Shown: positions 1-62,036 of the stretch, piece by piece | Numbering within the stretch: the stretch's first letter is position 1 | Layout: each line of letters begins with the position of its first letter | NCBI GenBank assembly: GCA_021817255.1 | Contig: JAKAVO010000009.1 | Location: 1-62,036, forward strand | Length of the DNA: 62,036 bases | Reading direction: 5' to 3' | Source: Thermoplasmata archaeon | GTDB taxonomy: Archaea; Thermoplasmatota; Thermoplasmata; Thermoplasmatales; Thermoplasmataceae | The notes under the pieces: generated by a model | Databases searched by the model: none | What the model was told of the DNA's origin: nothing | The model's input: the letters and a program-made list of their open reading frames with translations, nothing else | Position numbers and translations under genes: made by a program

Positions 1-528
1 GAGAAGGCTTGCCACTATTGCCGCTGTAAACCTGAATGAAATCTGGAAGCTGTAGTACAGGGACTGCAGGGTAAGTGTATGCTCATATCCAAGAATGCTG
101 AAATAGGAAGGCCATGTCCAGATTGTTGTGAAATGGCTTATAGGAGTGTGCAAAGCCAGTGAAACAATGGAAAATGGCTCATAAGGAGCATATCCCCATA
201 CAGTCCCTATAATTATGGACAGAATCAGGAATGATGCAAGGTACAGTTTTCTCCATCCATTTTTCAGCGTGGCATAGCTCCCCATGAAGCCAAATGTTAT
301 AATAGCGCCTATCCACCAGATGGAAAAAGTGGCCACAAGAACAATAATGACTGACAGGACTATCTTGACAGCCGCGTTGACCCTGTAATAAAATGTGTGG
401 TAATTCTCGTATGTTGTTATCTCCCTGAAACCAGCTATGCCAATTGCACCCAGTATGAGGTAGAAAGGGACGCTGACTCCAAAGATAAATATCAGCCAGC
501 TTATTACAGTGTCAATAAAGGGATACAT
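1..528 (-). CDS. ECF transporter transmembrane T component (partial)
   Basis: This is the N-terminal 176 codons of a membrane protein whose 3' end lies beyond the left edge. I translated it from the ATG at 528. It is highly hydrophobic, with about four or five membrane segments, and looks like a CbiQ/EcfT/YkoC-type scaffold subunit that couples the ATPases to the substrate-binding subunit. The start codon follows directly after the stop of the double-ATPase gene, so it is the third gene of an S-A-T operon. The diagnostic Ala-Arg-Gly coupling helices of EcfT lie in the missing part, so the family call leans on context. Confidence 0.7.
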   Translation of the reverse strand, partial: MYPFIDTVISWLIFIFGVSVPFYLILGAIGIAGFREITTYENYHTFYYRVNAAVKIVLSVIIVLVATFSIWWIGAIITFGFMGSYATLKNGWRKLYLASFLILSIIIGTVWGYAPYEPFSIVSLALHTPISHFTTIWTWPSYFSILGYEHTLTLQSLYYSFQISFRFTAAIVASLL

Positions 529-2139
529 CTAGTTCATCACCTCTTCTTCTTCATATCTCAGGACAAAATCTGACGGCGCTATTACCCCATATTCATGGGA
601 AAACCTGAAAATTTCTTCAGGAGTTCCTTCGTGAATAATTGAGCCATTGCTCATTATCCCTATGGTGTCTGAGTATCTGTAGGCGAATCTTGAATCATGT
701 GTCACTATAATAAAAGAAAGGCCCATATTGCACAGTTTGATTATCTCCTCACCCAGAATTTTCTTGTTCATAAAATCCTGCCCGGAAGTTGGTTCGTCCA
801 TTAGCATTATGTGTGCAGAAGATGCCAGGGCGGCGGACATGCAAACCCTTCTCCTCTGCCCTGTACTGAGCATCAGGGGATCTGCACCCCTTTTGCCTTC
901 CAGGGAAAACATATCGATCAGTTTGTCTCCGGTAATCTTGAAATCCTTAATTTTCCTGTGCTTTGAAGAGAAATAGATTTCTTCCTCGACAGTTTTGCTG
1001 ACGAGCATCAGATCAAAGTTTTGTGGAAGATATGCCAGTTTCCTGCCCCTCATTACATAATCTGCCTTCGTCAGATCTTCATTTTCCACGCTGAGGCCAC
1101 TCTCAGCCAGGAACATTTTTTTATTCAGGAAGTCCATTATAGCTTTTAACAGCGTTGTTTTGCCTGCGCCATTTTTTCCCATTATGCAGTAAACCTGGCC
1201 CTTTTTTACAGTAAGCCTTGAATCAACTATCTTCTGTGATTCCACTCCCTTTACTGATACTTTAACATCAGCGGTAAGCATCACCTGACCTTCGTTTTTT
1301 CTAACCCTGTGGGATAAAACCAACCCTCTCTCCCTTATCTTTTCCTTCACAATTTCTGGATCAACAGTATCCAGCTGGAGCTTCTTTGAATAAATGTATT
1401 CCTCAGGAATCTCAATCCCTGCCTCCAACAGGATATCTGCCTTGTTCATCAGGTGCTCCTTTGACACGTTCAGTATTATCCTGCCGTTGTTTATCACAAC
1501 CACCCTGTCAACAAAGGGAAGGGCCCTCTCCACTTTATGCTCCACAATAAGCTGGGTCATATGTTTCTTGTTTTCCTGGAGAAATTTGAATATATGCTCG
1601 GTACCTTCCGGATCTATGTTTGAAGTTGGCTCATCCAGAATTAAAATGGATGGCTCCAGAGCCAGCACTGAAGCCAGGGCAACCCTCTGAAGCTCTCCGC
1701 CGGAAAGCTTTGATGTTTCCCTGCCTATAAAATCCTTGATGCCTACGACATCAACTACCTTATCAATTCGCCTTTGAATTTCATCCCTGGGCAGTTTCAG
1801 GTTTTCAGGCCCGAAGGCAATCTCATCCTCAATGCTGTAATTCATTACCTGCCGTTCAGGGTCCTGAAGAAGGGTGCCAACTACCTTGGCTATGTCCGGG
1901 AGCCTCATTTTGCTGACCTCTTCACCGTTTAGCTTTACACTTCCTGATATTTCCCCACTTATGACATTTGGGATTATTCCGTTCAGGCAATTTATCAGTG
2001 TGCTTTTTCCTGAGCCTGATTTTCCAGTTATGAGTATGCTTTCTCCCTGGACTACATAAAAATCGTCTATTACAAGGGCAGGTTCTTCCTCACCCTGGTA
2101 ATAAAATTCAAGGTTTTTTATCTCTATTGCCTTCTTCAT
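529..2139 (-). CDS. ECF transporter double ATPase subunit (YkoD-like)
   Basis: This 536-aa protein has two fused ABC ATPase domains. The first has a Walker A GKSGSGKST at residues 39-47, an LSGGE signature at 146-150 and ILDEP Walker B at 168-172. The second has GKNGAGKTT at 322-330, an LSTGQ-type signature and LMDEP. Fused twin ATPases are typical of CbiO/EcfA-like energising subunits of ECF importers and of B. subtilis YkoD. Its ATG overlaps the stop of the upstream S component (ATGA), and it is followed without gap by the T component. It would act at the cytosolic face of the membrane, powering vitamin or precursor uptake. Confidence 0.9.
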   Translation of the reverse strand: MKKAIEIKNLEFYYQGEEEPALVIDDFYVVQGESILITGKSGSGKSTLINCLNGIIPNVISGEISGSVKLNGEEVSKMRLPDIAKVVGTLLQDPERQVMNYSIEDEIAFGPENLKLPRDEIQRRIDKVVDVVGIKDFIGRETSKLSGGELQRVALASVLALEPSILILDEPTSNIDPEGTEHIFKFLQENKKHMTQLIVEHKVERALPFVDRVVVINNGRIILNVSKEHLMNKADILLEAGIEIPEEYIYSKKLQLDTVDPEIVKEKIRERGLVLSHRVRKNEGQVMLTADVKVSVKGVESQKIVDSRLTVKKGQVYCIMGKNGAGKTTLLKAIMDFLNKKMFLAESGLSVENEDLTKADYVMRGRKLAYLPQNFDLMLVSKTVEEEIYFSSKHRKIKDFKITGDKLIDMFSLEGKRGADPLMLSTGQRRRVCMSAALASSAHIMLMDEPTSGQDFMNKKILGEEIIKLCNMGLSFIIVTHDSRFAYRYSDTIGIMSNGSIIHEGTPEEIFRFSHEYGVIAPSDFVLRYEEEEVMN

Positions 2140-2885
2140 CCAATAACCCTCGCCACCCTCAGGGCTATCAGCCCTCCGATTGCGCCTAACAGCACATTCC
2201 CGGGGATTGCCTCAGCGAAGCTTACAAGGATAGCCTGCCAGTTTACAATTGAACCATAGAGAAATGGGCCAAAGAACCCACTGTAGAAAAACGGATCAGG
2301 GAATGCCCACGCAAAACCAATTATGCCGCCAGTTATAGCAGCAAATATTCTCTGATGGGCAGCGCTTTTCACATTCTGCACAGTTTGCCCGGCTTTATTG
2401 GCTTTCCTTGTGAAATTGTCAAAGAGATTTCCTCTTTTGATGGAAATAGCGAGATCCAGGAAAAGCCCATATGTAAGGGATTCATATATAACGAACATGG
2501 GTTCTCCGCTGAAGCCATAGTGGAATATGTCCCCAAGTATGTCGAAAATTGCCATGCTCATCATGCCCACTCCAGGTTTTCTCACAAGGCCCGCAACAAT
2601 AAACAGAATCAGTATTCTTCCAAAGAATCCAAAACCTATAAACGCTGTAAGGCCAGGGGGAATAATTTTATCCATAAGCGGCCCAACGAAAAATTCCCAT
2701 ACCACTGTGAAAGCTGCCCCTATGCCAATATACACAAAATCAGCAGTTTTATATCCCTTTAACCCGCCAGTTTTTCTGCTATAGTAAAATACAAAAAATA
2801 ATGCCAGTGAAAAATATGCAAGCACTATTTCCCATGGTATCATTCCGGCTACATTTAAATTGCCTCCAATGCCATTGAAACCCAT
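2136..2885 (-). CDS. ECF transporter substrate-binding S component (YkoE-like, possibly thiamine precursor)
   Basis: This 249-aa integral membrane protein has about six hydrophobic segments and is the first gene of the importer operon. A segment around residues 97-125 (VRKPGVGMMSM..., then DILGDIF, then GEPMFVIYESLTYG) resembles the RKPG-containing core of YkoE, the hydroxymethylpyrimidine/thiamine S component of B. subtilis, and the S-A-A-T gene order is that of YkoEDC. Substrate assignment is therefore an inference. I looked upstream for a TPP riboswitch core and did not find a convincing one. The N-terminal ~15 residues are unusual (glycine/asparagine rich) and M15 is an alternative start. 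Confidence 0.65.
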   Translation of the reverse strand: MGFNGIGGNLNVAGMIPWEIVLAYFSLALFFVFYYSRKTGGLKGYKTADFVYIGIGAAFTVVWEFFVGPLMDKIIPPGLTAFIGFGFFGRILILFIVAGLVRKPGVGMMSMAIFDILGDIFHYGFSGEPMFVIYESLTYGLFLDLAISIKRGNLFDNFTRKANKAGQTVQNVKSAAHQRIFAAITGGIIGFAWAFPDPFFYSGFFGPFLYGSIVNWQAILVSFAEAIPGNVLLGAIGGLIALRVARVIG

Positions 2886-2976
2886 ATATCTTCAGGTTTC
2901 TATGTGGCCAACATAGTTAAGAATTCACTTCATACTATATTTAGCCCTATATTTTCTAACTCTCCAATCATATTGG

Positions 2977-2992
2977 TATATTGGCGAATATA
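2977..2992. promoter_or_regulatory. Inverted repeat between divergent ECF operon and HAD gene
   Basis: TATATT-GGCG-AATATA forms a 6-bp perfect inverted repeat with a 4-base spacer in the 200-bp divergent intergenic region. A smaller repeat, CCAAT-CAT-ATTGG, lies just to its left at 2964-2976. Either could be an operator for the importer operon or the HAD gene. In AT-rich archaeal DNA such repeats also arise by chance, so this is tentative. Confidence 0.25.
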
Positions 2993-3084
2993 GCCGTATG
3001 TAGAAAGGATTAAACACATTTTTATATCAATGTCCTTATGCCTGAATGGAACCTTAAAGCTATTTGCAGGCAGGGCGAACATTT

Positions 3085-3843
3085 ATGAAGGAACTGAAAA
3101 CTATACTGCTGGATTTTGACAATACAATATATGATGATCTGAATGCAATGAGGAGAACCTTTGTGGTCCTGAAAAAAGAATACAGGTTCTTTAAATCTGT
3201 TCCGCTGGACGAGTTATTATCCCGTTTTTATTTCACGGATTACAGGATGCACGATTTGCTAAAATCAGGCGAACTGACTGCTTCTGAAGTTAACCTCATG
3301 AGAACGGGGATGTTTCTTGAGAAGATTGGCCTGCCTTTGAAAGACGAGATGGTGAAGGAGATTCATGATAGAATCAGGGAAGTGCATGTAAGAATGGGGA
3401 AGCCTTTTCCAGGCACTTGCAGCCTGCTTGCAAAACTGAAAAAGAGATACAGGATAGTGATTGTAACAAATCATATGGGAGACTACCAGAGGGATAAAAT
3501 TTCAATGTCAAATCTGGGAAAATATATCGATTTTCTCATACCTGCCTACGATCATAGAGTTTTTAAACCGGATATTGAAATTTTCAAGATAGCACTTGAA
3601 AGTGTTGAATGCTATCCTGATGAGACGGTAATGATTGGCGATAACTGGAACGCGGACATCAAGGGTGCAATTAATGCAGGCATTGTTCCAATCTGGGTAA
3701 ACTTCAGGAACGAACCTCCACCTGAGCCGGATTTTCCCAATATTATAAGGACATTCTACCCACCTTCCGAGACCATAGGGAAGATTGAAGAATTCTTTTC
3801 AAATGGCTTAAGCAATATTCCTATTCCCGATCCCCTGCTTTGA
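3085..3843 (+). CDS. HAD-superfamily hydrolase (phosphatase-like)
   Basis: This 252-aa protein has the HAD motif I DFDNT at residues 10-14, motif II VTNH around 130, a lysine in KPD (motif III) and motif IV in MIGDNWNADIKGA, so it should be a Mg-dependent phosphatase with an Asp nucleophile and a helical cap (C1 type). The ATG at 3085 was preferred over an in-frame TTG at 3064 because family members start a few residues before motif I. A TATA-like TTTATATC at 3021-3028 lies upstream. The substrate is unknown; family members include 2-haloacid dehalogenase, phosphoglycolate phosphatase and pyrimidine 5'-nucleotidase. It is divergent from the ECF importer operon. Confidence 0.85.
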   Translation: MKELKTILLDFDNTIYDDLNAMRRTFVVLKKEYRFFKSVPLDELLSRFYFTDYRMHDLLKSGELTASEVNLMRTGMFLEKIGLPLKDEMVKEIHDRIREVHVRMGKPFPGTCSLLAKLKKRYRIVIVTNHMGDYQRDKISMSNLGKYIDFLIPAYDHRVFKPDIEIFKIALESVECYPDETVMIGDNWNADIKGAINAGIVPIWVNFRNEPPPEPDFPNIIRTFYPPSETIGKIEEFFSNGLSNIPIPDPLL

Positions 3844-4006
3844 AAATTCAGTGTATCCCTGAACTGTGGGATCTGTTCAGGATATTCTCATTCATGACGT
3901 AAGAAATATGTGGCATTTTCATTGAAAAACCCTGTTTTTAATCGAATATAGGACAATATATTATAAGTAGATTAAACTAAAATAAGGACTTTTATTAAGC
4001 ATATAT

Positions 4007-5131
4007 ATGAACAGTGGAGAAAATGTATTCCCCGATTATGAAGGCGGAAGCCTGTATAATCTTTCGCAAAGTATTCTGTCCAGCCTGGATTTGCAAACAA
4101 GAACCCCGGGCATAAAAGACATACCAATAGATGGAAAGAAAATGAGCATTGTGCTGATAGACGGATTTGGGTATAAAGCAGGGATCAAGGCTGGGTTGAT
4201 TGAAGAAGGAGACCTCCATATAACCAGTGTTTTTCCATCGATCACAACAACAGCACTCGTTACCCTGATGTCGGGGCAGATGCCAGGGGAACACTCTGTC
4301 CTGGGTGGGACAACATTTGTCAGAAGATTTGGGACGGTTGTCGATAATTTTCAATTTTCGCCTGCTTTTTCCAGGGCAAAGGACTCGTTGAAAGAATACG
4401 TTTCAATGAAGGACGCCTACAAAGTAGAGAATACCATTGAAAAGGCTGAAACAATTGGAAAAAAATGCGCAATTATATCTCCTGATTTTACAAGGAAATC
4501 TGAACTTACTACAATTACCAACAGCCAGGCAGGAGATCACTTCTATTATTTTAGCATATGGGATGCAGTCTATTTTTACAGGAAGGCCCTTGAAAAAGGA
4601 TACGACTTTGTTTACCTCTATATTCCCTTTGCAGACAAACTTTCCCATATTTATGGGCCATACTCAGAACAGAATCTATCTGCATTGAGAGAGATAGTTC
4701 GCAGCGTCAGGAAAGAAATGGAACCATACAGGAAAGATTACAGGTTCATAATCACTGCTGACCATGGGCATGTAAAGGCAGACTCGCCTGTCCAGATGAC
4801 GGATTTTCCATTAATCCCGGAACATTTTACATTGCCACCCTTTGGCTCTACAAGATCAGTATTTTTCTCAGGAACGAGCAAGCTGCTTGAAGCTATAAAC
4901 ACCTATCTCCCTGGATTGTGGATCTACGATAACAACAAAAGCAACCTGAAGAAACTTCTAGGCTCATCCGATTGCACGAAATATACGACCTTTGACTATA
5001 TAGGGATACCAATTAACGGGAACTCGTACTTCTATCCCGGTACGCTTGACGAGGGGAACACCACATACTTCAATGGACGGCATGGTGGATTGAATGAAGA
5101 TGAAATGCTTATTCCATTAATTTTAATCTGA
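4007..5131 (+). CDS. Alkaline-phosphatase-fold phosphodiesterase / nucleotide pyrophosphatase family protein
   Basis: This 374-aa protein carries the metal-site pattern of the alkaline phosphatase superfamily in order: LIDGFGY near residue 50 (Asp ligand), FPSITTTALVTLMSG (Thr nucleophile region), a D-x-x-x-H in ADKLSHIYGPY, ADHGH near residue 248, and GRHGGLNEDEM at the C-terminus. This is the arrangement of type I phosphodiesterases/nucleotide pyrophosphatases that hydrolyse phosphodiesters or pyrophosphates with two zinc ions. There is no signal peptide, so it is probably cytosolic. The substrate cannot be assigned. It is monocistronic, with AT-rich TATA-like sequence (TATATTATAAG, about 3956-3966) upstream. 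Confidence 0.8.
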   Translation: MNSGENVFPDYEGGSLYNLSQSILSSLDLQTRTPGIKDIPIDGKKMSIVLIDGFGYKAGIKAGLIEEGDLHITSVFPSITTTALVTLMSGQMPGEHSVLGGTTFVRRFGTVVDNFQFSPAFSRAKDSLKEYVSMKDAYKVENTIEKAETIGKKCAIISPDFTRKSELTTITNSQAGDHFYYFSIWDAVYFYRKALEKGYDFVYLYIPFADKLSHIYGPYSEQNLSALREIVRSVRKEMEPYRKDYRFIITADHGHVKADSPVQMTDFPLIPEHFTLPPFGSTRSVFFSGTSKLLEAINTYLPGLWIYDNNKSNLKKLLGSSDCTKYTTFDYIGIPINGNSYFYPGTLDEGNTTYFNGRHGGLNEDEMLIPLILI

Positions 5132-5241
5132 AAACTTTGCTGGCTGTAATTACATTTACCCTATGCATTGCACCATTTTTAGATTTTAATTGTTTTCTCT
5201 GCTGGAGTCTTCACGCACACAGAGAATAAAATAAGATATTT

Positions 5242-5249
5242 TTTTATAC
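5242..5249 (+). promoter_or_regulatory. TATA-like box for the Sm-L37e-purF operon
   Basis: A TTTTATAC-type TATA element lies about 30 nt before the ATG at 5276, the distance expected for a leaderless or near-leaderless archaeal transcript. Confidence 0.45.
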
Positions 5250-5275
5250 AGTATTACCATAACAGCACAATTAAC

Positions 5276-5524
5276 ATGGCAACATATCCAAATACCGGAA
5301 TAAAACCTTTAGAGGCTTTAAGGAGTTCAACAGAAAAAAATGTATTGGTAGATGTTAAGGGAAAAAGAGGTTACTCAGGAACCCTTGAGGGATACGATGT
5401 ATACATGAATCTTGTACTGAGAAATGCGAATGAGATTATAAACGGGGAAGTGAAGGGGGTGCACAACAGAATACTTGTCAGGGGAGACAATGTAATCTTT
5501 GTTTCTCCCTCATCAGGTGATTAA
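5276..5524 (+). CDS. Sm-like archaeal protein (LSm)
   Basis: This 82-aa protein is a standard archaeal Sm-like (SmAP) protein. It has the Sm1 motif (about residues 19-50, with G-K-R-G-Y-S-G-T-L-E-G-Y-D and M-N-L-V-L) and the Sm2 motif ILVRGDNVIFV near residues 66-76. SmAPs form heptameric rings that bind U-rich RNA and take part in RNA metabolism. The immediately following gene is rpl37e, a pairing seen throughout Euryarchaeota, which supports the call. Confidence 0.95.
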   Translation: MATYPNTGIKPLEALRSSTEKNVLVDVKGKRGYSGTLEGYDVYMNLVLRNANEIINGEVKGVHNRILVRGDNVIFVSPSSGD

Positions 5525-5526
5525 AA

Positions 5527-5691
5527 ATGAGTAATGGAACAGCCGTAATGGGAAAAATGAACAGCAAGAAAGTTCATATCAGATGCAGAAGATGCGGTCA
5601 ACATGCTTACCATATAAGAGAAAAGAGGTGTGCTCACTGTGGATTTCCAGCTCCAAGATTACGATCCTATAAATGGGCTAAAGCCAAGTGA
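5527..5691 (+). CDS. rpl37e: Ribosomal protein L37e
   Basis: This 54-aa zinc-ribbon protein of the large ribosomal subunit was translated from the ATG at 5527, two bases after the Sm-like stop codon. It contains the CRRCG ... CAHCG pair of CxxC motifs that binds zinc, the YH in HAYHIREKRC, and the C-terminal R-S-Y-K-W-A-K-A-K typical of L37e. The N-terminus is about ten residues longer than the core, and M8 or M11 are possible alternative starts. Its 3' end overlaps the purF start region. Confidence 0.93.
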   Translation: MSNGTAVMGKMNSKKVHIRCRRCGQHAYHIREKRCAHCGFPAPRLRSYKWAKAK

Positions 5692-7078
5692 GAACTGTGC
5701 CGTCGTAGGAATATGCGGTAAGGATCCAGTTTTTTTAAAAATTTATACCTCCCTCAGAACCCTGCAGCACAGGGGTCAGGAAGCTTCTGGTGTAGCAATT
5801 TATGATAATGGCAAGATAAATGCTATCAAGGTTGACGGACTGGTTCATGAGGGTTTCAAGCCATATATTGAGAAAGGGTTAACGCCAAAGGGTATAGTTG
5901 GAATAGGGCACAACAGATACTCAACGGCAGGAATGAAGAATATAACCGGGGCAGGGCCGTTTCTTATCTCCACTGCGATGGGCGACATGGCAATCAGCCA
6001 TAATGGAGAAATAACAAATTATGAAATTTTAAGGGATGAGCTGAAGGAACTTGGCGTTCCGTTTGTCACAAAGACCGATACGGAAGTTATGTTAAATCTT
6101 TTGGCAAGGACTATCCGCCAGAGAGGAATAAAAAACGGAATAAAGAGTTCCATGGAAATACTTCAGGGAGCGTATTCAGTTGCCCTCATGATTGGGGAAC
6201 GGATGTATGCAATCAGGGATCCAAAAGGTTTCAGGCCCCTTATCCTCGGAAAGTCTGGCAATGACATAATAGTTGCGTCAGAAAGCGCTGCAATTGATGT
6301 GGTTGGAGGCAAGGTGATCAGGGATGTGCAGCCTGGCGAGGTCATTGAAATATTCAATGGGGAAATAACCACGCTGTTCACTTTGAGAAGCCAGAGAATT
6401 TCGCACTGCATGTTTGAATATGTATATTTTGCAAGGCCTGATAGCATTATCGATGGCACCGAGGTATATAATTCCAGATACCAGCTGGGAACTAACCTTG
6501 CCAGAGAGGCACCTGCTGAGGCAGACGTTGTTATACCTGTTCCGGATTCCGGCAGGACCCAGGCCCTCAGTTATGCATCTGAACTTAAAATGGAATACAG
6601 TGAAGGCCTCTTCAAAAACAGATACTCCGAAAGAACTTTCATCATGCCTGGCAACATGGAAAGAGACGGTGCAGTCAAGTTAAAATTAAATCCTATAAAA
6701 TCAGTGGTAAATGGCAAGAGAATTGTCCTCGTTGATGACAGCATTGTTCGTGGAACAACCATGAAAAGGATCGTTTCCCTGCTCAGAAGTTTTGGCGCCA
6801 GGGAAATTCATGTAAGAATAGCTTCACCCAAAATAGTCGCCCCATGTTATTTTGGTGTTGACATGAAAACACGGGACCAATTTATCGCACTGAACAAGAC
6901 AGATCAGCAAATATGTGATGAAGTTGGAGCAGACAGCCTCGCATACCTCTCAATAGAAGGGCTGATTAAAAGCATAGGAATGGACAAGAAATCCCTCTGC
7001 ATTGGATGCCTGACAGGAGAATATCCTGTAAAGATTTTGGGAGAAAAAGAAGATGTCCAGACTACACTTGAGTTCTGA
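5639..7078 (+). CDS. purF: Amidophosphoribosyltransferase PurF
   Basis: PurF makes 5-phosphoribosylamine from PRPP and glutamine, the first committed step of purine synthesis. The protein has the class II glutaminase domain with catalytic Cys20 (ENCAVVGIC), then LQHRGQEASG, HNRYST and ISHNGEI, followed by the PRPP-binding site VLVDDSIVRGTT. Cysteines in SHCMFEY, APCYFGVD and CIGC match those that bind a 4Fe-4S cluster in the B. subtilis enzyme. No ATG is available. I chose GTG 5639 because GAGGTG (5625-5630) lies 8 nt upstream; GTG 5630 is the alternative. This gives a 19-residue propeptide to be removed before Cys20 and a 53-bp overlap with rpl37e. It is convergent with the nop5 end of the ribosomal operon. 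Confidence 0.95.
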   Translation: MDFQLQDYDPINGLKPSENCAVVGICGKDPVFLKIYTSLRTLQHRGQEASGVAIYDNGKINAIKVDGLVHEGFKPYIEKGLTPKGIVGIGHNRYSTAGMKNITGAGPFLISTAMGDMAISHNGEITNYEILRDELKELGVPFVTKTDTEVMLNLLARTIRQRGIKNGIKSSMEILQGAYSVALMIGERMYAIRDPKGFRPLILGKSGNDIIVASESAAIDVVGGKVIRDVQPGEVIEIFNGEITTLFTLRSQRISHCMFEYVYFARPDSIIDGTEVYNSRYQLGTNLAREAPAEADVVIPVPDSGRTQALSYASELKMEYSEGLFKNRYSERTFIMPGNMERDGAVKLKLNPIKSVVNGKRIVLVDDSIVRGTTMKRIVSLLRSFGAREIHVRIASPKIVAPCYFGVDMKTRDQFIALNKTDQQICDEVGADSLAYLSIEGLIKSIGMDKKSLCIGCLTGEYPVKILGEKEDVQTTLEF

Positions 7079-7079
7079 G

Positions 7080-7871
7080 TTAATTCTTGCTCTTTATTTT
7101 TGAAAGCAGGAGATCAATTTCTTCCTGATCCATAATTCTTCCAACTCCATCTGCTTTCAGGGCCAGTGCAATTTTTGCCGACAGCCGGCGCGATATTTTT
7201 CCCCTTTCCCTGGGTTTGCTTCCAGAAACGAGATGGGATTTGAAAATAAATCCATGTTTTGGGTTTGGTATGTGTTTTGACTTGCTTATAAATAAGGATT
7301 TTTCTGCACCTGCCATCTGGATCGAAGATGAGGGTGTGTTTACAAGCCTTTCCATGGTTGAGAAATGGCTGAGCAATTCAGCGCAAAGGACGGGATTTAT
7401 GATTCTGGATGTGTTTGGAAACATCTCCCTGGCTTTAGCATTCAGTGAATTTTCCAGGTCCTTCTTCCGGTTCACCATTTCAATTCCAAGTTCTCCTATA
7501 GTTGATATGGCGGTTTCCCCACTTTTCCTCATGCTCTGAAAGAATTTTTCCGGATCTTCGGATTCTCCCACCACCAGGCCAAGTGCCATGGATTTTTCAA
7601 ATAGAAGGTTGATGATTTCATCCATGGAATTATAGACATTGAATATCTTAACAAGAATCCAGTCCTTTCCCAGAGATTCCTTTAATCTCCATTTCCCAAA
7701 ATCTATCATCAGGCCTCTTAATTCCGGAATTTTTTCTGCTGGAGATGTATCAAAATCCCTTTTGCCATTCGAGAGTTGATGAAATAACCCAATTGGATCA
7801 GTGGAGAGAAGTGTATATGCCCTCAAATGGCCGCCTTCCCTGGAGCCAAACCACTTACCTCTTTCTGTCAT
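7080..7871 (-). CDS. Nop5/Nop56-like C/D box RNP protein, short form
   Basis: This 263-aa protein contains the Nop domain: an M-A-G-A-E-K-S-L-F stretch and PKHGFIFKSHLVSG followed by RGKISRRLSAKIALALKADG. Nop5 is the scaffold of the archaeal box C/D RNP that guides 2'-O-methylation, bridging L7Ae and fibrillarin. Typical archaeal Nop5 is about 400 aa with a fibrillarin-binding N-terminal domain; here that domain is reduced and the lysine-rich C-terminal tail is missing. No fibrillarin gene lies in the window. The start overlaps the end of cbf5 by 17 nt, so it is the last gene of the long ribosomal operon, ending one base from purF. Confidence 0.82.
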   Translation of the reverse strand: MTERGKWFGSREGGHLRAYTLLSTDPIGLFHQLSNGKRDFDTSPAEKIPELRGLMIDFGKWRLKESLGKDWILVKIFNVYNSMDEIINLLFEKSMALGLVVGESEDPEKFFQSMRKSGETAISTIGELGIEMVNRKKDLENSLNAKAREMFPNTSRIINPVLCAELLSHFSTMERLVNTPSSSIQMAGAEKSLFISKSKHIPNPKHGFIFKSHLVSGSKPRERGKISRRLSAKIALALKADGVGRIMDQEEIDLLLSKIKSKN

Positions 7872-9006
7872 TTCTTACCTTCTTTCTGTTCTTGTTTTTC
7901 GATCTGCTGTCCCTGAAATTATCCCTTGGGTGTTCTCTCCTTTCAGATCTGTTCCTGTCTTCCCTGTTTCCGCCAAACTTAGGATTTTTGCCCATGTTCC
8001 TATCATTATGAACGGGCCTTTCTTTTGAAAATTTTTTATCTTTTGGTGGATTTGCCCCCTGAACATTCAGGTGGACTTCCTTCCCGTTTACTGTGGCTTT
8101 GATTTTTGGTTTTTCGGATGGTTCAGGATCAATAAGCACCCTGTCAAGATCCACGATCTTTGTATCGGAAATCTGGTTGTAGGATAATACCATTTTTCCC
8201 GTTCCAACAAGCTGGCCTGCTTCAGAGACCAGGGCAACCCTTTCACCTGCCAAAGGCTCCCCAATTATGGCCTTTATCCCCCCGGGATATAGATCAGAAC
8301 CGTGGGAAATTGTCTTGAGGGATGACATTTTTATAACTATTTTGCTTGTTGCAGAAAGGAGAAAATTTGCCTGGTACGTTGCTGCCTTCAACATGTGATC
8401 CTTGCCATTTTTTGCCATCTGCACCCTGTCACTAAGATCCTGCAGTGTTATGGCCATTTCTTCCCTGAATGGGCCGGTTCCAATACGCCTGAGATCTGTC
8501 ATATTTCCTTTTGTTCCCAGATAGTAGCCTATGTCGACGCACAGTGTCCTTATGTACGTTCCTGACTGGCACTTTACCTTGAAGAGAACGTCCCTGTTTC
8601 TTATCTCCATAATTTCCATGCCATAGATTTCCCTGCTCCTGAGTCTCCTTGCAACAGCGCTTTTGATTGGAGGAAGCTGGAAGACTTCTCCCTTGAAATG
8701 TTCAAAGGCATTTCTGATAGAAGTTTCATCAGAATCTGCGTGCAGCTTCAATGTTGCGACATATTCCTTTGGATATTCGTGGGCAATATCCACCAGCCTT
8801 ACACACTTTCCAAGAGCCACTGCAAGCAATCCTGTAGCCTGCGGATCAAGGGTTCCTATATGCCCTACCCTCTCAATTCCTGTAATCTGCCTGACCCAGT
8901 AATCAACCTGATGGCTTGTGGGGCCTTTAGGTTTGTCTATACATATAAAACTGCCTTCATCAGGCATTGGAAAAGACCATTCTAAAGATTTTATTTGCGA
9001 TTTCAT
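7855..9006 (-). CDS. cbf5: H/ACA RNP pseudouridine synthase Cbf5 (TruB family)
   Basis: Cbf5 isomerises uridine to pseudouridine in rRNA as the catalytic subunit of H/ACA RNPs, and also modifies tRNA U55. The catalytic motif GTLDPQATGLL carries the Asp. IDKPKGPTSH precedes it and a PUA domain (ISHGSDLYPGGI onward) follows. The ATG at 9006 is preceded by AAGGA at good spacing and gives 383 aa; ATG 8967 is an alternative. It overlaps cmk by about 47 nt. The last ~62 residues form an Arg/Lys/Asn/Asp-rich tail unusual for archaeal Cbf5. Confidence 0.93.
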   Translation of the reverse strand: MKSQIKSLEWSFPMPDEGSFICIDKPKGPTSHQVDYWVRQITGIERVGHIGTLDPQATGLLAVALGKCVRLVDIAHEYPKEYVATLKLHADSDETSIRNAFEHFKGEVFQLPPIKSAVARRLRSREIYGMEIMEIRNRDVLFKVKCQSGTYIRTLCVDIGYYLGTKGNMTDLRRIGTGPFREEMAITLQDLSDRVQMAKNGKDHMLKAATYQANFLLSATSKIVIKMSSLKTISHGSDLYPGGIKAIIGEPLAGERVALVSEAGQLVGTGKMVLSYNQISDTKIVDLDRVLIDPEPSEKPKIKATVNGKEVHLNVQGANPPKDKKFSKERPVHNDRNMGKNPKFGGNREDRNRSERREHPRDNFRDSRSKNKNRKKVRNDRKR

Positions 9007-9487
9007 CAGCAGTTCCTTTTTCTGTATCAATAACAACATCATATATGCTTTTATCTTCCATGTTAAAATTGAAGTATTCCCTGAATCTAAAATTTTCAGA
9101 TTCTTCACGCATTACCACTTTCTGTGCCATATCCCGGTTATTTTCCCTTTTGCTAACTCTTCTTGTCCGCTCTTCCCTGGTTGCATCCAGAAAAACCCTG
9201 AAGGCAGGTATTCCTGATGAATAGGATATCCACCCGGCCAGCCTTGATTCAACAATAACATTATCATGGCTCCTGAGGAAATCCCTTATCATATTGTTAA
9301 GCGAGACGTCTATCCCGTCATCCTTTTCTGCGTTCAGGTTCATTTGTTCCAGGCTTATTCCTGCCTCATCCGACAGTTTTCTAAAAAAATATCCACCTGA
9401 ATAAACCTCATATGATGTGAGTTCAGATAAAATTTTGGAAACGGTTGTTTTGCCACTTCCGATGTGGCCACTGACCGTGATTCTCAT
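8960..9487 (-). CDS. cmk: Cytidylate kinase (archaeal type)
   Basis: This 175-aa P-loop kinase phosphorylates CMP to CDP. Walker A is GHIGSGKTT at residues 7-15, followed by the NMP-binding region and an ESRLAGW segment typical of archaeal Cmk, then a lid with TRRVSKREN. It overlaps the DUF106 gene upstream by 4 nt and cbf5 downstream. The order secY-adk-DUF106-cmk-cbf5 is conserved in many Euryarchaeota; L34e and L14e, often found between cmk and cbf5, are absent here. Confidence 0.93.
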   Translation of the reverse strand: MRITVSGHIGSGKTTVSKILSELTSYEVYSGGYFFRKLSDEAGISLEQMNLNAEKDDGIDVSLNNMIRDFLRSHDNVIVESRLAGWISYSSGIPAFRVFLDATREERTRRVSKRENNRDMAQKVVMREESENFRFREYFNFNMEDKSIYDVVIDTEKGTADEIANKIFRMVFSNA

Positions 9488-10194
9488 TGTACTGTCATTC
9501 CGTCTGAGGGGTTCATCCCTTCATATTTCCTCAACTGGTATGAAAAGTCGATGTACTTTATTACCATGGTAAAGAGATAGCCCACTACCATGTTTGAAAT
9601 GAATGAGATGACTATCCAGCTCGGGAAGAATCCTATAACTGCGTTGAGATCAACGTTAGTTGCCCATGGGAATGATACATATGGGAATGTCAGGTGGGCG
9701 AGGAAAAAGTAAAGCCAGACAAATATAAGCAATGTGAACATTGATAGAACTATCAGAGGTGCAGTGCTGCTCATCTGAACCATCTGCTGATCCATCATGC
9801 TTTCCTGCTGCATCTTCCTCAGTTTGTTCATCTTGTCCCTGTCGTTTTCCTTGAAAGCTGTGTTCTGGGCTTTCCTGAATGCCTGTGCCCTGTTCTGGGC
9901 TTTGCCAATTTTTAGCCAGTCAGTGAAGAAGTATCTTGGAATTCCACTTACAACACCAGTCAATATGCCTGAAAGTGCAATGGTAAGCACCGGATAGCGG
10001 TAATTGAATCCTATGAGCGGCCCCAGTGCAAATTGGAAAACACCACCTATTGCCACTCTTATTGGTGTAATGTAGATGATCACTATGCTGAAGATAAACA
10101 TCAGGAAGTACATCCCCTGGAATTTAAGCATTTTTTTCTGCATCTCTTTCTGCCTTGCCATTTTTTCCATGTTTGAATCTCTTGCTTCTGTCAT
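9484..10194 (-). CDS. DUF106 membrane protein (Oxa1/YidC/EMC3-like)
   Basis: This 236-aa protein has an N-terminal Met/Lys-rich helix, a membrane segment near residues 28-55, a cytosolic coiled-coil (A-Q-N-R-A-Q-A-F-R-K and D-R-D-K-M-N-K-L-R-K-M), and two or three further membrane segments. This is the architecture of archaeal DUF106 proteins, distant relatives of YidC/Oxa1 and of eukaryotic EMC3 and TMCO1, thought to help insert membrane proteins. Its place directly after secY and adk is conserved in archaea and agrees with a job beside the Sec translocon. Confidence 0.9.
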   Translation of the reverse strand: MTEARDSNMEKMARQKEMQKKMLKFQGMYFLMFIFSIVIIYITPIRVAIGGVFQFALGPLIGFNYRYPVLTIALSGILTGVVSGIPRYFFTDWLKIGKAQNRAQAFRKAQNTAFKENDRDKMNKLRKMQQESMMDQQMVQMSSTAPLIVLSMFTLLIFVWLYFFLAHLTFPYVSFPWATNVDLNAVIGFFPSWIVISFISNMVVGYLFTMVIKYIDFSYQLRKYEGMNPSDGMTVQ

Positions 10195-10739
10195 TTTAAT
10201 AACCTCTCTACAATTTTTTCCGCTACTTTATCAGCCATTCCCGGAAGATTGTTTATGAAGGAAATAGTTGCGCCTGTATATACTGAGTATGAAACAGCAA
10301 ATGATCTGTTTATGGATTGATGTATTTTTATGTCATCCACAGTTTCTTCATCCCTGACTCTGGTTGCATCGTTGTTCCTTCTGTTTCTTATTTCTTCTGG
10401 ATCCGCTTCCAGGAGAAAGAAAGCACTGACTTTCAAATCCCTGATCACCCATTCAGGCAATCCTGGGAGAAATCCTCTCGGGCCTTTAATAGCCATGTGT
10501 GTGTCGATTATAACATCTTCCATTTTTCCGATTGCACTTGCCGCTTTCCTTTGCAGATTGATCTGGGCATCAACGCTCAGCTTTCTTATTTCATCCCTGG
10601 TCGCCACAAGCCTGATCTCCTTTGCCATTTCGAACATAAGCGTTCCAAAATTAATAATGTCATAGCTTGTTAATTTTTCTATAGATTTGAGAACGGTTGA
10701 TTTGCCTACTCCTGCTACTCCGGCAATTACAACCCTCAT
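10191..10739 (-). CDS. adkA: Adenylate kinase (archaeal AdkA type)
   Basis: This 182-aa kinase interconverts AMP+ATP and 2 ADP. The P-loop is GVAGVGKST close to the N-terminus, and the length and sequence (R-R-N-N-D-A-T-R-x-R-D in the lid) are those of the archaeal AdkA family rather than bacterial Adk. The ATG at 10739 starts one base after the secY stop; a GTG at 10748 inside secY is possible but would add only three residues. The gene ends overlapping DUF106 by 4 nt. Confidence 0.94.
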   Translation of the reverse strand: MRVVIAGVAGVGKSTVLKSIEKLTSYDIINFGTLMFEMAKEIRLVATRDEIRKLSVDAQINLQRKAASAIGKMEDVIIDTHMAIKGPRGFLPGLPEWVIRDLKVSAFFLLEADPEEIRNRRNNDATRVRDEETVDDIKIHQSINRSFAVSYSVYTGATISFINNLPGMADKVAEKIVERLLK

Positions 10740-10740
10740 A

Positions 10741-12528
10741 TCACGCACCCGAGAAGAACTGCCTTATTAGAGGATGCATTTCCATCATCTGCTCTCTTCC
10801 CATGGCTTCATAGAATTGGATTACGATACCAACTGCAAGCAGCAACCCCGTTCCTGAAGTCTGCCCCACTGTTCCAATCAGATCAGCGGAAGCAGCTAAT
10901 AATCCCACGGCAGCACCACTGAATACAGTAATCACTGGAATGTATTTCCTCAATACCCTTTCAAGCACTTTTGGATCCCTCCTGAATCCGGGAATCTGCA
11001 TGCCTGATGATATTATCTGTTTTGCAACTGAAGAAGGCCCCATGTTGGTGGTCTCTATCCAGAACTTTGCAAAAAGCACGCTTGCCCCTGTCATGAATGC
11101 AAGGAATACCACTATGTGGACCACTTCCTCCCATGCCGTATGGTTAAATAGTACTGTAGGCCCATATACCGCAGGCTGTAAAATTGGGAACAGCCAATCC
11201 GCCAGACCGTTCGGTGTATAAAGATAAAATGCCAATCCTCCTGTAGGCTGTGATGAAGATACGTTTATGGAACTGGCTGCAGAAGGCGAGAGATAGGATC
11301 CAAGCAGTGGATTATGCCCCAGCAGCGGAATATGGGACAACGCCGGGCTGCTCCATAGAAGAAGAGTCCACATGGATACATTGGCCAACAGGGCTGTCGC
11401 TAAGATGACCGGTATATTGGATGCATAGAAAAGCTGCAAAGGATATCTTCCCCTGGCACCCCTCACCCTTTCATGCGCTATAGGCAACTCAACTTTACTG
11501 CTCTGGAAGAATGCCACAATGAAGAATATCAGCAAAGTTCCTATGAGTGCAATTATTGGATTTGGCGGTGAAAAGAGCAGCCTTGGAATGCCCAGCGAAC
11601 TCTGGAGGTATGATGCAGAACCGTAAATTGCAGTATATAAGATGTTTGGGATTGTGCCCACAGGCGGGTTATTGAATGTTGCTGTTGTTGATAGACCATA
11701 GGGCAGGGAAGGGTTCACAGGTGCCCAGTTAAAAGCACCAGTGAAAAGCTGCTGGGATACTCCAGCCGCAATAAAGAGTGAAATACCCGAACCAATGCCA
11801 TATTTAGACACAAGTTCATCCATAAGGAAAACCAAATAGGAACCAAAGAACAATTGTGATACTATAATGGATTCTGATAGAAAATAGCCATATCCTGGGG
11901 CCATAGTATTGAGGGATGTGATTAACGCAGGGTCTGGAACAAGATATCCAAATGCCTGTGGTATTGCCTCCACAAATATCATAAGTATGACTATTAACTT
12001 TTGAACACCCTGGTATATTGCCTTGTCATCTGAATTGGTCAGGTCGATGTTGAATATCTTGGCTCCGGCAAATAATTGCATCACTATGCTTGCTGTAACA
12101 ATTGGCCCGATTCCAAGATCCATAAGAGAACCTTCTGCACCTGCAAATATAGCCCTGAATGATGCGAACACATCAACTGTCTTGCTCTGGTCAAGCCCGT
12201 AAATATATATGTTGGTTAAGACGAAATAGAGTACAACTACCAGAAATGTCCATAATAATTTGTATTTGAACTGGACATGCCCCTTTGCTTTCTTGACTGC
12301 CGGCAATTTGGCAGTCAAATTTTCAAGCCCGTAAAGCTTTGACTTTTTTGGGCCATTATAACTTAGTACCAGGTATAGAATAACAAATAACGGAGCCAGA
12401 AGCACCGCTGCTATCAATAACTGAAAAATAGGCAGCTTGCTGAAGTACCAGAATCCTGCAACAACAATCGCGTATAGGGCTATTGTTGGGATGCTGGAAG
12501 CTTTGTTTCGCTCAATCTTTTTGTTCAT
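10741..12528 (-). CDS. secY: Preprotein translocase subunit SecY
   Basis: SecY is the channel of the SecYEG translocon. At 595 aa it is much longer than the ~430-480 aa usual for archaeal SecY. The canonical protein appears to begin near residue 65 (L-Y-G-L-E-N-L-T-A-K-L-P), preceded by an extra N-terminal segment with two predicted membrane helices (about residues 14-29 and 31-55). There are also long periplasmic-side loops rich in Ser/Pro/Gly. The plug and pore segments (G-P-I-V-T-A-S-I-V-M-Q-L) are present. The start ATG lies 17 nt inside rpl15, behind a GAGGTAG ribosome binding site. In-operon position after L15 is universal. Confidence 0.96.
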   Translation of the reverse strand: MNKKIERNKASSIPTIALYAIVVAGFWYFSKLPIFQLLIAAVLLAPLFVILYLVLSYNGPKKSKLYGLENLTAKLPAVKKAKGHVQFKYKLLWTFLVVVLYFVLTNIYIYGLDQSKTVDVFASFRAIFAGAEGSLMDLGIGPIVTASIVMQLFAGAKIFNIDLTNSDDKAIYQGVQKLIVILMIFVEAIPQAFGYLVPDPALITSLNTMAPGYGYFLSESIIVSQLFFGSYLVFLMDELVSKYGIGSGISLFIAAGVSQQLFTGAFNWAPVNPSLPYGLSTTATFNNPPVGTIPNILYTAIYGSASYLQSSLGIPRLLFSPPNPIIALIGTLLIFFIVAFFQSSKVELPIAHERVRGARGRYPLQLFYASNIPVILATALLANVSMWTLLLWSSPALSHIPLLGHNPLLGSYLSPSAASSINVSSSQPTGGLAFYLYTPNGLADWLFPILQPAVYGPTVLFNHTAWEEVVHIVVFLAFMTGASVLFAKFWIETTNMGPSSVAKQIISSGMQIPGFRRDPKVLERVLRKYIPVITVFSGAAVGLLAASADLIGTVGQTSGTGLLLAVGIVIQFYEAMGREQMMEMHPLIRQFFSGA

Positions 12529-12946
12529 CTACCTCTACCGATACCCCTGTAACGATAAGCTTGTTTATGCATCTTTCCGTTGTTTTTGGGACAATTATTT
12601 TTGACTTTACCCTGAAATCTCCTGTTGAAAGAAGTTTTGTATAACCAGCCGCCTTTAAATCCACTACTGTCTCACCATTTTGCTCCTTAACGAAACCTTT
12701 GGATTTTAATATTTCCATTGATTCAGCCAATTCTTTCAATGTGATAGGTATCTCAAGTTTTCCCTGTTTGTGGCTCTTGAAGCCGTGAACGCCGAAGTGA
12801 TCCGGATCATATTTAATGACGAGCTGAGTCCTGTGCTTTCCAAGGCCTGCAAGCCCGGATCCGCCTCTTTTTCCCTTTCCCCTTCCGGATTTGAAACCTC
12901 TGCCGTATCTTCCTCCTCTCTGTTTTTTAGTCTTAGTTCGTACCAT
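12512..12946 (-). CDS. rpl15: Ribosomal protein L15
   Basis: This 144-aa large-subunit protein has a basic, glycine-rich N-terminal extension (GGRYGRGFKSGRGKGKRGG) that reaches into the 23S rRNA core, then a globular domain ending in V-T-G-V-S-V-E-V-D. Length is normal for archaeal L15. The start overlaps rpl30 by 14 nt and the end overlaps secY by 17 nt, showing tight translational coupling. Confidence 0.96.
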   Translation of the reverse strand: MVRTKTKKQRGGRYGRGFKSGRGKGKRGGSGLAGLGKHRTQLVIKYDPDHFGVHGFKSHKQGKLEIPITLKELAESMEILKSKGFVKEQNGETVVDLKAAGYTKLLSTGDFRVKSKIIVPKTTERCINKLIVTGVSVEVDEQKD

Positions 12947-13424
12947 TTACTTTCACCCCTGGAATTAACATTTTCCTTATGAGCAGGTTAACCTCTGAAC
13001 CCCTGTAGCCCAGTGTGCCATTCTTCTTGTATTGTGATCGTATATATTCGTAGCCACCCTTTGGCGGATGCATCCTGAGAACAGGTATGATTCCAGGAAT
13101 ATCCGAATATTTCAGTTTGCCTTCCATCATCTCCTGTGCAAGATTGCTGAATGATTCAATTCCCATCTTTTCTTTTATGTATTCCTCGGTGAGTGATTTT
13201 CTTCCTTCAAGAAGTGCCCTGTTTTTCAGTACCTCTACTAAAGTTTCCTTGTCAATTTCTCCCCATGTAATGTAATCTTTTGCAGTCTGCAGCATTCCCT
13301 GGAGCGTTTCAGATTCATTTATCAAAGCCATGTGGTTAACGTGGTGCAATCTCATCAGGGAACAGGACTTTACTGCCTGTGGCCTTATTCCTGATGTTCC
13401 TCTTACCCTAATTACTGCTAGCAC
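12933..13424 (-). CDS. rpl30: Ribosomal protein L30
   Basis: This archaeal/eukaryotic L30 (L7 type) of about 163 aa starts with the typical L-A-V-I-R-V-R-G-T-S-G strand. The GTG at 13424 is preferred because a GGGAGTG ribosome binding site lies 6 nt upstream; GTG 13433 would add three residues. Both lie inside the end of rps5. The MHPPKGGYE segment near the C-terminus is typical of archaeal L30. Confidence 0.93.
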   Translation of the reverse strand: MLAVIRVRGTSGIRPQAVKSCSLMRLHHVNHMALINESETLQGMLQTAKDYITWGEIDKETLVEVLKNRALLEGRKSLTEEYIKEKMGIESFSNLAQEMMEGKLKYSDIPGIIPVLRMHPPKGGYEYIRSQYKKNGTLGYRGSEVNLLIRKMLIPGVKVNGTN

Positions 13425-14070
13425 TTGCAACACTCCCTTTGTATATTGGCGTACTCAAGACTATGCTTGGATTTATCCTCATCTCTATTGTCTGCCTCAG
13501 GGCAGCAAATGTGGCTTCTGCATAATTTACAGTTGTTTTCGTATGCCCCTTTGCAAAACCCCATGCATCCTCTATTCCAGCCATCCTCAATATTGTTTTA
13601 GCCACATCTCCTGTTGCTCTTCCGACACCCTGGGGTGAAGGCTTGATTCTTACTGTAACAGATCCAACGTGGCCTATGACCTGGAATGGAACTGTATGTG
13701 CCCTTCCGCAGCCGCATTCCCATGATCCACAGCCTCTTCGTATTTCCATAATATTCAGTTTTGCGTTATTAATGGCTTTCCTTATTGCTGGAGCCGCTTC
13801 CTTTGCTTTTCCTCTTCCCAGCCCCACGAAACCGTCCTCGTTGCCTACAACTGCTGTTATAGAGTAATTCATTCTTCTTCCCGAGTCGGTCATTCTTTGG
13901 GCCCTTTCAATATAAACTATTTCATCCTTCAGATCTGGCATCAGGATGTCCACTATCTGGTATTCTCTAAGTGGGAGCTTTAATTTAAGCGCCTCGGACA
14001 TAGATTTTATTTCTCCCGAAGCGACAAGTTTTCCCAGTTCCGTTTTTGGGGTCCACTGTTCACCTTCCAT
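13408..14070 (-). CDS. rps5: Ribosomal protein S5
   Basis: This 220-aa small-subunit protein contains the S5 double-stranded-RNA-binding-like domain (VVGNEDGFVGLGRGKAKEA) and the C-terminal domain with PSPQGVGRATGDVAK. It includes the Cys-bearing GCGSWECGCG loop found in archaeal and eukaryotic S5. It lies one base from rpl18 and overlaps rpl30 downstream. Confidence 0.96.
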   Translation of the reverse strand: MEGEQWTPKTELGKLVASGEIKSMSEALKLKLPLREYQIVDILMPDLKDEIVYIERAQRMTDSGRRMNYSITAVVGNEDGFVGLGRGKAKEAAPAIRKAINNAKLNIMEIRRGCGSWECGCGRAHTVPFQVIGHVGSVTVRIKPSPQGVGRATGDVAKTILRMAGIEDAWGFAKGHTKTTVNYAEATFAALRQTIEMRINPSIVLSTPIYKGSVASASSN

Positions 14071-14071
14071 T

Positions 14072-14566
14072 TTAATTCACCTTTTCATCTATCTTCTTCA
14101 TTGCTTCATCCAGTTTGACAGGATGCTTGACGTGCTTGCCATTCAACCTTTCTTTGGAAGGGAATATTTCATCAGAGCATGGCACTTCGACGCCGGAGTC
14201 TGTAAATCCCTTCAGGACAGCGGCGATTCTGCCTCCTTTTACCAGATCAAATCTTCCTATGTCCAGCACTGCGTAATCAATGTCCCTTTTCTGGGCAACT
14301 TTCCCAAGGTAATATCCCCCAAGGTAACACGTCTGGGTGTTATTGCCCTTAATGCCTGCTACCTTTTCCATAACTTTTGATGTTACGGTTCCCCTTATTA
14401 CATCACCCTCAGGATCGTATTCTGCGACCTGGGCTGTAAATCCTTTCCTTGAGACTCTCACTACGAGCCTTGGGCTCTCGGACTTCAGGAGGCTGAGCCT
14501 CTTTCTGTAATCTGTCACTCCTTCTTTCTTTCTTTTTAATAATGTTGGTGTTTTCATTTCACTCAC
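14072..14566 (-). CDS. rpl18: Ribosomal protein L18
   Basis: This 164-aa 5S-rRNA-binding protein of the archaeal L18/eukaryotic L5 family is recognised from LRKRKKEGVTDYRKRL-like and SPRLVVRVSRK segments near the start, and from AYLGGYYLGK-like (here CYLGGYYLGKVA) and G-L-x-D-S-G-type (KGFTDSGVEVP) segments. It overlaps rpl19e upstream by 8 nt. Confidence 0.95.
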   Translation of the reverse strand: MSEMKTPTLLKRKKEGVTDYRKRLSLLKSESPRLVVRVSRKGFTAQVAEYDPEGDVIRGTVTSKVMEKVAGIKGNNTQTCYLGGYYLGKVAQKRDIDYAVLDIGRFDLVKGGRIAAVLKGFTDSGVEVPCSDEIFPSKERLNGKHVKHPVKLDEAMKKIDEKVN

Positions 14567-15008
14567 CTAACAACCCTGCCAGCCTGATCTGTGATCTTAG
14601 CTGTGCTCTTGATTTGATTGTTCCGCCTTTCGCTATTCTGTAATATTTTCTGTAGGTTTTGGAGTCAATCTTGTTTTCAGCTTTTAGGGTTCTCAATTCA
14701 TCCCTAAGTGCGCGTATGGTTTTAATCCATCTTCTTTTCCTCGGAAACCTGGCATTTCTTGTTCCTCTCACAGAACCGGGCCCTCTCCTTCTCTCTTTGG
14801 AAAGTTGTTTTAGCCTCTTTTTGAATCGCGCGTTGGAGTTTCCTTTTTTTGGTTTTTTCTGGATGACGTGCTTTTCCATCAGGTTCCTGACATCCTCTCT
14901 CGTGGCTGCTTCCTGTACCAGGGAAATGCTGTCCATATCAACCCATATCCTGGAAATGCCTGACTTATACTGGTCAGCTGCAATTCTTTTAGCTGTTTCT
15001 ACTCTCAT
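14559..15008 (-). CDS. rpl19e: Ribosomal protein L19e
   Basis: This 149-aa protein is the archaeal/eukaryotic L19e, absent from bacteria. It has the AADQYKSGISRIWVD N-terminal segment, a GPGSVRGTRNARFPRKRRW basic stretch, and a helical C-terminus with TYRKYYRIAKGG. It directly follows rpl32e in the operon. Confidence 0.96.
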   Translation of the reverse strand: MRVETAKRIAADQYKSGISRIWVDMDSISLVQEAATREDVRNLMEKHVIQKKPKKGNSNARFKKRLKQLSKERRRGPGSVRGTRNARFPRKRRWIKTIRALRDELRTLKAENKIDSKTYRKYYRIAKGGTIKSRAQLRSQIRLAGLLGE

Positions 15009-15419
15009 CTACTGCACCCTCCTGTTCAATACCTTAATTCCAAGTTCATCTGCCCTTCCTTCCAGGACTTCCCTTTTTTTCATGCCTACGGTTGATGAAA
15101 TTCTGGCTGCTTCTTTTTCAGGATTTATTGCTTCAAGTTCCTTCTGGTTGTGTATAAGGACTTCCATAAACCCTGAAGGGTGAAGATACCTGACAGACTT
15201 TGGGCCCCTGTATCCAATATCTACAACCGGTGGCCTTCTTGCGAGATGTTCTCTCATCTTTGAATGGTAACCACGTGGTTTTCTGTATTCTTCCCCGAAC
15301 TTCTTGTACCTGAACCATTCCTGCCTCCTGAATTCAACTCTTTTTCTCGCCTGTTCATTCTTCTGCTTGAGCAGCTTTTTTTCATCTTTAGTCAAATTTG
15401 GTTTTATTGAGGATGCCAT
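15009..15419 (-). CDS. rpl32e: Ribosomal protein L32e
   Basis: This 136-aa archaeal/eukaryotic large-subunit protein has the [19 protein letters not shown] block, [26 protein letters not shown] (in parts), and R-Y-L-H-P-S-G-F. Its ATG overlaps the rpl6 stop by one base (TAATG). It follows rpl6 as in other euryarchaeal spc operons. Confidence 0.96.
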
Positions 15420-15961
15420 TATTCTTCTACCTCCGTTTCAATTGGGAATATACCATCCTGGAATATTCTCAGATCAAATCCTTTGATCTTTGTTGCCCTT
15501 TCAATGTTTGAACAGGTTTCGCCAATTTCTCTCTTGTCATTTCCCGTCAGAGTGATTCTGTCTCCCTTGATTGTTATTTTTGTCTGCCCGATTATCTTTG
15601 CTTCCCTTGGGCTCCTTTCTCCAAGAAAATTCTCTACAAGGAAAATTGATCCCCTGACAGAGACCCTTGTTGGAAAATGTGTGTAGTCAACTTTCATTGT
15701 ATACGTGAATCCTTCCGTAACTCCCTTGAACATATTCTTTACTTCAGATTTCCATGTTCCGGAAATCGCATTTGTGTATCTGTTATCCTTTGATTTTTCC
15801 AGTATTATTGTTCCTTCCTTTACCAATACTCTCACGTAGTTGTCGGCAAAATTTCTGGTAACCTTTCCCAGTTTGCCTGAAACCTCCAGGACTCCATCTT
15901 TCATTCCTGCTTTTACTGCAGATGGAATTTTAATTTTTTCTGATTCTTTCCAATTAATCAT
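15419..15961 (-). CDS. rpl6: Ribosomal protein L6
   Basis: This 180-aa protein has two similar L6 domains, with [12 protein letters not shown] near the second and the terminal R-I-F-Q-D-G-I-F segment. I chose the ATG at 15961, which sits 5 nt after a GGTGA ribosome binding site, over a GTG at 15970 that forms part of that site. It follows rps8 by 9 nt. Confidence 0.95.
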
Positions 15962-15970
15962 TTTATTCAC

Positions 15971-16360
15971 CTAATAGATGTAAGCTAGCAGTTTACCCCC
16001 AAGACCGTTCTTTCTAGCTTCAACGTGGCTCATTACACCCTTTGTTGTGGTAACTATCAATATCCCAAAGTCCTGTGCCGGAAGATACCTGGATTCGAAT
16101 GTGTCGAGGTTAACTTTCTTCACTGAATATCTGGGCTTTATGGTACCACAGTTGTTAATGGTGCTGTTGAGCCTGATTTTAAACTTGCCACCCTGGCCAT
16201 CTTCTATCACTTCAAAGCTCGTAATGTAATTGTAATCCTGCATCACTTTCAGTACTCTGCCTATCATCCTCGCTGCAGGCCCTACCTCTATCTCTCTCCT
16301 TCCTATGCTTGAAGCGTTCTTGATGGTATTTATTATATCATTTAATGGATCGTGTCTCAC
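15971..16360 (-). CDS. rps8: Ribosomal protein S8
   Basis: This 129-aa protein binds 16S rRNA helix 21. It is recognised by DPLNDIINTIKNAS at the start, the IKPRYSVKK segment and the conserved G-I-L-I-V-T-T-T-K-G-V-M-S-H motif. The start is GTG at 16360, placed behind a GAGGTGAT ribosome binding site that also covers the end of rps14. Confidence 0.96.
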   Translation of the reverse strand: MRHDPLNDIINTIKNASSIGRREIEVGPAARMIGRVLKVMQDYNYITSFEVIEDGQGGKFKIRLNSTINNCGTIKPRYSVKKVNLDTFESRYLPAQDFGILIVTTTKGVMSHVEARKNGLGGKLLAYIY

Positions 16361-16369
16361 ATTATCACC

Positions 16370-16531
16370 TCAACTGAATTTCTTGAACCCTATGGCGGGA
16401 GCTGTTTCCCTGAAGCACTGTCTGCACATCCTGATTCCGTACCGTCTTACCATTCCTCGTTTTCTGCCGCATCTCACGCAACCCTCAACTCTTCCGAATT
16501 TCTTGGTTGGCCTGAGTATTAAATTTGCCAT
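16370..16531 (-). CDS. rps14: Ribosomal protein S14 (zinc form)
   Basis: This 53-aa protein was translated by hand because it is short. It has two CxxC motifs (CVRCG and CRQC) that bind zinc, separated by the [13 protein letters not shown] stretch typical of archaeal S14/eukaryotic S29, and ends F-K-K-F-S. It starts at an ATG overlapping the rpl5 stop (TAATG) and sits between rpl5 and rps8, the universal position. Confidence 0.95.
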
Positions 16532-17052
16532 TAATTGATCACCTCTACCTCGAATTTCTCCTTTAAGAATTTCAATGTTTCTTCCTTTGTAATGAATAAC
16601 TTTGAAGAAAGGTTCTGTTTCCTTATGTTTCTTTTCGCGTTTCTGAATCCGCCTTTCCTCTTGAGCACAACTGCAACGTCCATGCCAAAAATTCCAATTT
16701 CAGGGTCATATTTCATTCCCTTGAAATCAGTGTATTCTGAAACGCCAAAATATGCATTTCCCTGCTTGTCGACAGAATAGTGCGGGAACTTGTATTCCCT
16801 TGCATACAGGGCTTGCTTCAGGAATTTTTCAGCATCTGCTTTGCGCAATGTAACTTTAACTCCAATAGTTAATCCCTTCCTCAGGTTGAATTCTCTTACG
16901 GTTTTCTTTGATGTTGTCAGGACTGGCTTATGGTTGGTAAGCATTTCTATAACTTTGACAGCCTTGTTCAGCCTGTCTCCAGCCTGCCCAACACCTATGT
17001 TAATCACAACCTTGTCCAGTGTAATATCTCTCATTGTGTTTTGGCCACTCAT
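16531..17052 (-). CDS. rpl5: Ribosomal protein L5
   Basis: This 173-aa 5S-rRNA-binding protein of the central protuberance has the [16 protein letters not shown] start and the [20 protein letters not shown] block typical of archaeal L5. ATGA overlap with the rps4e stop. Length is normal. Confidence 0.96.
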
Positions 17053-17762
17053 TTGCCTACACCCCCCATAAGTTCAACGCTGTTGAATTTCAAGTTCCCA
17101 ATTGGGAAAACGTACTCCTCGATTGTTGCAAAGCCCTCTTCCATTGATATGAGGTTTGACTGGGATGACTTGCTAACTTCTATGGATTTCACGGTTGCTA
17201 TTGATCCAACGTGGTTGCCCCCTGTCAGAAAGACTTTTGAGCCTTCCTGGAGTTTTATAGTCCCTTCCATCTTGTGGTCTTTTACGTTGTACAGTATAAC
17301 ATCGCCCGTCGATATTCCCTTATTTTCACTTACAAAGTTATATCCGTCATGGCATGCAATCATTGTTTTTCCGCCCTTTATTGAGAATTTGTTCAGCACT
17401 TTTCTTGGCTTTACATTTGCGTTTTCATCTTTTTCCGGGACTGGTGCTAGCCTGCCAAGTTTATCATACAGAATCCTGTAATTCTTGTTCAGGGCTGGTA
17501 TCGTAATAAGGTCCATGAAGCCGGCAGGATATTTCTTTTCCTTTATTGCTTTTCCATCCACCTTTACGAGTTTTTCATTCATTAGCCTGGTGATTTCTCT
17601 CTCCTTGTCCCCAAGAGATAGGTAATCTCTCAATAAATGCAGCATTGGCACAGATGCATTTCGCTTATGTGGCCCGGGCATTGATGTAGCACCCCAGAAA
17701 TACTTTTTCCTTGGGATCTTCACAACCCTTGGTATCATCTGCCTCTTAGTTTTGTTTATCAT
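17049..17762 (-). CDS. rps4e: Ribosomal protein S4e
   Basis: This 237-aa archaeal/eukaryotic small-subunit protein has an S4-like RNA-binding segment (V-K-V-D-G-K near residue 65-70) and a KOW-like C-terminal part with F-L-T-G-G-N-H-V-G. The N-terminal P-G-P-H-K-R-N-A-S motif is present. It lies two bases after rpl24. An internal ATG nine codons in is an alternative start. Confidence 0.95.
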   Translation of the reverse strand: MINKTKRQMIPRVVKIPRKKYFWGATSMPGPHKRNASVPMLHLLRDYLSLGDKEREITRLMNEKLVKVDGKAIKEKKYPAGFMDLITIPALNKNYRILYDKLGRLAPVPEKDENANVKPRKVLNKFSIKGGKTMIACHDGYNFVSENKGISTGDVILYNVKDHKMEGTIKLQEGSKVFLTGGNHVGSIATVKSIEVSKSSQSNLISMEEGFATIEEYVFPIGNLKFNSVELMGGVGK

Positions 17763-17764
17763 CT

Positions 17765-18325
17765 TTATTCATCTCCTTTGTTTTCATCTGGTTCTTTTTC
17801 CTCTTCCTCTCCACTTTCTTCTTCTGTGCCCTGAGGTGGCTCTTCTTCGCCGTCTTCATTATCATCCTGGGTTTCTTCCTGTTCTTCTTCGTTTACAGCT
17901 TCATTTTCAGTTTCTGATGGCTCCTCAGGTTTTTCGCCCTCCAGTTGTTCTGGCTCTTCCTGGGCTTCAGGCTCATTCTTCGTGGAGTATTCTTCCAGAA
18001 CCTGGTCATTAAGGACTATATTCTTAAGTGATGCCAGTGCCCTGATTCTTTCTGACCTTTCTTCCATGTTCAGGTCGAGTTTTGTGATTTCAATTTTCTC
18101 CGGCTGTATGGGAAATGACTTCTCCTTTCCATCTGCTTTTGCAATATTGATTCCATCTATAATTACAAGTGAATGCCTGTGATCCACGGAAGAAACTTTT
18201 CCCCCTTCTCCTCTTCTGCTTCCCTTTATAATTTTTACAACATCTCCACTCATTATCGGGAACTGCCTTATTCCGAGTTTCTTCCTCAGATCCTTTTCCA
18301 GTGTAACTTTTACCTTATTGATCAT
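17765..18325 (-). CDS. rpl24: Ribosomal protein L24 with long acidic C-terminal tail
   Basis: The first ~115 residues of this 186-aa protein form a normal archaeal L24, with a KOW motif (SGDVVKIIKGSRRGEGGKV) and the R-H-S-L-V-I-I-D-G-I-N strand. The remaining ~70 residues are a low-complexity tail made almost only of Glu, Asp, Pro, Gln, Asn and Gly. Archaeal L24 is usually about 120 aa, so the tail is an extension. It lies in the conserved position between rpl14 and rps4e. Confidence 0.95.
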   Translation of the reverse strand: MINKVKVTLEKDLRKKLGIRQFPIMSGDVVKIIKGSRRGEGGKVSSVDHRHSLVIIDGINIAKADGKEKSFPIQPEKIEITKLDLNMEERSERIRALASLKNIVLNDQVLEEYSTKNEPEAQEEPEQLEGEKPEEPSETENEAVNEEEQEETQDDNEDGEEEPPQGTEEESGEEEEKEPDENKGDE

Positions 18326-18335
18326 TTCTTATCAC

Positions 18336-18734
18336 CTAAACTATAGTGGATGCAATGGCTGCAATTCTTGGCCATCTTTCTGCTGCTTCCCTTGCAACAG
18401 GCCCCTTTATCTCAGATCCCCTGACTTCCCCGTCTGGTGTTACAAGAACAGCTGCGTTTTCTTCAAAGGAAATGATAGAACCGTCTGCCCTTCTATAGGG
18501 CCTCTTCTGCCTGATCACAACTGCGTAAACGACTTTAGCCCTTACATCCGGCCCGCCTTTCTTGACACTTGCAATGAACATATCTCCCACACCTGCAGCA
18601 GGTGATCTTCTGGCGACTCCGTGCCATGCCTTAACATTTATGAGGCTCACAATCTTGGCACCGCTGTTATCTGCGCATACCATTCTGGCTCCCAGAGGCA
18701 GGCCTCTTGATTGCCTTCCGGCTATTCCTTTCAT
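18336..18734 (-). CDS. rpl14: Ribosomal protein L14
   Basis: This 132-aa protein has the ADNSGAK motif and the A-A-G-V-G-D-M strand of L14, with the terminal E-R-W-P-R-I-A-A-I-A-S block of archaeal members. The ATG at 18734 overlaps the rps17 stop (ATGA) and gives the family's usual length; an upstream in-frame start inside rps17 would add 18 unrelated residues. Confidence 0.96.
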   Translation of the reverse strand: MKGIAGRQSRGLPLGARMVCADNSGAKIVSLINVKAWHGVARRSPAAGVGDMFIASVKKGGPDVRAKVVYAVVIRQKRPYRRADGSIISFEENAAVLVTPDGEVRGSEIKGPVAREAAERWPRIAAIASTIV

Positions 18735-19057
18735 TGATTCAGCCTCCCAACTACTACGTGTGATACGGTTTTTGCAATCTTTCTGCACTCTGTGAAGAGA
18801 ACCTTATCACCGTTTTTCACTTCAATGCAGGGTGGCAAATGGACGTGATAGCTTGATATTGATTTGATATTTCTTTCATACTTGGAATTGAACTTTTTAA
18901 ATTCTCTCCTTACAACTACACTGTTTACCATTCCCTTTGAAACGACTGTGCCTATTATGACCCTTCCCCTTACACTCAGATTTGAGTGGTAGGGGCACTT
19001 CTTATCTTCACATTGCTTTTCTGGTGGTGCAATGTCAAGTCCTATGTTTCTTGCCAT
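18731..19057 (-). CDS. rps17: Ribosomal protein S17
   Basis: This 108-aa small-subunit protein has the archaeal N-terminal extension with C-x4-C (QCEDKKCPYH), the R-G-R-V-I-I-G-T-V-V-S strand, and Y-H-V-H-L-P-P-C-I-E-V plus G-D-K-V-L-F-T-E-C-R. It starts directly after the rnp1 stop codon. Confidence 0.96.
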   Translation of the reverse strand: MARNIGLDIAPPEKQCEDKKCPYHSNLSVRGRVIIGTVVSKGMVNSVVVRREFKKFNSKYERNIKSISSYHVHLPPCIEVKNGDKVLFTECRKIAKTVSHVVVGRLNQ

Positions 19058-19345
19058 TTAGTTTATCCTCCTTAAATTTTTGCTGATCTTCCTTAATTCT
19101 TTCAGTCGATTTTCTGGCCTGTACCGGATGAGGCTTCCCTGGACTGGAAAAGTTGCTCCATTGAACTCAATTGTGAAATCGCATATTTCTTTTGGAATCT
19201 GCTTTATCTTGTTTTCAGTTTCAATTGAAAACATGTTCTTTGTTTCCCTGACAACTACTCCTTTAATGCCAAGCATTGTTTGGTTTGTTGCCTTTACAAC
19301 CTTTATGTTTCTTCCCAGGAATTCTTCCCCGTATACATTAACCAT
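19058..19345 (-). CDS. rnp1: RNase P protein component 1 (Rpp29/Pop4)
   Basis: This 95-aa protein is one of the archaeal RNase P protein subunits that support tRNA 5' processing. The Sm-like fold is indicated by G-I-K-G-V-V-V-R-E-T-K-N-M-F, then the F-P-V-Q-G-S-L-I-R-Y-R-P-E-N-R C-terminus typical of Rpp29. Its position between SUI1 and S17 is conserved in Euryarchaeota. Confidence 0.94.
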   Translation of the reverse strand: MVNVYGEEFLGRNIKVVKATNQTMLGIKGVVVRETKNMFSIETENKIKQIPKEICDFTIEFNGATFPVQGSLIRYRPENRLKELRKISKNLRRIN

Positions 19346-19647
19346 TAACCAACTACCTCCGTCTTGAATCCGATACTCTCGAGAAATTTCTTAACGGAAT
19401 CCCTGTGATCGCCCTGTAACTCGATTATCTTGCCTTCCTTTACCGTTCCCCCTGAAGCTACCTTTCTCTTTAACTGCTTCGCGATATCGTCAACGTCTTC
19501 CATTTTGGGATCAATTCCCTCAATTATTGTCACGTTTTTTCCATACCTTCTCTTGTCAACAGTTATTCTTACTGCCATGGTATCTCGTGTAAATCCATCC
19601 CACGGCTGCAATTCTTTTGGGATTCCGGTAAAGTTCTTATCCTTCAT
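19345..19647 (-). CDS. Translation initiation factor aIF1 (SUI1)
   Basis: This 100-aa SUI1-family protein helps select start codons on the 30S subunit. It begins with G-I-P-K-E-L-Q-P-W-D, followed by KRRYGKNVTIIEGI and the conserved loop KVASGGTVKEGKIIELQGDHR (in parts). It overlaps rnp1 by one base and rpl29 by 4. Confidence 0.95.
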   Translation of the reverse strand: MKDKNFTGIPKELQPWDGFTRDTMAVRITVDKRRYGKNVTIIEGIDPKMEDVDDIAKQLKRKVASGGTVKEGKIIELQGDHRDSVKKFLESIGFKTEVVG

Positions 19648-19850
19648 TTTTTAGTTTCCTCCTCGTGATCGACCGTCTTTATTCTTGCGATCTGGCGCCT
19701 GATTGATCTTATTAATCCGGGATTCAATGGTGATCCGCCCATTGCAACGCTTGCCCTCTGCCTCAGGAGATTTTCCTTCAATTCTTTCATTCTCTCTTCC
19801 CTCTCCCCTTTATTCATTTTTCTCAACTGTTCCGGTTTCAACTCCGACAT
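19644..19850 (-). CDS. rpl29: Ribosomal protein L29
   Basis: This 68-aa two-helix protein near the peptide exit tunnel is recognised by its length, charged helices and the [17 protein letters not shown] segment. It overlaps the end of rps3 by 41 nt, longer than the usual 4-nt overlaps in this operon, so translational coupling is likely. Confidence 0.94.
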
Positions 19851-20472
19851 TCTCCAAATTCACCTCCTTTGCTACTAAATTTTCCTTATTGACTTTAATA
19901 TCATCTGGAAGCCTGTAATCCCAGTTCAGAATTCTGACAGATACGCCTATTATTCCAAGTTTCAGCTTTGCAGTTGAGAATCCGTATTCTATGCCGGTCC
20001 TTGCTGGTTCCCCTGAATATTTTATAGAACCGTAAAAGAATTTCTGGCTCCTTGCCCTTTCCCCGGAAATTTTCCCTCCGATTTTTATCATGACTCCTCT
20101 TGCATTGCTCTCAATTATTCTTCTTAAGGCTGTATTGCCAGCTTTTCTGTAAGCCCATCCCTTTTCAAGGGACATTGCAATTTTCTTTGACACAATTTGT
20201 GGGTTCAGGTCAGGGTTCTTCACTTCCTTAACTTCTATTCTTGGCCCTTCAATTTTGAACCTGTTCTTCAGCGTCTCTTCTATTTCCTGCACTTTTGATC
20301 CTCTTCTTCCAATGACCAGCCCAGGCTTATTTACAACGAGCTGGATAGATGTGTCAAGAAGATTCCTTTTCATTTCAATGCCTCCAAACCCGGCACTGTC
20401 AGTTTCCTTTCTTACATACTCTGAAACAAGGAGCCTCTTTATGCTCTCGTTTATAAATTTCCTTTCTTTCAT
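19810..20472 (-). CDS. rps3: Ribosomal protein S3
   Basis: This 220-aa protein has an N-terminal KH domain ([18 protein letters not shown]) and the C-terminal S3 domain with [16 protein letters not shown] and the terminal I-G-V-S-V-R-I-L. S3 lines the mRNA entry channel. It overlaps rpl22 upstream by 4 nt. Confidence 0.96.
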
Positions 20473-20918
20473 TCTTCAACCTCCTCTACAATAATGGAAA
20501 GATGGACCATGTCCCTGTTGCTTGCGCCTGCTCTTCCATAAGCCTTTGGTGTGAATCTTTTAAGCATTGGGCCTTTGTTTGCAGTTATCAGGGTTATTTT
20601 AAGGGAGTCTGCGTCAAGCCCCTTGAATTCGGCGTTTGCTTTCACATTTCCTATAAGGTTTTGGAACTGCTTCACTGCCCTTACGGGATATCTTCCAGGG
20701 CCGTATCCTTTCCTGTGTGAAACAGAGTCAAGGTATCTGAAATATTTTATTGGCCTTTGCTTGTTAATTACATCTTCCAGAAGTGCTTCTGCTTTTGATA
20801 GATTCATTCCCTTCAGGTTGTGGGCTATATTCACTGCATCCTTCAGGGATATATTGCAGTTCTTCCTTATGGATCTTGCAGATTTTTCTGGAATTTCGTT
20901 TGATGAATATCCTTTCAT
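20469..20918 (-). CDS. rpl22: Ribosomal protein L22
   Basis: This 149-aa protein lines the exit tunnel. It contains the [12 protein letters not shown] block and the archaeal/eukaryotic (L17-type) beta-hairpin with [11 protein letters not shown]. Length and position after rps19 are as expected. Confidence 0.95.
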
Positions 20919-20924
20919 TTTACA

Positions 20925-21380
20925 TCACTTCAATGGCATGAATTTCGAAGACCTTGTTGCGCCTACTCCTGGACCAGAGTGCTTTACCTCTCCCCTTGTC
21001 AGTGCAAATTCTCCTACGTAATGCCCAATCATTTCCGATTTTATTTCAAACTTTACGTAGCTCTTACCGTTATGGACGTGAACTATTTTGCCCACGTATT
21101 TTGGCAGTATTACCAGATCTCTCACATGGGTTCTGATCTCAGGTTTTTTGCCCAGAAGTTTCTTCGATACTATTTTCTGATCCGGGCCCATCTCCCTCTT
21201 CAGGCTTCGTCTAACTCTTGCAGGGAATATCTCCATTAATTTTTCCCTGTCCATCTTCTTCAGCTCATCAAGAGTGAATCCTTTGTATTTGAATTCCTTT
21301 GATCGCCCCATTGCTACTTTCTGTGATTTACGGCTTCTTCTTCTTATGGATTTTGCCGATGCTTGCCTATTTGTGGTCAT
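20925..21380 (-). CDS. rps19: Ribosomal protein S19
   Basis: This 151-aa archaeal S19 (eukaryotic S15 type) has the [14 protein letters not shown] segment, then [14 protein letters not shown] and [19 protein letters not shown], and ends F-M-P-L-K. The first ~20 residues are an Arg/Ser-rich extension; the inner ATG at codon 24 would give a shorter form. It overlaps rpl2 by 4 nt. Confidence 0.95.
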
Positions 21381-22072
21381 TTATTTTTCCTCCTTTTTGG
21401 TGATAATCTTCCTACCTTTCTTCCAGGTGGCGTACCTCTTCCAACCGTGCTTGGCCTTCCAACATGTTGATGGTTTCCTCCTCCATGCGGGTGGTTTACT
21501 GCATTCATTGCAACACCCCTTACGGAATAAGCTTTCTTTGCTTTGCTCTGTAAATAATGAATGTGCCTTCCTGCCTTGAGTATTGGGATATCTTTTGCTC
21601 CTGTTCCTGCAACAACTCCAACTGTAGCCCTGCATTGTGGATTTATATTCTTAATTGCACCTGACGGAAGCTTGACGGAAACAAATTCCCCATGGCTTAT
21701 TACCTGGGAGTATGCACCTGCTGTTCTGCATAACTTTCCTCCATCGCCAGGGACAGTTTCTATATTATGAATGAGTGAACCATCCGGAATGAAGCCAAGG
21801 AATGTTGAATCCCCACTCTTTGGGTTTTGAATGTTTCCTATGTTGACTGTCTGGTCAACATATGCACCGTTAAATGCTATCTGGTACAGTTTCTCTTTGT
21901 TTTTCCCGTCAAGCACCAGTACTGGCGAAGTTCTGCCCGGTGCATGGATTATATCCTTAATCTTGTAGTTTCCATCGTCTGGTATTCTCATTGGGCTAAC
22001 GTGCCTGTGCCCTGGGCTTCTGAATACCAATGTTCCTTTTCCCCTTCTCTGCGTTATTAATAATTTACCCAT
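21377..22072 (-). CDS. rpl2: Ribosomal protein L2
   Basis: This 231-aa protein is one of the most conserved large-subunit proteins. It has the [12 protein letters not shown] start, a G-T-G-A-K-D core, and the signature [13 protein letters not shown] with the functionally important His. It is followed by a basic C-terminus. Length is typical for archaea. Confidence 0.97.
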
Positions 22073-22081
22073 TTTAATACC

Positions 22082-22333
22082 TCAGTAAATTCCAATCCTC
22101 TCTCCAATCTCTTCTGCATTAAACTCCGGAGCGAGTTTAACAAGTGCCTTTTTTCCTCTTTTCGTATAAAGGACGTTTATTTTTTCTACCTTAACGTTGA
22201 ATTGCTTTTCTACGTCATCCTTTATCTGTTTCTTTGTAGCCTTCCTGCTTACCATAAATGTAAGCTTGTTTTCAGTCTGGCTCTGTATCATAGTCTTTTC
22301 TGTCGCATTCGGGGAAATAATTACATCTTCCAT
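22082..22333 (-). CDS. rpl23: Ribosomal protein L23
   Basis: This 83-aa protein at the tunnel exit docks SRP and the Sec translocon. It shows I-I-S-P-N-A-T-E-K-T-M near the start, K-K-Q-I-K-D-D-V-E-K-Q-F-N-V-K-V-E-K-I-N-V-L in the middle, and the terminal A-E-E-I-G-E-R-I-G archaeal block. It lies one base after rpl4. Confidence 0.96.
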   Translation of the reverse strand: MEDVIISPNATEKTMIQSQTENKLTFMVSRKATKKQIKDDVEKQFNVKVEKINVLYTKRGKKALVKLAPEFNAEEIGERIGIY

Positions 22334-22334
22334 T

Positions 22335-23090
22335 TTACTCTACCTCCAAATTTTTAAATGAGCTCTCGGTGAATAGAATTAACCTGCCGCCTTTTCCTCC
22401 AGGTGCAAGTTTCGAGATTGAAACGTTTTTAGTGTGTGATATGTCAACACCGGGAAGTGACTTGAACGCCTTCAGTTCTGTTGGAACATCGGTAACGATC
22501 AGAATGCTCTTTGGAGTTCTATATGTCCTGTTCCTCATTGTTCCTCTTCCTGCCCTTATCTTTGTCTTTTCCTTTGCCCGTTCAACATCTTCCCACACTC
22601 CCAGCGACTGGAGGAAATTTCTGGCGTCCCTTGTTTTCTTTATATTATTGATGCCGTCGTTAACCACCACAGGAAATGTTAATTCTTCCGAGAATAGGTG
22701 TCCTCTCTTTTTGACAAAATCTGCACTGGCCGCCATAGTAAGTGCGGTTTTCCATGCAATCTCCTTCTCTTTTTTATTTATCTTTAATTTTAAGATCTTT
22801 TCCGCCCGTGGAGAGTGGGGGCTCCTTCCTCCCCTTGTGCTCCCGAGCAAAACAGCTCTGGAACTTCCTGAAACTCTTGGCATTCTCGCAATGCCCATTC
22901 CAGGGCCGGATGTATGACCTACCCTTCTTGAGCCTGCTTCCGGTGATGATCCATAAGGCTTCCTGTAGGAAAGTGAAATAGCCCTGAAAGCCTTCTGCAT
23001 AATATCCTCCCTTAATTCAGACTGAAAAATCTGCGGTACCTCAACTTCGTGTTCGATCTTGCCTTCAATGCTGTAAACTGATGTTTTCAT
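22335..23090 (-). CDS. rpl4: Ribosomal protein L4
   Basis: This 251-aa archaeal L4 has the long internal loop with S-S-P-E-A-G-S-R-R-V-G-H-T-S-G-P-G and R-M-P-R-V that reaches into the exit tunnel, then G-R-G-T-M-R-N-R, and the C-terminal V-S-I-S-K-L-A-P-G-G-K-G-G-R-L. It starts two bases after rpl3. Confidence 0.96.
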   Translation of the reverse strand: MKTSVYSIEGKIEHEVEVPQIFQSELREDIMQKAFRAISLSYRKPYGSSPEAGSRRVGHTSGPGMGIARMPRVSGSSRAVLLGSTRGGRSPHSPRAEKILKLKINKKEKEIAWKTALTMAASADFVKKRGHLFSEELTFPVVVNDGINNIKKTRDARNFLQSLGVWEDVERAKEKTKIRAGRGTMRNRTYRTPKSILIVTDVPTELKAFKSLPGVDISHTKNVSISKLAPGGKGGRLILFTESSFKNLEVE

Positions 23091-23092
23091 TT

Positions 23093-24082
23093 TTAATCAC
23101 CCTGCTTTGATTCCCTTGAAATATATGCTACTTCCAGGTTCGCAACAGATGGAGTTTTCTGCCTTGATGGATCCCTGAATTTTACCAGCCTTTTTATTGA
23201 CCCCGGCACCGAACCATGAACAAGAACATAGTTTGTCCTTACCAATCCATAATTAACGAATCCGCCCTTTACGTTGATGTCGTCCTGCCCTTGTGATTTG
23301 GCATATCTTACAATCCTCATATTCTGCTGTGTCCTCTGGTGCGAACCCATTTGGCCAGCCTGTGGAACCTGCCATCTTATCCAGTCCGGATGCCATGGCC
23401 CCAGTGTACCAATCATCCTTCTGTGATTTCTGTTCTTTGTTGGCAGCAGTTTGACCCCAAACCTCTCAACGTGGCCGGTAAATCCTTTTCCCTTTGTTAC
23501 GGAGATGACATCAACAAAGTTTCCTGGTTTTGAAAAATCATTAAATTCTATCTCTTTTCCAAGTTTCTCCATTGCATACTTAAGCCTGGCATCAACTGTT
23601 GAGCCGCCAATTCTTGCCTCATAAATATCTGGAATCTTTTTTGGAACTCCTGTAATTAACCATGGCTGGAGCATTAAGGTTACTCTTACTTCGGAAAGAT
23701 CCTTTGGAACTTCCATTTCATTTTTCTTTTTAACCTCTGGTATTACTTCAAATATTTCTTTATCAAGATTTTCTGCCCATTTCTCGTACGTTACTTTTAA
23801 CCCATCTTCAGTTTCAGAGTAGCCTCTGACACAAACAACCTTTGCTGGTGGAACTTCAACTACAGTTACCGCTGCCATTATATTTCTTCCAGCAGTCGTG
23901 CTATATTTCCTGTAATCTACCATTTCTACATGGGTCATTCCAACCTTATATCCGCCAAAAGACTGAATTTTTACATTTCCTTCAATCTCTGGCCAGCTTC
24001 TGATTGTAGACTTTAAGCTGGGCTTTCTCTTTCTGTGATAGTATCCAATAGACCCTCTTCTGGGATGATGTGGTGTTGCCAT
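23093..24082 (-). CDS. rpl3: Ribosomal protein L3
   Basis: This 329-aa archaeal L3 is the first gene of the 17-kb operon. It has the H-H-P-R-R-G-S-I-G-Y start, S-F-G-G-Y-K-V-G-M-T-H, the G-K-G-F-T-G-H-V-E-R-F-G-V-K-L-L-P-T-K block and the W-Q-V-P-Q-A-G-Q-M-G-S-H-Q-R-T loop near the peptidyl transferase centre. A strong GAGGTGA ribosome binding site precedes the ATG. Confidence 0.97.
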   Translation of the reverse strand: MATPHHPRRGSIGYYHRKRKPSLKSTIRSWPEIEGNVKIQSFGGYKVGMTHVEMVDYRKYSTTAGRNIMAAVTVVEVPPAKVVCVRGYSETEDGLKVTYEKWAENLDKEIFEVIPEVKKKNEMEVPKDLSEVRVTLMLQPWLITGVPKKIPDIYEARIGGSTVDARLKYAMEKLGKEIEFNDFSKPGNFVDVISVTKGKGFTGHVERFGVKLLPTKNRNHRRMIGTLGPWHPDWIRWQVPQAGQMGSHQRTQQNMRIVRYAKSQGQDDINVKGGFVNYGLVRTNYVLVHGSVPGSIKRLVKFRDPSRQKTPSVANLEVAYISRESKQGD

Positions 24083-24454
24083 TTTTTATTCACCTCTACC
24101 GTTACACCTGTTTCGCAACAAAAGTGATTGTGCTCAACTGTGGATGCATTAGCATTGCCACTGGTGTATGGTCTGTTCTTTCAGATAATGTATGACCATA
24201 TTTAAAGATTTATTAATTGTTGCGTTGTTATAACTTATCCTTTTATTTTTGCAGTTTTCTGCCATAATGGCAATAATATTTATTTTGGATAAATATATAT
24301 TTGTTGTTAATGAAAAACAAAAATGGCATCTGAACCACAATTCCGGAACTTGCGTATTTCCTCTGTATAAAAAGTTCTGTTCAGCATACTGGCCTCATGC
24401 TGCCACTTTTCTAATCTATTTTTTTCCTTTGATGCTGATTGTTTGCTTATAAGA
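24083..24454. other. Intergenic region upstream of rpl3 (372 bp)
   Basis: AT-rich DNA between the ribosomal operon and the isochorismatase-like gene. It holds the presumed super-operon promoter and leader in its left half. Short open frames in the right half have no recognisable features and poor codon context, and I do not support any of them as genes. Confidence 0.5.
24199..24206 (-). promoter_or_regulatory. TATA-like box of the ribosomal super-operon
   Basis: On the minus strand TTTAAATA lies about 115 nt before rpl3. Transcription would begin near 24175, giving a leader of roughly 90 nt with the rpl3 ribosome binding site. That leader is long for this lineage and could carry feedback regulation. 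A strong TATA and no closer candidate support the assignment, which has not been tested. Confidence 0.45.
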
Positions 24455-25003
24455 TTAATCAAATTCCTTATTATTGATTGATTTTACCAGTCCAGAAGAG
24501 GATTTCAGTTCTGCAAACCATTCCCCAAGGACACTGTTTTCAAGTTCTATTATCTGTTCTGCACTTATGTTCTTCCTGTCATATGTGCTGTGGCCATCTG
24601 CTACAAGAATCACCTTATACCCGTGGGCAAATGCATCTTTGCTCGTGGAGTCAACGCATAACTCGGACTGCATTCCACAGATTATCAAATTTTTTATTCC
24701 TTCGCTTTTCAAGATTATGTCGAGTTCTGTTTCGAAAAAAGCGCTTGGGTGGCTCTTGTGGACAACAGTCTCTGACTCCCTGGACAGAAACGCATCATTG
24801 ATCGCCCACCCTTTTGTCCCGGGCTCAAGGCTCCCTCCTTTTTTACCAGAATGCTGCACCATAATTACCGGATAGTTTCTCTTTCTCGCAACTTCCAGAA
24901 TATTTTTTACGTTGTTTATGAGATTTTCCTTATGGAAAACTATCTCACTGCCATCAAGCATTCCGTTTTGAAGATCAATTGCCAGGACTGCTGTCTCTTT
25001 CAT
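24455..25003 (-). CDS. Isochorismatase-like cysteine hydrolase
   Basis: This 182-aa protein has the catalytic triad of the isochorismatase-like hydrolases: Asp10 in LAIDLQNG, Lys83 in VHKSHPSAF, and Cys116 in SELCVDST. Members include nicotinamidase, N-carbamoylsarcosine amidase and isochorismatase. The metal-binding residues typical of nicotinamidase are not evident, so the substrate is left open. It seems to be a single gene with its own promoter region. Confidence 0.85.
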   Translation of the reverse strand: MKETAVLAIDLQNGMLDGSEIVFHKENLINNVKNILEVARKRNYPVIMVQHSGKKGGSLEPGTKGWAINDAFLSRESETVVHKSHPSAFFETELDIILKSEGIKNLIICGMQSELCVDSTSKDAFAHGYKVILVADGHSTYDRKNISAEQIIELENSVLGEWFAELKSSSGLVKSINNKEFD

Positions 25004-25119
25004 TGTGGCAAATCTGTCTTCTCTACAAATAATTTGCCTTCAATACAAAATATATTTCAATAAGCTGTTTCTTTTGAATTTTTCCGCGAATTTCCAAATA
25101 GGAAGTGCCGCTCTATTTC

Positions 25120-26397
25120 TCAAGGCATTGAATTTTTGTAATTTTTTTTCTTTTCAAGAAGATATGATGATATATCCGTTACTATATTTTCCTTCTTCAG
25201 GTTTGACAGGCAGATAGGGCATGCAGTGATTATTTTTTCGGCTCCTGTATCCTTCAGCTCCCTGAATCTTTCCATAGATATCTTTTCTGAAAGACCTTTG
25301 TAAAGCAATTCATCCGGCCCGCCACAACAAAGCACCTTTTTTCCAGACCTCGCTGGCATAACTATGTCGGATGTTGATTCGAGAAGTTTTTTCGGAACAT
25401 CATATGAGTCTTTCCTGAGTACAAAATGGCATGGTTCATGGAAAGTGACTTTTTCAGAAGTTTTTGCCAGAGATTCTGGTTTTATATATTCAAGATAATG
25501 GCTGACTGTGAAATCGAAATCTTCAACAAATTTTGGAACAGTATTTTTGAGCAGGTCATATGTGTGCGGGTCTACTGTTATTATATGTTCTACATTTTTT
25601 TTGTGGAACAGATCGGCAAGATATTTCGCATATTCTGCAAACTTTTCCCTGTAGCCAAGATCATAAATGAATGTGCCAGGATATGGCTCATCCTTTGCAA
25701 GATAATTAAAAGTGGTTCCAGTGCCCTTCAATAAAAGATAGATGTCCCTGAGATAGTTGTCCATCTCCTCTTTCATTTTTTTATCAGCAAAATGTTTGAT
25801 ATATTTAGAAAAGGAAGTGTGTTTTGTGAAAAAGCCTGCAATTGTTTTAGAAAGCATGCTTCCAATCTGTGACTCTAATTTTCCCAGTGCCTTATTATAG
25901 GCCATCAGCTGGTACATATTTCCAGTGTACAGCAAAGTGCTGGATGAACCATCAAAGGCCAGCCCCTCTGCCCACCCTGAACACAGTTCCCTGACTCCCA
26001 GTGGATTCCTGTATTTCATTGTCAGCTCCACGATCATGTCTGCTATTGGATTTCTCTGGCTTTTAACTGTAATCTCTCCTGAAGAAATCAATGCCTTTCC
26101 TATCTCGCTTACCTTTCCGGCGTTGACTCCGGCAGGGCAAACCTGAAGGCACGCATAACAGTCCAGGCACGTGTAAAAAGATTCACCTATCTTCAGTTCA
26201 ATACGCCCTGACTCCCTAACCTCCTTAAATATTTCCTTCCCCAGGTCCACCCTTCCTCTTGCCCCTATTGAAGAACGGAATCCGCTTGCGGGAAGTGTTG
26301 GGCAGACAGTTTCACAGAAACCGCAATTTATGCAGCTTGAGACTTCATCATCAAGTTCTTCCATGAGGCTGGATATTTTCCTGTTCTGCTCAGTCAA
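25120..26397 (-). CDS. Fe-S subunit of D-lactate/glycolate oxidase (GlcF/LldF-like)
   Basis: This 425-aa protein has two ferredoxin-like clusters near the N-terminus (CINCGFCETVCP and CLDCYACLQVCP) followed by the two CCG-type domains of heterodisulfide-reductase-like proteins (a partial one and CCGGPDELL, plus a C-terminal CPICLSNL). It would pass electrons from the adjacent FAD subunit to the quinone pool. It begins at TTG 26397 behind a GAGGT site and overlaps the FAD subunit gene by 8 nt; ATG 26364 is an alternative. Homologous to glycolate oxidase GlcF and glycerol-3-P dehydrogenase GlpC. Confidence 0.85.
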   Translation of the reverse strand: MTEQNRKISSLMEELDDEVSSCINCGFCETVCPTLPASGFRSSIGARGRVDLGKEIFKEVRESGRIELKIGESFYTCLDCYACLQVCPAGVNAGKVSEIGKALISSGEITVKSQRNPIADMIVELTMKYRNPLGVRELCSGWAEGLAFDGSSSTLLYTGNMYQLMAYNKALGKLESQIGSMLSKTIAGFFTKHTSFSKYIKHFADKKMKEEMDNYLRDIYLLLKGTGTTFNYLAKDEPYPGTFIYDLGYREKFAEYAKYLADLFHKKNVEHIITVDPHTYDLLKNTVPKFVEDFDFTVSHYLEYIKPESLAKTSEKVTFHEPCHFVLRKDSYDVPKKLLESTSDIVMPARSGKKVLCCGGPDELLYKGLSEKISMERFRELKDTGAEKIITACPICLSNLKKENIVTDISSYLLEKKKNYKNSMP

Positions 26398-27784
26398 AAA
26401 TCTTACCTCTATTCAGTATTCCGTCTGGATCAAAATCTTTCTTGATGCCTTTCATTAATGTAAGCACTTCCATTGAGCCCCTTTCTTTCAACTCCTCAAG
26501 AAGCAATTCCTTCTTTTCAAGGCCAATCCCGTGTTCCGCTGATACGGAACCGCCATGTTTCAGTGCTATTTTTCCAAGTTCCATCTGGAACTTTTCAACC
26601 CTTTCCCTGTAGCCATTATCCTTCAGGTCCACCATTATATTGGCATGGATATTTCCATCACCAATATGCCCAAAAAGAAGTGCCTTTATTCTGAAATTTT
26701 TCATTGATCCTTCTATTTCTTTCAGGGAAGAGGGCAATTCGCTTGGTGGGACTACAACATCCCCAATTTCTATGTACTCATCCTTTGAGTCGCGTATCCC
26801 GAGCGATGAAGAATAGAGACCTTTCCTTGCTTCATACATAATTCTCATTTCATCCTTGTCCCTTGTGATCTTGATGTTGATTGGATTCTGTTCCTCTATG
26901 ATTTTCTTTGCCTCATCAAGTTTTCTGCCTATGGATTCATGTGTTGATGCTATGTCAATCATCAGGAGAAAATTGCTTCCTTCCGGGGAATCTATATTCT
27001 TGGCTTTTTTGATTGCATCCAGGGAGAGCCTGTCCATGAACTCAGCTATGTATGGGATTATTCCCTTTCCTTTGAGATTCGAAATTGACTTCCCCATGTT
27101 TTCTGAATCTTTGAAATAAGCAAGTATCCTTCCAATTTCTTCAGGAATAGGCCAGACTTTGAGGTACGCCTTGGTTATTACGGCCAGAGTCCCCTCATTT
27201 CCCACCATCAGCGCGGTTATATCATATCCTTTTGTCCTCTTCAGGGTCCTTCCCCCAACTTCAACGATTTTTCCATTGGGCAGTACAATTTCAAGCCCTA
27301 AAACCCATTCCTTTGTGGTCCCGTATGTACAAGCCCTGAGGCCTCCGGCATTTGTGGATATGCTGCCACCCACAGTGGCTGCCGTTGAACTTGCCGGGTC
27401 CGGCGGGTAGAAAAATCCCAGCTTGTTTAGGTATGCATTCAGATCATCAAGCCTGACTCCGGGTTCTGTAACTACATAACCATCCTCCACGTGCGCCTCG
27501 AGGATTTTATTCATTGCCGACATGCTTATTACTACTGAATCAGTGTATGGAACTGGAGATCCGGTCAATGCAGACCCGCCTGATCTCATAACAACTGATG
27601 TTTTGCTTTCATAACAGATTTTCATTATGTCAGCTATCTCTTCCCTGCTGCTTGCTATTGCAACTGCCCTCGGAATATTTCCTTCGTAATATGAAGAATC
27701 TTTCATATATGGAATCAGATCTTCCTTTTTTTCAAGGAGCCTCTTTCCAATCCTTTTTCTAATCTTTTGAATAGCGTCTGCCAT
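26390..27784 (-). CDS. FAD-linked oxidase, D-lactate or glycolate dehydrogenase (GlcD-like)
   Basis: This 464-aa flavoprotein has the FAD-binding PCMH fold with RSGGSALTGS, P-P-D-P-A-S-S-T-A-A-T-V-G-G, and the N-A-G-G segment. The C-terminal cap has FGHIGDGNIHANI and SAEHGIGLEKK, with metal- and substrate-binding His residues. These are hallmarks of GlcD/D-lactate dehydrogenases of the vanillyl-alcohol oxidase superfamily. It forms a two-gene operon with the Fe-S subunit. D-lactate is a plausible substrate because MurQ, encoded 26 kb away, releases it, but glycolate or D-2-hydroxyacids in general are equally possible by sequence. Confidence 0.88.
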   Translation of the reverse strand: MADAIQKIRKRIGKRLLEKKEDLIPYMKDSSYYEGNIPRAVAIASSREEIADIMKICYESKTSVVMRSGGSALTGSPVPYTDSVVISMSAMNKILEAHVEDGYVVTEPGVRLDDLNAYLNKLGFFYPPDPASSTAATVGGSISTNAGGLRACTYGTTKEWVLGLEIVLPNGKIVEVGGRTLKRTKGYDITALMVGNEGTLAVITKAYLKVWPIPEEIGRILAYFKDSENMGKSISNLKGKGIIPYIAEFMDRLSLDAIKKAKNIDSPEGSNFLLMIDIASTHESIGRKLDEAKKIIEEQNPINIKITRDKDEMRIMYEARKGLYSSSLGIRDSKDEYIEIGDVVVPPSELPSSLKEIEGSMKNFRIKALLFGHIGDGNIHANIMVDLKDNGYRERVEKFQMELGKIALKHGGSVSAEHGIGLEKKELLLEELKERGSMEVLTLMKGIKKDFDPDGILNRGKIFD

Positions 27785-27925
27785 TAGAATCTTCCCCTTG
27801 AGTGGTTATGTATTTGTCTGCTCTTAAAATTTGTGTTTAAACCTGTAAGTTAATGCATTGCCTGATAAATGGCGTTCAGATTTCATTATAAAAACGATGC
27901 TGCCTGAACTTAATGATATAAAAAA

Positions 27926-28000
27926 TGCAGGTGCCGGGATTTGGACCCGGGTTGAAAGCTTGGAAGGCTCTCGTGCTAGACCAGACTACACTACACCTGC
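27926..28000 (-). tRNA. tRNA-Gly (anticodon UCC)
   Basis: A 75-nt cloverleaf on the minus strand. The acceptor stem pairs GCAGGTG with CACCTGC and the discriminator is A. The anticodon loop is CTTCCAA (anticodon TCC) and the T arm carries GGTTCAAATCC. No intron and no encoded CCA. Confidence 0.95.
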
Positions 28001-28063
28001 TTGCAGGGATATTTAGTCTTCTTATTTATTTCTGTTTATAAGTTTTCTGATTTACTAAACAAA

Positions 28064-28732
28064 TCAAGAGAAGTACACAGTCTGGGTTATATTGAAGTAC
28101 CTTGAGCCTGAATGCAATTCTGTAACAAGTTTAGCTGATGCACTGCTGCCTAAATCCTTTAGATTTAAGTATATTGCACTATTTTTGTAATGCTGTGAAC
28201 CTATCAGTGTATTTGGCGATAATGACCCTGCAACATATGCAGTGGTTTTCACGTATGATACGTTGCCATTGAATGAAACCAGGTCCCTGAGTGAATAATT
28301 TGCTGGGCCAACTGAAAGCACATATTCACCATTTGTCTGGTTGACTGTGGCCCATACCCCATTATGGCTTGCCTGCAAAGTTAGTTCCGGTGATGTGTTG
28401 ATGCTGATTGGCGGATTCAGTGCAATGGACCAGAAAAGAATCGAGGCAAGCAGGAAAATCATAAGCATGTAGAATTTATGGCTCCCTTTTACAGGCAGTT
28501 TTATTCTTAATAATCCAAATATCTTGAAAAGCCCTGCAAACATCAATATGAACAACAATATTGAGATGTAATAATAGCCCTCTACCTGCAAGAATCCTTC
28601 CAGCAGACCCGAACCTATTGCAAGAAGAAACGCTACGATTGTGCTTTTTGCCCTGTCCTTTTCATACCTCAGGAATTGCTCCTCACTGAATTCTGGTTCT
28701 TCAAATAATGGTTCATTTTTAGGTTTAGGCAT
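28064..28732 (-). CDS. Hypothetical membrane protein
   Basis: I do not recognise this 222-aa protein. It has an acidic N-terminal segment, three membrane helices (about residues 29-46, 53-74 and 87-106) and a ~115-residue, Ser/Asn/Thr-rich extracytoplasmic part likely to be beta-structured. It starts 14 nt after the triosephosphate isomerase stop, so it is probably co-transcribed with it. Confidence 0.75.
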   Translation of the reverse strand: MPKPKNEPLFEEPEFSEEQFLRYEKDRAKSTIVAFLLAIGSGLLEGFLQVEGYYYISILLFILMFAGLFKIFGLLRIKLPVKGSHKFYMLMIFLLASILFWSIALNPPISINTSPELTLQASHNGVWATVNQTNGEYVLSVGPANYSLRDLVSFNGNVSYVKTTAYVAGSLSPNTLIGSQHYKNSAIYLNLKDLGSSASAKLVTELHSGSRYFNITQTVYFS

Positions 28733-28746
28733 TTTTTATGGGATAC

Positions 28747-29385
28747 TTATATCATTAATGAATTTAACGAGTGAAAAGGATCTTTTGACTTTACTACGCC
28801 TGATGAAACAAGTATGCCACCAGCTCCAAGCCCTTTAGAGATTTCAACATCCTTCTTATTGTTGATTCCGGCACCAACCAGCAGAGTGGATTTATATTTG
28901 TCGCATAATGCAACAGCCTGCTCAATTATATGTGGTTTTGCAGTTGCAACTGATATTTTGCCTCCAATAAGCTCTGTTGGCTCATAAGCTATTATATCTG
29001 CTCCCATATCGCATACTTCCCTTATCTCCTCAAGATCCTTAGAGCAGATGATTAATTTGAAGCCAAGTTCTTCTGCCCTCGCAATGGTGGATCTAATTAT
29101 AGGTTTAGAGACTCTTCTTTCTGAATGGTTCAGGAGAGATCCCTTAATTCCTGATGAAATCAGTTCTTCCATAATCACATGCCCCGTATAGGGGCCATAG
29201 GTTTCTGGATCTACATGCTGGGATATAAGATTTTTAAAATGGTTTCCCAGATGCGTTTTTGTCAATGGCACTGCAAACTTAATATTTTCACTGGATTCAG
29301 AATTGTTAAATGTTTTCAGTAGAATTTCAGTATTTTTCCCGGTGCTTTCGTTGTATGCCTTTAGGTTAACGATAGTTTGGAACAT
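28747..29385 (-). CDS. tpiA: Triosephosphate isomerase
   Basis: This 212-aa archaeal-type TIM converts dihydroxyacetone phosphate and glyceraldehyde-3-P. It shows the IVNLKAYNEST N-terminal strand with catalytic Lys, NHSERR with catalytic His, IAYEPTELIGG with catalytic Glu, and the phosphate-binding LVGAGI and GAGGILVSSGV loops. The ATG at 29385 was chosen because archaeal TIMs start a few residues before the VNLK motif and a TATA-like TTTTATTA sits about 20-25 nt upstream. Longer in-frame starts (ATG 29421, TTG 29442) would add unrelated residues. Confidence 0.93.
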   Translation of the reverse strand: MFQTIVNLKAYNESTGKNTEILLKTFNNSESSENIKFAVPLTKTHLGNHFKNLISQHVDPETYGPYTGHVIMEELISSGIKGSLLNHSERRVSKPIIRSTIARAEELGFKLIICSKDLEEIREVCDMGADIIAYEPTELIGGKISVATAKPHIIEQAVALCDKYKSTLLVGAGINNKKDVEISKGLGAGGILVSSGVVKSKDPFHSLNSLMI

Positions 29386-29521
29386 GTTATCTACTGTATA
29401 ATAAAAGCTTCTATAAAACATATTTTCCTGCTTATCTGCCAACTGAATATGCGGTTTTTACGTATAAATCATACTTACAACAATGAAAATCTTTAAACCA
29501 ATGTAAAGATTTAGGTTAGCT

Positions 29522-29595
29522 GGGTCTGTAGCTTAGCCAGGTAGAGCGATGGACTCTTAATCCATAGGCCGGGGGTTCGAACCCCCTCAGACCCG
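29522..29595 (+). tRNA. tRNA-Lys (anticodon CUU)
   Basis: A 74-nt cloverleaf. The acceptor stem pairs GGGTCTG with CAGACCC, the anticodon loop is CTCTTAA (anticodon CTT), and the T arm has GGTTCGAACC. Discriminator G. No intron and no encoded CCA. Confidence 0.95.
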
Positions 29596-29869
29596 CTTCT
29601 TTTTTCATTGTAGAGCTTTTACAGGCATCGGATTGCAAGCATTTTGCTTGCCATTGAGTTTCACTTCAATGCGCTGGAGTGAGAAGAGATTGCAGAAACT
29701 GCAAAGAAGTAGGACACCAGATAATGAGCTTGCAAACCTGCATCAACATGGGATTCCCGTGATCATGTGCATTTTAAATGGAATTTTAGGTGAAACGTGC
29801 AAAAAGAGTGATCTACTGGATAACTCTCCTTTGACCAGGGATTTAACTAACTTATATTCACTGATTTGT

Positions 29870-30793
29870 TCATATAAAATCCCATATGTCTTCTGAGTAC
29901 GGAATCAGGTATTTCACTATAACTTCATTTTCTGTCTCTTCAGCTACCTGATAAAGAACCTGGTAAAATTCGTATAATACATCTGTAGGAATGAAAACAG
30001 TAACTTCAATTTTTCCAGACTGCATTTTTCCAAAATATGCAGTTCTCATTATATGGTTCTCGTTTGCTCTATTTCTAACCATGAAAGGAAACGGAGTTCT
30101 GAGTTCTATTTGATAAAGATGAGATTTTGCGTCGATAACAGGTAAACCTTCTACGGGCAAGTCACAATATACAATTGCATTAATATCACCTCTAAAGGCA
30201 CCACTGGTTTTTACCTCTGCGATTATGTTTGGGCTGTCCGGAATTTCTTTAACGTATATGTCCTCTCTGTTTAGTGGCGTTACAAATGTCACTATGGAAA
30301 GAGAGTATTCCTTGTTTATGTCGCTCATAATTTTCATTATGCCCGTGCTTGGCCCTAGCCGTACTAATCTTATATTTCTGGAATCTTTGGCATATTTTGA
30401 TAATACGGAAGAAACTTTCTTGATTTCACTGCTATGAAATCTTGCATAAAAGTTCAGAAATCCATCTTTTAAGTCAGAACCGTTGAGAATAAGCGAAGGA
30501 ATTTCAATCAATTTGCTTATTACGAGGAATTCTTTTTCGTTGCTTAAAGGAGAGTCGACAACAAATGATGTTTCCCTTTCTGTTGCATTGAACTTGCTCA
30601 ACAACATATTGAGTTTCTGAATTTTATTATTTTTTGGAAAGTAAGTGCTTAACCAGATTTCTCCTTCCTTATCATAAACAAAAATGGGCAGCTTAAGGCC
30701 AAGATCAGCTGTTGCCTTAAAAAACTCCGTATTCTGCCTAACTTTCAATGTTAGACACATATCAAGAGCTTTATCCATGTCCTTAATGAGCAT
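29870..30793 (-). CDS. Unknown lineage-specific family, paralogue A
   Basis: This 307-aa protein is the most divergent of four related proteins in the window. It shares with them an N-terminal mixed alpha/beta region, a central V-R-L-G-P-S-T-G-I motif (consensus Y-L-G-P-S-G-G, about residue 147) followed by an I-N-K-E-Y-S-L-S-I-V strand, and a C-terminal part. There is no signal peptide, no membrane segment and no helix-turn-helix I can see. The central G-P-S-x-G followed by a strand resembles, loosely, the sensory part of Bat/HTH_10 regulators, but without the DNA-binding end. Function unknown. Confidence 0.7.
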   Translation of the reverse strand: MLIKDMDKALDMCLTLKVRQNTEFFKATADLGLKLPIFVYDKEGEIWLSTYFPKNNKIQKLNMLLSKFNATERETSFVVDSPLSNEKEFLVISKLIEIPSLILNGSDLKDGFLNFYARFHSSEIKKVSSVLSKYAKDSRNIRLVRLGPSTGIMKIMSDINKEYSLSIVTFVTPLNREDIYVKEIPDSPNIIAEVKTSGAFRGDINAIVYCDLPVEGLPVIDAKSHLYQIELRTPFPFMVRNRANENHIMRTAYFGKMQSGKIEVTVFIPTDVLYEFYQVLYQVAEETENEVIVKYLIPYSEDIWDFI

Positions 30794-31148
30794 GTTTCAT
30801 AAACCCATTCTGGGATTTAATTTTTTTTAGTAAATTTATAGACATCCATTTATCTATATGAATGTTACTATTCTAAATTGCCATAAAGTCCTTTAAAATT
30901 CCCGACAAATGCCAGAAGTTTGAGATATTGATCAAGATTTTTTTAAAAATATATAAATTATTGTATTATTTGTTGGACTTTTTGCATAAATTATAGGATA
31001 CTGAAAATGCTGTTTTTTAAACATACAATATTTAATACAAAATTTGAAAAAGTCTTAAATTGTGTTATCGGTTATCAGGCATGGCGAAGAATTCTTTTGA
31101 AAACCATTTGTAAAAGAATATTATAGTAGAAAATAATATCAGAAAGAT
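30794..31148. other. Intergenic region between divergent paralogues A and B (355 bp)
   Basis: Very AT-rich, with several T- or A-runs (for example 30826-30836 and 30948-30962) and TATA-like stretches facing both ways, as expected for a divergent promoter region. I see no repeat array, RNA gene or credible open frame in it. Confidence 0.5.
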
Positions 31149-32081
31149 ATGGTAGTGAATGCTAAGTTTCGGGAACTTGACATTCTCGACTGGAAAGTCC
31201 AGATTTCATTTACTACGGAAAATGCTTTAACTAGGGCTTCCAGAAACCTGAAAATCAACTCTGAAGTTGGTCTTTATTTTGATGGAAAGAATACAGAAGT
31301 TGATCTATTCTTCCAGAACAGGGCAAATATGGAAAGGGACCTGAATATATTCCTTAGGGAGTTTGAAGGGATTCTTGAAAACGATATCTGGAGAATTAAG
31401 AGAAACAAAATAGAACGCCTTGATTATATAAAGGTCATTGAAAACATCCTTGACATTCAAACCATAGTCATGACATCCATATGGATAGATGATGGCGTAT
31501 TTCACGCTGAATTTATCTTTAACCGTTCCCTCACAAGAGAAATTTCAGGCATTATTCTGGATAAACTTGTCAAGATAGAGGGGGCAAAGCTCGAATATAT
31601 TGGCCCAAACAATGGGTTTTTTGGAATATTGGAAGAAATAAACAAACGTTGTGAGCTATCAATAATTCAACTGGAAATACTCCCGCCAAAAAAAGAACTG
31701 AAGATGCCTGAGAACCCCATGGGAGATCACTGGATCAGAATACTGAAAAAACCATATAGCACAGACTTCATAAAAGGAGTATACGTAGTGAGTGGAGAAC
31801 CCACGAAACCTGAAGCACTTACAGAAGTAATCAACAATAAGGTTTATGAAGCAAAATCTGACAATAAACTTCTCTCATATTTTATTTCAGGAATGCACGT
31901 AAAACGAATACCGACAATAGCGGCAATACAGCGGTTAGACATACCGGATTTTCGCCTGTGGATTGTTTTTCCATCCTTATTCAGGAATGAAATCTTGAAA
32001 ATTGCAGCAGATGCAAGGGAAGACCTGCCGGAATGGCATCCCACTTTGAAAGAGCTTTATTCATTCAAAGAAATTGTGTAG
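31149..32081 (+). CDS. Unknown lineage-specific family, paralogue B
   Basis: This 310-aa protein belongs to the four-member family. It begins with L-D-W-K-V-Q-I-S-F (shared with paralogues C and D), has a S-E-V-G-x-Y segment followed by a W-R-I-K-R block, the strand I-W-I-D-D-G-V-F-H-A-E-F, and the core EYIGPNNGF followed by I-N-K-R-C-E-L-S-I-I. A segment N-P-M-G-D-H-W-I-R-I-L-K-K-P is nearly identical in paralogue D. No membrane helix or signal peptide. Function unknown; soluble, probably cytosolic. Confidence 0.75.
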   Translation: MVVNAKFRELDILDWKVQISFTTENALTRASRNLKINSEVGLYFDGKNTEVDLFFQNRANMERDLNIFLREFEGILENDIWRIKRNKIERLDYIKVIENILDIQTIVMTSIWIDDGVFHAEFIFNRSLTREISGIILDKLVKIEGAKLEYIGPNNGFFGILEEINKRCELSIIQLEILPPKKELKMPENPMGDHWIRILKKPYSTDFIKGVYVVSGEPTKPEALTEVINNKVYEAKSDNKLLSYFISGMHVKRIPTIAAIQRLDIPDFRLWIVFPSLFRNEILKIAADAREDLPEWHPTLKELYSFKEIV

Positions 32082-32203
32082 GTTAAATTTCAAAAGAATC
32101 ATTAACATCCATTTTCAGATTGATGAAAGATCATTAATGCATGAGTTCCGGGGTTTTCAAAACATACTTAAAATATCCATTATACATCTATCATTTGGTC
32201 GGG

Positions 32204-33367
32204 ATGGATATTGACAAAGCATTAGAAAAAATATTTCCAGGGATACTGGACCTGTCTAAAGAGATCTATGGGCTTGCAGAACCTGGAAGCGAGGAGATTG
32301 AATCTTCAAGGCTATTATCAGAATATTTGAGTGAAAATGGATTCAAAGTTGAGAAAAACTACAAAGAAATGAAGACAGCATTCCGTGCTGATAATGGCCA
32401 TAAGGGCTTGAGGGTCGGCCTCCTGGCGGAGTATGATGCACTCCCAAATGGCCATTCCTGTGGGCATAACCTTATTGCCGCATGGGCTGCTGGCACCGCT
32501 GCATCCCTTAATATGCTCGATAAAGGCATTAATGTCCAGGTATTTGGCACGCCCTCTGAGGAGGGAAATGGCCCATATGCAGGCAGCAAATGCATGCTCG
32601 CAGATATGGGCGCTTTCAAGGGAGTGGATTTTGTCATAGGAGTCCATCCGGATGATAGATGGGGAGTTGGCGGAAAAACACTCGCTGATACAACACTTGA
32701 GCTGAAGTTTAGGGGAAGATCGGCACATGGGGCTGATTCCCCTGAAAAGGGAATAAACGCACTTGACGCTGCAGTTGCAGCATATGGCGTTATCAATAGC
32801 TTAAGAGGCTGGGCTAAGCTTGATAAGCACCTTGTGGTTGGAATGATTTTCACTGAAGCTGGAAAAGCTACCAATGTTGTTCCCGACAAAGCAACACTTC
32901 AGGTTGAATTTAGATCCACCTCCACTGAATTCCTGGCTGAATTTGAAAATAAGGTCAGGGAAGCAGCAAATGGAGTGGCATCAGCCTACGGGGCAGATTT
33001 GATAATAGATCAGGCAACCCCACTGTACAAGACATATGTCAACAACAGTGCTTTAGACTCAATTTTGAAAGAAACGCTTTCCAGTATGGGCATTGATGCT
33101 TCAGACAATGGTTCTGGCAATGAATTTCCTTCTGGAAGCACGGATGAAGCAAATGTAAGCTGGGTGGTTCCTACAGGGCACCTTGATTTCCCAATTGGCT
33201 ACACCGGAATACCGGGGCATTCTGATGAGTTCAGGGAGGCAGCTAACCCGGATAATGCCAAATATTCTTTGTATAAGGCAATTCAGGTTGCAGCAGGTGC
33301 AATTTTGCAGATATCAAGAGAAAATAAGATCGGACAGATTAGAAATTGTTTCAAGAGTGGTGAATGA
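32204..33367 (+). CDS. M20-family amidohydrolase (aminoacylase/AbgB-like)
   Basis: This 387-aa metallo-hydrolase has LLAEYDALPNGHSCGHNL with metal ligands, the GTPSEEGNGPYAG segment with catalytic Glu, and RGRSAHGADSPEKGINALDA in the dimerisation/lid domain. It is closest to the M20D group that cleaves N-acyl amino acids or dipeptides such as aminobenzoyl-glutamate. I chose ATG 32204 because TTAAAATA lies about 30 nt upstream; an ATG at 32141 would add 21 unrelated residues. It could finish peptide or acyl-amino acid breakdown, but the substrate is not known. Confidence 0.87.
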   Translation: MDIDKALEKIFPGILDLSKEIYGLAEPGSEEIESSRLLSEYLSENGFKVEKNYKEMKTAFRADNGHKGLRVGLLAEYDALPNGHSCGHNLIAAWAAGTAASLNMLDKGINVQVFGTPSEEGNGPYAGSKCMLADMGAFKGVDFVIGVHPDDRWGVGGKTLADTTLELKFRGRSAHGADSPEKGINALDAAVAAYGVINSLRGWAKLDKHLVVGMIFTEAGKATNVVPDKATLQVEFRSTSTEFLAEFENKVREAANGVASAYGADLIIDQATPLYKTYVNNSALDSILKETLSSMGIDASDNGSGNEFPSGSTDEANVSWVVPTGHLDFPIGYTGIPGHSDEFREAANPDNAKYSLYKAIQVAAGAILQISRENKIGQIRNCFKSGE

Positions 33368-33508
33368 TGCCCGCCAATTCACTAAAAAACCATTCACTAT
33401 AAGAAGAAAATTCTCGTTGTTATTTCTCTATTCCGCCAAAAGACAGAACAAGCCTCGGAGAAATCTTATTTATCGTTTAAGAAAGGGAAGAGTGCTTATT
33501 GTTTGCTC

Positions 33509-33700
33509 TCAATCCCTGTAATCCTCAACTTCCTCAAGAGACCTGTTTACGAGGTCTGTTATTGAGCTTGAGCTTCGCATATCATGGAACCGCTGTGCGT
33601 GTGCCCGCACATGTTCTTCTGCCTCTTCCCTTGTTTTTGCCGTCATTTCATAATCGCATTCTTTGCCGGTATTTCTGCATCTGAACCTGAACTTTGACAT
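33509..33700 (-). CDS. DUF1059 family small protein
   Basis: This 63-aa protein matches the DUF1059 pattern: FRFRCRNTGKECDYEM at the start with two cysteines, then T-R-E-E-A-E-E-H-V-R-A-H-A-Q-R-F-H. Members are small predicted metal-binding proteins of unknown function, common in archaea and actinobacteria. It stands alone between convergent and divergent neighbours. Confidence 0.8.
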   Translation of the reverse strand: MSKFRFRCRNTGKECDYEMTAKTREEAEEHVRAHAQRFHDMRSSSSITDLVNRSLEEVEDYRD

Positions 33701-33790
33701 GTGCTAGTATTTAGAAGGATATATTAAAAATTTTGTTGCCATTGTTTCGGAACCCTGATTGTGAAATCAAAATTACTATATGGATTTAAA

Positions 33791-33799
33791 TTTATATAG
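33791..33799 (+). promoter_or_regulatory. TATA-like box upstream of hutH
   Basis: TTTATATAG with a preceding AT-rich stretch lies about 45 nt before ATG 33841. Transcription would begin near 33818-33820, downstream of the alternative GTG at 33811, which argues for the ATG start. Confidence 0.4.
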
Positions 33800-33840
33800 T
33801 TGCTTCATAAGTGTTAAATCTATTAAAATCAATTACGACC

Positions 33841-35352
33841 ATGGACATGGAGTTTGTTGAAATAGACGGTTTTACAATGAATGTGGAGATGTTTTATGGC
33901 ATCGTTGTCAAAAGGAAAAAAGTAAAAATTTCTGGAATAACAAAGGAAAACGTTCAGAAATCACGGAATTCCCTTCAGAAACTTATTATGTCCGGAAATA
34001 ATATTTATGGAGTCAATACTGGATTTGGGAGCCTTTTAAACAGGAAGATAAAGCCTGAGGAAGAGAAGCAACTGCAGGTCAATTTAATAAGAAGCCATTC
34101 CGCTGGATATGGTGAACCTCTCAGCGAAGAAAAGGTCCGGGGCATAATGCTTGTTAGGGCTAACAGCCTTTGCCGGGGCCAATCCGGGTGCACCACTGGC
34201 CTTGTCGAAAAAATCCTTGAATTTCTTAATTCCGAGATTTATCCCTATGTCCCTGAATTTGGTTCTGTTGGCGCCAGTGGAGACCTTGCCCCTTTATCCC
34301 ATATACTCCTGGCAATGATGGGCGAGGGTGAAATAATTGAGAATGGAGAGAGAAAGAACGCCAGCGAAATTCTTGGTAAAAAGCAAATCAGGCCCTACGA
34401 GCTGAGAGAGAAAGAGGCTCTTGCTTTCAATAATGGCACTGCAGCCATCACAGGCATAGGAATGCTTGAAACTATAAAAGCAAAGCAAAATATAGCCCTT
34501 GCAACCGGATCAGCTATTCTCTCAATGGAAGCACTTGGTGCAACAAAGAAAGCCTTCACTCCATGGGTTTTGAAGGCAAGGGATCAGCCTGGGCAGGCCA
34601 GGATAGGATCGGCTTTATACTCCAGGCTCGATGGAAGCTTGAGCATAGAAAAAGGGGATAAAAACAGGGTACAGGATGCATATACATTAAGGTGCACACC
34701 ACAGGTCTTTGGGGCTGTTCTGGATACAATCAATTACGCAGAGTCTGTGCTGATCAGGGAAATGAACTCTACAACTGATAATCCTCTGATAAACGGGGAA
34801 GAGTACATCTCAGCTGGCAATTTTCATGGAGAGCCTGTGGCTCTTGTGTGCGATTTTCTTGCGATCGCCCTTACAGACATGGGCAATATGATTGAGAGGA
34901 GAATAGCCAGAATAACAGACGAAAACTTGAGTGGACTGGATGCTTTTCTTGTAAAGAACAACGGGCTGAATTCGGGATTCATGCTTGCCCAATACACAGC
35001 AGCAGCATTATGCAACAGGAATAAAATTCTTGCATATCCGGGTTCAGCTGATACCATACCCACATGCGCTAACCAGGAAGACCACGTCAGCATGGGTGCA
35101 AATTCTGCCAATAAATTAACCGAGATTAATAAGAATGTCAACAGGATTGTATCCACAGAATATGTTCTGGCTTTGCAGGGCATGGATCTTAAAAAAGACA
35201 ACTATTCTCCTTTCTCAGAAATGATTAGGAATAAGGCAAGAAAACACGTAACATTCCTTGAAGAGGACAGGCCAATCTATAAGGATATGGACAAAATGCA
35301 ACTTATAATGAGGGATTTTGCAGAGGAAATCATGAAAGATTTATTTTATTAA
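33841..35352 (+). CDS. hutH: Histidine ammonia-lyase HutH
   Basis: This 503-aa enzyme removes ammonia from L-histidine to give urocanate. The Ala-Ser-Gly that cyclises to the MIO electrophile is at residues 145-147 within GSVGASGDLAPLSH, and Y-G-V-N-T-G-F-G near residue 56 and the F-N-N-G-T block are present. Tyrosine or phenylalanine ammonia-lyase activity is less likely because of the histidase-like motifs, but cannot be excluded by eye. No other hut gene lies nearby. Start chosen as ATG 33841 (ATG 33847 also possible). Confidence 0.92.
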   Translation: MDMEFVEIDGFTMNVEMFYGIVVKRKKVKISGITKENVQKSRNSLQKLIMSGNNIYGVNTGFGSLLNRKIKPEEEKQLQVNLIRSHSAGYGEPLSEEKVRGIMLVRANSLCRGQSGCTTGLVEKILEFLNSEIYPYVPEFGSVGASGDLAPLSHILLAMMGEGEIIENGERKNASEILGKKQIRPYELREKEALAFNNGTAAITGIGMLETIKAKQNIALATGSAILSMEALGATKKAFTPWVLKARDQPGQARIGSALYSRLDGSLSIEKGDKNRVQDAYTLRCTPQVFGAVLDTINYAESVLIREMNSTTDNPLINGEEYISAGNFHGEPVALVCDFLAIALTDMGNMIERRIARITDENLSGLDAFLVKNNGLNSGFMLAQYTAAALCNRNKILAYPGSADTIPTCANQEDHVSMGANSANKLTEINKNVNRIVSTEYVLALQGMDLKKDNYSPFSEMIRNKARKHVTFLEEDRPIYKDMDKMQLIMRDFAEEIMKDLFY

Positions 35353-35561
35353 TATTGTAATCTGTTTTGCTATTCAGATGCTTTAACTCTGTCACGATCA
35401 TTTCTAATAGATTGCTGAATTTAATAAAGATCCTTTTGAAGTTCTTTTTTTAGCTGGAATTGCAATCTGTGAACGGGCAAAGTTTTGCGGAATGCACTTA
35501 TTAAAATAAGGAATAAAGCCGTTGGTGGGAAATTTTCCAAAGCCCATCAATATTTTTGGCC

Positions 35562-35597
35562 CCTAAATCTCAATATGGGTAGGGGTTGAGATTTAGG
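35562..35597. terminator. Perfect 12-bp hairpin at the hutH / paralogue C convergent junction
   Basis: CCTAAATCTCAA (35562-35573) and TTGAGATTTAGG (35586-35597) pair perfectly around a 12-base loop that is G-rich (TATGGGTAGGGG). The hairpin ends one base before the stop codon of paralogue C on the minus strand and lies 209 bp after hutH. It could act as a terminator or 3'-end processing signal for one or both genes. Hairpin terminators are not the usual archaeal mechanism, so the role is uncertain, but the repeat itself is certain. Confidence 0.55.
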
Positions 35598-36533
35598 CTA
35601 TTCAATCAGAGCGGAGGTTTCTAACCATTCTTTCAAAGATTGAATCCTTTTAATAACGGGATTGAAACCCACCTTCATCAAGTTGGCCCTATGAATAACT
35701 TTAATCATCTCCTCATTGAAAATAGATTGATATGCCAGGAAGAACCTTCCTTTGCCGCCTTCAAGCGAATACAATTTCATAAGTATTGGTATCTCATCCC
35801 CACTGAGTTGCTTATTTAATTCTGAAAAAGCTAAATTTTCAGATGTAGTTTCATAGATTTTGCCTCTTTCTATCTCTATAGCATTTTTCCCGGCTTCAGG
35901 CTCTTTGTTGAGAAAATAAACTGCAAACACTTTCCCGGTTTCGTGAGGTGACTTAATTATTCCCAACAATTCCTTTCCTATGCCATCATATAAGGATGGA
36001 AAAAGTTCCTGCGATAATTGAAAGTCATATTCTATTACAGAAATTTGTGATCTTTTGCTCATAGCCTCCAGTGTTTTCACATATCCTCCGCTTGGACCGA
36101 GGTATTCAATTTTTGCACTTTGAATGTCTCCCAATCTATCAATTATAATATTTGAAACACTTCCAAGCCTCAATCTGGAGAAGACGAATTCTACCTGGTA
36201 TACACCATTTTCAATCCAAACAGATGAAAGTACTGAAGATGGAGTTTCCAGGATGTCTCTTACGATGCTGATGAAATCTTTAGGGGATTTGGCTACTCTC
36301 TCCAGTCTCCATTTATTGTTTTTTTTGACCGCCCCCATGCTATTTAAAAATATGAATATTTCTCGATTCAAAGTTGAATTATCTGGAAAAAACATGCTTA
36401 TTTCAATCTCCTTTTCATCTATCCTGATTCCCACTTCAGAACTAATATTGAATCTTTTACAGCCAGTAGTAAATTCCGTTACTGGCGCATATGAGAGTTG
36501 AAGTTTCCAGTCAAGATTAATTTTGTTATACAA
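35598..36533 (-). CDS. Unknown lineage-specific family, paralogue C
   Basis: This 311-aa protein shares with paralogues B and D the start N-L-D-W-K-L-Q-L-S-Y, S-S-E-V-G-I-R-I, the E-T-P-S-S-V-L-S-S-V-W-I-E-N-G-V-Y-Q strand and the core IEYLGPSGGYVKTL followed by M-S-K-R-S-Q-I-S-V-I-E-Y. The family is not one I recognise. It is soluble, with no signal peptide. It is convergent with hutH and ends at the 12-bp hairpin. Confidence 0.75.
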   Translation of the reverse strand: MYNKINLDWKLQLSYAPVTEFTTGCKRFNISSEVGIRIDEKEIEISMFFPDNSTLNREIFIFLNSMGAVKKNNKWRLERVAKSPKDFISIVRDILETPSSVLSSVWIENGVYQVEFVFSRLRLGSVSNIIIDRLGDIQSAKIEYLGPSGGYVKTLEAMSKRSQISVIEYDFQLSQELFPSLYDGIGKELLGIIKSPHETGKVFAVYFLNKEPEAGKNAIEIERGKIYETTSENLAFSELNKQLSGDEIPILMKLYSLEGGKGRFFLAYQSIFNEEMIKVIHRANLMKVGFNPVIKRIQSLKEWLETSALIE

Positions 36534-36835
36534 TAATTAACATTTAATCTTTACAAATACTTAAATTTAGCTCTAGCTACTGAATCCCGCCTGTACTTAC
36601 AAAAATTCCACAGTGTGCATAGCAATTTTATTGCTTCTTCCATTCCATTTACGATAGAATGCCTTCTGCTAAATTTTTGAAATCTGGCTCGGTACCCATT
36701 TCACATGATTTCTTCAAGATGATAAGAAACGAAACTGGGGTCCAGTTAAAATGAAAGACCGGTTTATAAAATTTCTTTGACCTGAAAAAGTGGGATTTCT
36801 TAGCATTAGTTTTGGTTCTTAATTTTTGCATTGAT
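36534..36835. other. Intergenic region between paralogues C and D (302 bp)
   Basis: This stretch separates two paralogues on the same strand. It contains a promoter-like AT-rich segment close to paralogue C (TTAAATTTAG around 36563-36572). A 60-codon open frame on the minus strand at 36649-36831 has no recognisable features, and I do not support it. Confidence 0.45.
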
Positions 36836-37798
36836 TTAGGGTAAAATTTGTTCTGAGTATATCCAGTCCCCTATTTCCTGGACTCTAAATATTTCCGGTC
36901 TCCAATCTTTTAGTGAAGATGCTACTTCACTTATAACTTTTATATACTCATCAGAGAATATTTCTGGAATTGCAGTCACTATGTAAAATTTGCCATTTCT
37001 CAGAACGTTCACTTTGATAATACAGGGAATCCTGCTCTGACTCGTCAGGCGATCAAGCTCTCTGATAAAAACATTCTCAGTTTCTGCAAAATAAATCATT
37101 CCTGGCACTACTTCCCTGACGTTTTCACTTAAAGGTTTGCCCTGTGTAATATATATTCCTTTTATTTCCCCCTTCCCAAGTGGAGTCTTTTCTATTCTTA
37201 TCCAGCTCGTTCCCATCGGATTCCTTTCAATTCCCATCTCTTGTTCCGGAGGTACCGTCTCTATTCCGATAAGAGTTAATTTTGTTCGCTTCAGGATACT
37301 TCTTATTGATTCACGGTACCCGCCGCTTGGGCCAAGATATTCCACCCTGACGTCAGTTTTTTCATTCACTTCACTCATTAATATGTTTGACAATTCTCCT
37401 ATTTCTGATTCATGAAAAAGAAATTCTATTCTGTATTCACCCTTCGATATGCTAAATGATGAAATTACAGTTGATGGCACTTCAAGCAATTTTCGGGAAA
37501 TTTCAGTAAGCTTGAAATTTTCTCTTGCTACGGATCGAACTCTATATATATTGTTCATTTCCATAGCATTTGACTCATTTAAAAATATTAATATGTCCCT
37601 CTGCATCTGTTCAGTTTTTTTAACAAAAAGGTTGATTTCGGTTATTTTATCTTCAAATACATAACTGAGTTCTGATTCTATGCCAAATTTTTCTGTCTTT
37701 TCTGCCGTTCCACCCTTTGGCCTACCCAAAAGGATTAATTTCCAATTCAGTGCATCCAGACCATCCACGTTTTTCAACTCCTTATACTCATCATACAA
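36836..37798 (-). CDS. Unknown lineage-specific family, paralogue D
   Basis: This 320-aa protein has all features of the family: A-L-N-W-K-L-I-L-L near the start, E-S-E-L-S-Y-V-F, E-V-P-S-T-V-I-S-S-F, V-E-Y-L-G-P-S-G-G-Y-R and I-L-K-R-T-K-L-T-L-I-G-I. Its R-N-P-M-G-T-S-W-I-R-I segment matches paralogue B. Likely cytosolic; function unknown. The upstream region (37799-37992) is AT-rich and shared with the divergent DUF929 gene. Confidence 0.75.
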   Translation of the reverse strand: MYDEYKELKNVDGLDALNWKLILLGRPKGGTAEKTEKFGIESELSYVFEDKITEINLFVKKTEQMQRDILIFLNESNAMEMNNIYRVRSVARENFKLTEISRKLLEVPSTVISSFSISKGEYRIEFLFHESEIGELSNILMSEVNEKTDVRVEYLGPSGGYRESIRSILKRTKLTLIGIETVPPEQEMGIERNPMGTSWIRIEKTPLGKGEIKGIYITQGKPLSENVREVVPGMIYFAETENVFIRELDRLTSQSRIPCIIKVNVLRNGKFYIVTAIPEIFSDEYIKVISEVASSLKDWRPEIFRVQEIGDWIYSEQILP

Positions 37799-38004
37799 TT
37801 AAGCCGGTATTTTTTATTGAATTTATATGATCATGATGATCCTTATAAATCTCCATATTATATAATTTATTGTCTTTATAATGATTTCCAATTATTGGCT
37901 CCATTATGGGAATGTTCACTGTATTCAAGCATATTTTCCGGTATATTTATTGGATTCCAACCCCTATGATAATATCTTTATAGTGTGACCACATGTATAA
38001 AAAT

Positions 38005-38772
38005 ATGGAAGTCACAAAAAAGGAATTGTACGGCATCCTTTCCATTATAGTGGTAGTCATTTTGGTAGTGGCAGGGTTTGGGGCATATAATAGCGCAACC
38101 CAGAATAATCAGCAGATAGTTCTTTCAAAATACATAAAAATCTCGAATAATGACCTGCTCAATGGCACACAGGATCACATCTATTTCATATCGTGGGTCG
38201 GATGTCCCATAGGTGCAGATAATTCATGGGTGCTATACAAGTTTTTAAATTCAACCAGAGATGTGGCTAATGATGTTCAGCTTCACAAATCAAAAGCAAA
38301 TACTCCTGGCCTTCTATTCCTCAACGGAACACACAAGCTGGGTGAGAATATTTCTTTCCAATACGCTGGTGTCCCATTCACGTTCACATCCCTTTACCTG
38401 TATAATCAAACTATGACAGGAAACGTTTATAATAATCCACTTTCCGCGAGTTCTAGGGTAAGTTATGGGCTCAGTGTGCTAAAAGGCAACCTCCCAGGCA
38501 GTGTGTACCAAGTTGCAAATGAATGGGAAACACAGGTCAAAATTCAGAATGAAACAGGATCATGGAGTGCAAAGACTGGACATTTAGTGACAATGCTTAT
38601 TTTAACCGGACCTGATGGAACATTTGTACATTTCTGGTGGATGTATCCGACATTTTCAAAAGCCGTATCCCCGCAAACAGTATTTACAAACCTCTCTTCC
38701 TATGCCCAGATAAGTAACGCAGAACAGGTGTTTCTGAATGCAGTTGGCGGATCAAACGTAGCATGCGCATAA
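38005..38772 (+). CDS. DUF929 family membrane-anchored extracytoplasmic protein
   Basis: This 255-aa protein has an N-terminal signal anchor (about residues 10-29, ILSIIVVVILVVAGFGAY) followed by a soluble domain with I-Y-F-I-S-W-V-G-C-P-I-G-A-D-N-S-W, the hallmark of DUF929, plus a second cysteine only at the C-terminus. DUF929 proteins occur in Thermoplasmatales and Sulfolobales and are proposed to have a thioredoxin-like fold; the role is not known. The start is taken as ATG 38005, about 25 nt after CTTTATAGT; ATG 37993 is an alternative. Confidence 0.8.
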   Translation: MEVTKKELYGILSIIVVVILVVAGFGAYNSATQNNQQIVLSKYIKISNNDLLNGTQDHIYFISWVGCPIGADNSWVLYKFLNSTRDVANDVQLHKSKANTPGLLFLNGTHKLGENISFQYAGVPFTFTSLYLYNQTMTGNVYNNPLSASSRVSYGLSVLKGNLPGSVYQVANEWETQVKIQNETGSWSAKTGHLVTMLILTGPDGTFVHFWWMYPTFSKAVSPQTVFTNLSSYAQISNAEQVFLNAVGGSNVACA

Positions 38773-38825
38773 GAAAAATAACATTTCCCTAAATAATAAA
38801 ATTTTTTTAAGATAAATTAATGGAA

Positions 38826-39770
38826 TTACTGGATAATTTTCTTTTCCTTCACCCTTGCCTTATCTGAGATTTTAAGTGTCTTTGCTTCAACATAATCTAT
38901 GTCGCAGTCGTTCCCTATTGTGATGTCGTCGCCCCTTACAGTTTTTGATATGGTAGATTCAAGGTAAGCTCTTTTGCAAGTTATCTCATTTATAATTGCA
39001 GATCCTGAGATAAATTTTTTTCTGGCTAGCCTTACCTCTATGGCATCAGCTTCTAATTTTTCTATTCTGCTTGCTGAATTATTAATCTCCATTTCAAACC
39101 TCCTGGCGTGAATCTCATTTGCATCTATACGCCCGGCTATATAGATTTCCTCTGCAGTTACAATTTCAACATCTATAAGTCCAGATGACTTCATTATTTC
39201 ACATTCAACAGCTTTCGCCTTTGTTTTGCCAGAGGTATCCATGGTTTTGCAATGCAGTACTTCATCTATTCTTGTTGATCCTGAACTGTCGAAGTTTTCA
39301 CATTTAACTGAAGATGCCCTGAGGGAACCTGAAGAGTCTATATCACCAGCCTCAATTTTCCCATCCACTTTCAAGCCACCGGAACAGTCAATATCTTTTG
39401 CGAAAAGGTCCCTGCCGATTGAAATGAAACCGGAGGAATCAATGGTACCAGAGGAAATAACATCTTCTTCCACTTTACAGCTGCCGTTTATATCAATATT
39501 GTTTGAATCGACACTCCCTTCAATAGCCAATGATCCTGAGACCGATAATTCCTCTGAATAGACAGCAGAAAGTTGGCCTCTGCCAGAAACTTTAATTTTT
39601 TTAGATCGCGGTGTTTTCGGCTCTTCCTTAGGATTGCCCATATCTATTTTCTCATTTTCTGAATCATTTACATGCCATCTTTCCATAATCTCATCAAAGA
39701 GATCTTCGCTCATCTCTCCACTTTCGACCATGCTCCTCAACTTTTTTATTCTATCTTCATCCATTGCCAT
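38826..39770 (-). CDS. Bactofilin-like / polymer-forming beta-repeat protein
   Basis: This 314-aa protein starts with a SHOCT-like helix (K-K-L-R-S-M-V-E-S-G-E-M-S-E-D-L-F-D-E-I-M-E-R-W), then a linker rich in Lys/Pro, then a long array of short strands with a repeated pattern of about 15-17 residues, I-D-S-S-G / D-C-S-G-G / D-S-S-G-S / D-T-S-G-K, consistent with a right-handed beta-helix as in bactofilins (polymer-forming cytoskeletal proteins). There is no signal peptide. In bacteria bactofilins build cytoskeletal filaments; a similar role here is an inference. It is divergent from the HTH regulator. Confidence 0.72.
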   Translation of the reverse strand: MAMDEDRIKKLRSMVESGEMSEDLFDEIMERWHVNDSENEKIDMGNPKEEPKTPRSKKIKVSGRGQLSAVYSEELSVSGSLAIEGSVDSNNIDINGSCKVEEDVISSGTIDSSGFISIGRDLFAKDIDCSGGLKVDGKIEAGDIDSSGSLRASSVKCENFDSSGSTRIDEVLHCKTMDTSGKTKAKAVECEIMKSSGLIDVEIVTAEEIYIAGRIDANEIHARRFEMEINNSASRIEKLEADAIEVRLARKKFISGSAIINEITCKRAYLESTISKTVRGDDITIGNDCDIDYVEAKTLKISDKARVKEKKIIQ

Positions 39771-39788
39771 AATACTGTTATTTGCCGG

Positions 39789-39804
39789 ATATATTTAAAT
39801 ATAT
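39789..39804. promoter_or_regulatory. 16-bp perfect palindrome, TATA box of bactofilin-like gene
   Basis: ATATATTTAAATATAT is perfectly self-complementary and is centred 27 bp before the ATG of the bactofilin-like gene, the right distance for a TATA box of a leaderless transcript. Because it is symmetric it could also bind a dimeric regulator such as the product of the adjacent winged-helix gene. Palindromes of pure A+T are common in such DNA. Confidence 0.4.
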
Positions 39805-39909
39805 TTACAACTATAAATTTAAATCGTGACACCATATTTTTAAATTTATCAACTTTTCAGTTGTTTTAATCAACCTTAAAGTTTAATTATGATTTAGATA
39901 TGATACTTT

Positions 39910-40326
39910 ATGATTGCAACTATCAATTTTTTGACTTCCAGTTCCAAAGTTAAAATTGTAAATCTGTTGCGGACGCCTAAAACACCGGATGATATTGCAA
40001 AAATTCTAAAGATAACAAGGCAGGGTGTTGATAAACAGTTAAGAGAGCTCATGAGATATGGAATTGTTGAAAGAAGGTGGTTCATCGGCTACAGCCGGCC
40101 GATGATTGAGTACTTTTGCACAGAGTTTGGCATAAAGTTTTATCGTGATCTTGACGATGTGGGCATTAAGTTTAAAGAATCCGGAAGAATTTCACTTAAT
40201 GAGAAATTAAAATCCCTGGATAATGAACTTCTGGATGGGTCATTAACCCTGGAGAAGTACAAAGAAGAGAAAAAATTAATTGAAAGATCTATGGAATGGT
40301 TTTCGGGAGATGGCATCAAATCCTAA
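39910..40326 (+). CDS. ArsR-like winged-helix transcriptional regulator
   Basis: This 138-aa protein has an N-terminal winged helix: L-T-S-S-S-K-V-K-I-V-N-L-L-R-T-P-K-T, recognition helix region I-L-K-I-T-R-Q-G-V-D-K-Q-L-R-E-L, then a wing with R-R-W-F-I-G-Y-S-R. The C-terminal ~60 residues form a charged helical segment likely to mediate dimerisation. It may control the divergent bactofilin-like gene. No metal-binding cysteine motif of classical ArsR is seen. Confidence 0.82.
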   Translation: MIATINFLTSSSKVKIVNLLRTPKTPDDIAKILKITRQGVDKQLRELMRYGIVERRWFIGYSRPMIEYFCTEFGIKFYRDLDDVGIKFKESGRISLNEKLKSLDNELLDGSLTLEKYKEEKKLIERSMEWFSGDGIKS

Positions 40327-40397
40327 AAGAGAGGTTTTGCATAAAACGCCGAAACAAATATGGGAATATATTTTTATGATTGCCTGATTAAGATTTC

Positions 40398-42779
40398 ATG
40401 GAAATAGATCATTATGACATTGAACTTGATTACGACGAAAAAACGAAGGAATACTCAGGAGAAGAGACAATTTCTTTGGATGGCGACGAAAATGGCTTTG
40501 TTATACATTCCCTTTACCATGAAATAACGGAAGTCAAGCTCAATGGAAAAACTGCCGAGATAGAGAATGGAAAGAAGGATGATGAAAAGATCATCAGGGG
40601 GCAGTTGAAAAAGAATAGTGAACTGCATATAAAATATAAGGCAAAAGTTGGAGACGAACTTACAGGCATCTATCTTGCAAAAACACCAGATGGCTCTGAG
40701 ATGATTTCAACGCAATTTGAGTCAATAAGTGCAAGGAGGGCTTTCCCGTGTTTTGACGAGCCTTTATTGAAAGCAACTTTCTCTATTAAACTTACAATAT
40801 CATCGGAACTTGAAGCAATAAGCAATATGCCTGTTAAAAAAACGGTTTACAGAAATAACAGGAAGACTGTTGAATTTGAGGCCACACCCAGGATGCCAAC
40901 ATATCTTCTTTACATTGGAATTGGAATTTTTAAAACAATGCACAGAAAACATGGAAATATTGATCTGTATCTTTCCGGACTGGAAAACCACCTGAAGACA
41001 ACGGAATTCCCACTTGATGTTGCGGAAAAATGCATAGATTTCTTCAATGGCTATACTGGAATCCCATATATGCTTCCAAAATTGCATCTCATATCTGTCC
41101 CTGAATTTGCAGCCGGTGCCATGGAGAACTGGGGCGCAATGACATTCAGGGAATCTGCCATTCTTTACAACGAAAGTTCAGGGAATGCGTCAAAGAAAAG
41201 GATTGCATCTGTTATTGCGCACGAAATAGCACACCAGTGGTTTGGCGATCTAGTCACAATGAAATACTGGAATGATCTATGGCTGAACGAAAGTTTCGCG
41301 ACTTTCATGGCAAATAAAGCCATAGAATCTATCTTCCCGGAATGGAACATGGCAGGAGATATGCTTGTTTCTGATTCTAAGGGAGCCTTTGTGGTGGATT
41401 CGCTGGAGAGCAGCAATCCAGTATCTCCAGTTGAAAAAGACGTGGATAAAATGGGTGAAAGATCAACAGAGATCACTTATGGCAAAGGCTCGATGATTCT
41501 CAGGATGGTAGAAAGCTATGCCGGCGAGAAAGCATTGAAGGATGGGTTGCACAGCTATCTTGTGAAGTATTCATATTCAAATGCTGAAGCTGCAGATCTA
41601 TGGAAAAGCATATCAGAAAATTCAGACAGGGATGTCAGCGGAATAATGGATGCGTGGATAACAAGAGAAGGGTATCCACTCATTACAGTTAATGATGGCA
41701 ATAGAACAACCGTGACCCAGGAGAGATTTCTGCTCAATGGAAAAACGGATGACAGAATCTGGCCTGTACCCCTGACAATTAAGAGAGATGATGGGGTTGA
41801 AAGTGCACTCCTTGATAAGAAGATAGGTGAAATAGGCAATAAAGGGCTCGTAAAACTGAACGTTGATGAATCTGGCTTCTACAGGGTCAGATATTCAGAT
41901 GAATTCTACAGGAACATGAACCCATCAGACAATAAATTCTCGGAGTTTGATAAGATAGGAATTGCGAGTGATCTATATGCTCTCTTAATATCAGGGAAAA
42001 TTGAACTTGATTCGTACACGGCAATAATTGAAAAACTTGCACAGCCCATGCAGTACAACCTATCAATAGAAATATCAAACGAACTTGCAGAGCTGTTCCA
42101 TGCCTTGAATCACAACAAAAATGTGCAGGGCTTATACCAGAAGTTCCATGAAGAACAGATAAAGTTCCTTGAAAATGACAGGAATGAAGACATAAACAGA
42201 TCAATTCTCCAGGGGCTTGTAAACAGGAGGCTGGCAGAAACAGATGAAAAAATACGCAACAAGCTTGCAGGCAAATTCCAGGATATTGAGAGTGAAGAAC
42301 CTGACATGAGAAACAGCATCGCGTTTGCATTTATAAAAAAGAATGGAGACATTGATAAAATAATAGAAAAGTATGAATCGCTGAAGAATGACAATGACCG
42401 GGTTGCAATACTTGCTTCCCTTGGAAATGTTCGGGGAAAGGATGCCTTGGAAAAGGTGTTCTCCCTGATAAAGGAAGGAAAAATAAAGAAACAGGATGAG
42501 ATAGTATATTACATTTCTTTCTGTACTTCAGGTGAAAACAGGGATATTGCGCTTGAAAACTTGGAACGGATAGTTGCAAGGCTCAATGAAATTTCATCAG
42601 CAGGAAAAAGTGCATCCCGCCTTCTTTCAGCAGCACTTCCCTTTGCTGGTGAAGGAAAGGAAGAAGATGCCAGAAAGCTGATGGATAAGATCCGGACTGA
42701 CAAGAACAAGCTTGGCATAAGCAAGGGGCTTGAAAAGCTGGAAATTTTTGAGCGCCTGAGGAAAAAATACAATAACTAA
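40398..42779 (+). CDS. M1 aminopeptidase (tricorn protease-interacting factor F2/F3 type)
   Basis: This 793-aa zinc aminopeptidase has GAMENWGAMTFRE for substrate recognition and the HEIAH-X18-E zinc site with ligands His275, His279 and Glu298. Sequence style and length are those of Thermoplasma tricorn-interacting factors F2/F3, which trim peptides delivered by tricorn protease to free amino acids. It is cytosolic, without signal peptide. It would provide the last step for peptides made by other pathways in the window. TATA-like ATATATTTTTAT precedes the ATG. Confidence 0.94.
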   Translation: MEIDHYDIELDYDEKTKEYSGEETISLDGDENGFVIHSLYHEITEVKLNGKTAEIENGKKDDEKIIRGQLKKNSELHIKYKAKVGDELTGIYLAKTPDGSEMISTQFESISARRAFPCFDEPLLKATFSIKLTISSELEAISNMPVKKTVYRNNRKTVEFEATPRMPTYLLYIGIGIFKTMHRKHGNIDLYLSGLENHLKTTEFPLDVAEKCIDFFNGYTGIPYMLPKLHLISVPEFAAGAMENWGAMTFRESAILYNESSGNASKKRIASVIAHEIAHQWFGDLVTMKYWNDLWLNESFATFMANKAIESIFPEWNMAGDMLVSDSKGAFVVDSLESSNPVSPVEKDVDKMGERSTEITYGKGSMILRMVESYAGEKALKDGLHSYLVKYSYSNAEAADLWKSISENSDRDVSGIMDAWITREGYPLITVNDGNRTTVTQERFLLNGKTDDRIWPVPLTIKRDDGVESALLDKKIGEIGNKGLVKLNVDESGFYRVRYSDEFYRNMNPSDNKFSEFDKIGIASDLYALLISGKIELDSYTAIIEKLAQPMQYNLSIEISNELAELFHALNHNKNVQGLYQKFHEEQIKFLENDRNEDINRSILQGLVNRRLAETDEKIRNKLAGKFQDIESEEPDMRNSIAFAFIKKNGDIDKIIEKYESLKNDNDRVAILASLGNVRGKDALEKVFSLIKEGKIKKQDEIVYYISFCTSGENRDIALENLERIVARLNEISSAGKSASRLLSAALPFAGEGKEEDARKLMDKIRTDKNKLGISKGLEKLEIFERLRKKYNN

Positions 42780-42886
42780 CAAGGCATTTTCTGAAATTTA
42801 TTTTAATGGCCCTGTTTCTTTTTCTTCACTAAACTGCATGCAATTGCAAGGCATAAGAATTTATTTAGGTTATCAATGCTCGTACA

Positions 42887-44887
42887 ATGTCAGAAAAGCA
42901 GTACTCTGTTAAGAAAGGCGATAAGTTTGGAACACCTTTCGCCGGGAAAAGAGAAGCCATAGCCGTGAGAGTTGGTGAAGAACTCCACGATTTGAATGAA
43001 ACGGCAACTGCTGACACAAATGTTTTCCCTGTAACACTGAACGATGAATATGGGCTTAATATATTGAGGCATTCAGCTGCACATCTTCTGGCCCAGGCAG
43101 TTATGGAAATATACCCGGACGCAAAGCTCAATGCAGGCCCCGTGGTTGAAGGTGGCTTCTATTACGATATAAAAATGGAACCTCCAGATCAGAATACTCT
43201 TGGTGCCATTGAGAAGAAAATGAAGGAACTGGCTTCCAGGAAATTTTCCATTGTAAGGGAAGTACACAGCAAGGAAGAATTAATGAAAATGTTCAGGGAA
43301 AACGAGTTCAAACTGGACAAGATTAAGGATCATGTGGAAAATGAATCCACTGTCTACAGGCAGGGAGATTTTGTGGACTTCTGTACCGGCCCGCATGTGC
43401 CAGATACTTCCTATATAAGGCATTTCAGGTTGCTTAATGTTGCATCATCCAATTATAAGGGCGACATAAACAACGAGAGGCTCACAAGAATATATGGAAC
43501 TGCATTTCCGGAAGAAAAAGCACTGAAACAGTATCTCAGAAATAAAGAGGAAGCTGCACTCAGGGACCATAGAAAACTTGGTTCAGAGATGGATCTGTTT
43601 GTCTTCAATTCGGAAAGGGCTCCCGGATTGCCAATGTACACTGCCAAGGGTTCAATCATAAGGAGCGAACTGATCAATTATATGAAACAGCTGAACGAAA
43701 AATTCAACTGGGAAGAAGTGACTACTCCTCATCTTTTCAAGGATAATATGTGGAAAACTTCCGGCCATTACTACAAATATAAGGATGACATGTTTCTGTT
43801 CACCCTTCCCGATGGAGATTCATATGCACTTAAACCCATGAATTGCCCCGGCCATATTACAATATACGAAAACGCAAGCCACAGTTACAGGGATATGCCT
43901 GTAAAATTCAGCGAATTTGGCACCGTTTACAGATATGAAAAATCAGGTGAAGTTGGTGGGCTGACAAGGCCGAGGACTTTCACTGTGGATGATGGGCACG
44001 AATTTATGAGGCCAGACCAGATTGAAAATGAAATAAAAAGTGTGCTGGATATGATGAAAATAACGTTCAGCACTTTCTTCGAGGATATTGAGGTAAGATA
44101 TGATCTTTCAACTGCGGATAAGGAGAAGCCGGAAGCTTACCTTATCAATTATAAATGCAGGGCTTGCGGAAATCTCAACGAACCAAGGAGGATGTCCTCG
44201 GAAACAAATGAACTGAAATGTGAAAACTGTTCTTCAGCAGATCTTGAACCCGACTTCTCACTTTGGGATAATGCAACTGAGCAGTTGAGAAATGCACTTG
44301 TTTCCTCAGGGATCAATTTCAAAGAGTATCCGGGGGAAGCAGCATTTTATGGGCCAAAAATAGATGTTCATATCAAGGATGCACTGGACAGGTCCTGGCA
44401 GCTCACAACCATACAGATTGATTTCTTCATGCCGATTGCTTTTGGGCTGTATTTCATAAACCAGGAAAGCAAGAAAGAAACACCGGTTATGCTGCACAGA
44501 GCCATTTATGGCTCTATTGAAAGATTCCTTGTGATACTTCTGGAAAACTCCTTTGGGAAACTCCCAACCTGGCTTTCGCCGATCCAGACATACATAATAC
44601 CTCTGAGCGAACAGCAAAAAGAATACGCTGATGAAATTAGGGAAAAGCTGAAGGAAAGGGGAGTTAGAGCACTGGTTGACGATTCTTCGGAAAGCGTTTC
44701 AAAGAAGATCAAGCTTGGCAGAAGATTCAGGCCATCATATTTCCTCATAGTCGGACAGAGAGAACAGGAAAACGGTGAAGTATCTGTGAGAAACAGGAAA
44801 GACAGTATCCAGAATCTGAAGATTGAAGAATTCCTTGAGAAAATTGTGGGAGAAATCAAAGAAAGGCTGATACAACAGCCGCTTTAG
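42887..44887 (+). CDS. thrS: Threonyl-tRNA synthetase, bacterial-type editing domain with inserted zinc ribbon
   Basis: This 666-aa class II synthetase charges tRNA-Thr. It has an N-terminal TGS-like domain (to about residue 55), the N2 editing domain with RHSAAH (His62, His66) and D-F-C-T-G-P-H, the catalytic domain with LKPMNCPGH, R-T-F-T-V-D-D-G-H-E-F and Y-G-P-K-I-D, and the anticodon-binding domain. The editing domain is of bacterial/eukaryotic type rather than the D-aminoacyl-tRNA-deacylase-like domain of most archaeal ThrRS. In the catalytic domain an insert carries C-x2-C-x17-C-x2-C (Cys424, 427, 445, 448), a probable zinc ribbon not present in E. coli ThrRS. Confidence 0.95.
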   Translation: MSEKQYSVKKGDKFGTPFAGKREAIAVRVGEELHDLNETATADTNVFPVTLNDEYGLNILRHSAAHLLAQAVMEIYPDAKLNAGPVVEGGFYYDIKMEPPDQNTLGAIEKKMKELASRKFSIVREVHSKEELMKMFRENEFKLDKIKDHVENESTVYRQGDFVDFCTGPHVPDTSYIRHFRLLNVASSNYKGDINNERLTRIYGTAFPEEKALKQYLRNKEEAALRDHRKLGSEMDLFVFNSERAPGLPMYTAKGSIIRSELINYMKQLNEKFNWEEVTTPHLFKDNMWKTSGHYYKYKDDMFLFTLPDGDSYALKPMNCPGHITIYENASHSYRDMPVKFSEFGTVYRYEKSGEVGGLTRPRTFTVDDGHEFMRPDQIENEIKSVLDMMKITFSTFFEDIEVRYDLSTADKEKPEAYLINYKCRACGNLNEPRRMSSETNELKCENCSSADLEPDFSLWDNATEQLRNALVSSGINFKEYPGEAAFYGPKIDVHIKDALDRSWQLTTIQIDFFMPIAFGLYFINQESKKETPVMLHRAIYGSIERFLVILLENSFGKLPTWLSPIQTYIIPLSEQQKEYADEIREKLKERGVRALVDDSSESVSKKIKLGRRFRPSYFLIVGQREQENGEVSVRNRKDSIQNLKIEEFLEKIVGEIKERLIQQPL

Positions 44888-44950
44888 GGGATGAGCCATA
44901 ATATTAAATTCCAATATGGAAAGTAAATGATCATTCCTGCAGGATTTTTC

Positions 44951-45166
44951 TCAAAGCCCATTGACTTCGATTAATTTATTCCTCCTTCTTGCGCCCCTGA
45001 TTATTCGCACATTCCTGGCCTCTACGTTATAGTATGCTGCAATCTGCTTGATCACGTCGTGATTTGCCCGGTTATTTTTCATGGGCTCATCTGTGTGGAT
45101 TGTTATTGCATCTCCATTTTTTTCCGGTTTTCCGGAACCATGTTTAACCGTTACATTAATGATCAT
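44951..45166 (-). CDS. DUF167 (YggU) family small protein
   Basis: This 71-aa protein has the DUF167 pattern, with V-T-V-K-H-G-S-G-K, K-N-N-R-A-N-H-D-V-I-K-Q-I-A-A-Y-Y and V-R-I-I-R-G-A-R-R-R-N-K. Members are small alpha/beta proteins of unknown function widespread in bacteria and archaea. It lies convergent to thrS. Confidence 0.82.
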   Translation of the reverse strand: MIINVTVKHGSGKPEKNGDAITIHTDEPMKNNRANHDVIKQIAAYYNVEARNVRIIRGARRRNKLIEVNGL

Positions 45167-45343
45167 ATCTCTTTCTGCAATATTCTTTTATTAAATATGC
45201 TTTTTTGCAGATTCTCGCCTGGTGGTAGTTGATAACGCTTCAAATGCACTGGCAAAGCCAACGGGCAAAAAGGGAAAAATGAATAACGGAGGGTGTAAAT
45301 GAGATAAATGGGTAGGATTCACCGCAGGGAAGGATGAAATTTT

Positions 45344-46462
45344 TTACTGTGGTGGTTTCTTTTCTTTCTTCTCTTCAATGTTTTCCTTCACTGGTTTTTC
45401 TTCAGCTTTTTTGTTGCTACTCTGCATTTCAAACTCAGACTTCTTTTTGCGTATTGCTTCAACCAGTTTAGGAAGCACCTCGTAAAGATCCGCATTTATG
45501 ATGTAATCGGAAATGCTGTTTATTTCTGCATCTGGATCTGTATTGATTGAGATAATATTTTCACTGAGCTTCATTCCCATCAGGTGCTGTGCTTTTCCTG
45601 AAATTCCGCATGCTATGTATACCTTGGGCCTGACTGATTGGCCCGTTTGCCCTACCTGGTGATCCTTTCCTATCCATCCAAGATCAACGGTTGGCCTCGA
45701 TGCGCCAACATATGCCCCTATCTCATCAGCAAGTTCCTGTATTAATTTGAAGCCAGATGCCTTTCCCAGCCCAAGCCCGCCGCTCACAATGTATTTTGCT
45801 GAAGTGAGATCTACAGTTGTTTTTGGCTTGAAATCCACAATCTCTTTTTTCATGAACTCTTTCTTGATTTTTGCCTTTCTTGCTTCACTTTCATATTTGG
45901 CATCCTTCTTTCTTTCAGGAACCGGAAATATTCCCGGCCTTGCCGTTGCCATTTGGGGCCTGTGGCTCTTGCACAATATTTCAGCCAGTGTGCTTTCTCC
46001 GTATGTGGGCCTTCTTGCCTGCAGGATTCTGCCATTTGGATCTATGTCCAGTTCAGTGCAGTCTGCAGTAACTCCAGTTCGTGATCTTACTGCTATTCTG
46101 GATGCAAGGTCCCTTCCGTTTCTGGTTGCAGGAATTAAGAGTATATTCGGTTTGAGTTCCAAAATAAGATCGCTTAGAAGTGTTGCGTATGGCAATGTCC
46201 TGAAGTCCTTCAGGTCGGGGGATTCATATCCTATGACTCTGTCACAGCCATATTCTCCTGCCTCTTTTACCATAGATCCAACACTTTCACCAAAGGTTAT
46301 CCCTATGAGCATCTCGTTTACCTTGTGTGCCATGCTGGCTCCTACTGATATCATCTCCAGCCCTGGTTTTTTAATCTTGCCATCCCTGGCCTCCAGGAAT
46401 ACCATGACATTTTTGTAATCATCAATGTTTGACGGTTTTTCTGCATTAATCAATCCAGCCAT
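45344..46462 (-). CDS. etfA: Electron transfer flavoprotein alpha subunit (EtfA/FixB)
   Basis: This 372-aa subunit binds FAD through the C-terminal motif G-Q-T-G-Q-S-V-R-P-K-V-Y-I-A-C-G-I-S-G-A-like (here GISGKAQHLMGM) and I-S-I-N-T-D-P-D-A. The last ~30 residues are a Lys/Glu-rich tail absent from most EtfA. It starts one base after etfB. Together with etfB, fixX and fixC it forms an EtfABCX complex. Confidence 0.95.
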   Translation of the reverse strand: MAGLINAEKPSNIDDYKNVMVFLEARDGKIKKPGLEMISVGASMAHKVNEMLIGITFGESVGSMVKEAGEYGCDRVIGYESPDLKDFRTLPYATLLSDLILELKPNILLIPATRNGRDLASRIAVRSRTGVTADCTELDIDPNGRILQARRPTYGESTLAEILCKSHRPQMATARPGIFPVPERKKDAKYESEARKAKIKKEFMKKEIVDFKPKTTVDLTSAKYIVSGGLGLGKASGFKLIQELADEIGAYVGASRPTVDLGWIGKDHQVGQTGQSVRPKVYIACGISGKAQHLMGMKLSENIISINTDPDAEINSISDYIINADLYEVLPKLVEAIRKKKSEFEMQSSNKKAEEKPVKENIEEKKEKKPPQ

Positions 46463-46463
46463 T

Positions 46464-47273
46464 TTAATCCACCCCGAAAGTCAGGATACCCTTCTCAACA
46501 AGTTCGTCCACGAATTTATCCATCTCATCCACATTGAATTTCTTGCCTTCCCTCTTCTTTTCGTTTATTGTTCTCATTGATTTTACAACAGTCGGTGACC
46601 CTTTCAGGCCAACCCAGTCGGGTTGCAGATCAATATTCGCCAGTGTCCAGGTTTCTATGCCTTTTTTCATGGCATCTATTTTCTTTCTCAGTGTTGCTTC
46701 CCTTGGCATGTTTGCATTTGTCAATACTGTTATCAGGCATGGCGGTTCCATCTTAATGGTCTCCACGCCATCTTCCAGCTGCCTTTCTGCAAAAACATAA
46801 CCATCCTCAGCCCAGGAATTTGATGTATAAGATGCCTGCTCAATTCCAAGAAACTCGGCAACTCCCGGCCCAACGTGCCCGGTGGACGAATCTGTGGATT
46901 CTTCCCCTGCATATATGATATCGAACTTGCCAATCTTGGTGATTGTGGCTGCTAAAGTGAGGCCAGTTGGATAAGTATCTGCACCTGCAAAAGCCCTGTC
47001 TGTAACCAGTATAGCCCTGTCAACTCCCCTTGACATGCAATCCAGGAGGGCTGTTTCTGCGAAGGGAGGCCCCATTGTTATTACTGTGATATTGGTGCCG
47101 GGATTTTTGTCCTTTATGAGAAGAGCCTGCTCAATTGCATTTTCATCTGCAGGGTTAATAACATTTCTGGCTGCTCCCCTGTTCAGCGTGAATGTCACAG
47201 GATCAATAACAACTTCTGAACTGTCAGGCACCTGTTTTATCATTACTATAATTTCCAGTCCCATTTCAATCAT
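46464..47273 (-). CDS. etfB: Electron transfer flavoprotein beta subunit (EtfB/FixA)
   Basis: This 269-aa subunit has D-E-N-A-I-E-Q-A-L, G-A-D-T-Y-P-T-G-L-T-L, D-S-S-T-G-H-V-G-P-G-V-A-E-F-L-G and the conserved signature NANMPREATLRKKIDAMKKG. These fit the bifurcating-type EtfB. The ATG overlaps the fixX stop (ATGA); an ATG three codons in is an alternative. It partners EtfA as a heterodimer carrying FAD. Confidence 0.95.
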   Translation of the reverse strand: MIEMGLEIIVMIKQVPDSSEVVIDPVTFTLNRGAARNVINPADENAIEQALLIKDKNPGTNITVITMGPPFAETALLDCMSRGVDRAILVTDRAFAGADTYPTGLTLAATITKIGKFDIIYAGEESTDSSTGHVGPGVAEFLGIEQASYTSNSWAEDGYVFAERQLEDGVETIKMEPPCLITVLTNANMPREATLRKKIDAMKKGIETWTLANIDLQPDWVGLKGSPTVVKSMRTINEKKREGKKFNVDEMDKFVDELVEKGILTFGVD

Positions 47274-47545
47274 CCATATTTATATTTTACTCCGTGCCCG
47301 CCTTTTGTGTTTGTCCACAGAACACTTCCATGGGAACATGCAATATCACATGTTCCGCACTCCACACAATCTTCATATTTGAAATTAAGCTGGCCATCTA
47401 TGAGCGTGTAACACTTTGCCGGGCATGCAAATGTGCAGAAATGGTCAGGGCATACTGCACAAATGTCATGATTCACAGTAATATGCTCATAGGACCTGTC
47501 TATTTTATAATTCAGCAACGATAACCTATCTTCAATTTTTGTCAT
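47270..47545 (-). CDS. fixX: Ferredoxin-like protein FixX
   Basis: This 91-aa protein has eight cysteines in the FixX arrangement, CAVCPDHFCTFACP and CVECGTCDIACSHG, consistent with one or two Fe-S clusters; the GTCDIAC half is standard 4Fe-4S. It passes electrons between FixC and the Etf dimer or the quinone pool. It starts one base after fixC. Confidence 0.93.
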   Translation of the reverse strand: MTKIEDRLSLLNYKIDRSYEHITVNHDICAVCPDHFCTFACPAKCYTLIDGQLNFKYEDCVECGTCDIACSHGSVLWTNTKGGHGVKYKYG

Positions 47546-47546
47546 T

Positions 47547-48833
47547 TTACAACCTCCTCATCATTCTATACATATCGACAATCATGTCTTTTCTCCTTTG
47601 CTTATTTTTCAAGGCAGATTCCACCACAATCTTTGAAAGATGCTTCTTAGGCTCCCCATTTTCCGAGAATATGTTCAGCATTATCTCCTCTGCCATTGCT
47701 GGTACTGTATTATGAATTGTTTCACTCCAGGTTACCTTGTCAGACCCCTTGAAAGTATTCATATCCTTCAGCACAAATGTTTTCTTCAGCGAATCCCTGT
47801 AAAGTTCAAATCTCTCAGGAGAAGTGCTTCCCTTTGTGGCAAGATATGAATCTGCGGCACCTATTCCAGATACTATTGCATAATTCATTCCCTGCAGTAC
47901 GAGCCCATTGCTGAAAGTTAAACCCGCAGCATCACCTGCAATCATATATCCATCCCCATAAATTGAATCAACTGACAGGCCTGCTTCCGGAACAAGATGG
48001 GCACTGTATTCTTCCACTCTTCCATCTGCCAGCAATGGTGCAATAAATGGGTGTTCCTTGAACTGTTCGATTATGTCGTAGGAGTATGTCTGGTTGTTCT
48101 TTCTCAGATCTTCCATTGAGATTACAGCACCGATGGAAATTGACTCCCTGTTTGTGTAAAGGAAACCGCCTGCCTTGACACCGCCTTCAAGAAAACCAAG
48201 AACATATTCAGATGCATATCCTCTCTTTGCGTTTGTGAGATTGAATCGCTCTGTAATTGTTTTTTCTGGCAATTTTATTACTTCTTTAACACTAATTGCC
48301 ATATGCCTGTCATCAGATTTCTTCTTCAATCCTGAGTCTATTGCTATCCTTGAATTTGCGCCTTCTGCAAGTATAACTGTGTCTGCGGTAACTACTTCAT
48401 CGTTCTGGATCACGCCTGTTACCTTATTTCCTTCCATCGCAAGCTTGTCAACGGTAACACCCGATACTACCATTGCACCGGCATCTTTTGCTTTCTTTGC
48501 GAGCCAGGCATCAAATTTTGTCCTCAGTACTGTGTAACCGCTTCTCACTTCACCAAATTTTGTTGATCGAAAATCCAGTGCTATCTTTGAATCCTTGGTT
48601 AAGAATGTTACTCCCTTTGCTTCAATGTATCTTTCAAGCATATTGCTTTTTTCCCAATCGGGAATTACCTGTCCAAGAGAATCGCCCCAAAGTACTCCTC
48701 CTGATACATTTTTGCTACCGGGGGGATCAGCCCTGTCTATAAGTAAAACGTTGGCCTTGGCAGAAGCTAACCGGATTGCTGCTGCAGAACCGGCGGGCCC
48801 GGCACCAACTACAATAACATCAAACTCACTCAT
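47547..48833 (-). CDS. fixC: FAD-dependent ETF:quinone oxidoreductase-like FixC
   Basis: This 428-aa flavoprotein has the dinucleotide-binding motif VVGAGPAGSAAAIRLA at the N-terminus, G-D-A-A-G-L-T-F near residue 290 and a substrate domain characteristic of FixC/geranylgeranyl-reductase-like proteins. ATG 48833 is preceded by AGGTG at 6 nt; GTG 48842 overlaps that site and is less likely. It is the first gene of fixC-fixX-etfB-etfA. In known EtfABCX complexes FixC reduces menaquinone while ferredoxin or flavodoxin is reduced at the other branch. Confidence 0.93.
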   Translation of the reverse strand: MSEFDVIVVGAGPAGSAAAIRLASAKANVLLIDRADPPGSKNVSGGVLWGDSLGQVIPDWEKSNMLERYIEAKGVTFLTKDSKIALDFRSTKFGEVRSGYTVLRTKFDAWLAKKAKDAGAMVVSGVTVDKLAMEGNKVTGVIQNDEVVTADTVILAEGANSRIAIDSGLKKKSDDRHMAISVKEVIKLPEKTITERFNLTNAKRGYASEYVLGFLEGGVKAGGFLYTNRESISIGAVISMEDLRKNNQTYSYDIIEQFKEHPFIAPLLADGRVEEYSAHLVPEAGLSVDSIYGDGYMIAGDAAGLTFSNGLVLQGMNYAIVSGIGAADSYLATKGSTSPERFELYRDSLKKTFVLKDMNTFKGSDKVTWSETIHNTVPAMAEEIMLNIFSENGEPKKHLSKIVVESALKNKQRRKDMIVDMYRMMRRL

Positions 48834-48998
48834 TAAATACACCTGTTGTGCGATAATTACTCAAGACGTAATAACTGTTTTCCAATTATTTAAGTCATTT
48901 TTTTTATAACTTTAGATTTTATGAAATTATAAGAAAAAAACTTCGTTTTGTTTTTAAAGGAAAAGAGAATTTTATTTCTTTTCTGCAAAAGATCCAGA

Positions 48999-50018
48999 TT
49001 ATTCATTCATTAATAGGAAATTCTTCCTTTCTTCCCTTGACAGCCTTCTTATCTGCCCATCCATATATTTGGCTTCAACATCCACGTTAAATTCCAAGCC
49101 TTTCTCCTCCTCCCTGAGAGAGAGGTAAATTGACCCGATAACAGCATGATAGCCATATAGAGGTTCAAATGGCATCATGTCAGGATATCTTTCCAGCACT
49201 TCTTTCCTAATATTTTTCCAGTAAAGATTGGAAGCCCTGAACAGGCCGCCATATCCACTGAATGAGACCGGCTCATCATTAAACAGATCTTCCCTCAGTG
49301 AGATTATGCACTCGGATGCCTCCCTGGCTGATTTCTGCATTATGCCAAGTGCCAGTTCGTCCCCTTTTTCAGCAAGCTGGGCAATTATGCTTGCAAACGA
49401 AGCTATCTTTCCAATGTTCAGGGGATTTGCATAGATCCTGTTTACCAGTTCTTTCATGTTGCTTATTTCAAAATATTCCAGTACAGACTCTGTAATTTCG
49501 CTTTTGTGCTTTGACCGCCCGTCAAATATTTTCAACGCTTCCTGCAATGCGCTCCGCGCAATGTAAAATGCACCGCCTTCATCCCCAAGGAGCCAGCCCC
49601 ATCCACTTGCTCTTTTGAATGATGCCCCCTTTCTTCCAAATGATACAAGCCCTGTTCCGGGGCAGACAACGATTCCGTCTTTGCCTGGAAATCTGCAGTC
49701 AAAGCCAGCTTCACCATCATTCAGCATGATTATCTTTCCACTCTGGTTCTTTCCCATGAGTGAATTTATGAGTTCATTTTTTACGTTTGAATCTTTCACG
49801 CCGGCAAGTGCCAGTGTAAATTTCTTTACTTCATTCTCCTCAATATTTGAACGTTCGAGTGCCCTCGAAATGGCTTCCCTGATGTTCTTCTCTGCCATTT
49901 CAATTCCTGATGTCCTGTAGTTGCCTGGCCCAGAAACTCCCATGCCATGTATTTTTCCGTCTTCAGAATAACAAACTGCTACTGTTTTTGTAGCTCCACC
50001 ATCCACAGAAATTAACAT
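48999..50018 (-). CDS. BadF/BadG-family amino-sugar kinase (GlcNAc/MurNAc kinase-like)
   Basis: This 339-aa ASKHA-fold kinase has the phosphate-1 motif DGGATKT at residues 6-12, the central V-V-C-P-G-T-G-L-V-S-F-G-R, and G-W-G-W-L-L-G-D-E-G-G-A, the signature of the BadF/BadG/GlcNAc-kinase group that includes human NAGK and clostridial MurK. By context it should phosphorylate MurNAc and/or GlcNAc to the 6-phosphate, the step that in B. subtilis is done by a PTS. It is last of three minus-strand genes (SIS, AmiE-like, kinase). It has a TATA-like TTTATTTA just upstream, so it may also have its own promoter. Substrate is inferred, not shown. Confidence 0.85.
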   Translation of the reverse strand: MLISVDGGATKTVAVCYSEDGKIHGMGVSGPGNYRTSGIEMAEKNIREAISRALERSNIEENEVKKFTLALAGVKDSNVKNELINSLMGKNQSGKIIMLNDGEAGFDCRFPGKDGIVVCPGTGLVSFGRKGASFKRASGWGWLLGDEGGAFYIARSALQEALKIFDGRSKHKSEITESVLEYFEISNMKELVNRIYANPLNIGKIASFASIIAQLAEKGDELALGIMQKSAREASECIISLREDLFNDEPVSFSGYGGLFRASNLYWKNIRKEVLERYPDMMPFEPLYGYHAVIGSIYLSLREEEKGLEFNVDVEAKYMDGQIRRLSREERKNFLLMNE

Positions 50019-50051
50019 AATTATTACGGATAATAATCGTTGATAAATAAA

Positions 50052-51137
50052 TTAATCTGAACTGTTCAGGTGAGAAAACACAAGATTGTGGAATCTCCTC
50101 CTGAACTTCAATATATTCAGATTCTCCCTTGTTGGGTACACCCTGTTGCTCAATATTATTGCATATGCTTTCGTTGCAGGGTCAATGCAGATTGACGTCC
50201 CGGTGAATCCTGTGTGCCCGAATGCGCCATTGTGGACCGTGTCACCCATGAAAGCGTTATATCCAAATGATGGCCCCGGTGAAACGGGCTTTGGAGTTTT
50301 TATCATCCAGCCTAGCCCGAACATGCCCCCGATATTGAGATTCTGTGGCGTTGTCATATGGTTCAGTGTTTCACTTTTCACTATTTTGCCGCTTAAAAGA
50401 GCTTTTGCAAAAATAGTGAGGTCGTGGGCATTGCTGAATAAGCCTGCATGTCCGGAAACTCCGCCATAATAATATGCCTTTTCATCGTGCACTTTCCCCC
50501 ATACTGGCATTTCCCTTCCCGGATCCTCCTCTGTGGGAGCTATGTTTTCCTTTGGAAATGAAGGATTAAATGATGAACTGTTCATGGAAAGTGGCTTAAA
50601 TATCTCTTCTTTTGCAAGAACATCCAGTGTTTTTCCTGAGAGTTCCTCCATCACAAAAGCAAGGAGAATGAAATTAAGGTCACTGTATTCTTCCGCTGCT
50701 GGCAGTGTATTGTGCTGATGCATGAGCCCTATTGTCCTCAAATAGTCTTCCTTTGCCTTCCCATGCTTTTGTAATGGAAATGTGGGAAACAGTCCGGAAG
50801 AATGTGAAATAAGCTGCTTTATTGTGAGGTTTGATATGAGCATGTCGGGTGCATACATTTTAAGCGAGCCAAGGGTGTCTTCAAGGCTCAATTTCCCCTT
50901 CTCCACATATTTCATCACAAGGGTTGCCGTTACAACAGGTTTTGTAAGCGAAGCCATGTCATATATTGTATTTTCATCATATTTGAAATTCAGTGCAGGT
51001 ATTTCTCCCTGAAAATAGGATAATTTATAGGAATCTCTCCCAACAGCAACGTTCATTCCTGAAGATGCTTCAGAATAATTCCTGTCCACAAATTCCTTCA
51101 ACTCTTCCGATAAATTTTTGAATCTTTCACTTTTCAT
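50052..51137 (-). CDS. Serine beta-lactamase-fold hydrolase, AmiE/YbbE-like MurNAc-peptide amidase
   Basis: This 361-aa protein has the SxxK nucleophile motif SLTK at residues 63-66, a YSD variant of the YxN motif at 151-153 and HTG at 308-310 in FGHTGFTGTS. The flanking segments (SHSSGLFPTFP, GGVSGHAGLFSNA) match the YfeW/YbbE group, to which the B. subtilis amidase AmiE, which cuts peptide from MurNAc, belongs. D-aminopeptidase, esterase or DD-carboxypeptidase activity is possible in the same fold. ATG 51137 lies 5 nt after GAGGTGA. There is no signal peptide, unlike secreted AmiE. Co-directional with the kinase and SIS gene. Confidence 0.85.
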   Translation of the reverse strand: MKSERFKNLSEELKEFVDRNYSEASSGMNVAVGRDSYKLSYFQGEIPALNFKYDENTIYDMASLTKPVVTATLVMKYVEKGKLSLEDTLGSLKMYAPDMLISNLTIKQLISHSSGLFPTFPLQKHGKAKEDYLRTIGLMHQHNTLPAAEEYSDLNFILLAFVMEELSGKTLDVLAKEEIFKPLSMNSSSFNPSFPKENIAPTEEDPGREMPVWGKVHDEKAYYYGGVSGHAGLFSNAHDLTIFAKALLSGKIVKSETLNHMTTPQNLNIGGMFGLGWMIKTPKPVSPGPSFGYNAFMGDTVHNGAFGHTGFTGTSICIDPATKAYAIILSNRVYPTRENLNILKFRRRFHNLVFSHLNSSD

Positions 51138-51155
51138 TTTATTCACCTCTCATTG

Positions 51156-52142
51156 CTACCACCTTACCACTTTGCTGAGATTGGACGGATGATCCGGATC
51201 AAGGCCCATCCCTGTTGCCTTGAAATTGGCGAGCAATTGCATATGCACTAACGAATTAAGTGCCTTCTGGAAGCCATCTGAAGAGGCCACTTTCAAATCT
51301 GCGTTCCCGTTTCCTATAGTGATGGTATTTCCGGCAGATGCACTTAATTTCTCCATTATCTTCATGTCAGGAACTGTTCCATCTGTTATCCATATTACTG
51401 TAGTTTCACGATCAAGCCTGTGGACAGGCCCATGAAAATATTCCCTTGTTGGATATGATTCGGTGGATACGCCTGAGGTTTCCTTAAATTTCAATCCCCC
51501 TTCAAGTGCTACCGGATAACACTTCCCGGCACCAAGGAAAACAATCTTCTGAAGTATTTTCCCTGCATATTTCTGAACCTCACCTGAATTTTTGATTATC
51601 TGCCCTATGCCACCGCATATATCATCCACTTTCTTTTCGAGTCCTGGGTTTTCTTTAAGGCAGAAGTCAATAAGGAGGGATATGGAAATCTGCACCGCGT
51701 GTGATTTTGTTGCCGCAACTGATCTTTCTTCACCGGCATATGTCAGAACGCAGAGATCAGATTCTCTGGACAAATAACTATCTTTTTCATTTGTTATTCC
51801 AACGACTTTAAATCCATTTTCTTTTGAAAGCTCTAAATTTGATATTGCATCAGAACTTTCCCCTGACTGGCTGAAGATTATGTTCAACACTTTCCCTTTG
51901 AGTTTCCTGATTATGTTCTCACTGTATTCCGACGATGTAATGGCCATTGACCTGATTCCGTTTTCCAGCAATGTGTAATTAAGCATTACTGCAGCGTTAT
52001 AGCTTGTCCCACTGCCGGTGATGAAAATGAATGAAGATTCCTTTATCTCATTTATTAAAGGCTGAATTGAATCCATGTTTTTATTAAGAGTTTTTCTGAT
52101 AGCTTCTGGTTCCTCCCTAATTTCATCAAACATAATCGTCAT
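51156..52142 (-). CDS. SIS-domain glucosamine-6-phosphate deaminase/isomerase (NagB-II/GlmS-isomerase type)
   Basis: This 328-aa protein has two SIS domains and no glutaminase domain. It shows the sugar-phosphate loop ITGSGTSYNA (43-50), SQSGESSDAISNLE, A-A-T-K-S-H and GLKFKETSGVSTESY with HGPVHR. The absence of the amidotransferase half makes it a deaminase (GlcN-6-P to fructose-6-P and ammonia) rather than a GlmS synthase, as for archaeal GlmD/NagB-II. In this cluster it would complete amino-sugar salvage after NagA. A TTTATAG box at 52167-52173 lies 25-30 nt before the ATG. Confidence 0.85.
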   Translation of the reverse strand: MTIMFDEIREEPEAIRKTLNKNMDSIQPLINEIKESSFIFITGSGTSYNAAVMLNYTLLENGIRSMAITSSEYSENIIRKLKGKVLNIIFSQSGESSDAISNLELSKENGFKVVGITNEKDSYLSRESDLCVLTYAGEERSVAATKSHAVQISISLLIDFCLKENPGLEKKVDDICGGIGQIIKNSGEVQKYAGKILQKIVFLGAGKCYPVALEGGLKFKETSGVSTESYPTREYFHGPVHRLDRETTVIWITDGTVPDMKIMEKLSASAGNTITIGNGNADLKVASSDGFQKALNSLVHMQLLANFKATGMGLDPDHPSNLSKVVRW

Positions 52143-52166
52143 GCAGGGGATATATAGATTTTAACG

Positions 52167-52173
52167 CTATAAA
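52167..52173 (-). promoter_or_regulatory. TATA-like box of the SIS-AmiE-kinase operon
   Basis: TTTATAG on the minus strand, about 25-31 nt before the ATG at 52142, fits a leaderless transcript. Confidence 0.45.
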
Positions 52174-52280
52174 CCTTATGTGGCATCCTCTCCACCCTGA
52201 TTGCCGGATAATTGGTGCGTGTCAACTGGAAACTAATGTTTACCGGGAGAGAAGAGATTTAATTTCCCGAATAAATATGA

Positions 52281-52553
52281 ATGCATTTGCCAAAGAATGT
52301 CTTATCTGTGCGAATAGGCGGTTGCACAGCTGATCTGATTGAAAAACTCACAATGCATAAAATGGTTAATAACGGATCAAATGCTGTGAAGCGGACTCAT
52401 GATTAAGAAGTGGAAAGAAAAATGATTCCCAGCATTTCCGTTCAGCTTGCCCAAAATTTCTATCAGGGATAGGAGATAATGCCGGTTTATGTTGATGCAA
52501 ATAGGAAGTTTGTTAACTGGAAGAACATAGCGTCAATCCTTCCTGAGCTTTGA
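52281..52553 (+). pseudogene. Possible decayed ribbon-helix-helix (CopG/VapB-like) gene
   Basis: A 91-codon reading frame is open except for two stops (TAA at 52404-52406, TAG at 52470-52472). The first 41 codons read V-L-S-V-R-I-G-G-C-T-A-D-L-I-E-K-L followed by N-N-G-S-N-A-V-K-R, close to the ribbon-helix-helix pattern of CopG/VapB antitoxins (sVRi, then LIekL, then NrSeAVr). Alternatively it is a short real RHH protein of 41 aa followed by noise. It lies in the 481-bp gap between the two divergent halves of the murein salvage region, where a local regulator could have been. Confidence 0.3.
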
Positions 52554-52591
52554 AAAATGAAACTCCTTCCCAATCAACTCAACGTTAGAAC

Positions 52592-52600
52592 TATATATAT
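52592..52600 (+). promoter_or_regulatory. TATA-like box of nagA
   Basis: TATATATAT lies 24-32 nt before the GTG start at 52624, at the spacing of a leaderless archaeal promoter. It points to separate control of the plus-strand arm of the cluster. Confidence 0.45.
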
Positions 52601-52623
52601 TAAAATAAAATATCAATTATGCA

Positions 52624-53784
52624 GTGAGCCAATTGGAAAGTAGTATTCTGGTAAAGAAAGCAGTAGTTCCTGGAGGGTACGCTAATAACTGTTTTTTAAA
52701 TATAAAACATGGAAAAATTCACAGCATAACCAAAAATGGAGCATTCAGCAATGTCCTGAAAGATTATTCCCATCTTACTGCAATTCCGGGGTTTATAGAT
52801 ATACACACCCATGGATATTATGGGGTCGATGCAACATACTCTTCAGTGGATGATATCCACAGATGGTCCTCAATGCTGGCGAAAAGAGGAGTGACTTCAT
52901 TTATTCCAACATGTGTCTCTTTGCCTTTTGAACAAACTGCTGAATTTATTGAAAGAATTAAACTGGCTTCAACAACACAAAAGCCGGATGAGGCGAGGAT
53001 AATAGGAACGAGAAGCGAAGGGCCATATATAAGCAGAGAAAAAAAGGGTGCACATAATCCCATGTATATCAGAGATCCGGACATAAACGAGATCGAAAAA
53101 TTTGTTGAAGCTTCTGGAGATTTTCCATTTATAATAGATATGGCGCCTGAACTTACTGGTTTTCAGGAATCTGCCAAATATTTGGTAAGAAACAATAAAA
53201 TCGTGTCCATTGGGCATTCTGCTGCTTCTTATTCAGACGCAATGAGTGGAATAGGTGGAGGGGCAAAATTAATGACACACTTTTTCAACGCAATGTCCCC
53301 AATGAAACACAGGGAGGTTGGAATGGTTGGAGCCGGGTTTTTAACAGATAGTATCTATTTGGAGATTGTAGCAGACCTGCGCCATGTATCAGAAGAAGCC
53401 ATCAGGATTTTATTTAAGATCAGGGACGTGGATCATATTATTGGGATAACCGATTCACTTTCCATAGGGGGGACAACAACATTAAATACCCAACTGGGGG
53501 GTATGGAAATTGTGGTCAGAGATGGTGTTGCCTGGGTCAAGAATTCAGATACAATCGCCGGAAGTGTTTTGACAATGGATGCTGCATTCAGGAATTTGCA
53601 TAGATTGATTCCTGATCTGTCCAGCCTGGCAAAAATTTTCTCCACAAACGCTGCAAAGGCATTGAATTTGAAAAGTACGGGGCTTATTGACGCCGGAATG
53701 GACGCGGATATAAATTTTATAGATGATGAAATGAATGTTAAGGAAACCATGATCAGAGGAAACCTGCTGGGAAGCAAAAGCTAA
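52624..53784 (+). CDS. nagA: N-acetylglucosamine-6-phosphate deacetylase NagA
   Basis: This 386-aa amidohydrolase-fold enzyme removes acetate from GlcNAc-6-P. Metal and active-site motifs are HTHGYYG at 61-67, SEGPYIS with Glu132 and KKGAHN, IGHSAAS with His198, M-T-H-F-F-N-A-M with His219, and catalytic Asp277 in GITDSL. Start is GTG 52624, with TATA 24-32 nt upstream; an ATG five bases earlier is out of frame. It opens a plus-strand trio (nagA, murQ, epimerase) and follows MurQ in the pathway. Confidence 0.92.
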   Translation: MSQLESSILVKKAVVPGGYANNCFLNIKHGKIHSITKNGAFSNVLKDYSHLTAIPGFIDIHTHGYYGVDATYSSVDDIHRWSSMLAKRGVTSFIPTCVSLPFEQTAEFIERIKLASTTQKPDEARIIGTRSEGPYISREKKGAHNPMYIRDPDINEIEKFVEASGDFPFIIDMAPELTGFQESAKYLVRNNKIVSIGHSAASYSDAMSGIGGGAKLMTHFFNAMSPMKHREVGMVGAGFLTDSIYLEIVADLRHVSEEAIRILFKIRDVDHIIGITDSLSIGGTTTLNTQLGGMEIVVRDGVAWVKNSDTIAGSVLTMDAAFRNLHRLIPDLSSLAKIFSTNAAKALNLKSTGLIDAGMDADINFIDDEMNVKETMIRGNLLGSKS

Positions 53785-53833
53785 ACTGAAAATCTTTATG
53801 CAAAATAAACATTCACTCTTAAGGGTGTAAAAT

Positions 53834-54661
53834 ATGGTATCCTCCACGGAAGATCTGAATCCGTTTTCAACAGAAATTGGGCAGTGGGACATTGATGCAA
53901 TTAGCGCTTTCATTCACATGTCGGATATAGCTGCCTATGAGGCGGTCAGTGGAGCAATTGACAAAATTTCAAAAGCAAGCAGCATCATGCTTGAATCCAT
54001 AAAAAATGAAGGAAAAATAATATATCTCGGAGCTGGAACAAGTGGAAGAATTGCCGCCCAGGATGTTGTAGAGCTTCTGCCCACATATGGGCTGGGGCCA
54101 GATTTCTTTGATTTTATACTCGCAGGTGGAATTGGATCACTTGTTAAATCAGTCGAAGGCGCCGAAGACGATAAAAATGGATCAATAAAAGAACTTCAGG
54201 AAAAAAACTTAAGCCCCAAAGATGTCGTTGTTGGCATCACGGCATCCGGATCAACGCCTTTTGTTCTCGGAGGGATGGACTTTGCACGCCAAAAGGGATG
54301 TGCCACAATAGGGATAACAAACAACTTCAACAAGAAAATACAGCAATTTTCTGACCTGTTAATTGTGCTGCCAACCGGCCCTGAAGTGATTCAGGGATCA
54401 ACAAGAATGAAAGCAGGGACAGCCCAGAAAATGGCACTGAATATAATATCCACCACCGTAGCAATAAAACTCGGAAGGACGTACAAAAACACTATGTCCC
54501 ACATGGGTTCATGGTATAATGAAAAGCTGAAGAATAGATCAGTTAACATACTCGTTACCCAATTTGCAATACCGGAAGGTGAAGCTGCCAAACTTCTTTC
54601 TGAAAATGATTATGACATCAGGAAGTGTATTGAACATTTGGCAAAGAGAAAGCCGAAGTAG
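53834..54661 (+). CDS. murQ: N-acetylmuramic acid 6-phosphate etherase MurQ
   Basis: MurQ cleaves the lactyl ether of MurNAc-6-P to GlcNAc-6-P and D-lactate. This 275-aa SIS protein has LGAGTSGRI (65-73) and D-V-V-E with the Glu80 equivalent, the E-G-A-E-D block (108-112) with the second catalytic Glu, GITASGSTPF, and the family signature GSTRMKAGTAQKM (188-200). It is a little shorter than bacterial MurQ (~300 aa), ending before the C-terminal helix. MurQ is normally a bacterial gene; its presence in an archaeal genome indicates use of bacterial murein. It follows nagA by 49 bp. Confidence 0.93.
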   Translation: MVSSTEDLNPFSTEIGQWDIDAISAFIHMSDIAAYEAVSGAIDKISKASSIMLESIKNEGKIIYLGAGTSGRIAAQDVVELLPTYGLGPDFFDFILAGGIGSLVKSVEGAEDDKNGSIKELQEKNLSPKDVVVGITASGSTPFVLGGMDFARQKGCATIGITNNFNKKIQQFSDLLIVLPTGPEVIQGSTRMKAGTAQKMALNIISTTVAIKLGRTYKNTMSHMGSWYNEKLKNRSVNILVTQFAIPEGEAAKLLSENDYDIRKCIEHLAKRKPK

Positions 54662-54710
54662 TTAATTTAGTGCAGTCAACTTAATATTATTAATTATTAT
54701 AGTCCGGTGA

Positions 54711-55787
54711 ATGATAAAGTCAATCAATTTTCAGAGGATAAATCTGGTAATGAAGAAGCCATTTAAAATTGCCCTCGGAACAACAGAATTCTATGAAGGA
54801 TTTTTTGTTTCTATTGAGACGAATGATGGAATTACAGGATTCGGGGAAGCAACAACTACCCCTTTCATAACAGGGGACACCATGGGTTCTATTGAAAGTG
54901 AACTGTCCTATTTTTCGAAGAAACTTGCCGGAGAGGAGGAATCACCTGAAATAGTCAACTCTAAGATGAAGTCATTGATGAGATCGTCCAAAGCGAGCAG
55001 AAATGCCATTGATTGTGCTTTATGGGACATTATAGGAAAGAGGGCAAACATGAATCTTGCAAAATTGCTCGGAAACCACAAGAAGTCAATCCTGACATCC
55101 TACACTGTGGATCTTGTTGATGAGGCATCCGCAAGGGCACAGGCAAAAGAACTCCTTAACCAGGGGCTGAAAGTTTTCAAGATCAAGGTAGGTTCAGGAA
55201 TCGAGGAAGACCTCAGAAGGGTTAGGGCTGTAAGGGAGGTTGTTGGAGATGGCAAGATGATCTATATCGATTTCAACCAGGCCTACAGTGTAAAAAATAC
55301 TGTCAGGATTTCCAGGCTGCTTGAACCCTACAACATCGAATTCATTGAACAGCCTATCGCTTCAACTGACATAGCAGGATTGAGGTTTATAAGAGATCAC
55401 TCTGAGATTCCGGTTTATGCTGATGAAACCATATTTACTCCGCAGGATGTTTCTGAAGTGCTCCGTAGGGAAGCGGTGGATGGAATCAATATTAAACTCA
55501 TGAAGTCAGGTGGAATTTCTGATGCCATGCAGATGGCAAATACGGCAAAATCGTTCGGTGTTCCTGTAATGATTGGCTGCATGGTGGAGACGAGGATTGC
55601 GAATACATCCGGACTGGTTGTTGCGCTGGGCAACAGTGCAGTAAAATATGCTGATCTTGACGGCTACAATAATATAAGGGATGACCCTGTTTCAGAGGGA
55701 ATTCTGTTGAAGAATGGAGAAGTGGGCCTTTCCAGCGATTTGCCTGGAACAGGAATTACACTAAAAGATGAGTTTCAGGTAAAGTAA
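54711..55787 (+). CDS. Dipeptide epimerase (L-Ala-D/L-Glu epimerase type, enolase superfamily)
   Basis: This 358-aa enzyme has the acid/base lysines Lys157 and Lys159 (FKIKVGSG) and Lys262 or Lys265 (IKLMKSGG), metal ligands Asp187, Glu213 and Asp238, and the D-L-D motif (Asp315, Asp317) that holds the dipeptide amino group in Ala-Glu epimerases. Known members turn L-Ala-D-Glu from murein peptides into L-Ala-L-Glu. The 20s loop reads F-K-I-A-L-G, with Gly where B. subtilis YkfB has an Arg that binds Glu, so specificity may differ; TM0006-like enzymes also lack that Arg. It follows murQ by 49 bp and is convergent with nagZ (2 bp gap). Confidence 0.88.
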   Translation: MIKSINFQRINLVMKKPFKIALGTTEFYEGFFVSIETNDGITGFGEATTTPFITGDTMGSIESELSYFSKKLAGEEESPEIVNSKMKSLMRSSKASRNAIDCALWDIIGKRANMNLAKLLGNHKKSILTSYTVDLVDEASARAQAKELLNQGLKVFKIKVGSGIEEDLRRVRAVREVVGDGKMIYIDFNQAYSVKNTVRISRLLEPYNIEFIEQPIASTDIAGLRFIRDHSEIPVYADETIFTPQDVSEVLRREAVDGINIKLMKSGGISDAMQMANTAKSFGVPVMIGCMVETRIANTSGLVVALGNSAVKYADLDGYNNIRDDPVSEGILLKNGEVGLSSDLPGTGITLKDEFQVK

Positions 55788-55789
55788 TT

Positions 55790-57205
55790 TTATATTTTTC
55801 CCATAAGCCCAAACGCCTTCAGGATAGCACCTGTTACCACAGTGGGCTTTTTGGAATATGCGCTTATATAACCCATATTTTCTGAAAGTATTCCCATATC
55901 ACCATCAAAACTTGTTGATATGAAAACACAACTGTTGGTGATGGAAATTTCATTTAGCATGTTCACCCTGTTTTTCAAGTGTTCATTTCTGCCAACGAAG
56001 ATTATCTGTTTTCCGGAATCGCGGAACTTCTCAAGGTACTCTGTGCCATAATATATCTCTATATCAAAATTCAAATCTTTCACCTTGTTTGCAATAACCT
56101 CTGAAACGTTTGTTTCTTCCGCAACATTGGTCTCCCTTTTTGTGTCCATCATGAATAAGATGGTTTTCTTCTCCGGGTCCAGCGCTTTCTTTCTTTTAAC
56201 TTGTGGAAAAACAACCTCTACAGAGTTCAAGAGAAGTGGCGATGGCTTGAAAGATGGCTTATTGACAGGTTCCAGGAATTTCATTATTCTTTCTGCCTTT
56301 GCTTTCAGCAGGCTCCTGTCCATCTTCTCTATTATTTCAAAAAACTCCAGTGACGCGGCAATGTTTGCATCTTCTATTACATCAACCTCATTTCCAATAG
56401 ACCCTTTCACTACTTCAGAAGTGCTGTACCTTCCCTTGACTGATTTCATATCCATCGAGTCAGATATTATTAATTTATTATATCCAAAATCTTCTCTGAG
56501 CAATTTTTGAACTGCACGGGAAAGAGTTGCCGGATAGTTTTCATCCAGGGAATTGTAAAGCACATGGGACAACATGACAGAACTGACTCCTGCTTCTATA
56601 GCTTTCCTGAACGGGAATGCATCATTTATTATAGATTCCGGGTTGCGTTTGTCTTCCGGCAAATCCAGGTGTGAATCAACCATTACAGATCCATGCCCGG
56701 GAAAATGCTTTGCAGTTGCCCTTACTCCATAGGACTGTATTCCCTTTATGTATTCTGAGCCATGTTTTGCGATTAGATCCAGGCCCGATCCAAATGACCT
56801 TTCAAGGATAACGGGGTTGTATCCATTTAAGGTGTCAAGTACCGGGGCAAGGTTCCAGCCTATTCCAAGCCCGTGCAATTGATAACCAGCCAGCCTGCCA
56901 ACATAATTTGTGAATTCGGGATCATTAAGTTTTCCCAGAAAAAGGTTGCTGGGGCTGTAATCTATCCATGGAATTCTTACGACGTTCCCACCCTCCTGAT
57001 CAACAGCTATTATGGGTGCTGAAACATTGTTTTCCACAACATATATGTGATTAATTTTTCTGATCAGTTCCAGTAGTTCTTTTTCATTCCTGAAATCAAC
57101 GCTGAAAAGAACTATTGATACTGGCAACATCTTCGAGACATGCCTGAAGCTTTCCTCGCTGTCTACTCCTCTCAAACCGGTCTGGATGAATAATCCCGAT
57201 CTCAT
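55790..57205 (-). CDS. nagZ: Beta-N-acetylglucosaminidase NagZ (GH3)
   Basis: This 471-aa GH3 protein has VDQEGGNVVRI (69-78), W-N-L-A-P-V-L-D, KHFPGHG (166-172), the loop Asp177-Ser-His179 that supplies the catalytic acid/base in NagZ enzymes, and the nucleophile Asp249 in IISDSMDM. The Asp-His dyad separates NagZ from other GH3 enzymes. It should release GlcNAc from the non-reducing end of GlcNAc-MurNAc(-peptide). A ~120-residue C-terminal domain follows, as in Bacillus NagZ. No signal peptide. It starts just 8 nt after the CocE-like gene with an AGGTG site covering that gene's stop. Confidence 0.9.
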   Translation of the reverse strand: MRSGLFIQTGLRGVDSEESFRHVSKMLPVSIVLFSVDFRNEKELLELIRKINHIYVVENNVSAPIIAVDQEGGNVVRIPWIDYSPSNLFLGKLNDPEFTNYVGRLAGYQLHGLGIGWNLAPVLDTLNGYNPVILERSFGSGLDLIAKHGSEYIKGIQSYGVRATAKHFPGHGSVMVDSHLDLPEDKRNPESIINDAFPFRKAIEAGVSSVMLSHVLYNSLDENYPATLSRAVQKLLREDFGYNKLIISDSMDMKSVKGRYSTSEVVKGSIGNEVDVIEDANIAASLEFFEIIEKMDRSLLKAKAERIMKFLEPVNKPSFKPSPLLLNSVEVVFPQVKRKKALDPEKKTILFMMDTKRETNVAEETNVSEVIANKVKDLNFDIEIYYGTEYLEKFRDSGKQIIFVGRNEHLKNRVNMLNEISITNSCVFISTSFDGDMGILSENMGYISAYSKKPTVVTGAILKAFGLMGKI

Positions 57206-57213
57206 GATAACAC

Positions 57214-58896
57214 CTATTCCTCAGGTTTATTAAATGTATTTTGCCATTCATATCCATCAAGAACCTGAAGTTCAACCCTTGAAGGATATTTCATGCCATG
57301 GAAAACCTTCTGATTTGCGATCTCATATTCTGCAGTTGCATATTGTTTCCCCCATATGTTCTGGTTTCTCGCATATTTAGGAAATGCGCTTGAAGAGATT
57401 TCCACCCTTAATCTGTGGCCCTTCTTTACCTCGTGAAACATGTGCCACATATCCACCTCTATTTCAATCAGGTCTTCAGGAGTATATGGCAATTCTTTAA
57501 ACGGCCCTTCCCTGTGCCTCAACCTTACGATGCCATCCTGCAGCCTTTGGGAATAGCCATCCAGATGGCTATCAATAATCATCATGGTGAAATCCGTGTC
57601 TTTGCAGCTGGAAGACACAAAAATTTTCCCCTTCAGCTTTCCTGCAAGAATCAAGCTTTCCTTCATTGGCTCCGTTGTATACACAAGAATATCTTTTCTC
57701 GTTTCTATTTCAGAGTAGTCATCTGGCCCACCTATCTGTGCGAAACCCTCACCTGAGATAAACGTGGCTGGATTCATAGGATCGTAAGTAAATTGATCAT
57801 TTCCTGCATCATGTGAAGGTGGTTCAAATTGGAGTTCTCCATCACCATTCACGCTTCTTGCATCTGTTCTTGAGTTGAGGTACAGTTTCACCATAGATGT
57901 GTTTTTTATTGGCCAGTCTTCAAAATCCATCCATTTATTGGGCCCCATAAGGAATATTTTTACTCTTTCCTTCTGAACTGGATTTTTTTCTTCCAGTATG
58001 CCATTTATCCAGTTTGACTCTATGGAAACAAGGTCCAGTTTTGAATCATTTCCGAAATCCAGGTGGCCATTTATTATATCTTTATTCACAGCATGGCCCC
58101 ATGGGCCAACTATAAGGTTCTGGTTGTTCCTGGAAAAGGCACTCCCTGACTGTTTTCTCATATTCTCATAATTTATGAATGTGCCAATCTGTTCATCATC
58201 ATACCATCCTGAAATATGCATCACAGGAATGTCCAGGCTTTCCATTTTTCCCTGGTAAAAAAGTGGCTTCCAGAAATCACTGGCCGGGCTATTTATGAAA
58301 TATTCTTTCCATATTGGGATTTCTGCACCTGTTTTTTCAGGCAAATCAAGAAGAGGCAAATGATTGTAAACTTCCTCCCAGTTCACACTGTTGATATTCT
58401 GCATTCCACGGCCCCTTAGGGAAAATAGCCAGGAGAGGTTCATTGGTGAATGGTATACAGTTGGATTTTCAACAAAGGGATCCGAAGGTGAAACGATGCT
58501 GATCATGCCCTTCAGATGGCCTGGTTTTTTAAGTGCGGTTAGCCATTGGATTCTTGCAGAATAGGAAGCACCCCAGGTTATGACATTCCCATCGGACCAT
58601 TTTTCCGCAGCAAAGTGTCCTATCAAGGCTAAACCATCATTTGCCTCTGAAAAATAAGGAGTAAACCTGCCATCTGATTCTCCCCTTCCCCTCACATCAT
58701 TTGCTATGAATGCAAAACCAGCTTTGTTGAATCCTCTTGCAACTTCCAGCAATTCATCAGAATTTTTTCCATATGGCGTTCTGAACAGTATTACCGGATT
58801 TTTTCCCTTCCTTTCAGGGAGGTAAATGTCAGAAGACAATTCAGTTCCATCCCCCATTTTAGCCCTGTTATCATATAAAATCATATGGTTGCCCAT
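57214..58896 (-). CDS. CocE/NonD-type alpha/beta hydrolase (S15 X-Pro dipeptidyl peptidase family)
   Basis: This 560-aa protein has an N-terminal alpha/beta hydrolase with G-A-S-Y-S-A (Ser111 nucleophile; usual form G-x-S-Y-x-G), D-V-R-G-R-G-E-S-D-G around residues 67-76, a helical cap, the Asp in H-I-S-G-W-Y-D-D and the His in V-G-P-W-G-H-A, and a C-terminal jelly-roll domain. Family members are X-Pro dipeptidyl peptidases, cocaine esterase, glutaryl-7-ACA acylase and alpha-amino-acid ester hydrolases. It lies between nagZ and namZ with short gaps, so it may act on a peptide or ester part of the muropeptide, but its substrate is unknown. It has no signal peptide. TTTATTTATATATTA just upstream suggests its own promoter. 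Confidence 0.85.
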   Translation of the reverse strand: MGNHMILYDNRAKMGDGTELSSDIYLPERKGKNPVILFRTPYGKNSDELLEVARGFNKAGFAFIANDVRGRGESDGRFTPYFSEANDGLALIGHFAAEKWSDGNVITWGASYSARIQWLTALKKPGHLKGMISIVSPSDPFVENPTVYHSPMNLSWLFSLRGRGMQNINSVNWEEVYNHLPLLDLPEKTGAEIPIWKEYFINSPASDFWKPLFYQGKMESLDIPVMHISGWYDDEQIGTFINYENMRKQSGSAFSRNNQNLIVGPWGHAVNKDIINGHLDFGNDSKLDLVSIESNWINGILEEKNPVQKERVKIFLMGPNKWMDFEDWPIKNTSMVKLYLNSRTDARSVNGDGELQFEPPSHDAGNDQFTYDPMNPATFISGEGFAQIGGPDDYSEIETRKDILVYTTEPMKESLILAGKLKGKIFVSSSCKDTDFTMMIIDSHLDGYSQRLQDGIVRLRHREGPFKELPYTPEDLIEIEVDMWHMFHEVKKGHRLRVEISSSAFPKYARNQNIWGKQYATAEYEIANQKVFHGMKYPSRVELQVLDGYEWQNTFNKPEE

Positions 58897-58910
58897 TCTC
58901 TAATGGGATT

Positions 58911-58925
58911 TAATATATAAATAAA
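58911..58925 (-). promoter_or_regulatory. TATA-like stretch of the CocE-nagZ unit
   Basis: On the minus strand TTTATTTATATATTA lies roughly 15-29 nt before the ATG at 58896, so the CocE-like and nagZ genes can be transcribed independently of namZ. Confidence 0.4.
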
Positions 58926-58933
58926 GTGTGGAT

Positions 58934-60148
58934 TCAGTAAAGAACTATATCTGAGAGATTTTCTATATACTGGCTCAATTCTGGCTGGTATCCTTCTATT
59001 ATGCTGTCTGGCCTTTCCCCTGACACAATGCCCTTTCTTATTGCCGGGTTTCCGGCAACAGAATCAAAGTAATGATCGTGATATGCAAATTTGTCCCCAT
59101 GTACAGAAGAGATTGATGACAGGAGATATATCGCGAATTCAAAGGGCTTGAATACATTTCTGCCAGTTACATTTAACATTATTCCATTGCACTTCTCTTC
59201 CGAGTATTTTGAAAAATAAGGCTTGAACTTTACCTCGTTGAGCAGGACGCCTCTAATGTTGGAGTTTTTGAGGAGGGAAAGCACTTTCTTGGGATTCAGC
59301 CACGGAGCGCCAATTATCTGGAAGGGTTTTGTTGTTCCCCTTCCCTCAGAAACATTGGTTCCTTCAAGGAGAACGCTTCCCGGATACACTGTTGCAGTCT
59401 CCAGTGTTGGCATGTTTGGTGATGGGAATGCCCAGGATATCCCCAGTTGATCGTACCACATGCCTCTTTTCCATCCCTTCATCTTGACAACATTAAGCCT
59501 CGTGTTTCCATGCGATATTCTCATGTTATAGAAGTTAGCGAGTTCGCCAATGGTGAGCGAGTGCTTGATTGGCACGGGCAGGGCACCAATAAAGGATTGT
59601 TGGCTGTCCAGCAGGATGGGCCCATCAGGTTCTTTTCCCTGTATTGGATTAGGCCTGTCAAGCACCACAAAATCTATTTCTGTTCTGCTGATGGTTTCCA
59701 TAACGTAAATCATTGTTGCTATGTATGTGTAAATCCTGCAGCCAACATCCTGGAGATCAAATATTATGGTATCGAACTGCTGTGCAATTTCTTTTGAAAT
59801 GTACTTTGAAGGGTCTTTGATCGAGTCGATCTCCCTCATTTCCTGATCTATGTCTACTGGTTGATTGCCATTTTTTTTGCGCTTTTGTTCAGGCGCCCTG
59901 TACATGCTTTCAACCTCCACCCCCAGTTCCTGATCAAAATATGATTCTACTGTTTCTCCTGACTGAAAGTCGCCGAAATAGCCATGTTCTGGTGTGAGCA
60001 ATGTTAACTTCCTGTATCCTCCCAACTCCCTGATTATATCAAGTGCAGGCCTTCCTTCACCATTTCTCGCGGAATTGTTGGTTATTAAGGCAACCTTTTT
60101 TCCGTCTATGAATTTCTCCCTGAGCGATTTAACCTGATCAATTCCCAT
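58934..60148 (-). CDS. namZ: Exo-beta-N-acetylmuramidase NamZ (DUF1343, YbbC family)
   Basis: This 404-aa protein matches DUF1343 along its whole length: L-I-T-N-N-S, TPEHGYFGD (52-60), F-D-L-Q-D-V-G (130-136), VLDRPNPIQG, G-A-L-P-V-P-I-K-H-S-L-T-I-G-E-L-A, F-P-S-P-N-M-P-T-L, and YPGSVLLEGTNVSEGRGT with G-A-P-W. B. subtilis NamZ releases MurNAc from the non-reducing end of MurNAc-GlcNAc. Here there is no signal peptide, so it is probably cytosolic. ATG 60148 is preferred; GTG 60154 adds two residues. A TATA-like box is at 60177-60185. Confidence 0.93.
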   Translation of the reverse strand: MGIDQVKSLREKFIDGKKVALITNNSARNGEGRPALDIIRELGGYRKLTLLTPEHGYFGDFQSGETVESYFDQELGVEVESMYRAPEQKRKKNGNQPVDIDQEMREIDSIKDPSKYISKEIAQQFDTIIFDLQDVGCRIYTYIATMIYVMETISRTEIDFVVLDRPNPIQGKEPDGPILLDSQQSFIGALPVPIKHSLTIGELANFYNMRISHGNTRLNVVKMKGWKRGMWYDQLGISWAFPSPNMPTLETATVYPGSVLLEGTNVSEGRGTTKPFQIIGAPWLNPKKVLSLLKNSNIRGVLLNEVKFKPYFSKYSEEKCNGIMLNVTGRNVFKPFEFAIYLLSSISSVHGDKFAYHDHYFDSVAGNPAIRKGIVSGERPDSIIEGYQPELSQYIENLSDIVLY

Positions 60149-60176
60149 TATCACAAATGGTGTATTATCAGATAGA

Positions 60177-60185
60177 ATTTAAATA
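60177..60185 (-). promoter_or_regulatory. TATA-like box of namZ
   Basis: TATTTAAAT on the minus strand about 25-35 nt before the namZ start fits a leaderless promoter; ATTTAAAT here is also self-complementary. Confidence 0.4.
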
Positions 60186-60214
60186 GTGATTCTTCTGATT
60201 TTTCTTTAAAACCT

Positions 60215-60904
60215 TTACAGGCTTTTAGTAACACGGCCTATCTTTTCAAAAATGGTATGCAGGTAATTAGAATATTTGCTTTCATCAAAGAGGTTGTTTA
60301 TAGAGACGCTTGCTGAATTGCCATTAGCATGAATCATATTTCCATCTCCAAGGTATAATCCTACGTGGCCTTTAAAGAAAACAAGGTCTCCCGGAACTGC
60401 ATCCTCAAATTTATCAACTGTTTCAGTGTGGTTTTTCTGGCTGTTTGAGTTTCTTGGTATCTGGATTCCTGTAAATTTATAAAGCCTCTGGACGAACCCT
60501 GAACAGTCATATCCGAATTCAGATGTGCCTCCCCAAAGATAGGGAACTCCCATAAATTCTTTAGATAGTTCGCACACATTATAGTTGTTATCCGAAATAT
60601 TTGCCAGTTTGTTTTTTGGAATCTTATATTTCTCAACTTCTTCCCTGCTTAAGTAAGAACCAAATGGCAGTTTTATTTCCGGTGTGCTGTGAAACTTTTT
60701 CAGCTTGAATGCCTTTTCTGGAAGTTCGGCGATTATATTTGTTTTAACATATCCTTTAACGTGATCTTCTGATTGAATGAGAGAATAGGATTCACCACTT
60801 TCAAGCAACTCAAACTTTTCACCATAAACAATCTGGGACTGCCTTTCCGACTCGAACACTGGCTTGCTCCTCATGTCGCCAACACCAATTCTTATCTGAT
60901 ACAT
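60215..60904 (-). CDS. SH3b-NlpC/P60 endopeptidase (YkfC-like gamma-D-Glu-diaminopimelate peptidase)
   Basis: This 229-aa protein has an SH3b-like domain (about residues 1-60) and a C-terminal NlpC/P60 cysteine peptidase domain: PYLWGGTSEFGYDCSGFVQ with Cys134, G-H-V-G-L-Y-L-G with His180, and M-I-H-A-N with His192. The order SH3b then NlpC/P60, and the motif details, match YkfC, which cuts L-Ala-gamma-D-Glu / diaminopimelate when L-Ala is free. It has no signal peptide, consistent with cytosolic muropeptide processing as in YkfC. It is 60 bp upstream of namZ in the same direction. Confidence 0.9.
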   Translation of the reverse strand: MYQIRIGVGDMRSKPVFESERQSQIVYGEKFELLESGESYSLIQSEDHVKGYVKTNIIAELPEKAFKLKKFHSTPEIKLPFGSYLSREEVEKYKIPKNKLANISDNNYNVCELSKEFMGVPYLWGGTSEFGYDCSGFVQRLYKFTGIQIPRNSNSQKNHTETVDKFEDAVPGDLVFFKGHVGLYLGDGNMIHANGNSASVSINNLFDESKYSNYLHTIFEKIGRVTKSL

Positions 60905-61070
60905 TCTGCATTATGGCTGAGTGGAATATGAAGCTTATTGTTGGCAATCTGCAGTTAAGAGGTGCAGATTTTTGATTCCTGAAACTGATGGTTGCCATGA
61001 CATGAGATTCATTAGCATTGTCCAGAATGAAAGCTAAGATATACTCATTCACGATTATAAATAAGTAAAA

Positions 61071-61607
61071 ATGGCAACTGAACTTAAAAGTGTTATAATT
61101 GTGCTGGGGTGCAAACCCTCAGGATGCGCACCAACTGAAGAAATGGTTGGCAGATCGAAAGTTGCTGCAGATTTATTTTTGTCAGCCAGTGGAGAAACTC
61201 TGCTGATCACATCCGGGGGGGCAACTGAAAAAGGCTGTGATGTTTCAGAGGCAGAATTCATGGCACAGGAATTGATAAAACTCGGTATCGGTGATGAAAA
61301 AATATTCAGGGAGGAAAAAGCAGGAACTACAATCGGGAATGCTGTATTCACGAAATTGCTCCTTCAAAAGATGGATGTAACATTTCAGGAAATGCATATT
61401 GTCACTTCCTGTTACCACAGATCAAGATCGGAATTTATTTTCAAGAAAATTTTCTCAATCGGGAATATTCATTCAGATTATTGTTTCGATCAAACGGTGC
61501 CCAGAGAAAGTGAAATAAATAAACTGCGCAGGGACTCCATGATATTGGAAAAGATGAAGGGATTCAGAACAGAGGAGATTGAAGAAAAGTTCAGTGATTT
61601 TATTTGA
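61071..61607 (+). CDS. DUF218 / YdcF-SanA-like protein
   Basis: This 178-aa protein has the DUF218 core: V-I-I-V-L-G-C at the start, RSKVAADLFL, L-L-I-T-S-G-G-A-T, E-A-E-F-M-A-Q-E-L, and A-G-T-T-I-G-N-A with a following V-T-S-C-Y-H-R-S-R. Related bacterial SanA and ElyC act in envelope/peptidoglycan homeostasis, and YdcF binds S-adenosylmethionine; the biochemical function is not known. It lacks the N-terminal membrane anchor of SanA/ElyC, so is likely soluble. It is divergent from the NlpC/P60 gene and convergent with lysA. Confidence 0.82.
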   Translation: MATELKSVIIVLGCKPSGCAPTEEMVGRSKVAADLFLSASGETLLITSGGATEKGCDVSEAEFMAQELIKLGIGDEKIFREEKAGTTIGNAVFTKLLLQKMDVTFQEMHIVTSCYHRSRSEFIFKKIFSIGNIHSDYCFDQTVPRESEINKLRRDSMILEKMKGFRTEEIEEKFSDFI

Positions 61608-61648
61608 AAAATTTTCTGGAGATAACTGAAAGAGCATGGTGAGGAAAA

Positions 61649-62036
61649 TTATCTGGTTGCTTTTGCAGCAAATTTTGTGTGCCTTATAATATCTTCAAAT
61701 GTGTCTTCATTCCTTATTGTAATGATTTCTCCTGCCTTTATTAACAGCTCTTTTGGGAGCAGCCTTCCATTATAGTTGCTTGCCATTGACATTGTATATG
61801 CTCCACAGTTAAAGACAGCCACTATATCCCCATTTTCAGGCTCAGGAAGTGTTAAATCTTTTCCTATCCTGTCCGTATTTTCACATATCTGGCCGGTCAC
61901 ATCGGTTTTAAAGTTGTTTTCTTTGCCAAGCTTGTTTGCAATGGTTATGTGGTGATAGGCACCGTAAAGGGCAGGCCTCATCAATAGGTTCATTCCAATG
62001 TCAGTGCCCATGTAGTTTGTATCCTGCCTTTTGACA
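61649..62036 (-). CDS. lysA: Diaminopimelate decarboxylase LysA, C-terminal part
   Basis: The C-terminal ~128 residues of a PLP fold-III decarboxylase are seen; the gene runs beyond the right edge. It contains M-N-L-L-M-R-P-A-L-Y-G-A-Y-H, the cysteine motif T-G-Q-I-C-E-N-T-D, and G-A-Y-T-M-S-M-A-S-N-Y-N-G-R, all hallmarks of diaminopimelate decarboxylase, which turns meso-diaminopimelate into L-lysine. Beside the YkfC-like peptidase it could use diaminopimelate freed from murein. Whether this cell also makes diaminopimelate de novo cannot be judged here. Confidence 0.92.
   Translation of the reverse strand, partial: VKRQDTNYMGTDIGMNLLMRPALYGAYHHITIANKLGKENNFKTDVTGQICENTDRIGKDLTLPEPENGDIVAVFNCGAYTMSMASNYNGRLLPKELLIKAGEIITIRNEDTFEDIIRHTKFAAKATR

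Follow-up and report, generated by a model that had tools for sequence, protein, structure and literature searches.

A gene cluster in wall-less Thermoplasmatales suggests feeding on bacteria or their remains

In Bacillus subtilis, the genes murQ-murR-murP-amiE-nagZ-namZ form a cluster whose NagZ and NamZ products act in sequence. Murein tripeptides are degraded by the YkfABC and YcjG systems, which comprise an L-Ala-D/L-Glu epimerase and YkfC. In bacteria, such sets are used for self-recycling. In the murTKQ route of Tannerella forsythia and in the clostridial MurK routes, an ATP-dependent BadF-type kinase feeds MurQ (PMC10465942; PDB 8zo3). Peptidoglycan hydrolases are also known from archaea, namely a GH25 lysozyme (PMC4241558) and Woldo of Halogranum (PMC12352652), and a 2025 study of such enzymes asks whether bacteria serve as "parcels of nutrition" or whether environmental peptidoglycan is scavenged (PMC12352652).

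The stretch analysed here (the window, 62,036 nt of a Thermoplasmata archaeon contig) contains a gene cluster (Table 1) that very probably constitutes a cytoplasmic catabolic pathway for imported bacterial muropeptides in a wall-less archaeon. As in B. subtilis, MurQ, an AmiE-like hydrolase, NagZ and NamZ are clustered; in contrast to B. subtilis, the PTS (MurP) and MurR are absent and a kinase stands in place of the PTS, the enzymes carry no signal peptides, the host makes no murein, and NagA, an SIS protein, peptidases, an epimerase and LysA join the cluster. The combination of a BadF-type kinase with MurQ is shared with the T. forsythia and clostridial MurK routes, and T. forsythia likewise scavenges MurNAc with NamZ; however, T. 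forsythia has its own murein wall to provide for, whereas the archaeal host has none, and the archaeal kinase is nearer to an archaeal hexokinase. The epimerase and the NlpC/P60 peptidase resemble the YkfABC/YcjG systems in their homology to 1jpm and 3h41, but here the peptide genes stand together with genes for sugar processing and with LysA, which would act on DAP. Like the GH25 lysozyme and Woldo, these are archaeal genes of bacterial descent that would target bacterial murein; unlike those lytic and in many cases secreted enzymes, the cluster would provide downstream intracellular catabolism.

Clusters on haloarchaeal plasmids (L117-L121) likewise hold NamZ, NagZ, a serine hydrolase and a Dpp-like transporter, but they use AnmK rather than a BadF kinase, and MurQ, NagA and LysA are absent from the stretches read. 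Archaeal muropeptide genes are not unique to Thermoplasmatales, and this simpler NamZ-NagZ-AnmK set narrows the statement of the initial annotation that no archaeal counterpart of this completeness is known to be described, which stands insofar as no published account of such an archaeal pathway was found in a search of the open literature.

Table 1. Genes of the cluster and a non-adjacent oxidase pair, with positions in the window
Feature	Position	Strand	Family evidence
BadF/BadG-type sugar kinase, candidate MurNAc/GlcNAc 6-kinase (MurK-like)	48999..50018	-	PF01869
Serine beta-lactamase-fold hydrolase, candidate N-acetylmuramoyl-L-alanine amidase (AmiE/YfeW-like)	50052..51146	-	PF00144
Double-SIS protein without glutaminase domain, candidate glucosamine-6-P deaminase (NagB-II/GlmD-like)	51156..52142	-	PF01380, two stretches
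NagA, N-acetylglucosamine-6-phosphate deacetylase	52624..53784	+	TIGR00221, above cut-off
MurQ, N-acetylmuramic acid 6-phosphate etherase	53834..54661	+	NF003915, above cut-off
Putative dipeptide (L-Ala-D/L-Glu) epimerase	54711..55787	+	best NCBIfam NF041118, below cut-off
NagZ, GH3 beta-N-acetylglucosaminidase	55790..57205	-	PF00933
CocE/NonD (S15) hydrolase, no assigned pathway step	57214..58896	-	TIGR00976, above cut-off
NamZ, exo-beta-N-acetylmuramidase, no signal peptide	58934..60154	-	PF07075 and PF20732, above cut-off
SH3-NlpC/P60 peptidase, candidate gamma-D-Glu-mDAP endopeptidase (YkfC-like), no signal peptide	60215..60904	-	PF00877, above cut-off
DUF218 protein, conserved in clusters, no assigned step	61071..61607	+	PF02698
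LysA, diaminopimelate decarboxylase, C-terminal 128 aa; remainder on contig C5	61649..62035	-	PF00278
GlcF-type Fe-S partner of the GlcD-type oxidase	25120..26397	-	partial NCBIfam matches TfrB/GlcF/LdhH
GlcD-type FAD oxidase, possible D-lactate dehydrogenase, non-adjacent	26390..27784	-	PF01565, PF02913; TIGR00387 378 bits, below cut-off

The initial annotation had described a nearly complete peptidoglycan salvage set, and family searches (NCBIfam/TIGRFAM equivalog thresholds as curated cut-offs, Pfam for domains and PDB matches for the nearest solved structures) return a matching gene for all ten activities named, with intact motifs. MurQ scores 298.4 bits against NF003915 (cut-off 168) and misses the narrower TIGR00274 (238.7 against 302), and an alignment with E. 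coli MurQ reveals that the catalytic residues Glu83 and Glu114 (E. coli numbering) are both kept. NagA reaches 272.9 bits against TIGR00221 (cut-off 225.65), and the NamZ_N and NamZ_C domains of NamZ score 217 and 152 bits, with 4k05 and 4jja as PDB matches. The SH3 and NlpC/P60 fold of the peptidase has intact Cys-His motifs, and its best PDB match is the NLP/P60 protein 3h41. NagZ lies under the equivalog cut-off of PRK05337 (157 against 207 bits), matches 6k5j and 3bmx, and contains both the Asp-x-His general acid/base dyad (KHFPGHGSVMVDSH) and the Asp nucleophile motif SDSM.

The DxD motif of L-Ala-D/L-Glu epimerases serves the dipeptide amino group. In the putative epimerase of the window, KIKVG, IKLMK and DLD (the KxK, second catalytic Lys and DxD motifs) are in register with its best PDB matches, the dipeptide epimerase 3jva and the L-Ala-D/L-Glu epimerase 1jpm. 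The kinase motifs DGGATKT, NDGE and GWLLGDEG fit the ATP and catalytic Asp motifs of the BadF family, and the best PDB matches are the hexokinase 2e2n (archaeal, the nearest solved relative) and the MurNAc/GlcNAc kinase 8zo3. On the SIS protein, the GlmS isomerase half (189 bits) outscores the deaminase models NagB-II and GlmD (132 and 107 bits against cut-offs of 430 and 580), yet the glutaminase domain is absent; the isomerase score is likewise below its cut-off. The serine hydrolase is best matched by PBP4B (NF002968, 128.6 bits, below cut-off) and has no PDB match at E 1e-20; its SLTK (SxxK) and YSDLN (Tyr) motifs are present, and it adjoins MurQ in many loci. Because the scores fall below the NCBIfam equivalog cut-offs, we infer the exact substrates of the epimerase, kinase, SIS protein, NagZ and serine hydrolase.

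LysA had also been placed in the window, where it is indeed present but only with its last 128 residues. Contig C5, which overlaps positions 61673-62036 with 98.6% identity over 364 nt, supplies the remainder of LysA (342 bits for the full protein against a TIGR01048 cut-off of 298). The same contig also encodes a second NamZ, a giant solute-binding protein and a protein resembling S66 LD-carboxypeptidases. On a further contig of the same organism (C41), oligopeptide-transporter (Opp-type) genes are in line with a second MurQ, which does reach the TIGR00274 cut-off (315.6 bits). The G000 genome is 78% complete. A homolog of the GlcD/GlcF pair of the window adjoins the cluster of genome G036, and a tie of the window's own pair to the muropeptide pathway is a guess.

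The same cluster does occur in related Thermoplasmatales, where the initial annotation had proposed to look for it: it recurs in complete genomes of the same genus and family, the complete genomes G048 and G073 hold the same neighborhood, and in a congener assembled as a single contig and 99% complete, gene content is the same and gene order almost so, with 54-84% protein identity. Among 117 genomes of the order, MurQ is found in 22, patchily spread over 10 genera and 3 families, and the MurQ proteins form one archaeal clade (support 99/99). NamZ is present in 20 of the 22 MurQ genomes (shared 20 of 21/22, p = 3e-19) and NlpC/P60 in all 22 (p = 1e-18), p values that are not adjusted for relatedness, and each of the 11 genomes with AnmK also has MurQ. 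The cluster is shared in the order far beyond chance. Additionally, an Opp/Dpp transporter adjoins it in at least nine genomes. S66 is widespread with or without MurQ (60/117, p = 0.24) and was dropped as a pathway marker.

Bacterial contamination of the segment or a very recent transfer could be suspected from the enzymes, which all belong to bacterial families, and from the patchy spread of MurQ. However, GC and GC3 are unchanged at 49 kb between the cluster segment and the rest of the contig, which also encodes SecY, ribosomal protein L3 and a homolog (E = 7e-184) of tricorn-interacting factor F3, a factor known from Thermoplasma; on the strength of this homolog and the archaeal core genes, the order is termed Thermoplasmatales-like. 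Together with the recurrence of the cluster in the 99%-complete congener and the single MurQ clade, this even composition leads us to reject contamination, so that the check proposed in the initial annotation does not refute its reading, and leaves this explanation a vanishingly small probability. It is also very improbable that the cluster recycles a murein-like or pseudomurein-like polymer of the organism's own making, as comparable sets do in bacteria. In the 11 genomes searched, including the complete G048 and G073, no DapF was found and there is essentially one Mur-ligase-type gene, which was identified as FolC and rejected as a true Mur ligase; therefore, the murein must come from outside. 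The order is, moreover, described as lacking an S-layer (PMC12448462). The earlier claim that the pathway cannot serve self-recycling agrees with this gene content, which supports the exclusion of such recycling as far as genes can tell.

NagA, NagZ, the SIS protein and the kinase, which resembles a broad hexokinase, could all work on GlcNAc alone, and the cluster might then serve the breakdown of chitin or GlcNAc (glycoprotein), with MurQ and NamZ homologs that have drifted to other substrates. The retention of both catalytic Glu residues in MurQ, the co-occurrence of NamZ, NlpC/P60 and AnmK with MurQ, and the epimerase, LysA and S66, whose targets would be stem peptides and not chitin, make this improbable. 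A somewhat better, though still unlikely, case can be made that the organism profits mainly from amino acids (lysine, alanine and glutamate) or from disposing of imported muropeptides, and less from catabolising the sugars for energy: LysA occurs without DapF and the transporters are of the oligopeptide type, whereas the sugar branch to fructose-6-P is present and conserved, and a GlcD/GlcF pair that could in principle oxidise D-lactate adjoins one cluster. This explanation is a variant of muropeptide catabolism, not its opposite.

For the catabolism of imported muropeptides, the observed genes, motifs, linkage and co-occurrence suggest the following activities, substrates, kinase specificity, direction and import. 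Wall fragments would enter through an ABC transporter of the oligopeptide type, served by large solute-binding proteins, the stem peptide would be trimmed by the S66 and NlpC/P60 peptidases, and the AmiE-like hydrolase would separate peptide from sugar. NagZ and NamZ would free GlcNAc and MurNAc, both of which may be phosphorylated by the BadF kinase; MurQ would then take D-lactate off MurNAc-6P, NagA would take off acetate, and the SIS protein would deaminate glucosamine-6-P to fructose-6-P. On the peptide side, the epimerase is predicted to convert L-Ala-D-Glu to L-Ala-L-Glu, and LysA meso-DAP to lysine.

Inspection of the N-termini reveals no signal peptide or hydrophobic N-terminus in the cluster enzymes, NamZ included. 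Searches of the genomes with the cluster turned up neither a GH25 nor a GH73 depolymerase, and these enzymes were rejected as wall-breaking partners there; GH25 and the muropeptide cluster sit in different families of the order. What the genes indicate is the uptake of ready-made fragments, because the enzymes lack signal peptides and a depolymerase was not found. The killing of bacteria is not demonstrated, since no wall-breaking lysozyme was found in the cluster-bearing genomes. Of the earlier proposal of feeding on bacterial walls or debris, muropeptide catabolism is supported by the genes, whereas feeding on walls exceeds the data. Judged from gene content, the cluster suggests that these archaea feed on bacteria or their remains. 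A wider scenario, which we hold tentatively and at somewhat less than even probability, is that a wall-less archaeal lineage lives partly on murein as a source of carbon, nitrogen and lysine, after an early gain from bacteria, retention as one cluster and many later losses, and that some members may lyse neighbors with an unrecognised enzyme.

A near-complete catabolic set in wall-less archaea makes the question of nutrition or scavenging testable, as the pathway predicts growth substrates, products (D-lactate, acetate, ammonia and lysine) and gene induction. It would also link bacteria trophically to archaea and represent the transfer of a whole pathway, not of single genes alone, between domains.

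Two cluster members were unnamed in the initial annotation, the CocE/S15 hydrolase and the DUF218 gene. That these two have no assigned step, and that the nearest solved relative of the kinase is an archaeal hexokinase, speaks against the muropeptide pathway, as do the five proteins scoring below equivalog cut-offs, the wide spread of S66, the failure to find GH25 or GH73 enzymes and the 78% completeness of the G000 genome. The best PDB match of the CocE/S15 hydrolase is cocaine esterase, and in 23 related genomes it is present in 10 and DUF218 in 9.

The window, a whole contig (C46, 62,036 bp), carries in its right part the murein-related genes listed in the table, and a profile search finds Pfam domains above the gathering score in all of them. 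The names given to the kinase, the serine hydrolase, the SIS protein, the epimerase and NagZ follow their best matches, whose scores lie under the equivalog cut-offs. The CocE/S15 hydrolase and the DUF218 protein are conserved cluster members, in 10 and 9 of 23 genomes, respectively.

Genes of the cluster, in order from left to right
Gene	Product	Position	Strand	NCBIfam
1	BadF kinase	from 48,999	-	
2	beta-lactamase-fold hydrolase		-	
3	double-SIS protein		-	
4	NagA		+	above cut-off
5	MurQ		+	above cut-off
6	enolase-superfamily epimerase		+	
7	NagZ		-	
8	CocE/S15 hydrolase	57214-58896	-	above cut-off
9	NamZ		-	
10	SH3-NlpC/P60		-	
11	DUF218	61071-61607	+	
12	LysA, end part	right end of window	-	

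The assembly (1.32 Mb, 54 contigs) is 78% complete with 0.6% contamination. Another of its contigs, C5 (6,880 bp), overlaps the window's right end by 364 nt at 98.6% and encodes a full-length LysA (TIGR01048, 342 > 298 bits), a second NamZ and a 1,046-aa family-5 solute-binding protein. It also encodes a protein in which both S66 LD-carboxypeptidase domains are found; NCBIfam matches this protein to muramoyltetrapeptide carboxypeptidase only, at 112 bits, which does not reach the cut-off. The join is beyond doubt because G048, a 99%-complete congener, holds the same gene set in nearly identical order on its single contig, which also answers the initial annotation's call to look for the cluster in related genomes. 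Between the epimerase and NagZ, G048 carries an inserted block (L034:7319-15692) with a second BadF kinase, a TrmB regulator, a GH31 glycosidase and a sugar ABC transporter.

Residues with known roles in these families are conserved: both catalytic glutamates of E. coli MurQ, the Asp-x-His dyad of NagZ, the Cys-His pair of NlpC, the Asp and ATP motifs of the kinase, and the Lys-x-Lys, second Lys and Asp-x-Asp of the epimerase, the last being the mark of dipeptide epimerases. The closest solved relatives are 4s12 for MurQ, 3h41 for NlpC and the dipeptide epimerases 3jva and 1jpm for the epimerase. For the kinase, a hexokinase (2e2n) ranks above a MurNAc/GlcNAc kinase (8zo3), so its predicted MurNAc activity is the weakest link of the sugar branch. 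D-lactate from MurQ could be oxidized by a GlcD/GlcF-type pair; one such pair lies beside the cluster of genome G036 and another at window positions 25,120-27,784.

On C41, a further contig of the assembly, OppC-, OppD- and OppF-type genes lead straight into a second MurQ, MurQ2 (315.6 > 302, above the TIGR00274 cut-off), and an oligopeptide-type ABC transporter adjoins the cluster in at least nine other genomes. No hydrophobic N-terminus is found in the cluster enzymes; together with the adjoining transporters, this points to import of wall fragments, the presumed transporter substrate, followed by degradation in the cytoplasm. The giant solute-binding protein of C5, by contrast, has a C-terminal hydrophobic segment. 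Giant family-5 proteins of this type (1,046-1,291 aa) lie beside clusters (L033:2-3142, L040:2250-6125), with no Pfam match past the first half.

As initially proposed, the pathway does not appear to serve self-recycling: DapF is absent from all 11 genomes searched, a set in which seven are MurQ-positive with a completeness of 90% or more. A single Mur-ligase-type gene exceeds the cut-off in every one of the 11; in the window's genome this gene is FolC (350 > 163 bits). Judged by DapF alone, LysA would have no evident endogenous source of meso-DAP. According to PMC12448462, members of the order lack an S-layer.

A search limited to GH25 and GH73 finds no such depolymerase in cluster-bearing genomes. 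Of the original suggestion of feeding on bacterial walls or debris, fragment uptake is therefore indicated, whereas lysis of living bacteria is unsupported; the murein may come from debris, fragments or release by an unrecognized enzyme. GH25 lysozyme genes are confined to 13 genomes of one other family of the order (f3; G006-G017, G022), no member of which has MurQ, and putative killers and salvagers are possibly different lineages. A thermopsin-type acid protease (1,360 aa) is encoded upstream of the G113 cluster (L052:3351-7433). Additionally, clusters of both archaea and bacteria repeatedly include a gene for a GNAT acetyltransferase next to those for NamZ, an AmiE-like protein or a transporter (L041, L042, L049 by position only, L050; also L120, L123); this enzyme might restore the N-acetyl group on wall sugars that have lost it.

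Within the order, 22 of 117 genomes have MurQ above cut-off, spanning 10 genera and three families, and 21 have NamZ; both occur together in 20 (p = 3e-19). NlpC/P60 is present in 22/22 MurQ genomes versus 6/95 others (p = 1e-18), and all 11 genomes with AnmK have MurQ (p = 8e-10); these values ignore kinship. S66 shows no association with MurQ in this set. Outside the order, NamZ is found in only four genomes of a 390-genome sample of the phylum. NagZ, AmiE-like, NagA, SIS, epimerase, NlpC and LysA genes recur near MurQ or NamZ in 9 to 19 of the 23 genomes with either, counts bounded by contig ends and the stretches read.

In the MurQ tree, 21 archaeal sequences form one clade (99/99) separate from 15 bacterial sequences, whose side also takes MurQ2 and one MurQ from beyond the order. 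The NamZ tree contains two archaeal clades and a distinct haloarchaeal clade. Only a thin sample of bacteria underlies these trees, whose root serves for drawing only. The pattern fits an ancient acquisition that was lost many times, or exchange between members of the order.

The individual enzymes are of known kinds. What is new is that such a set occurs in archaea, is this complete within a single cluster, relies on a kinase, is apparently laid out for the cytoplasm throughout and is conserved across an order; the archaeal cluster is thus a variant of murein catabolism. In line with the earlier remark that no described archaeal counterpart of this completeness was known, no report of an archaeal MurQ/NamZ pathway is found in the open-access papers searched; the nearest archaeal work concerns lytic hydrolases and leaves their nutritional role open (PMC12352652). 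A separate, simpler archaeal locus for murein use is found on haloarchaeal plasmids (L117-L121) of Halorussus, Natrononativus, Halomontanus and Haladaptatus, which encode NamZ (annotated DUF1343), NagZ, AnmK, a serine hydrolase and Dpp-like transporters, not all in every case, and in one cluster a peptidoglycan-recognition protein.
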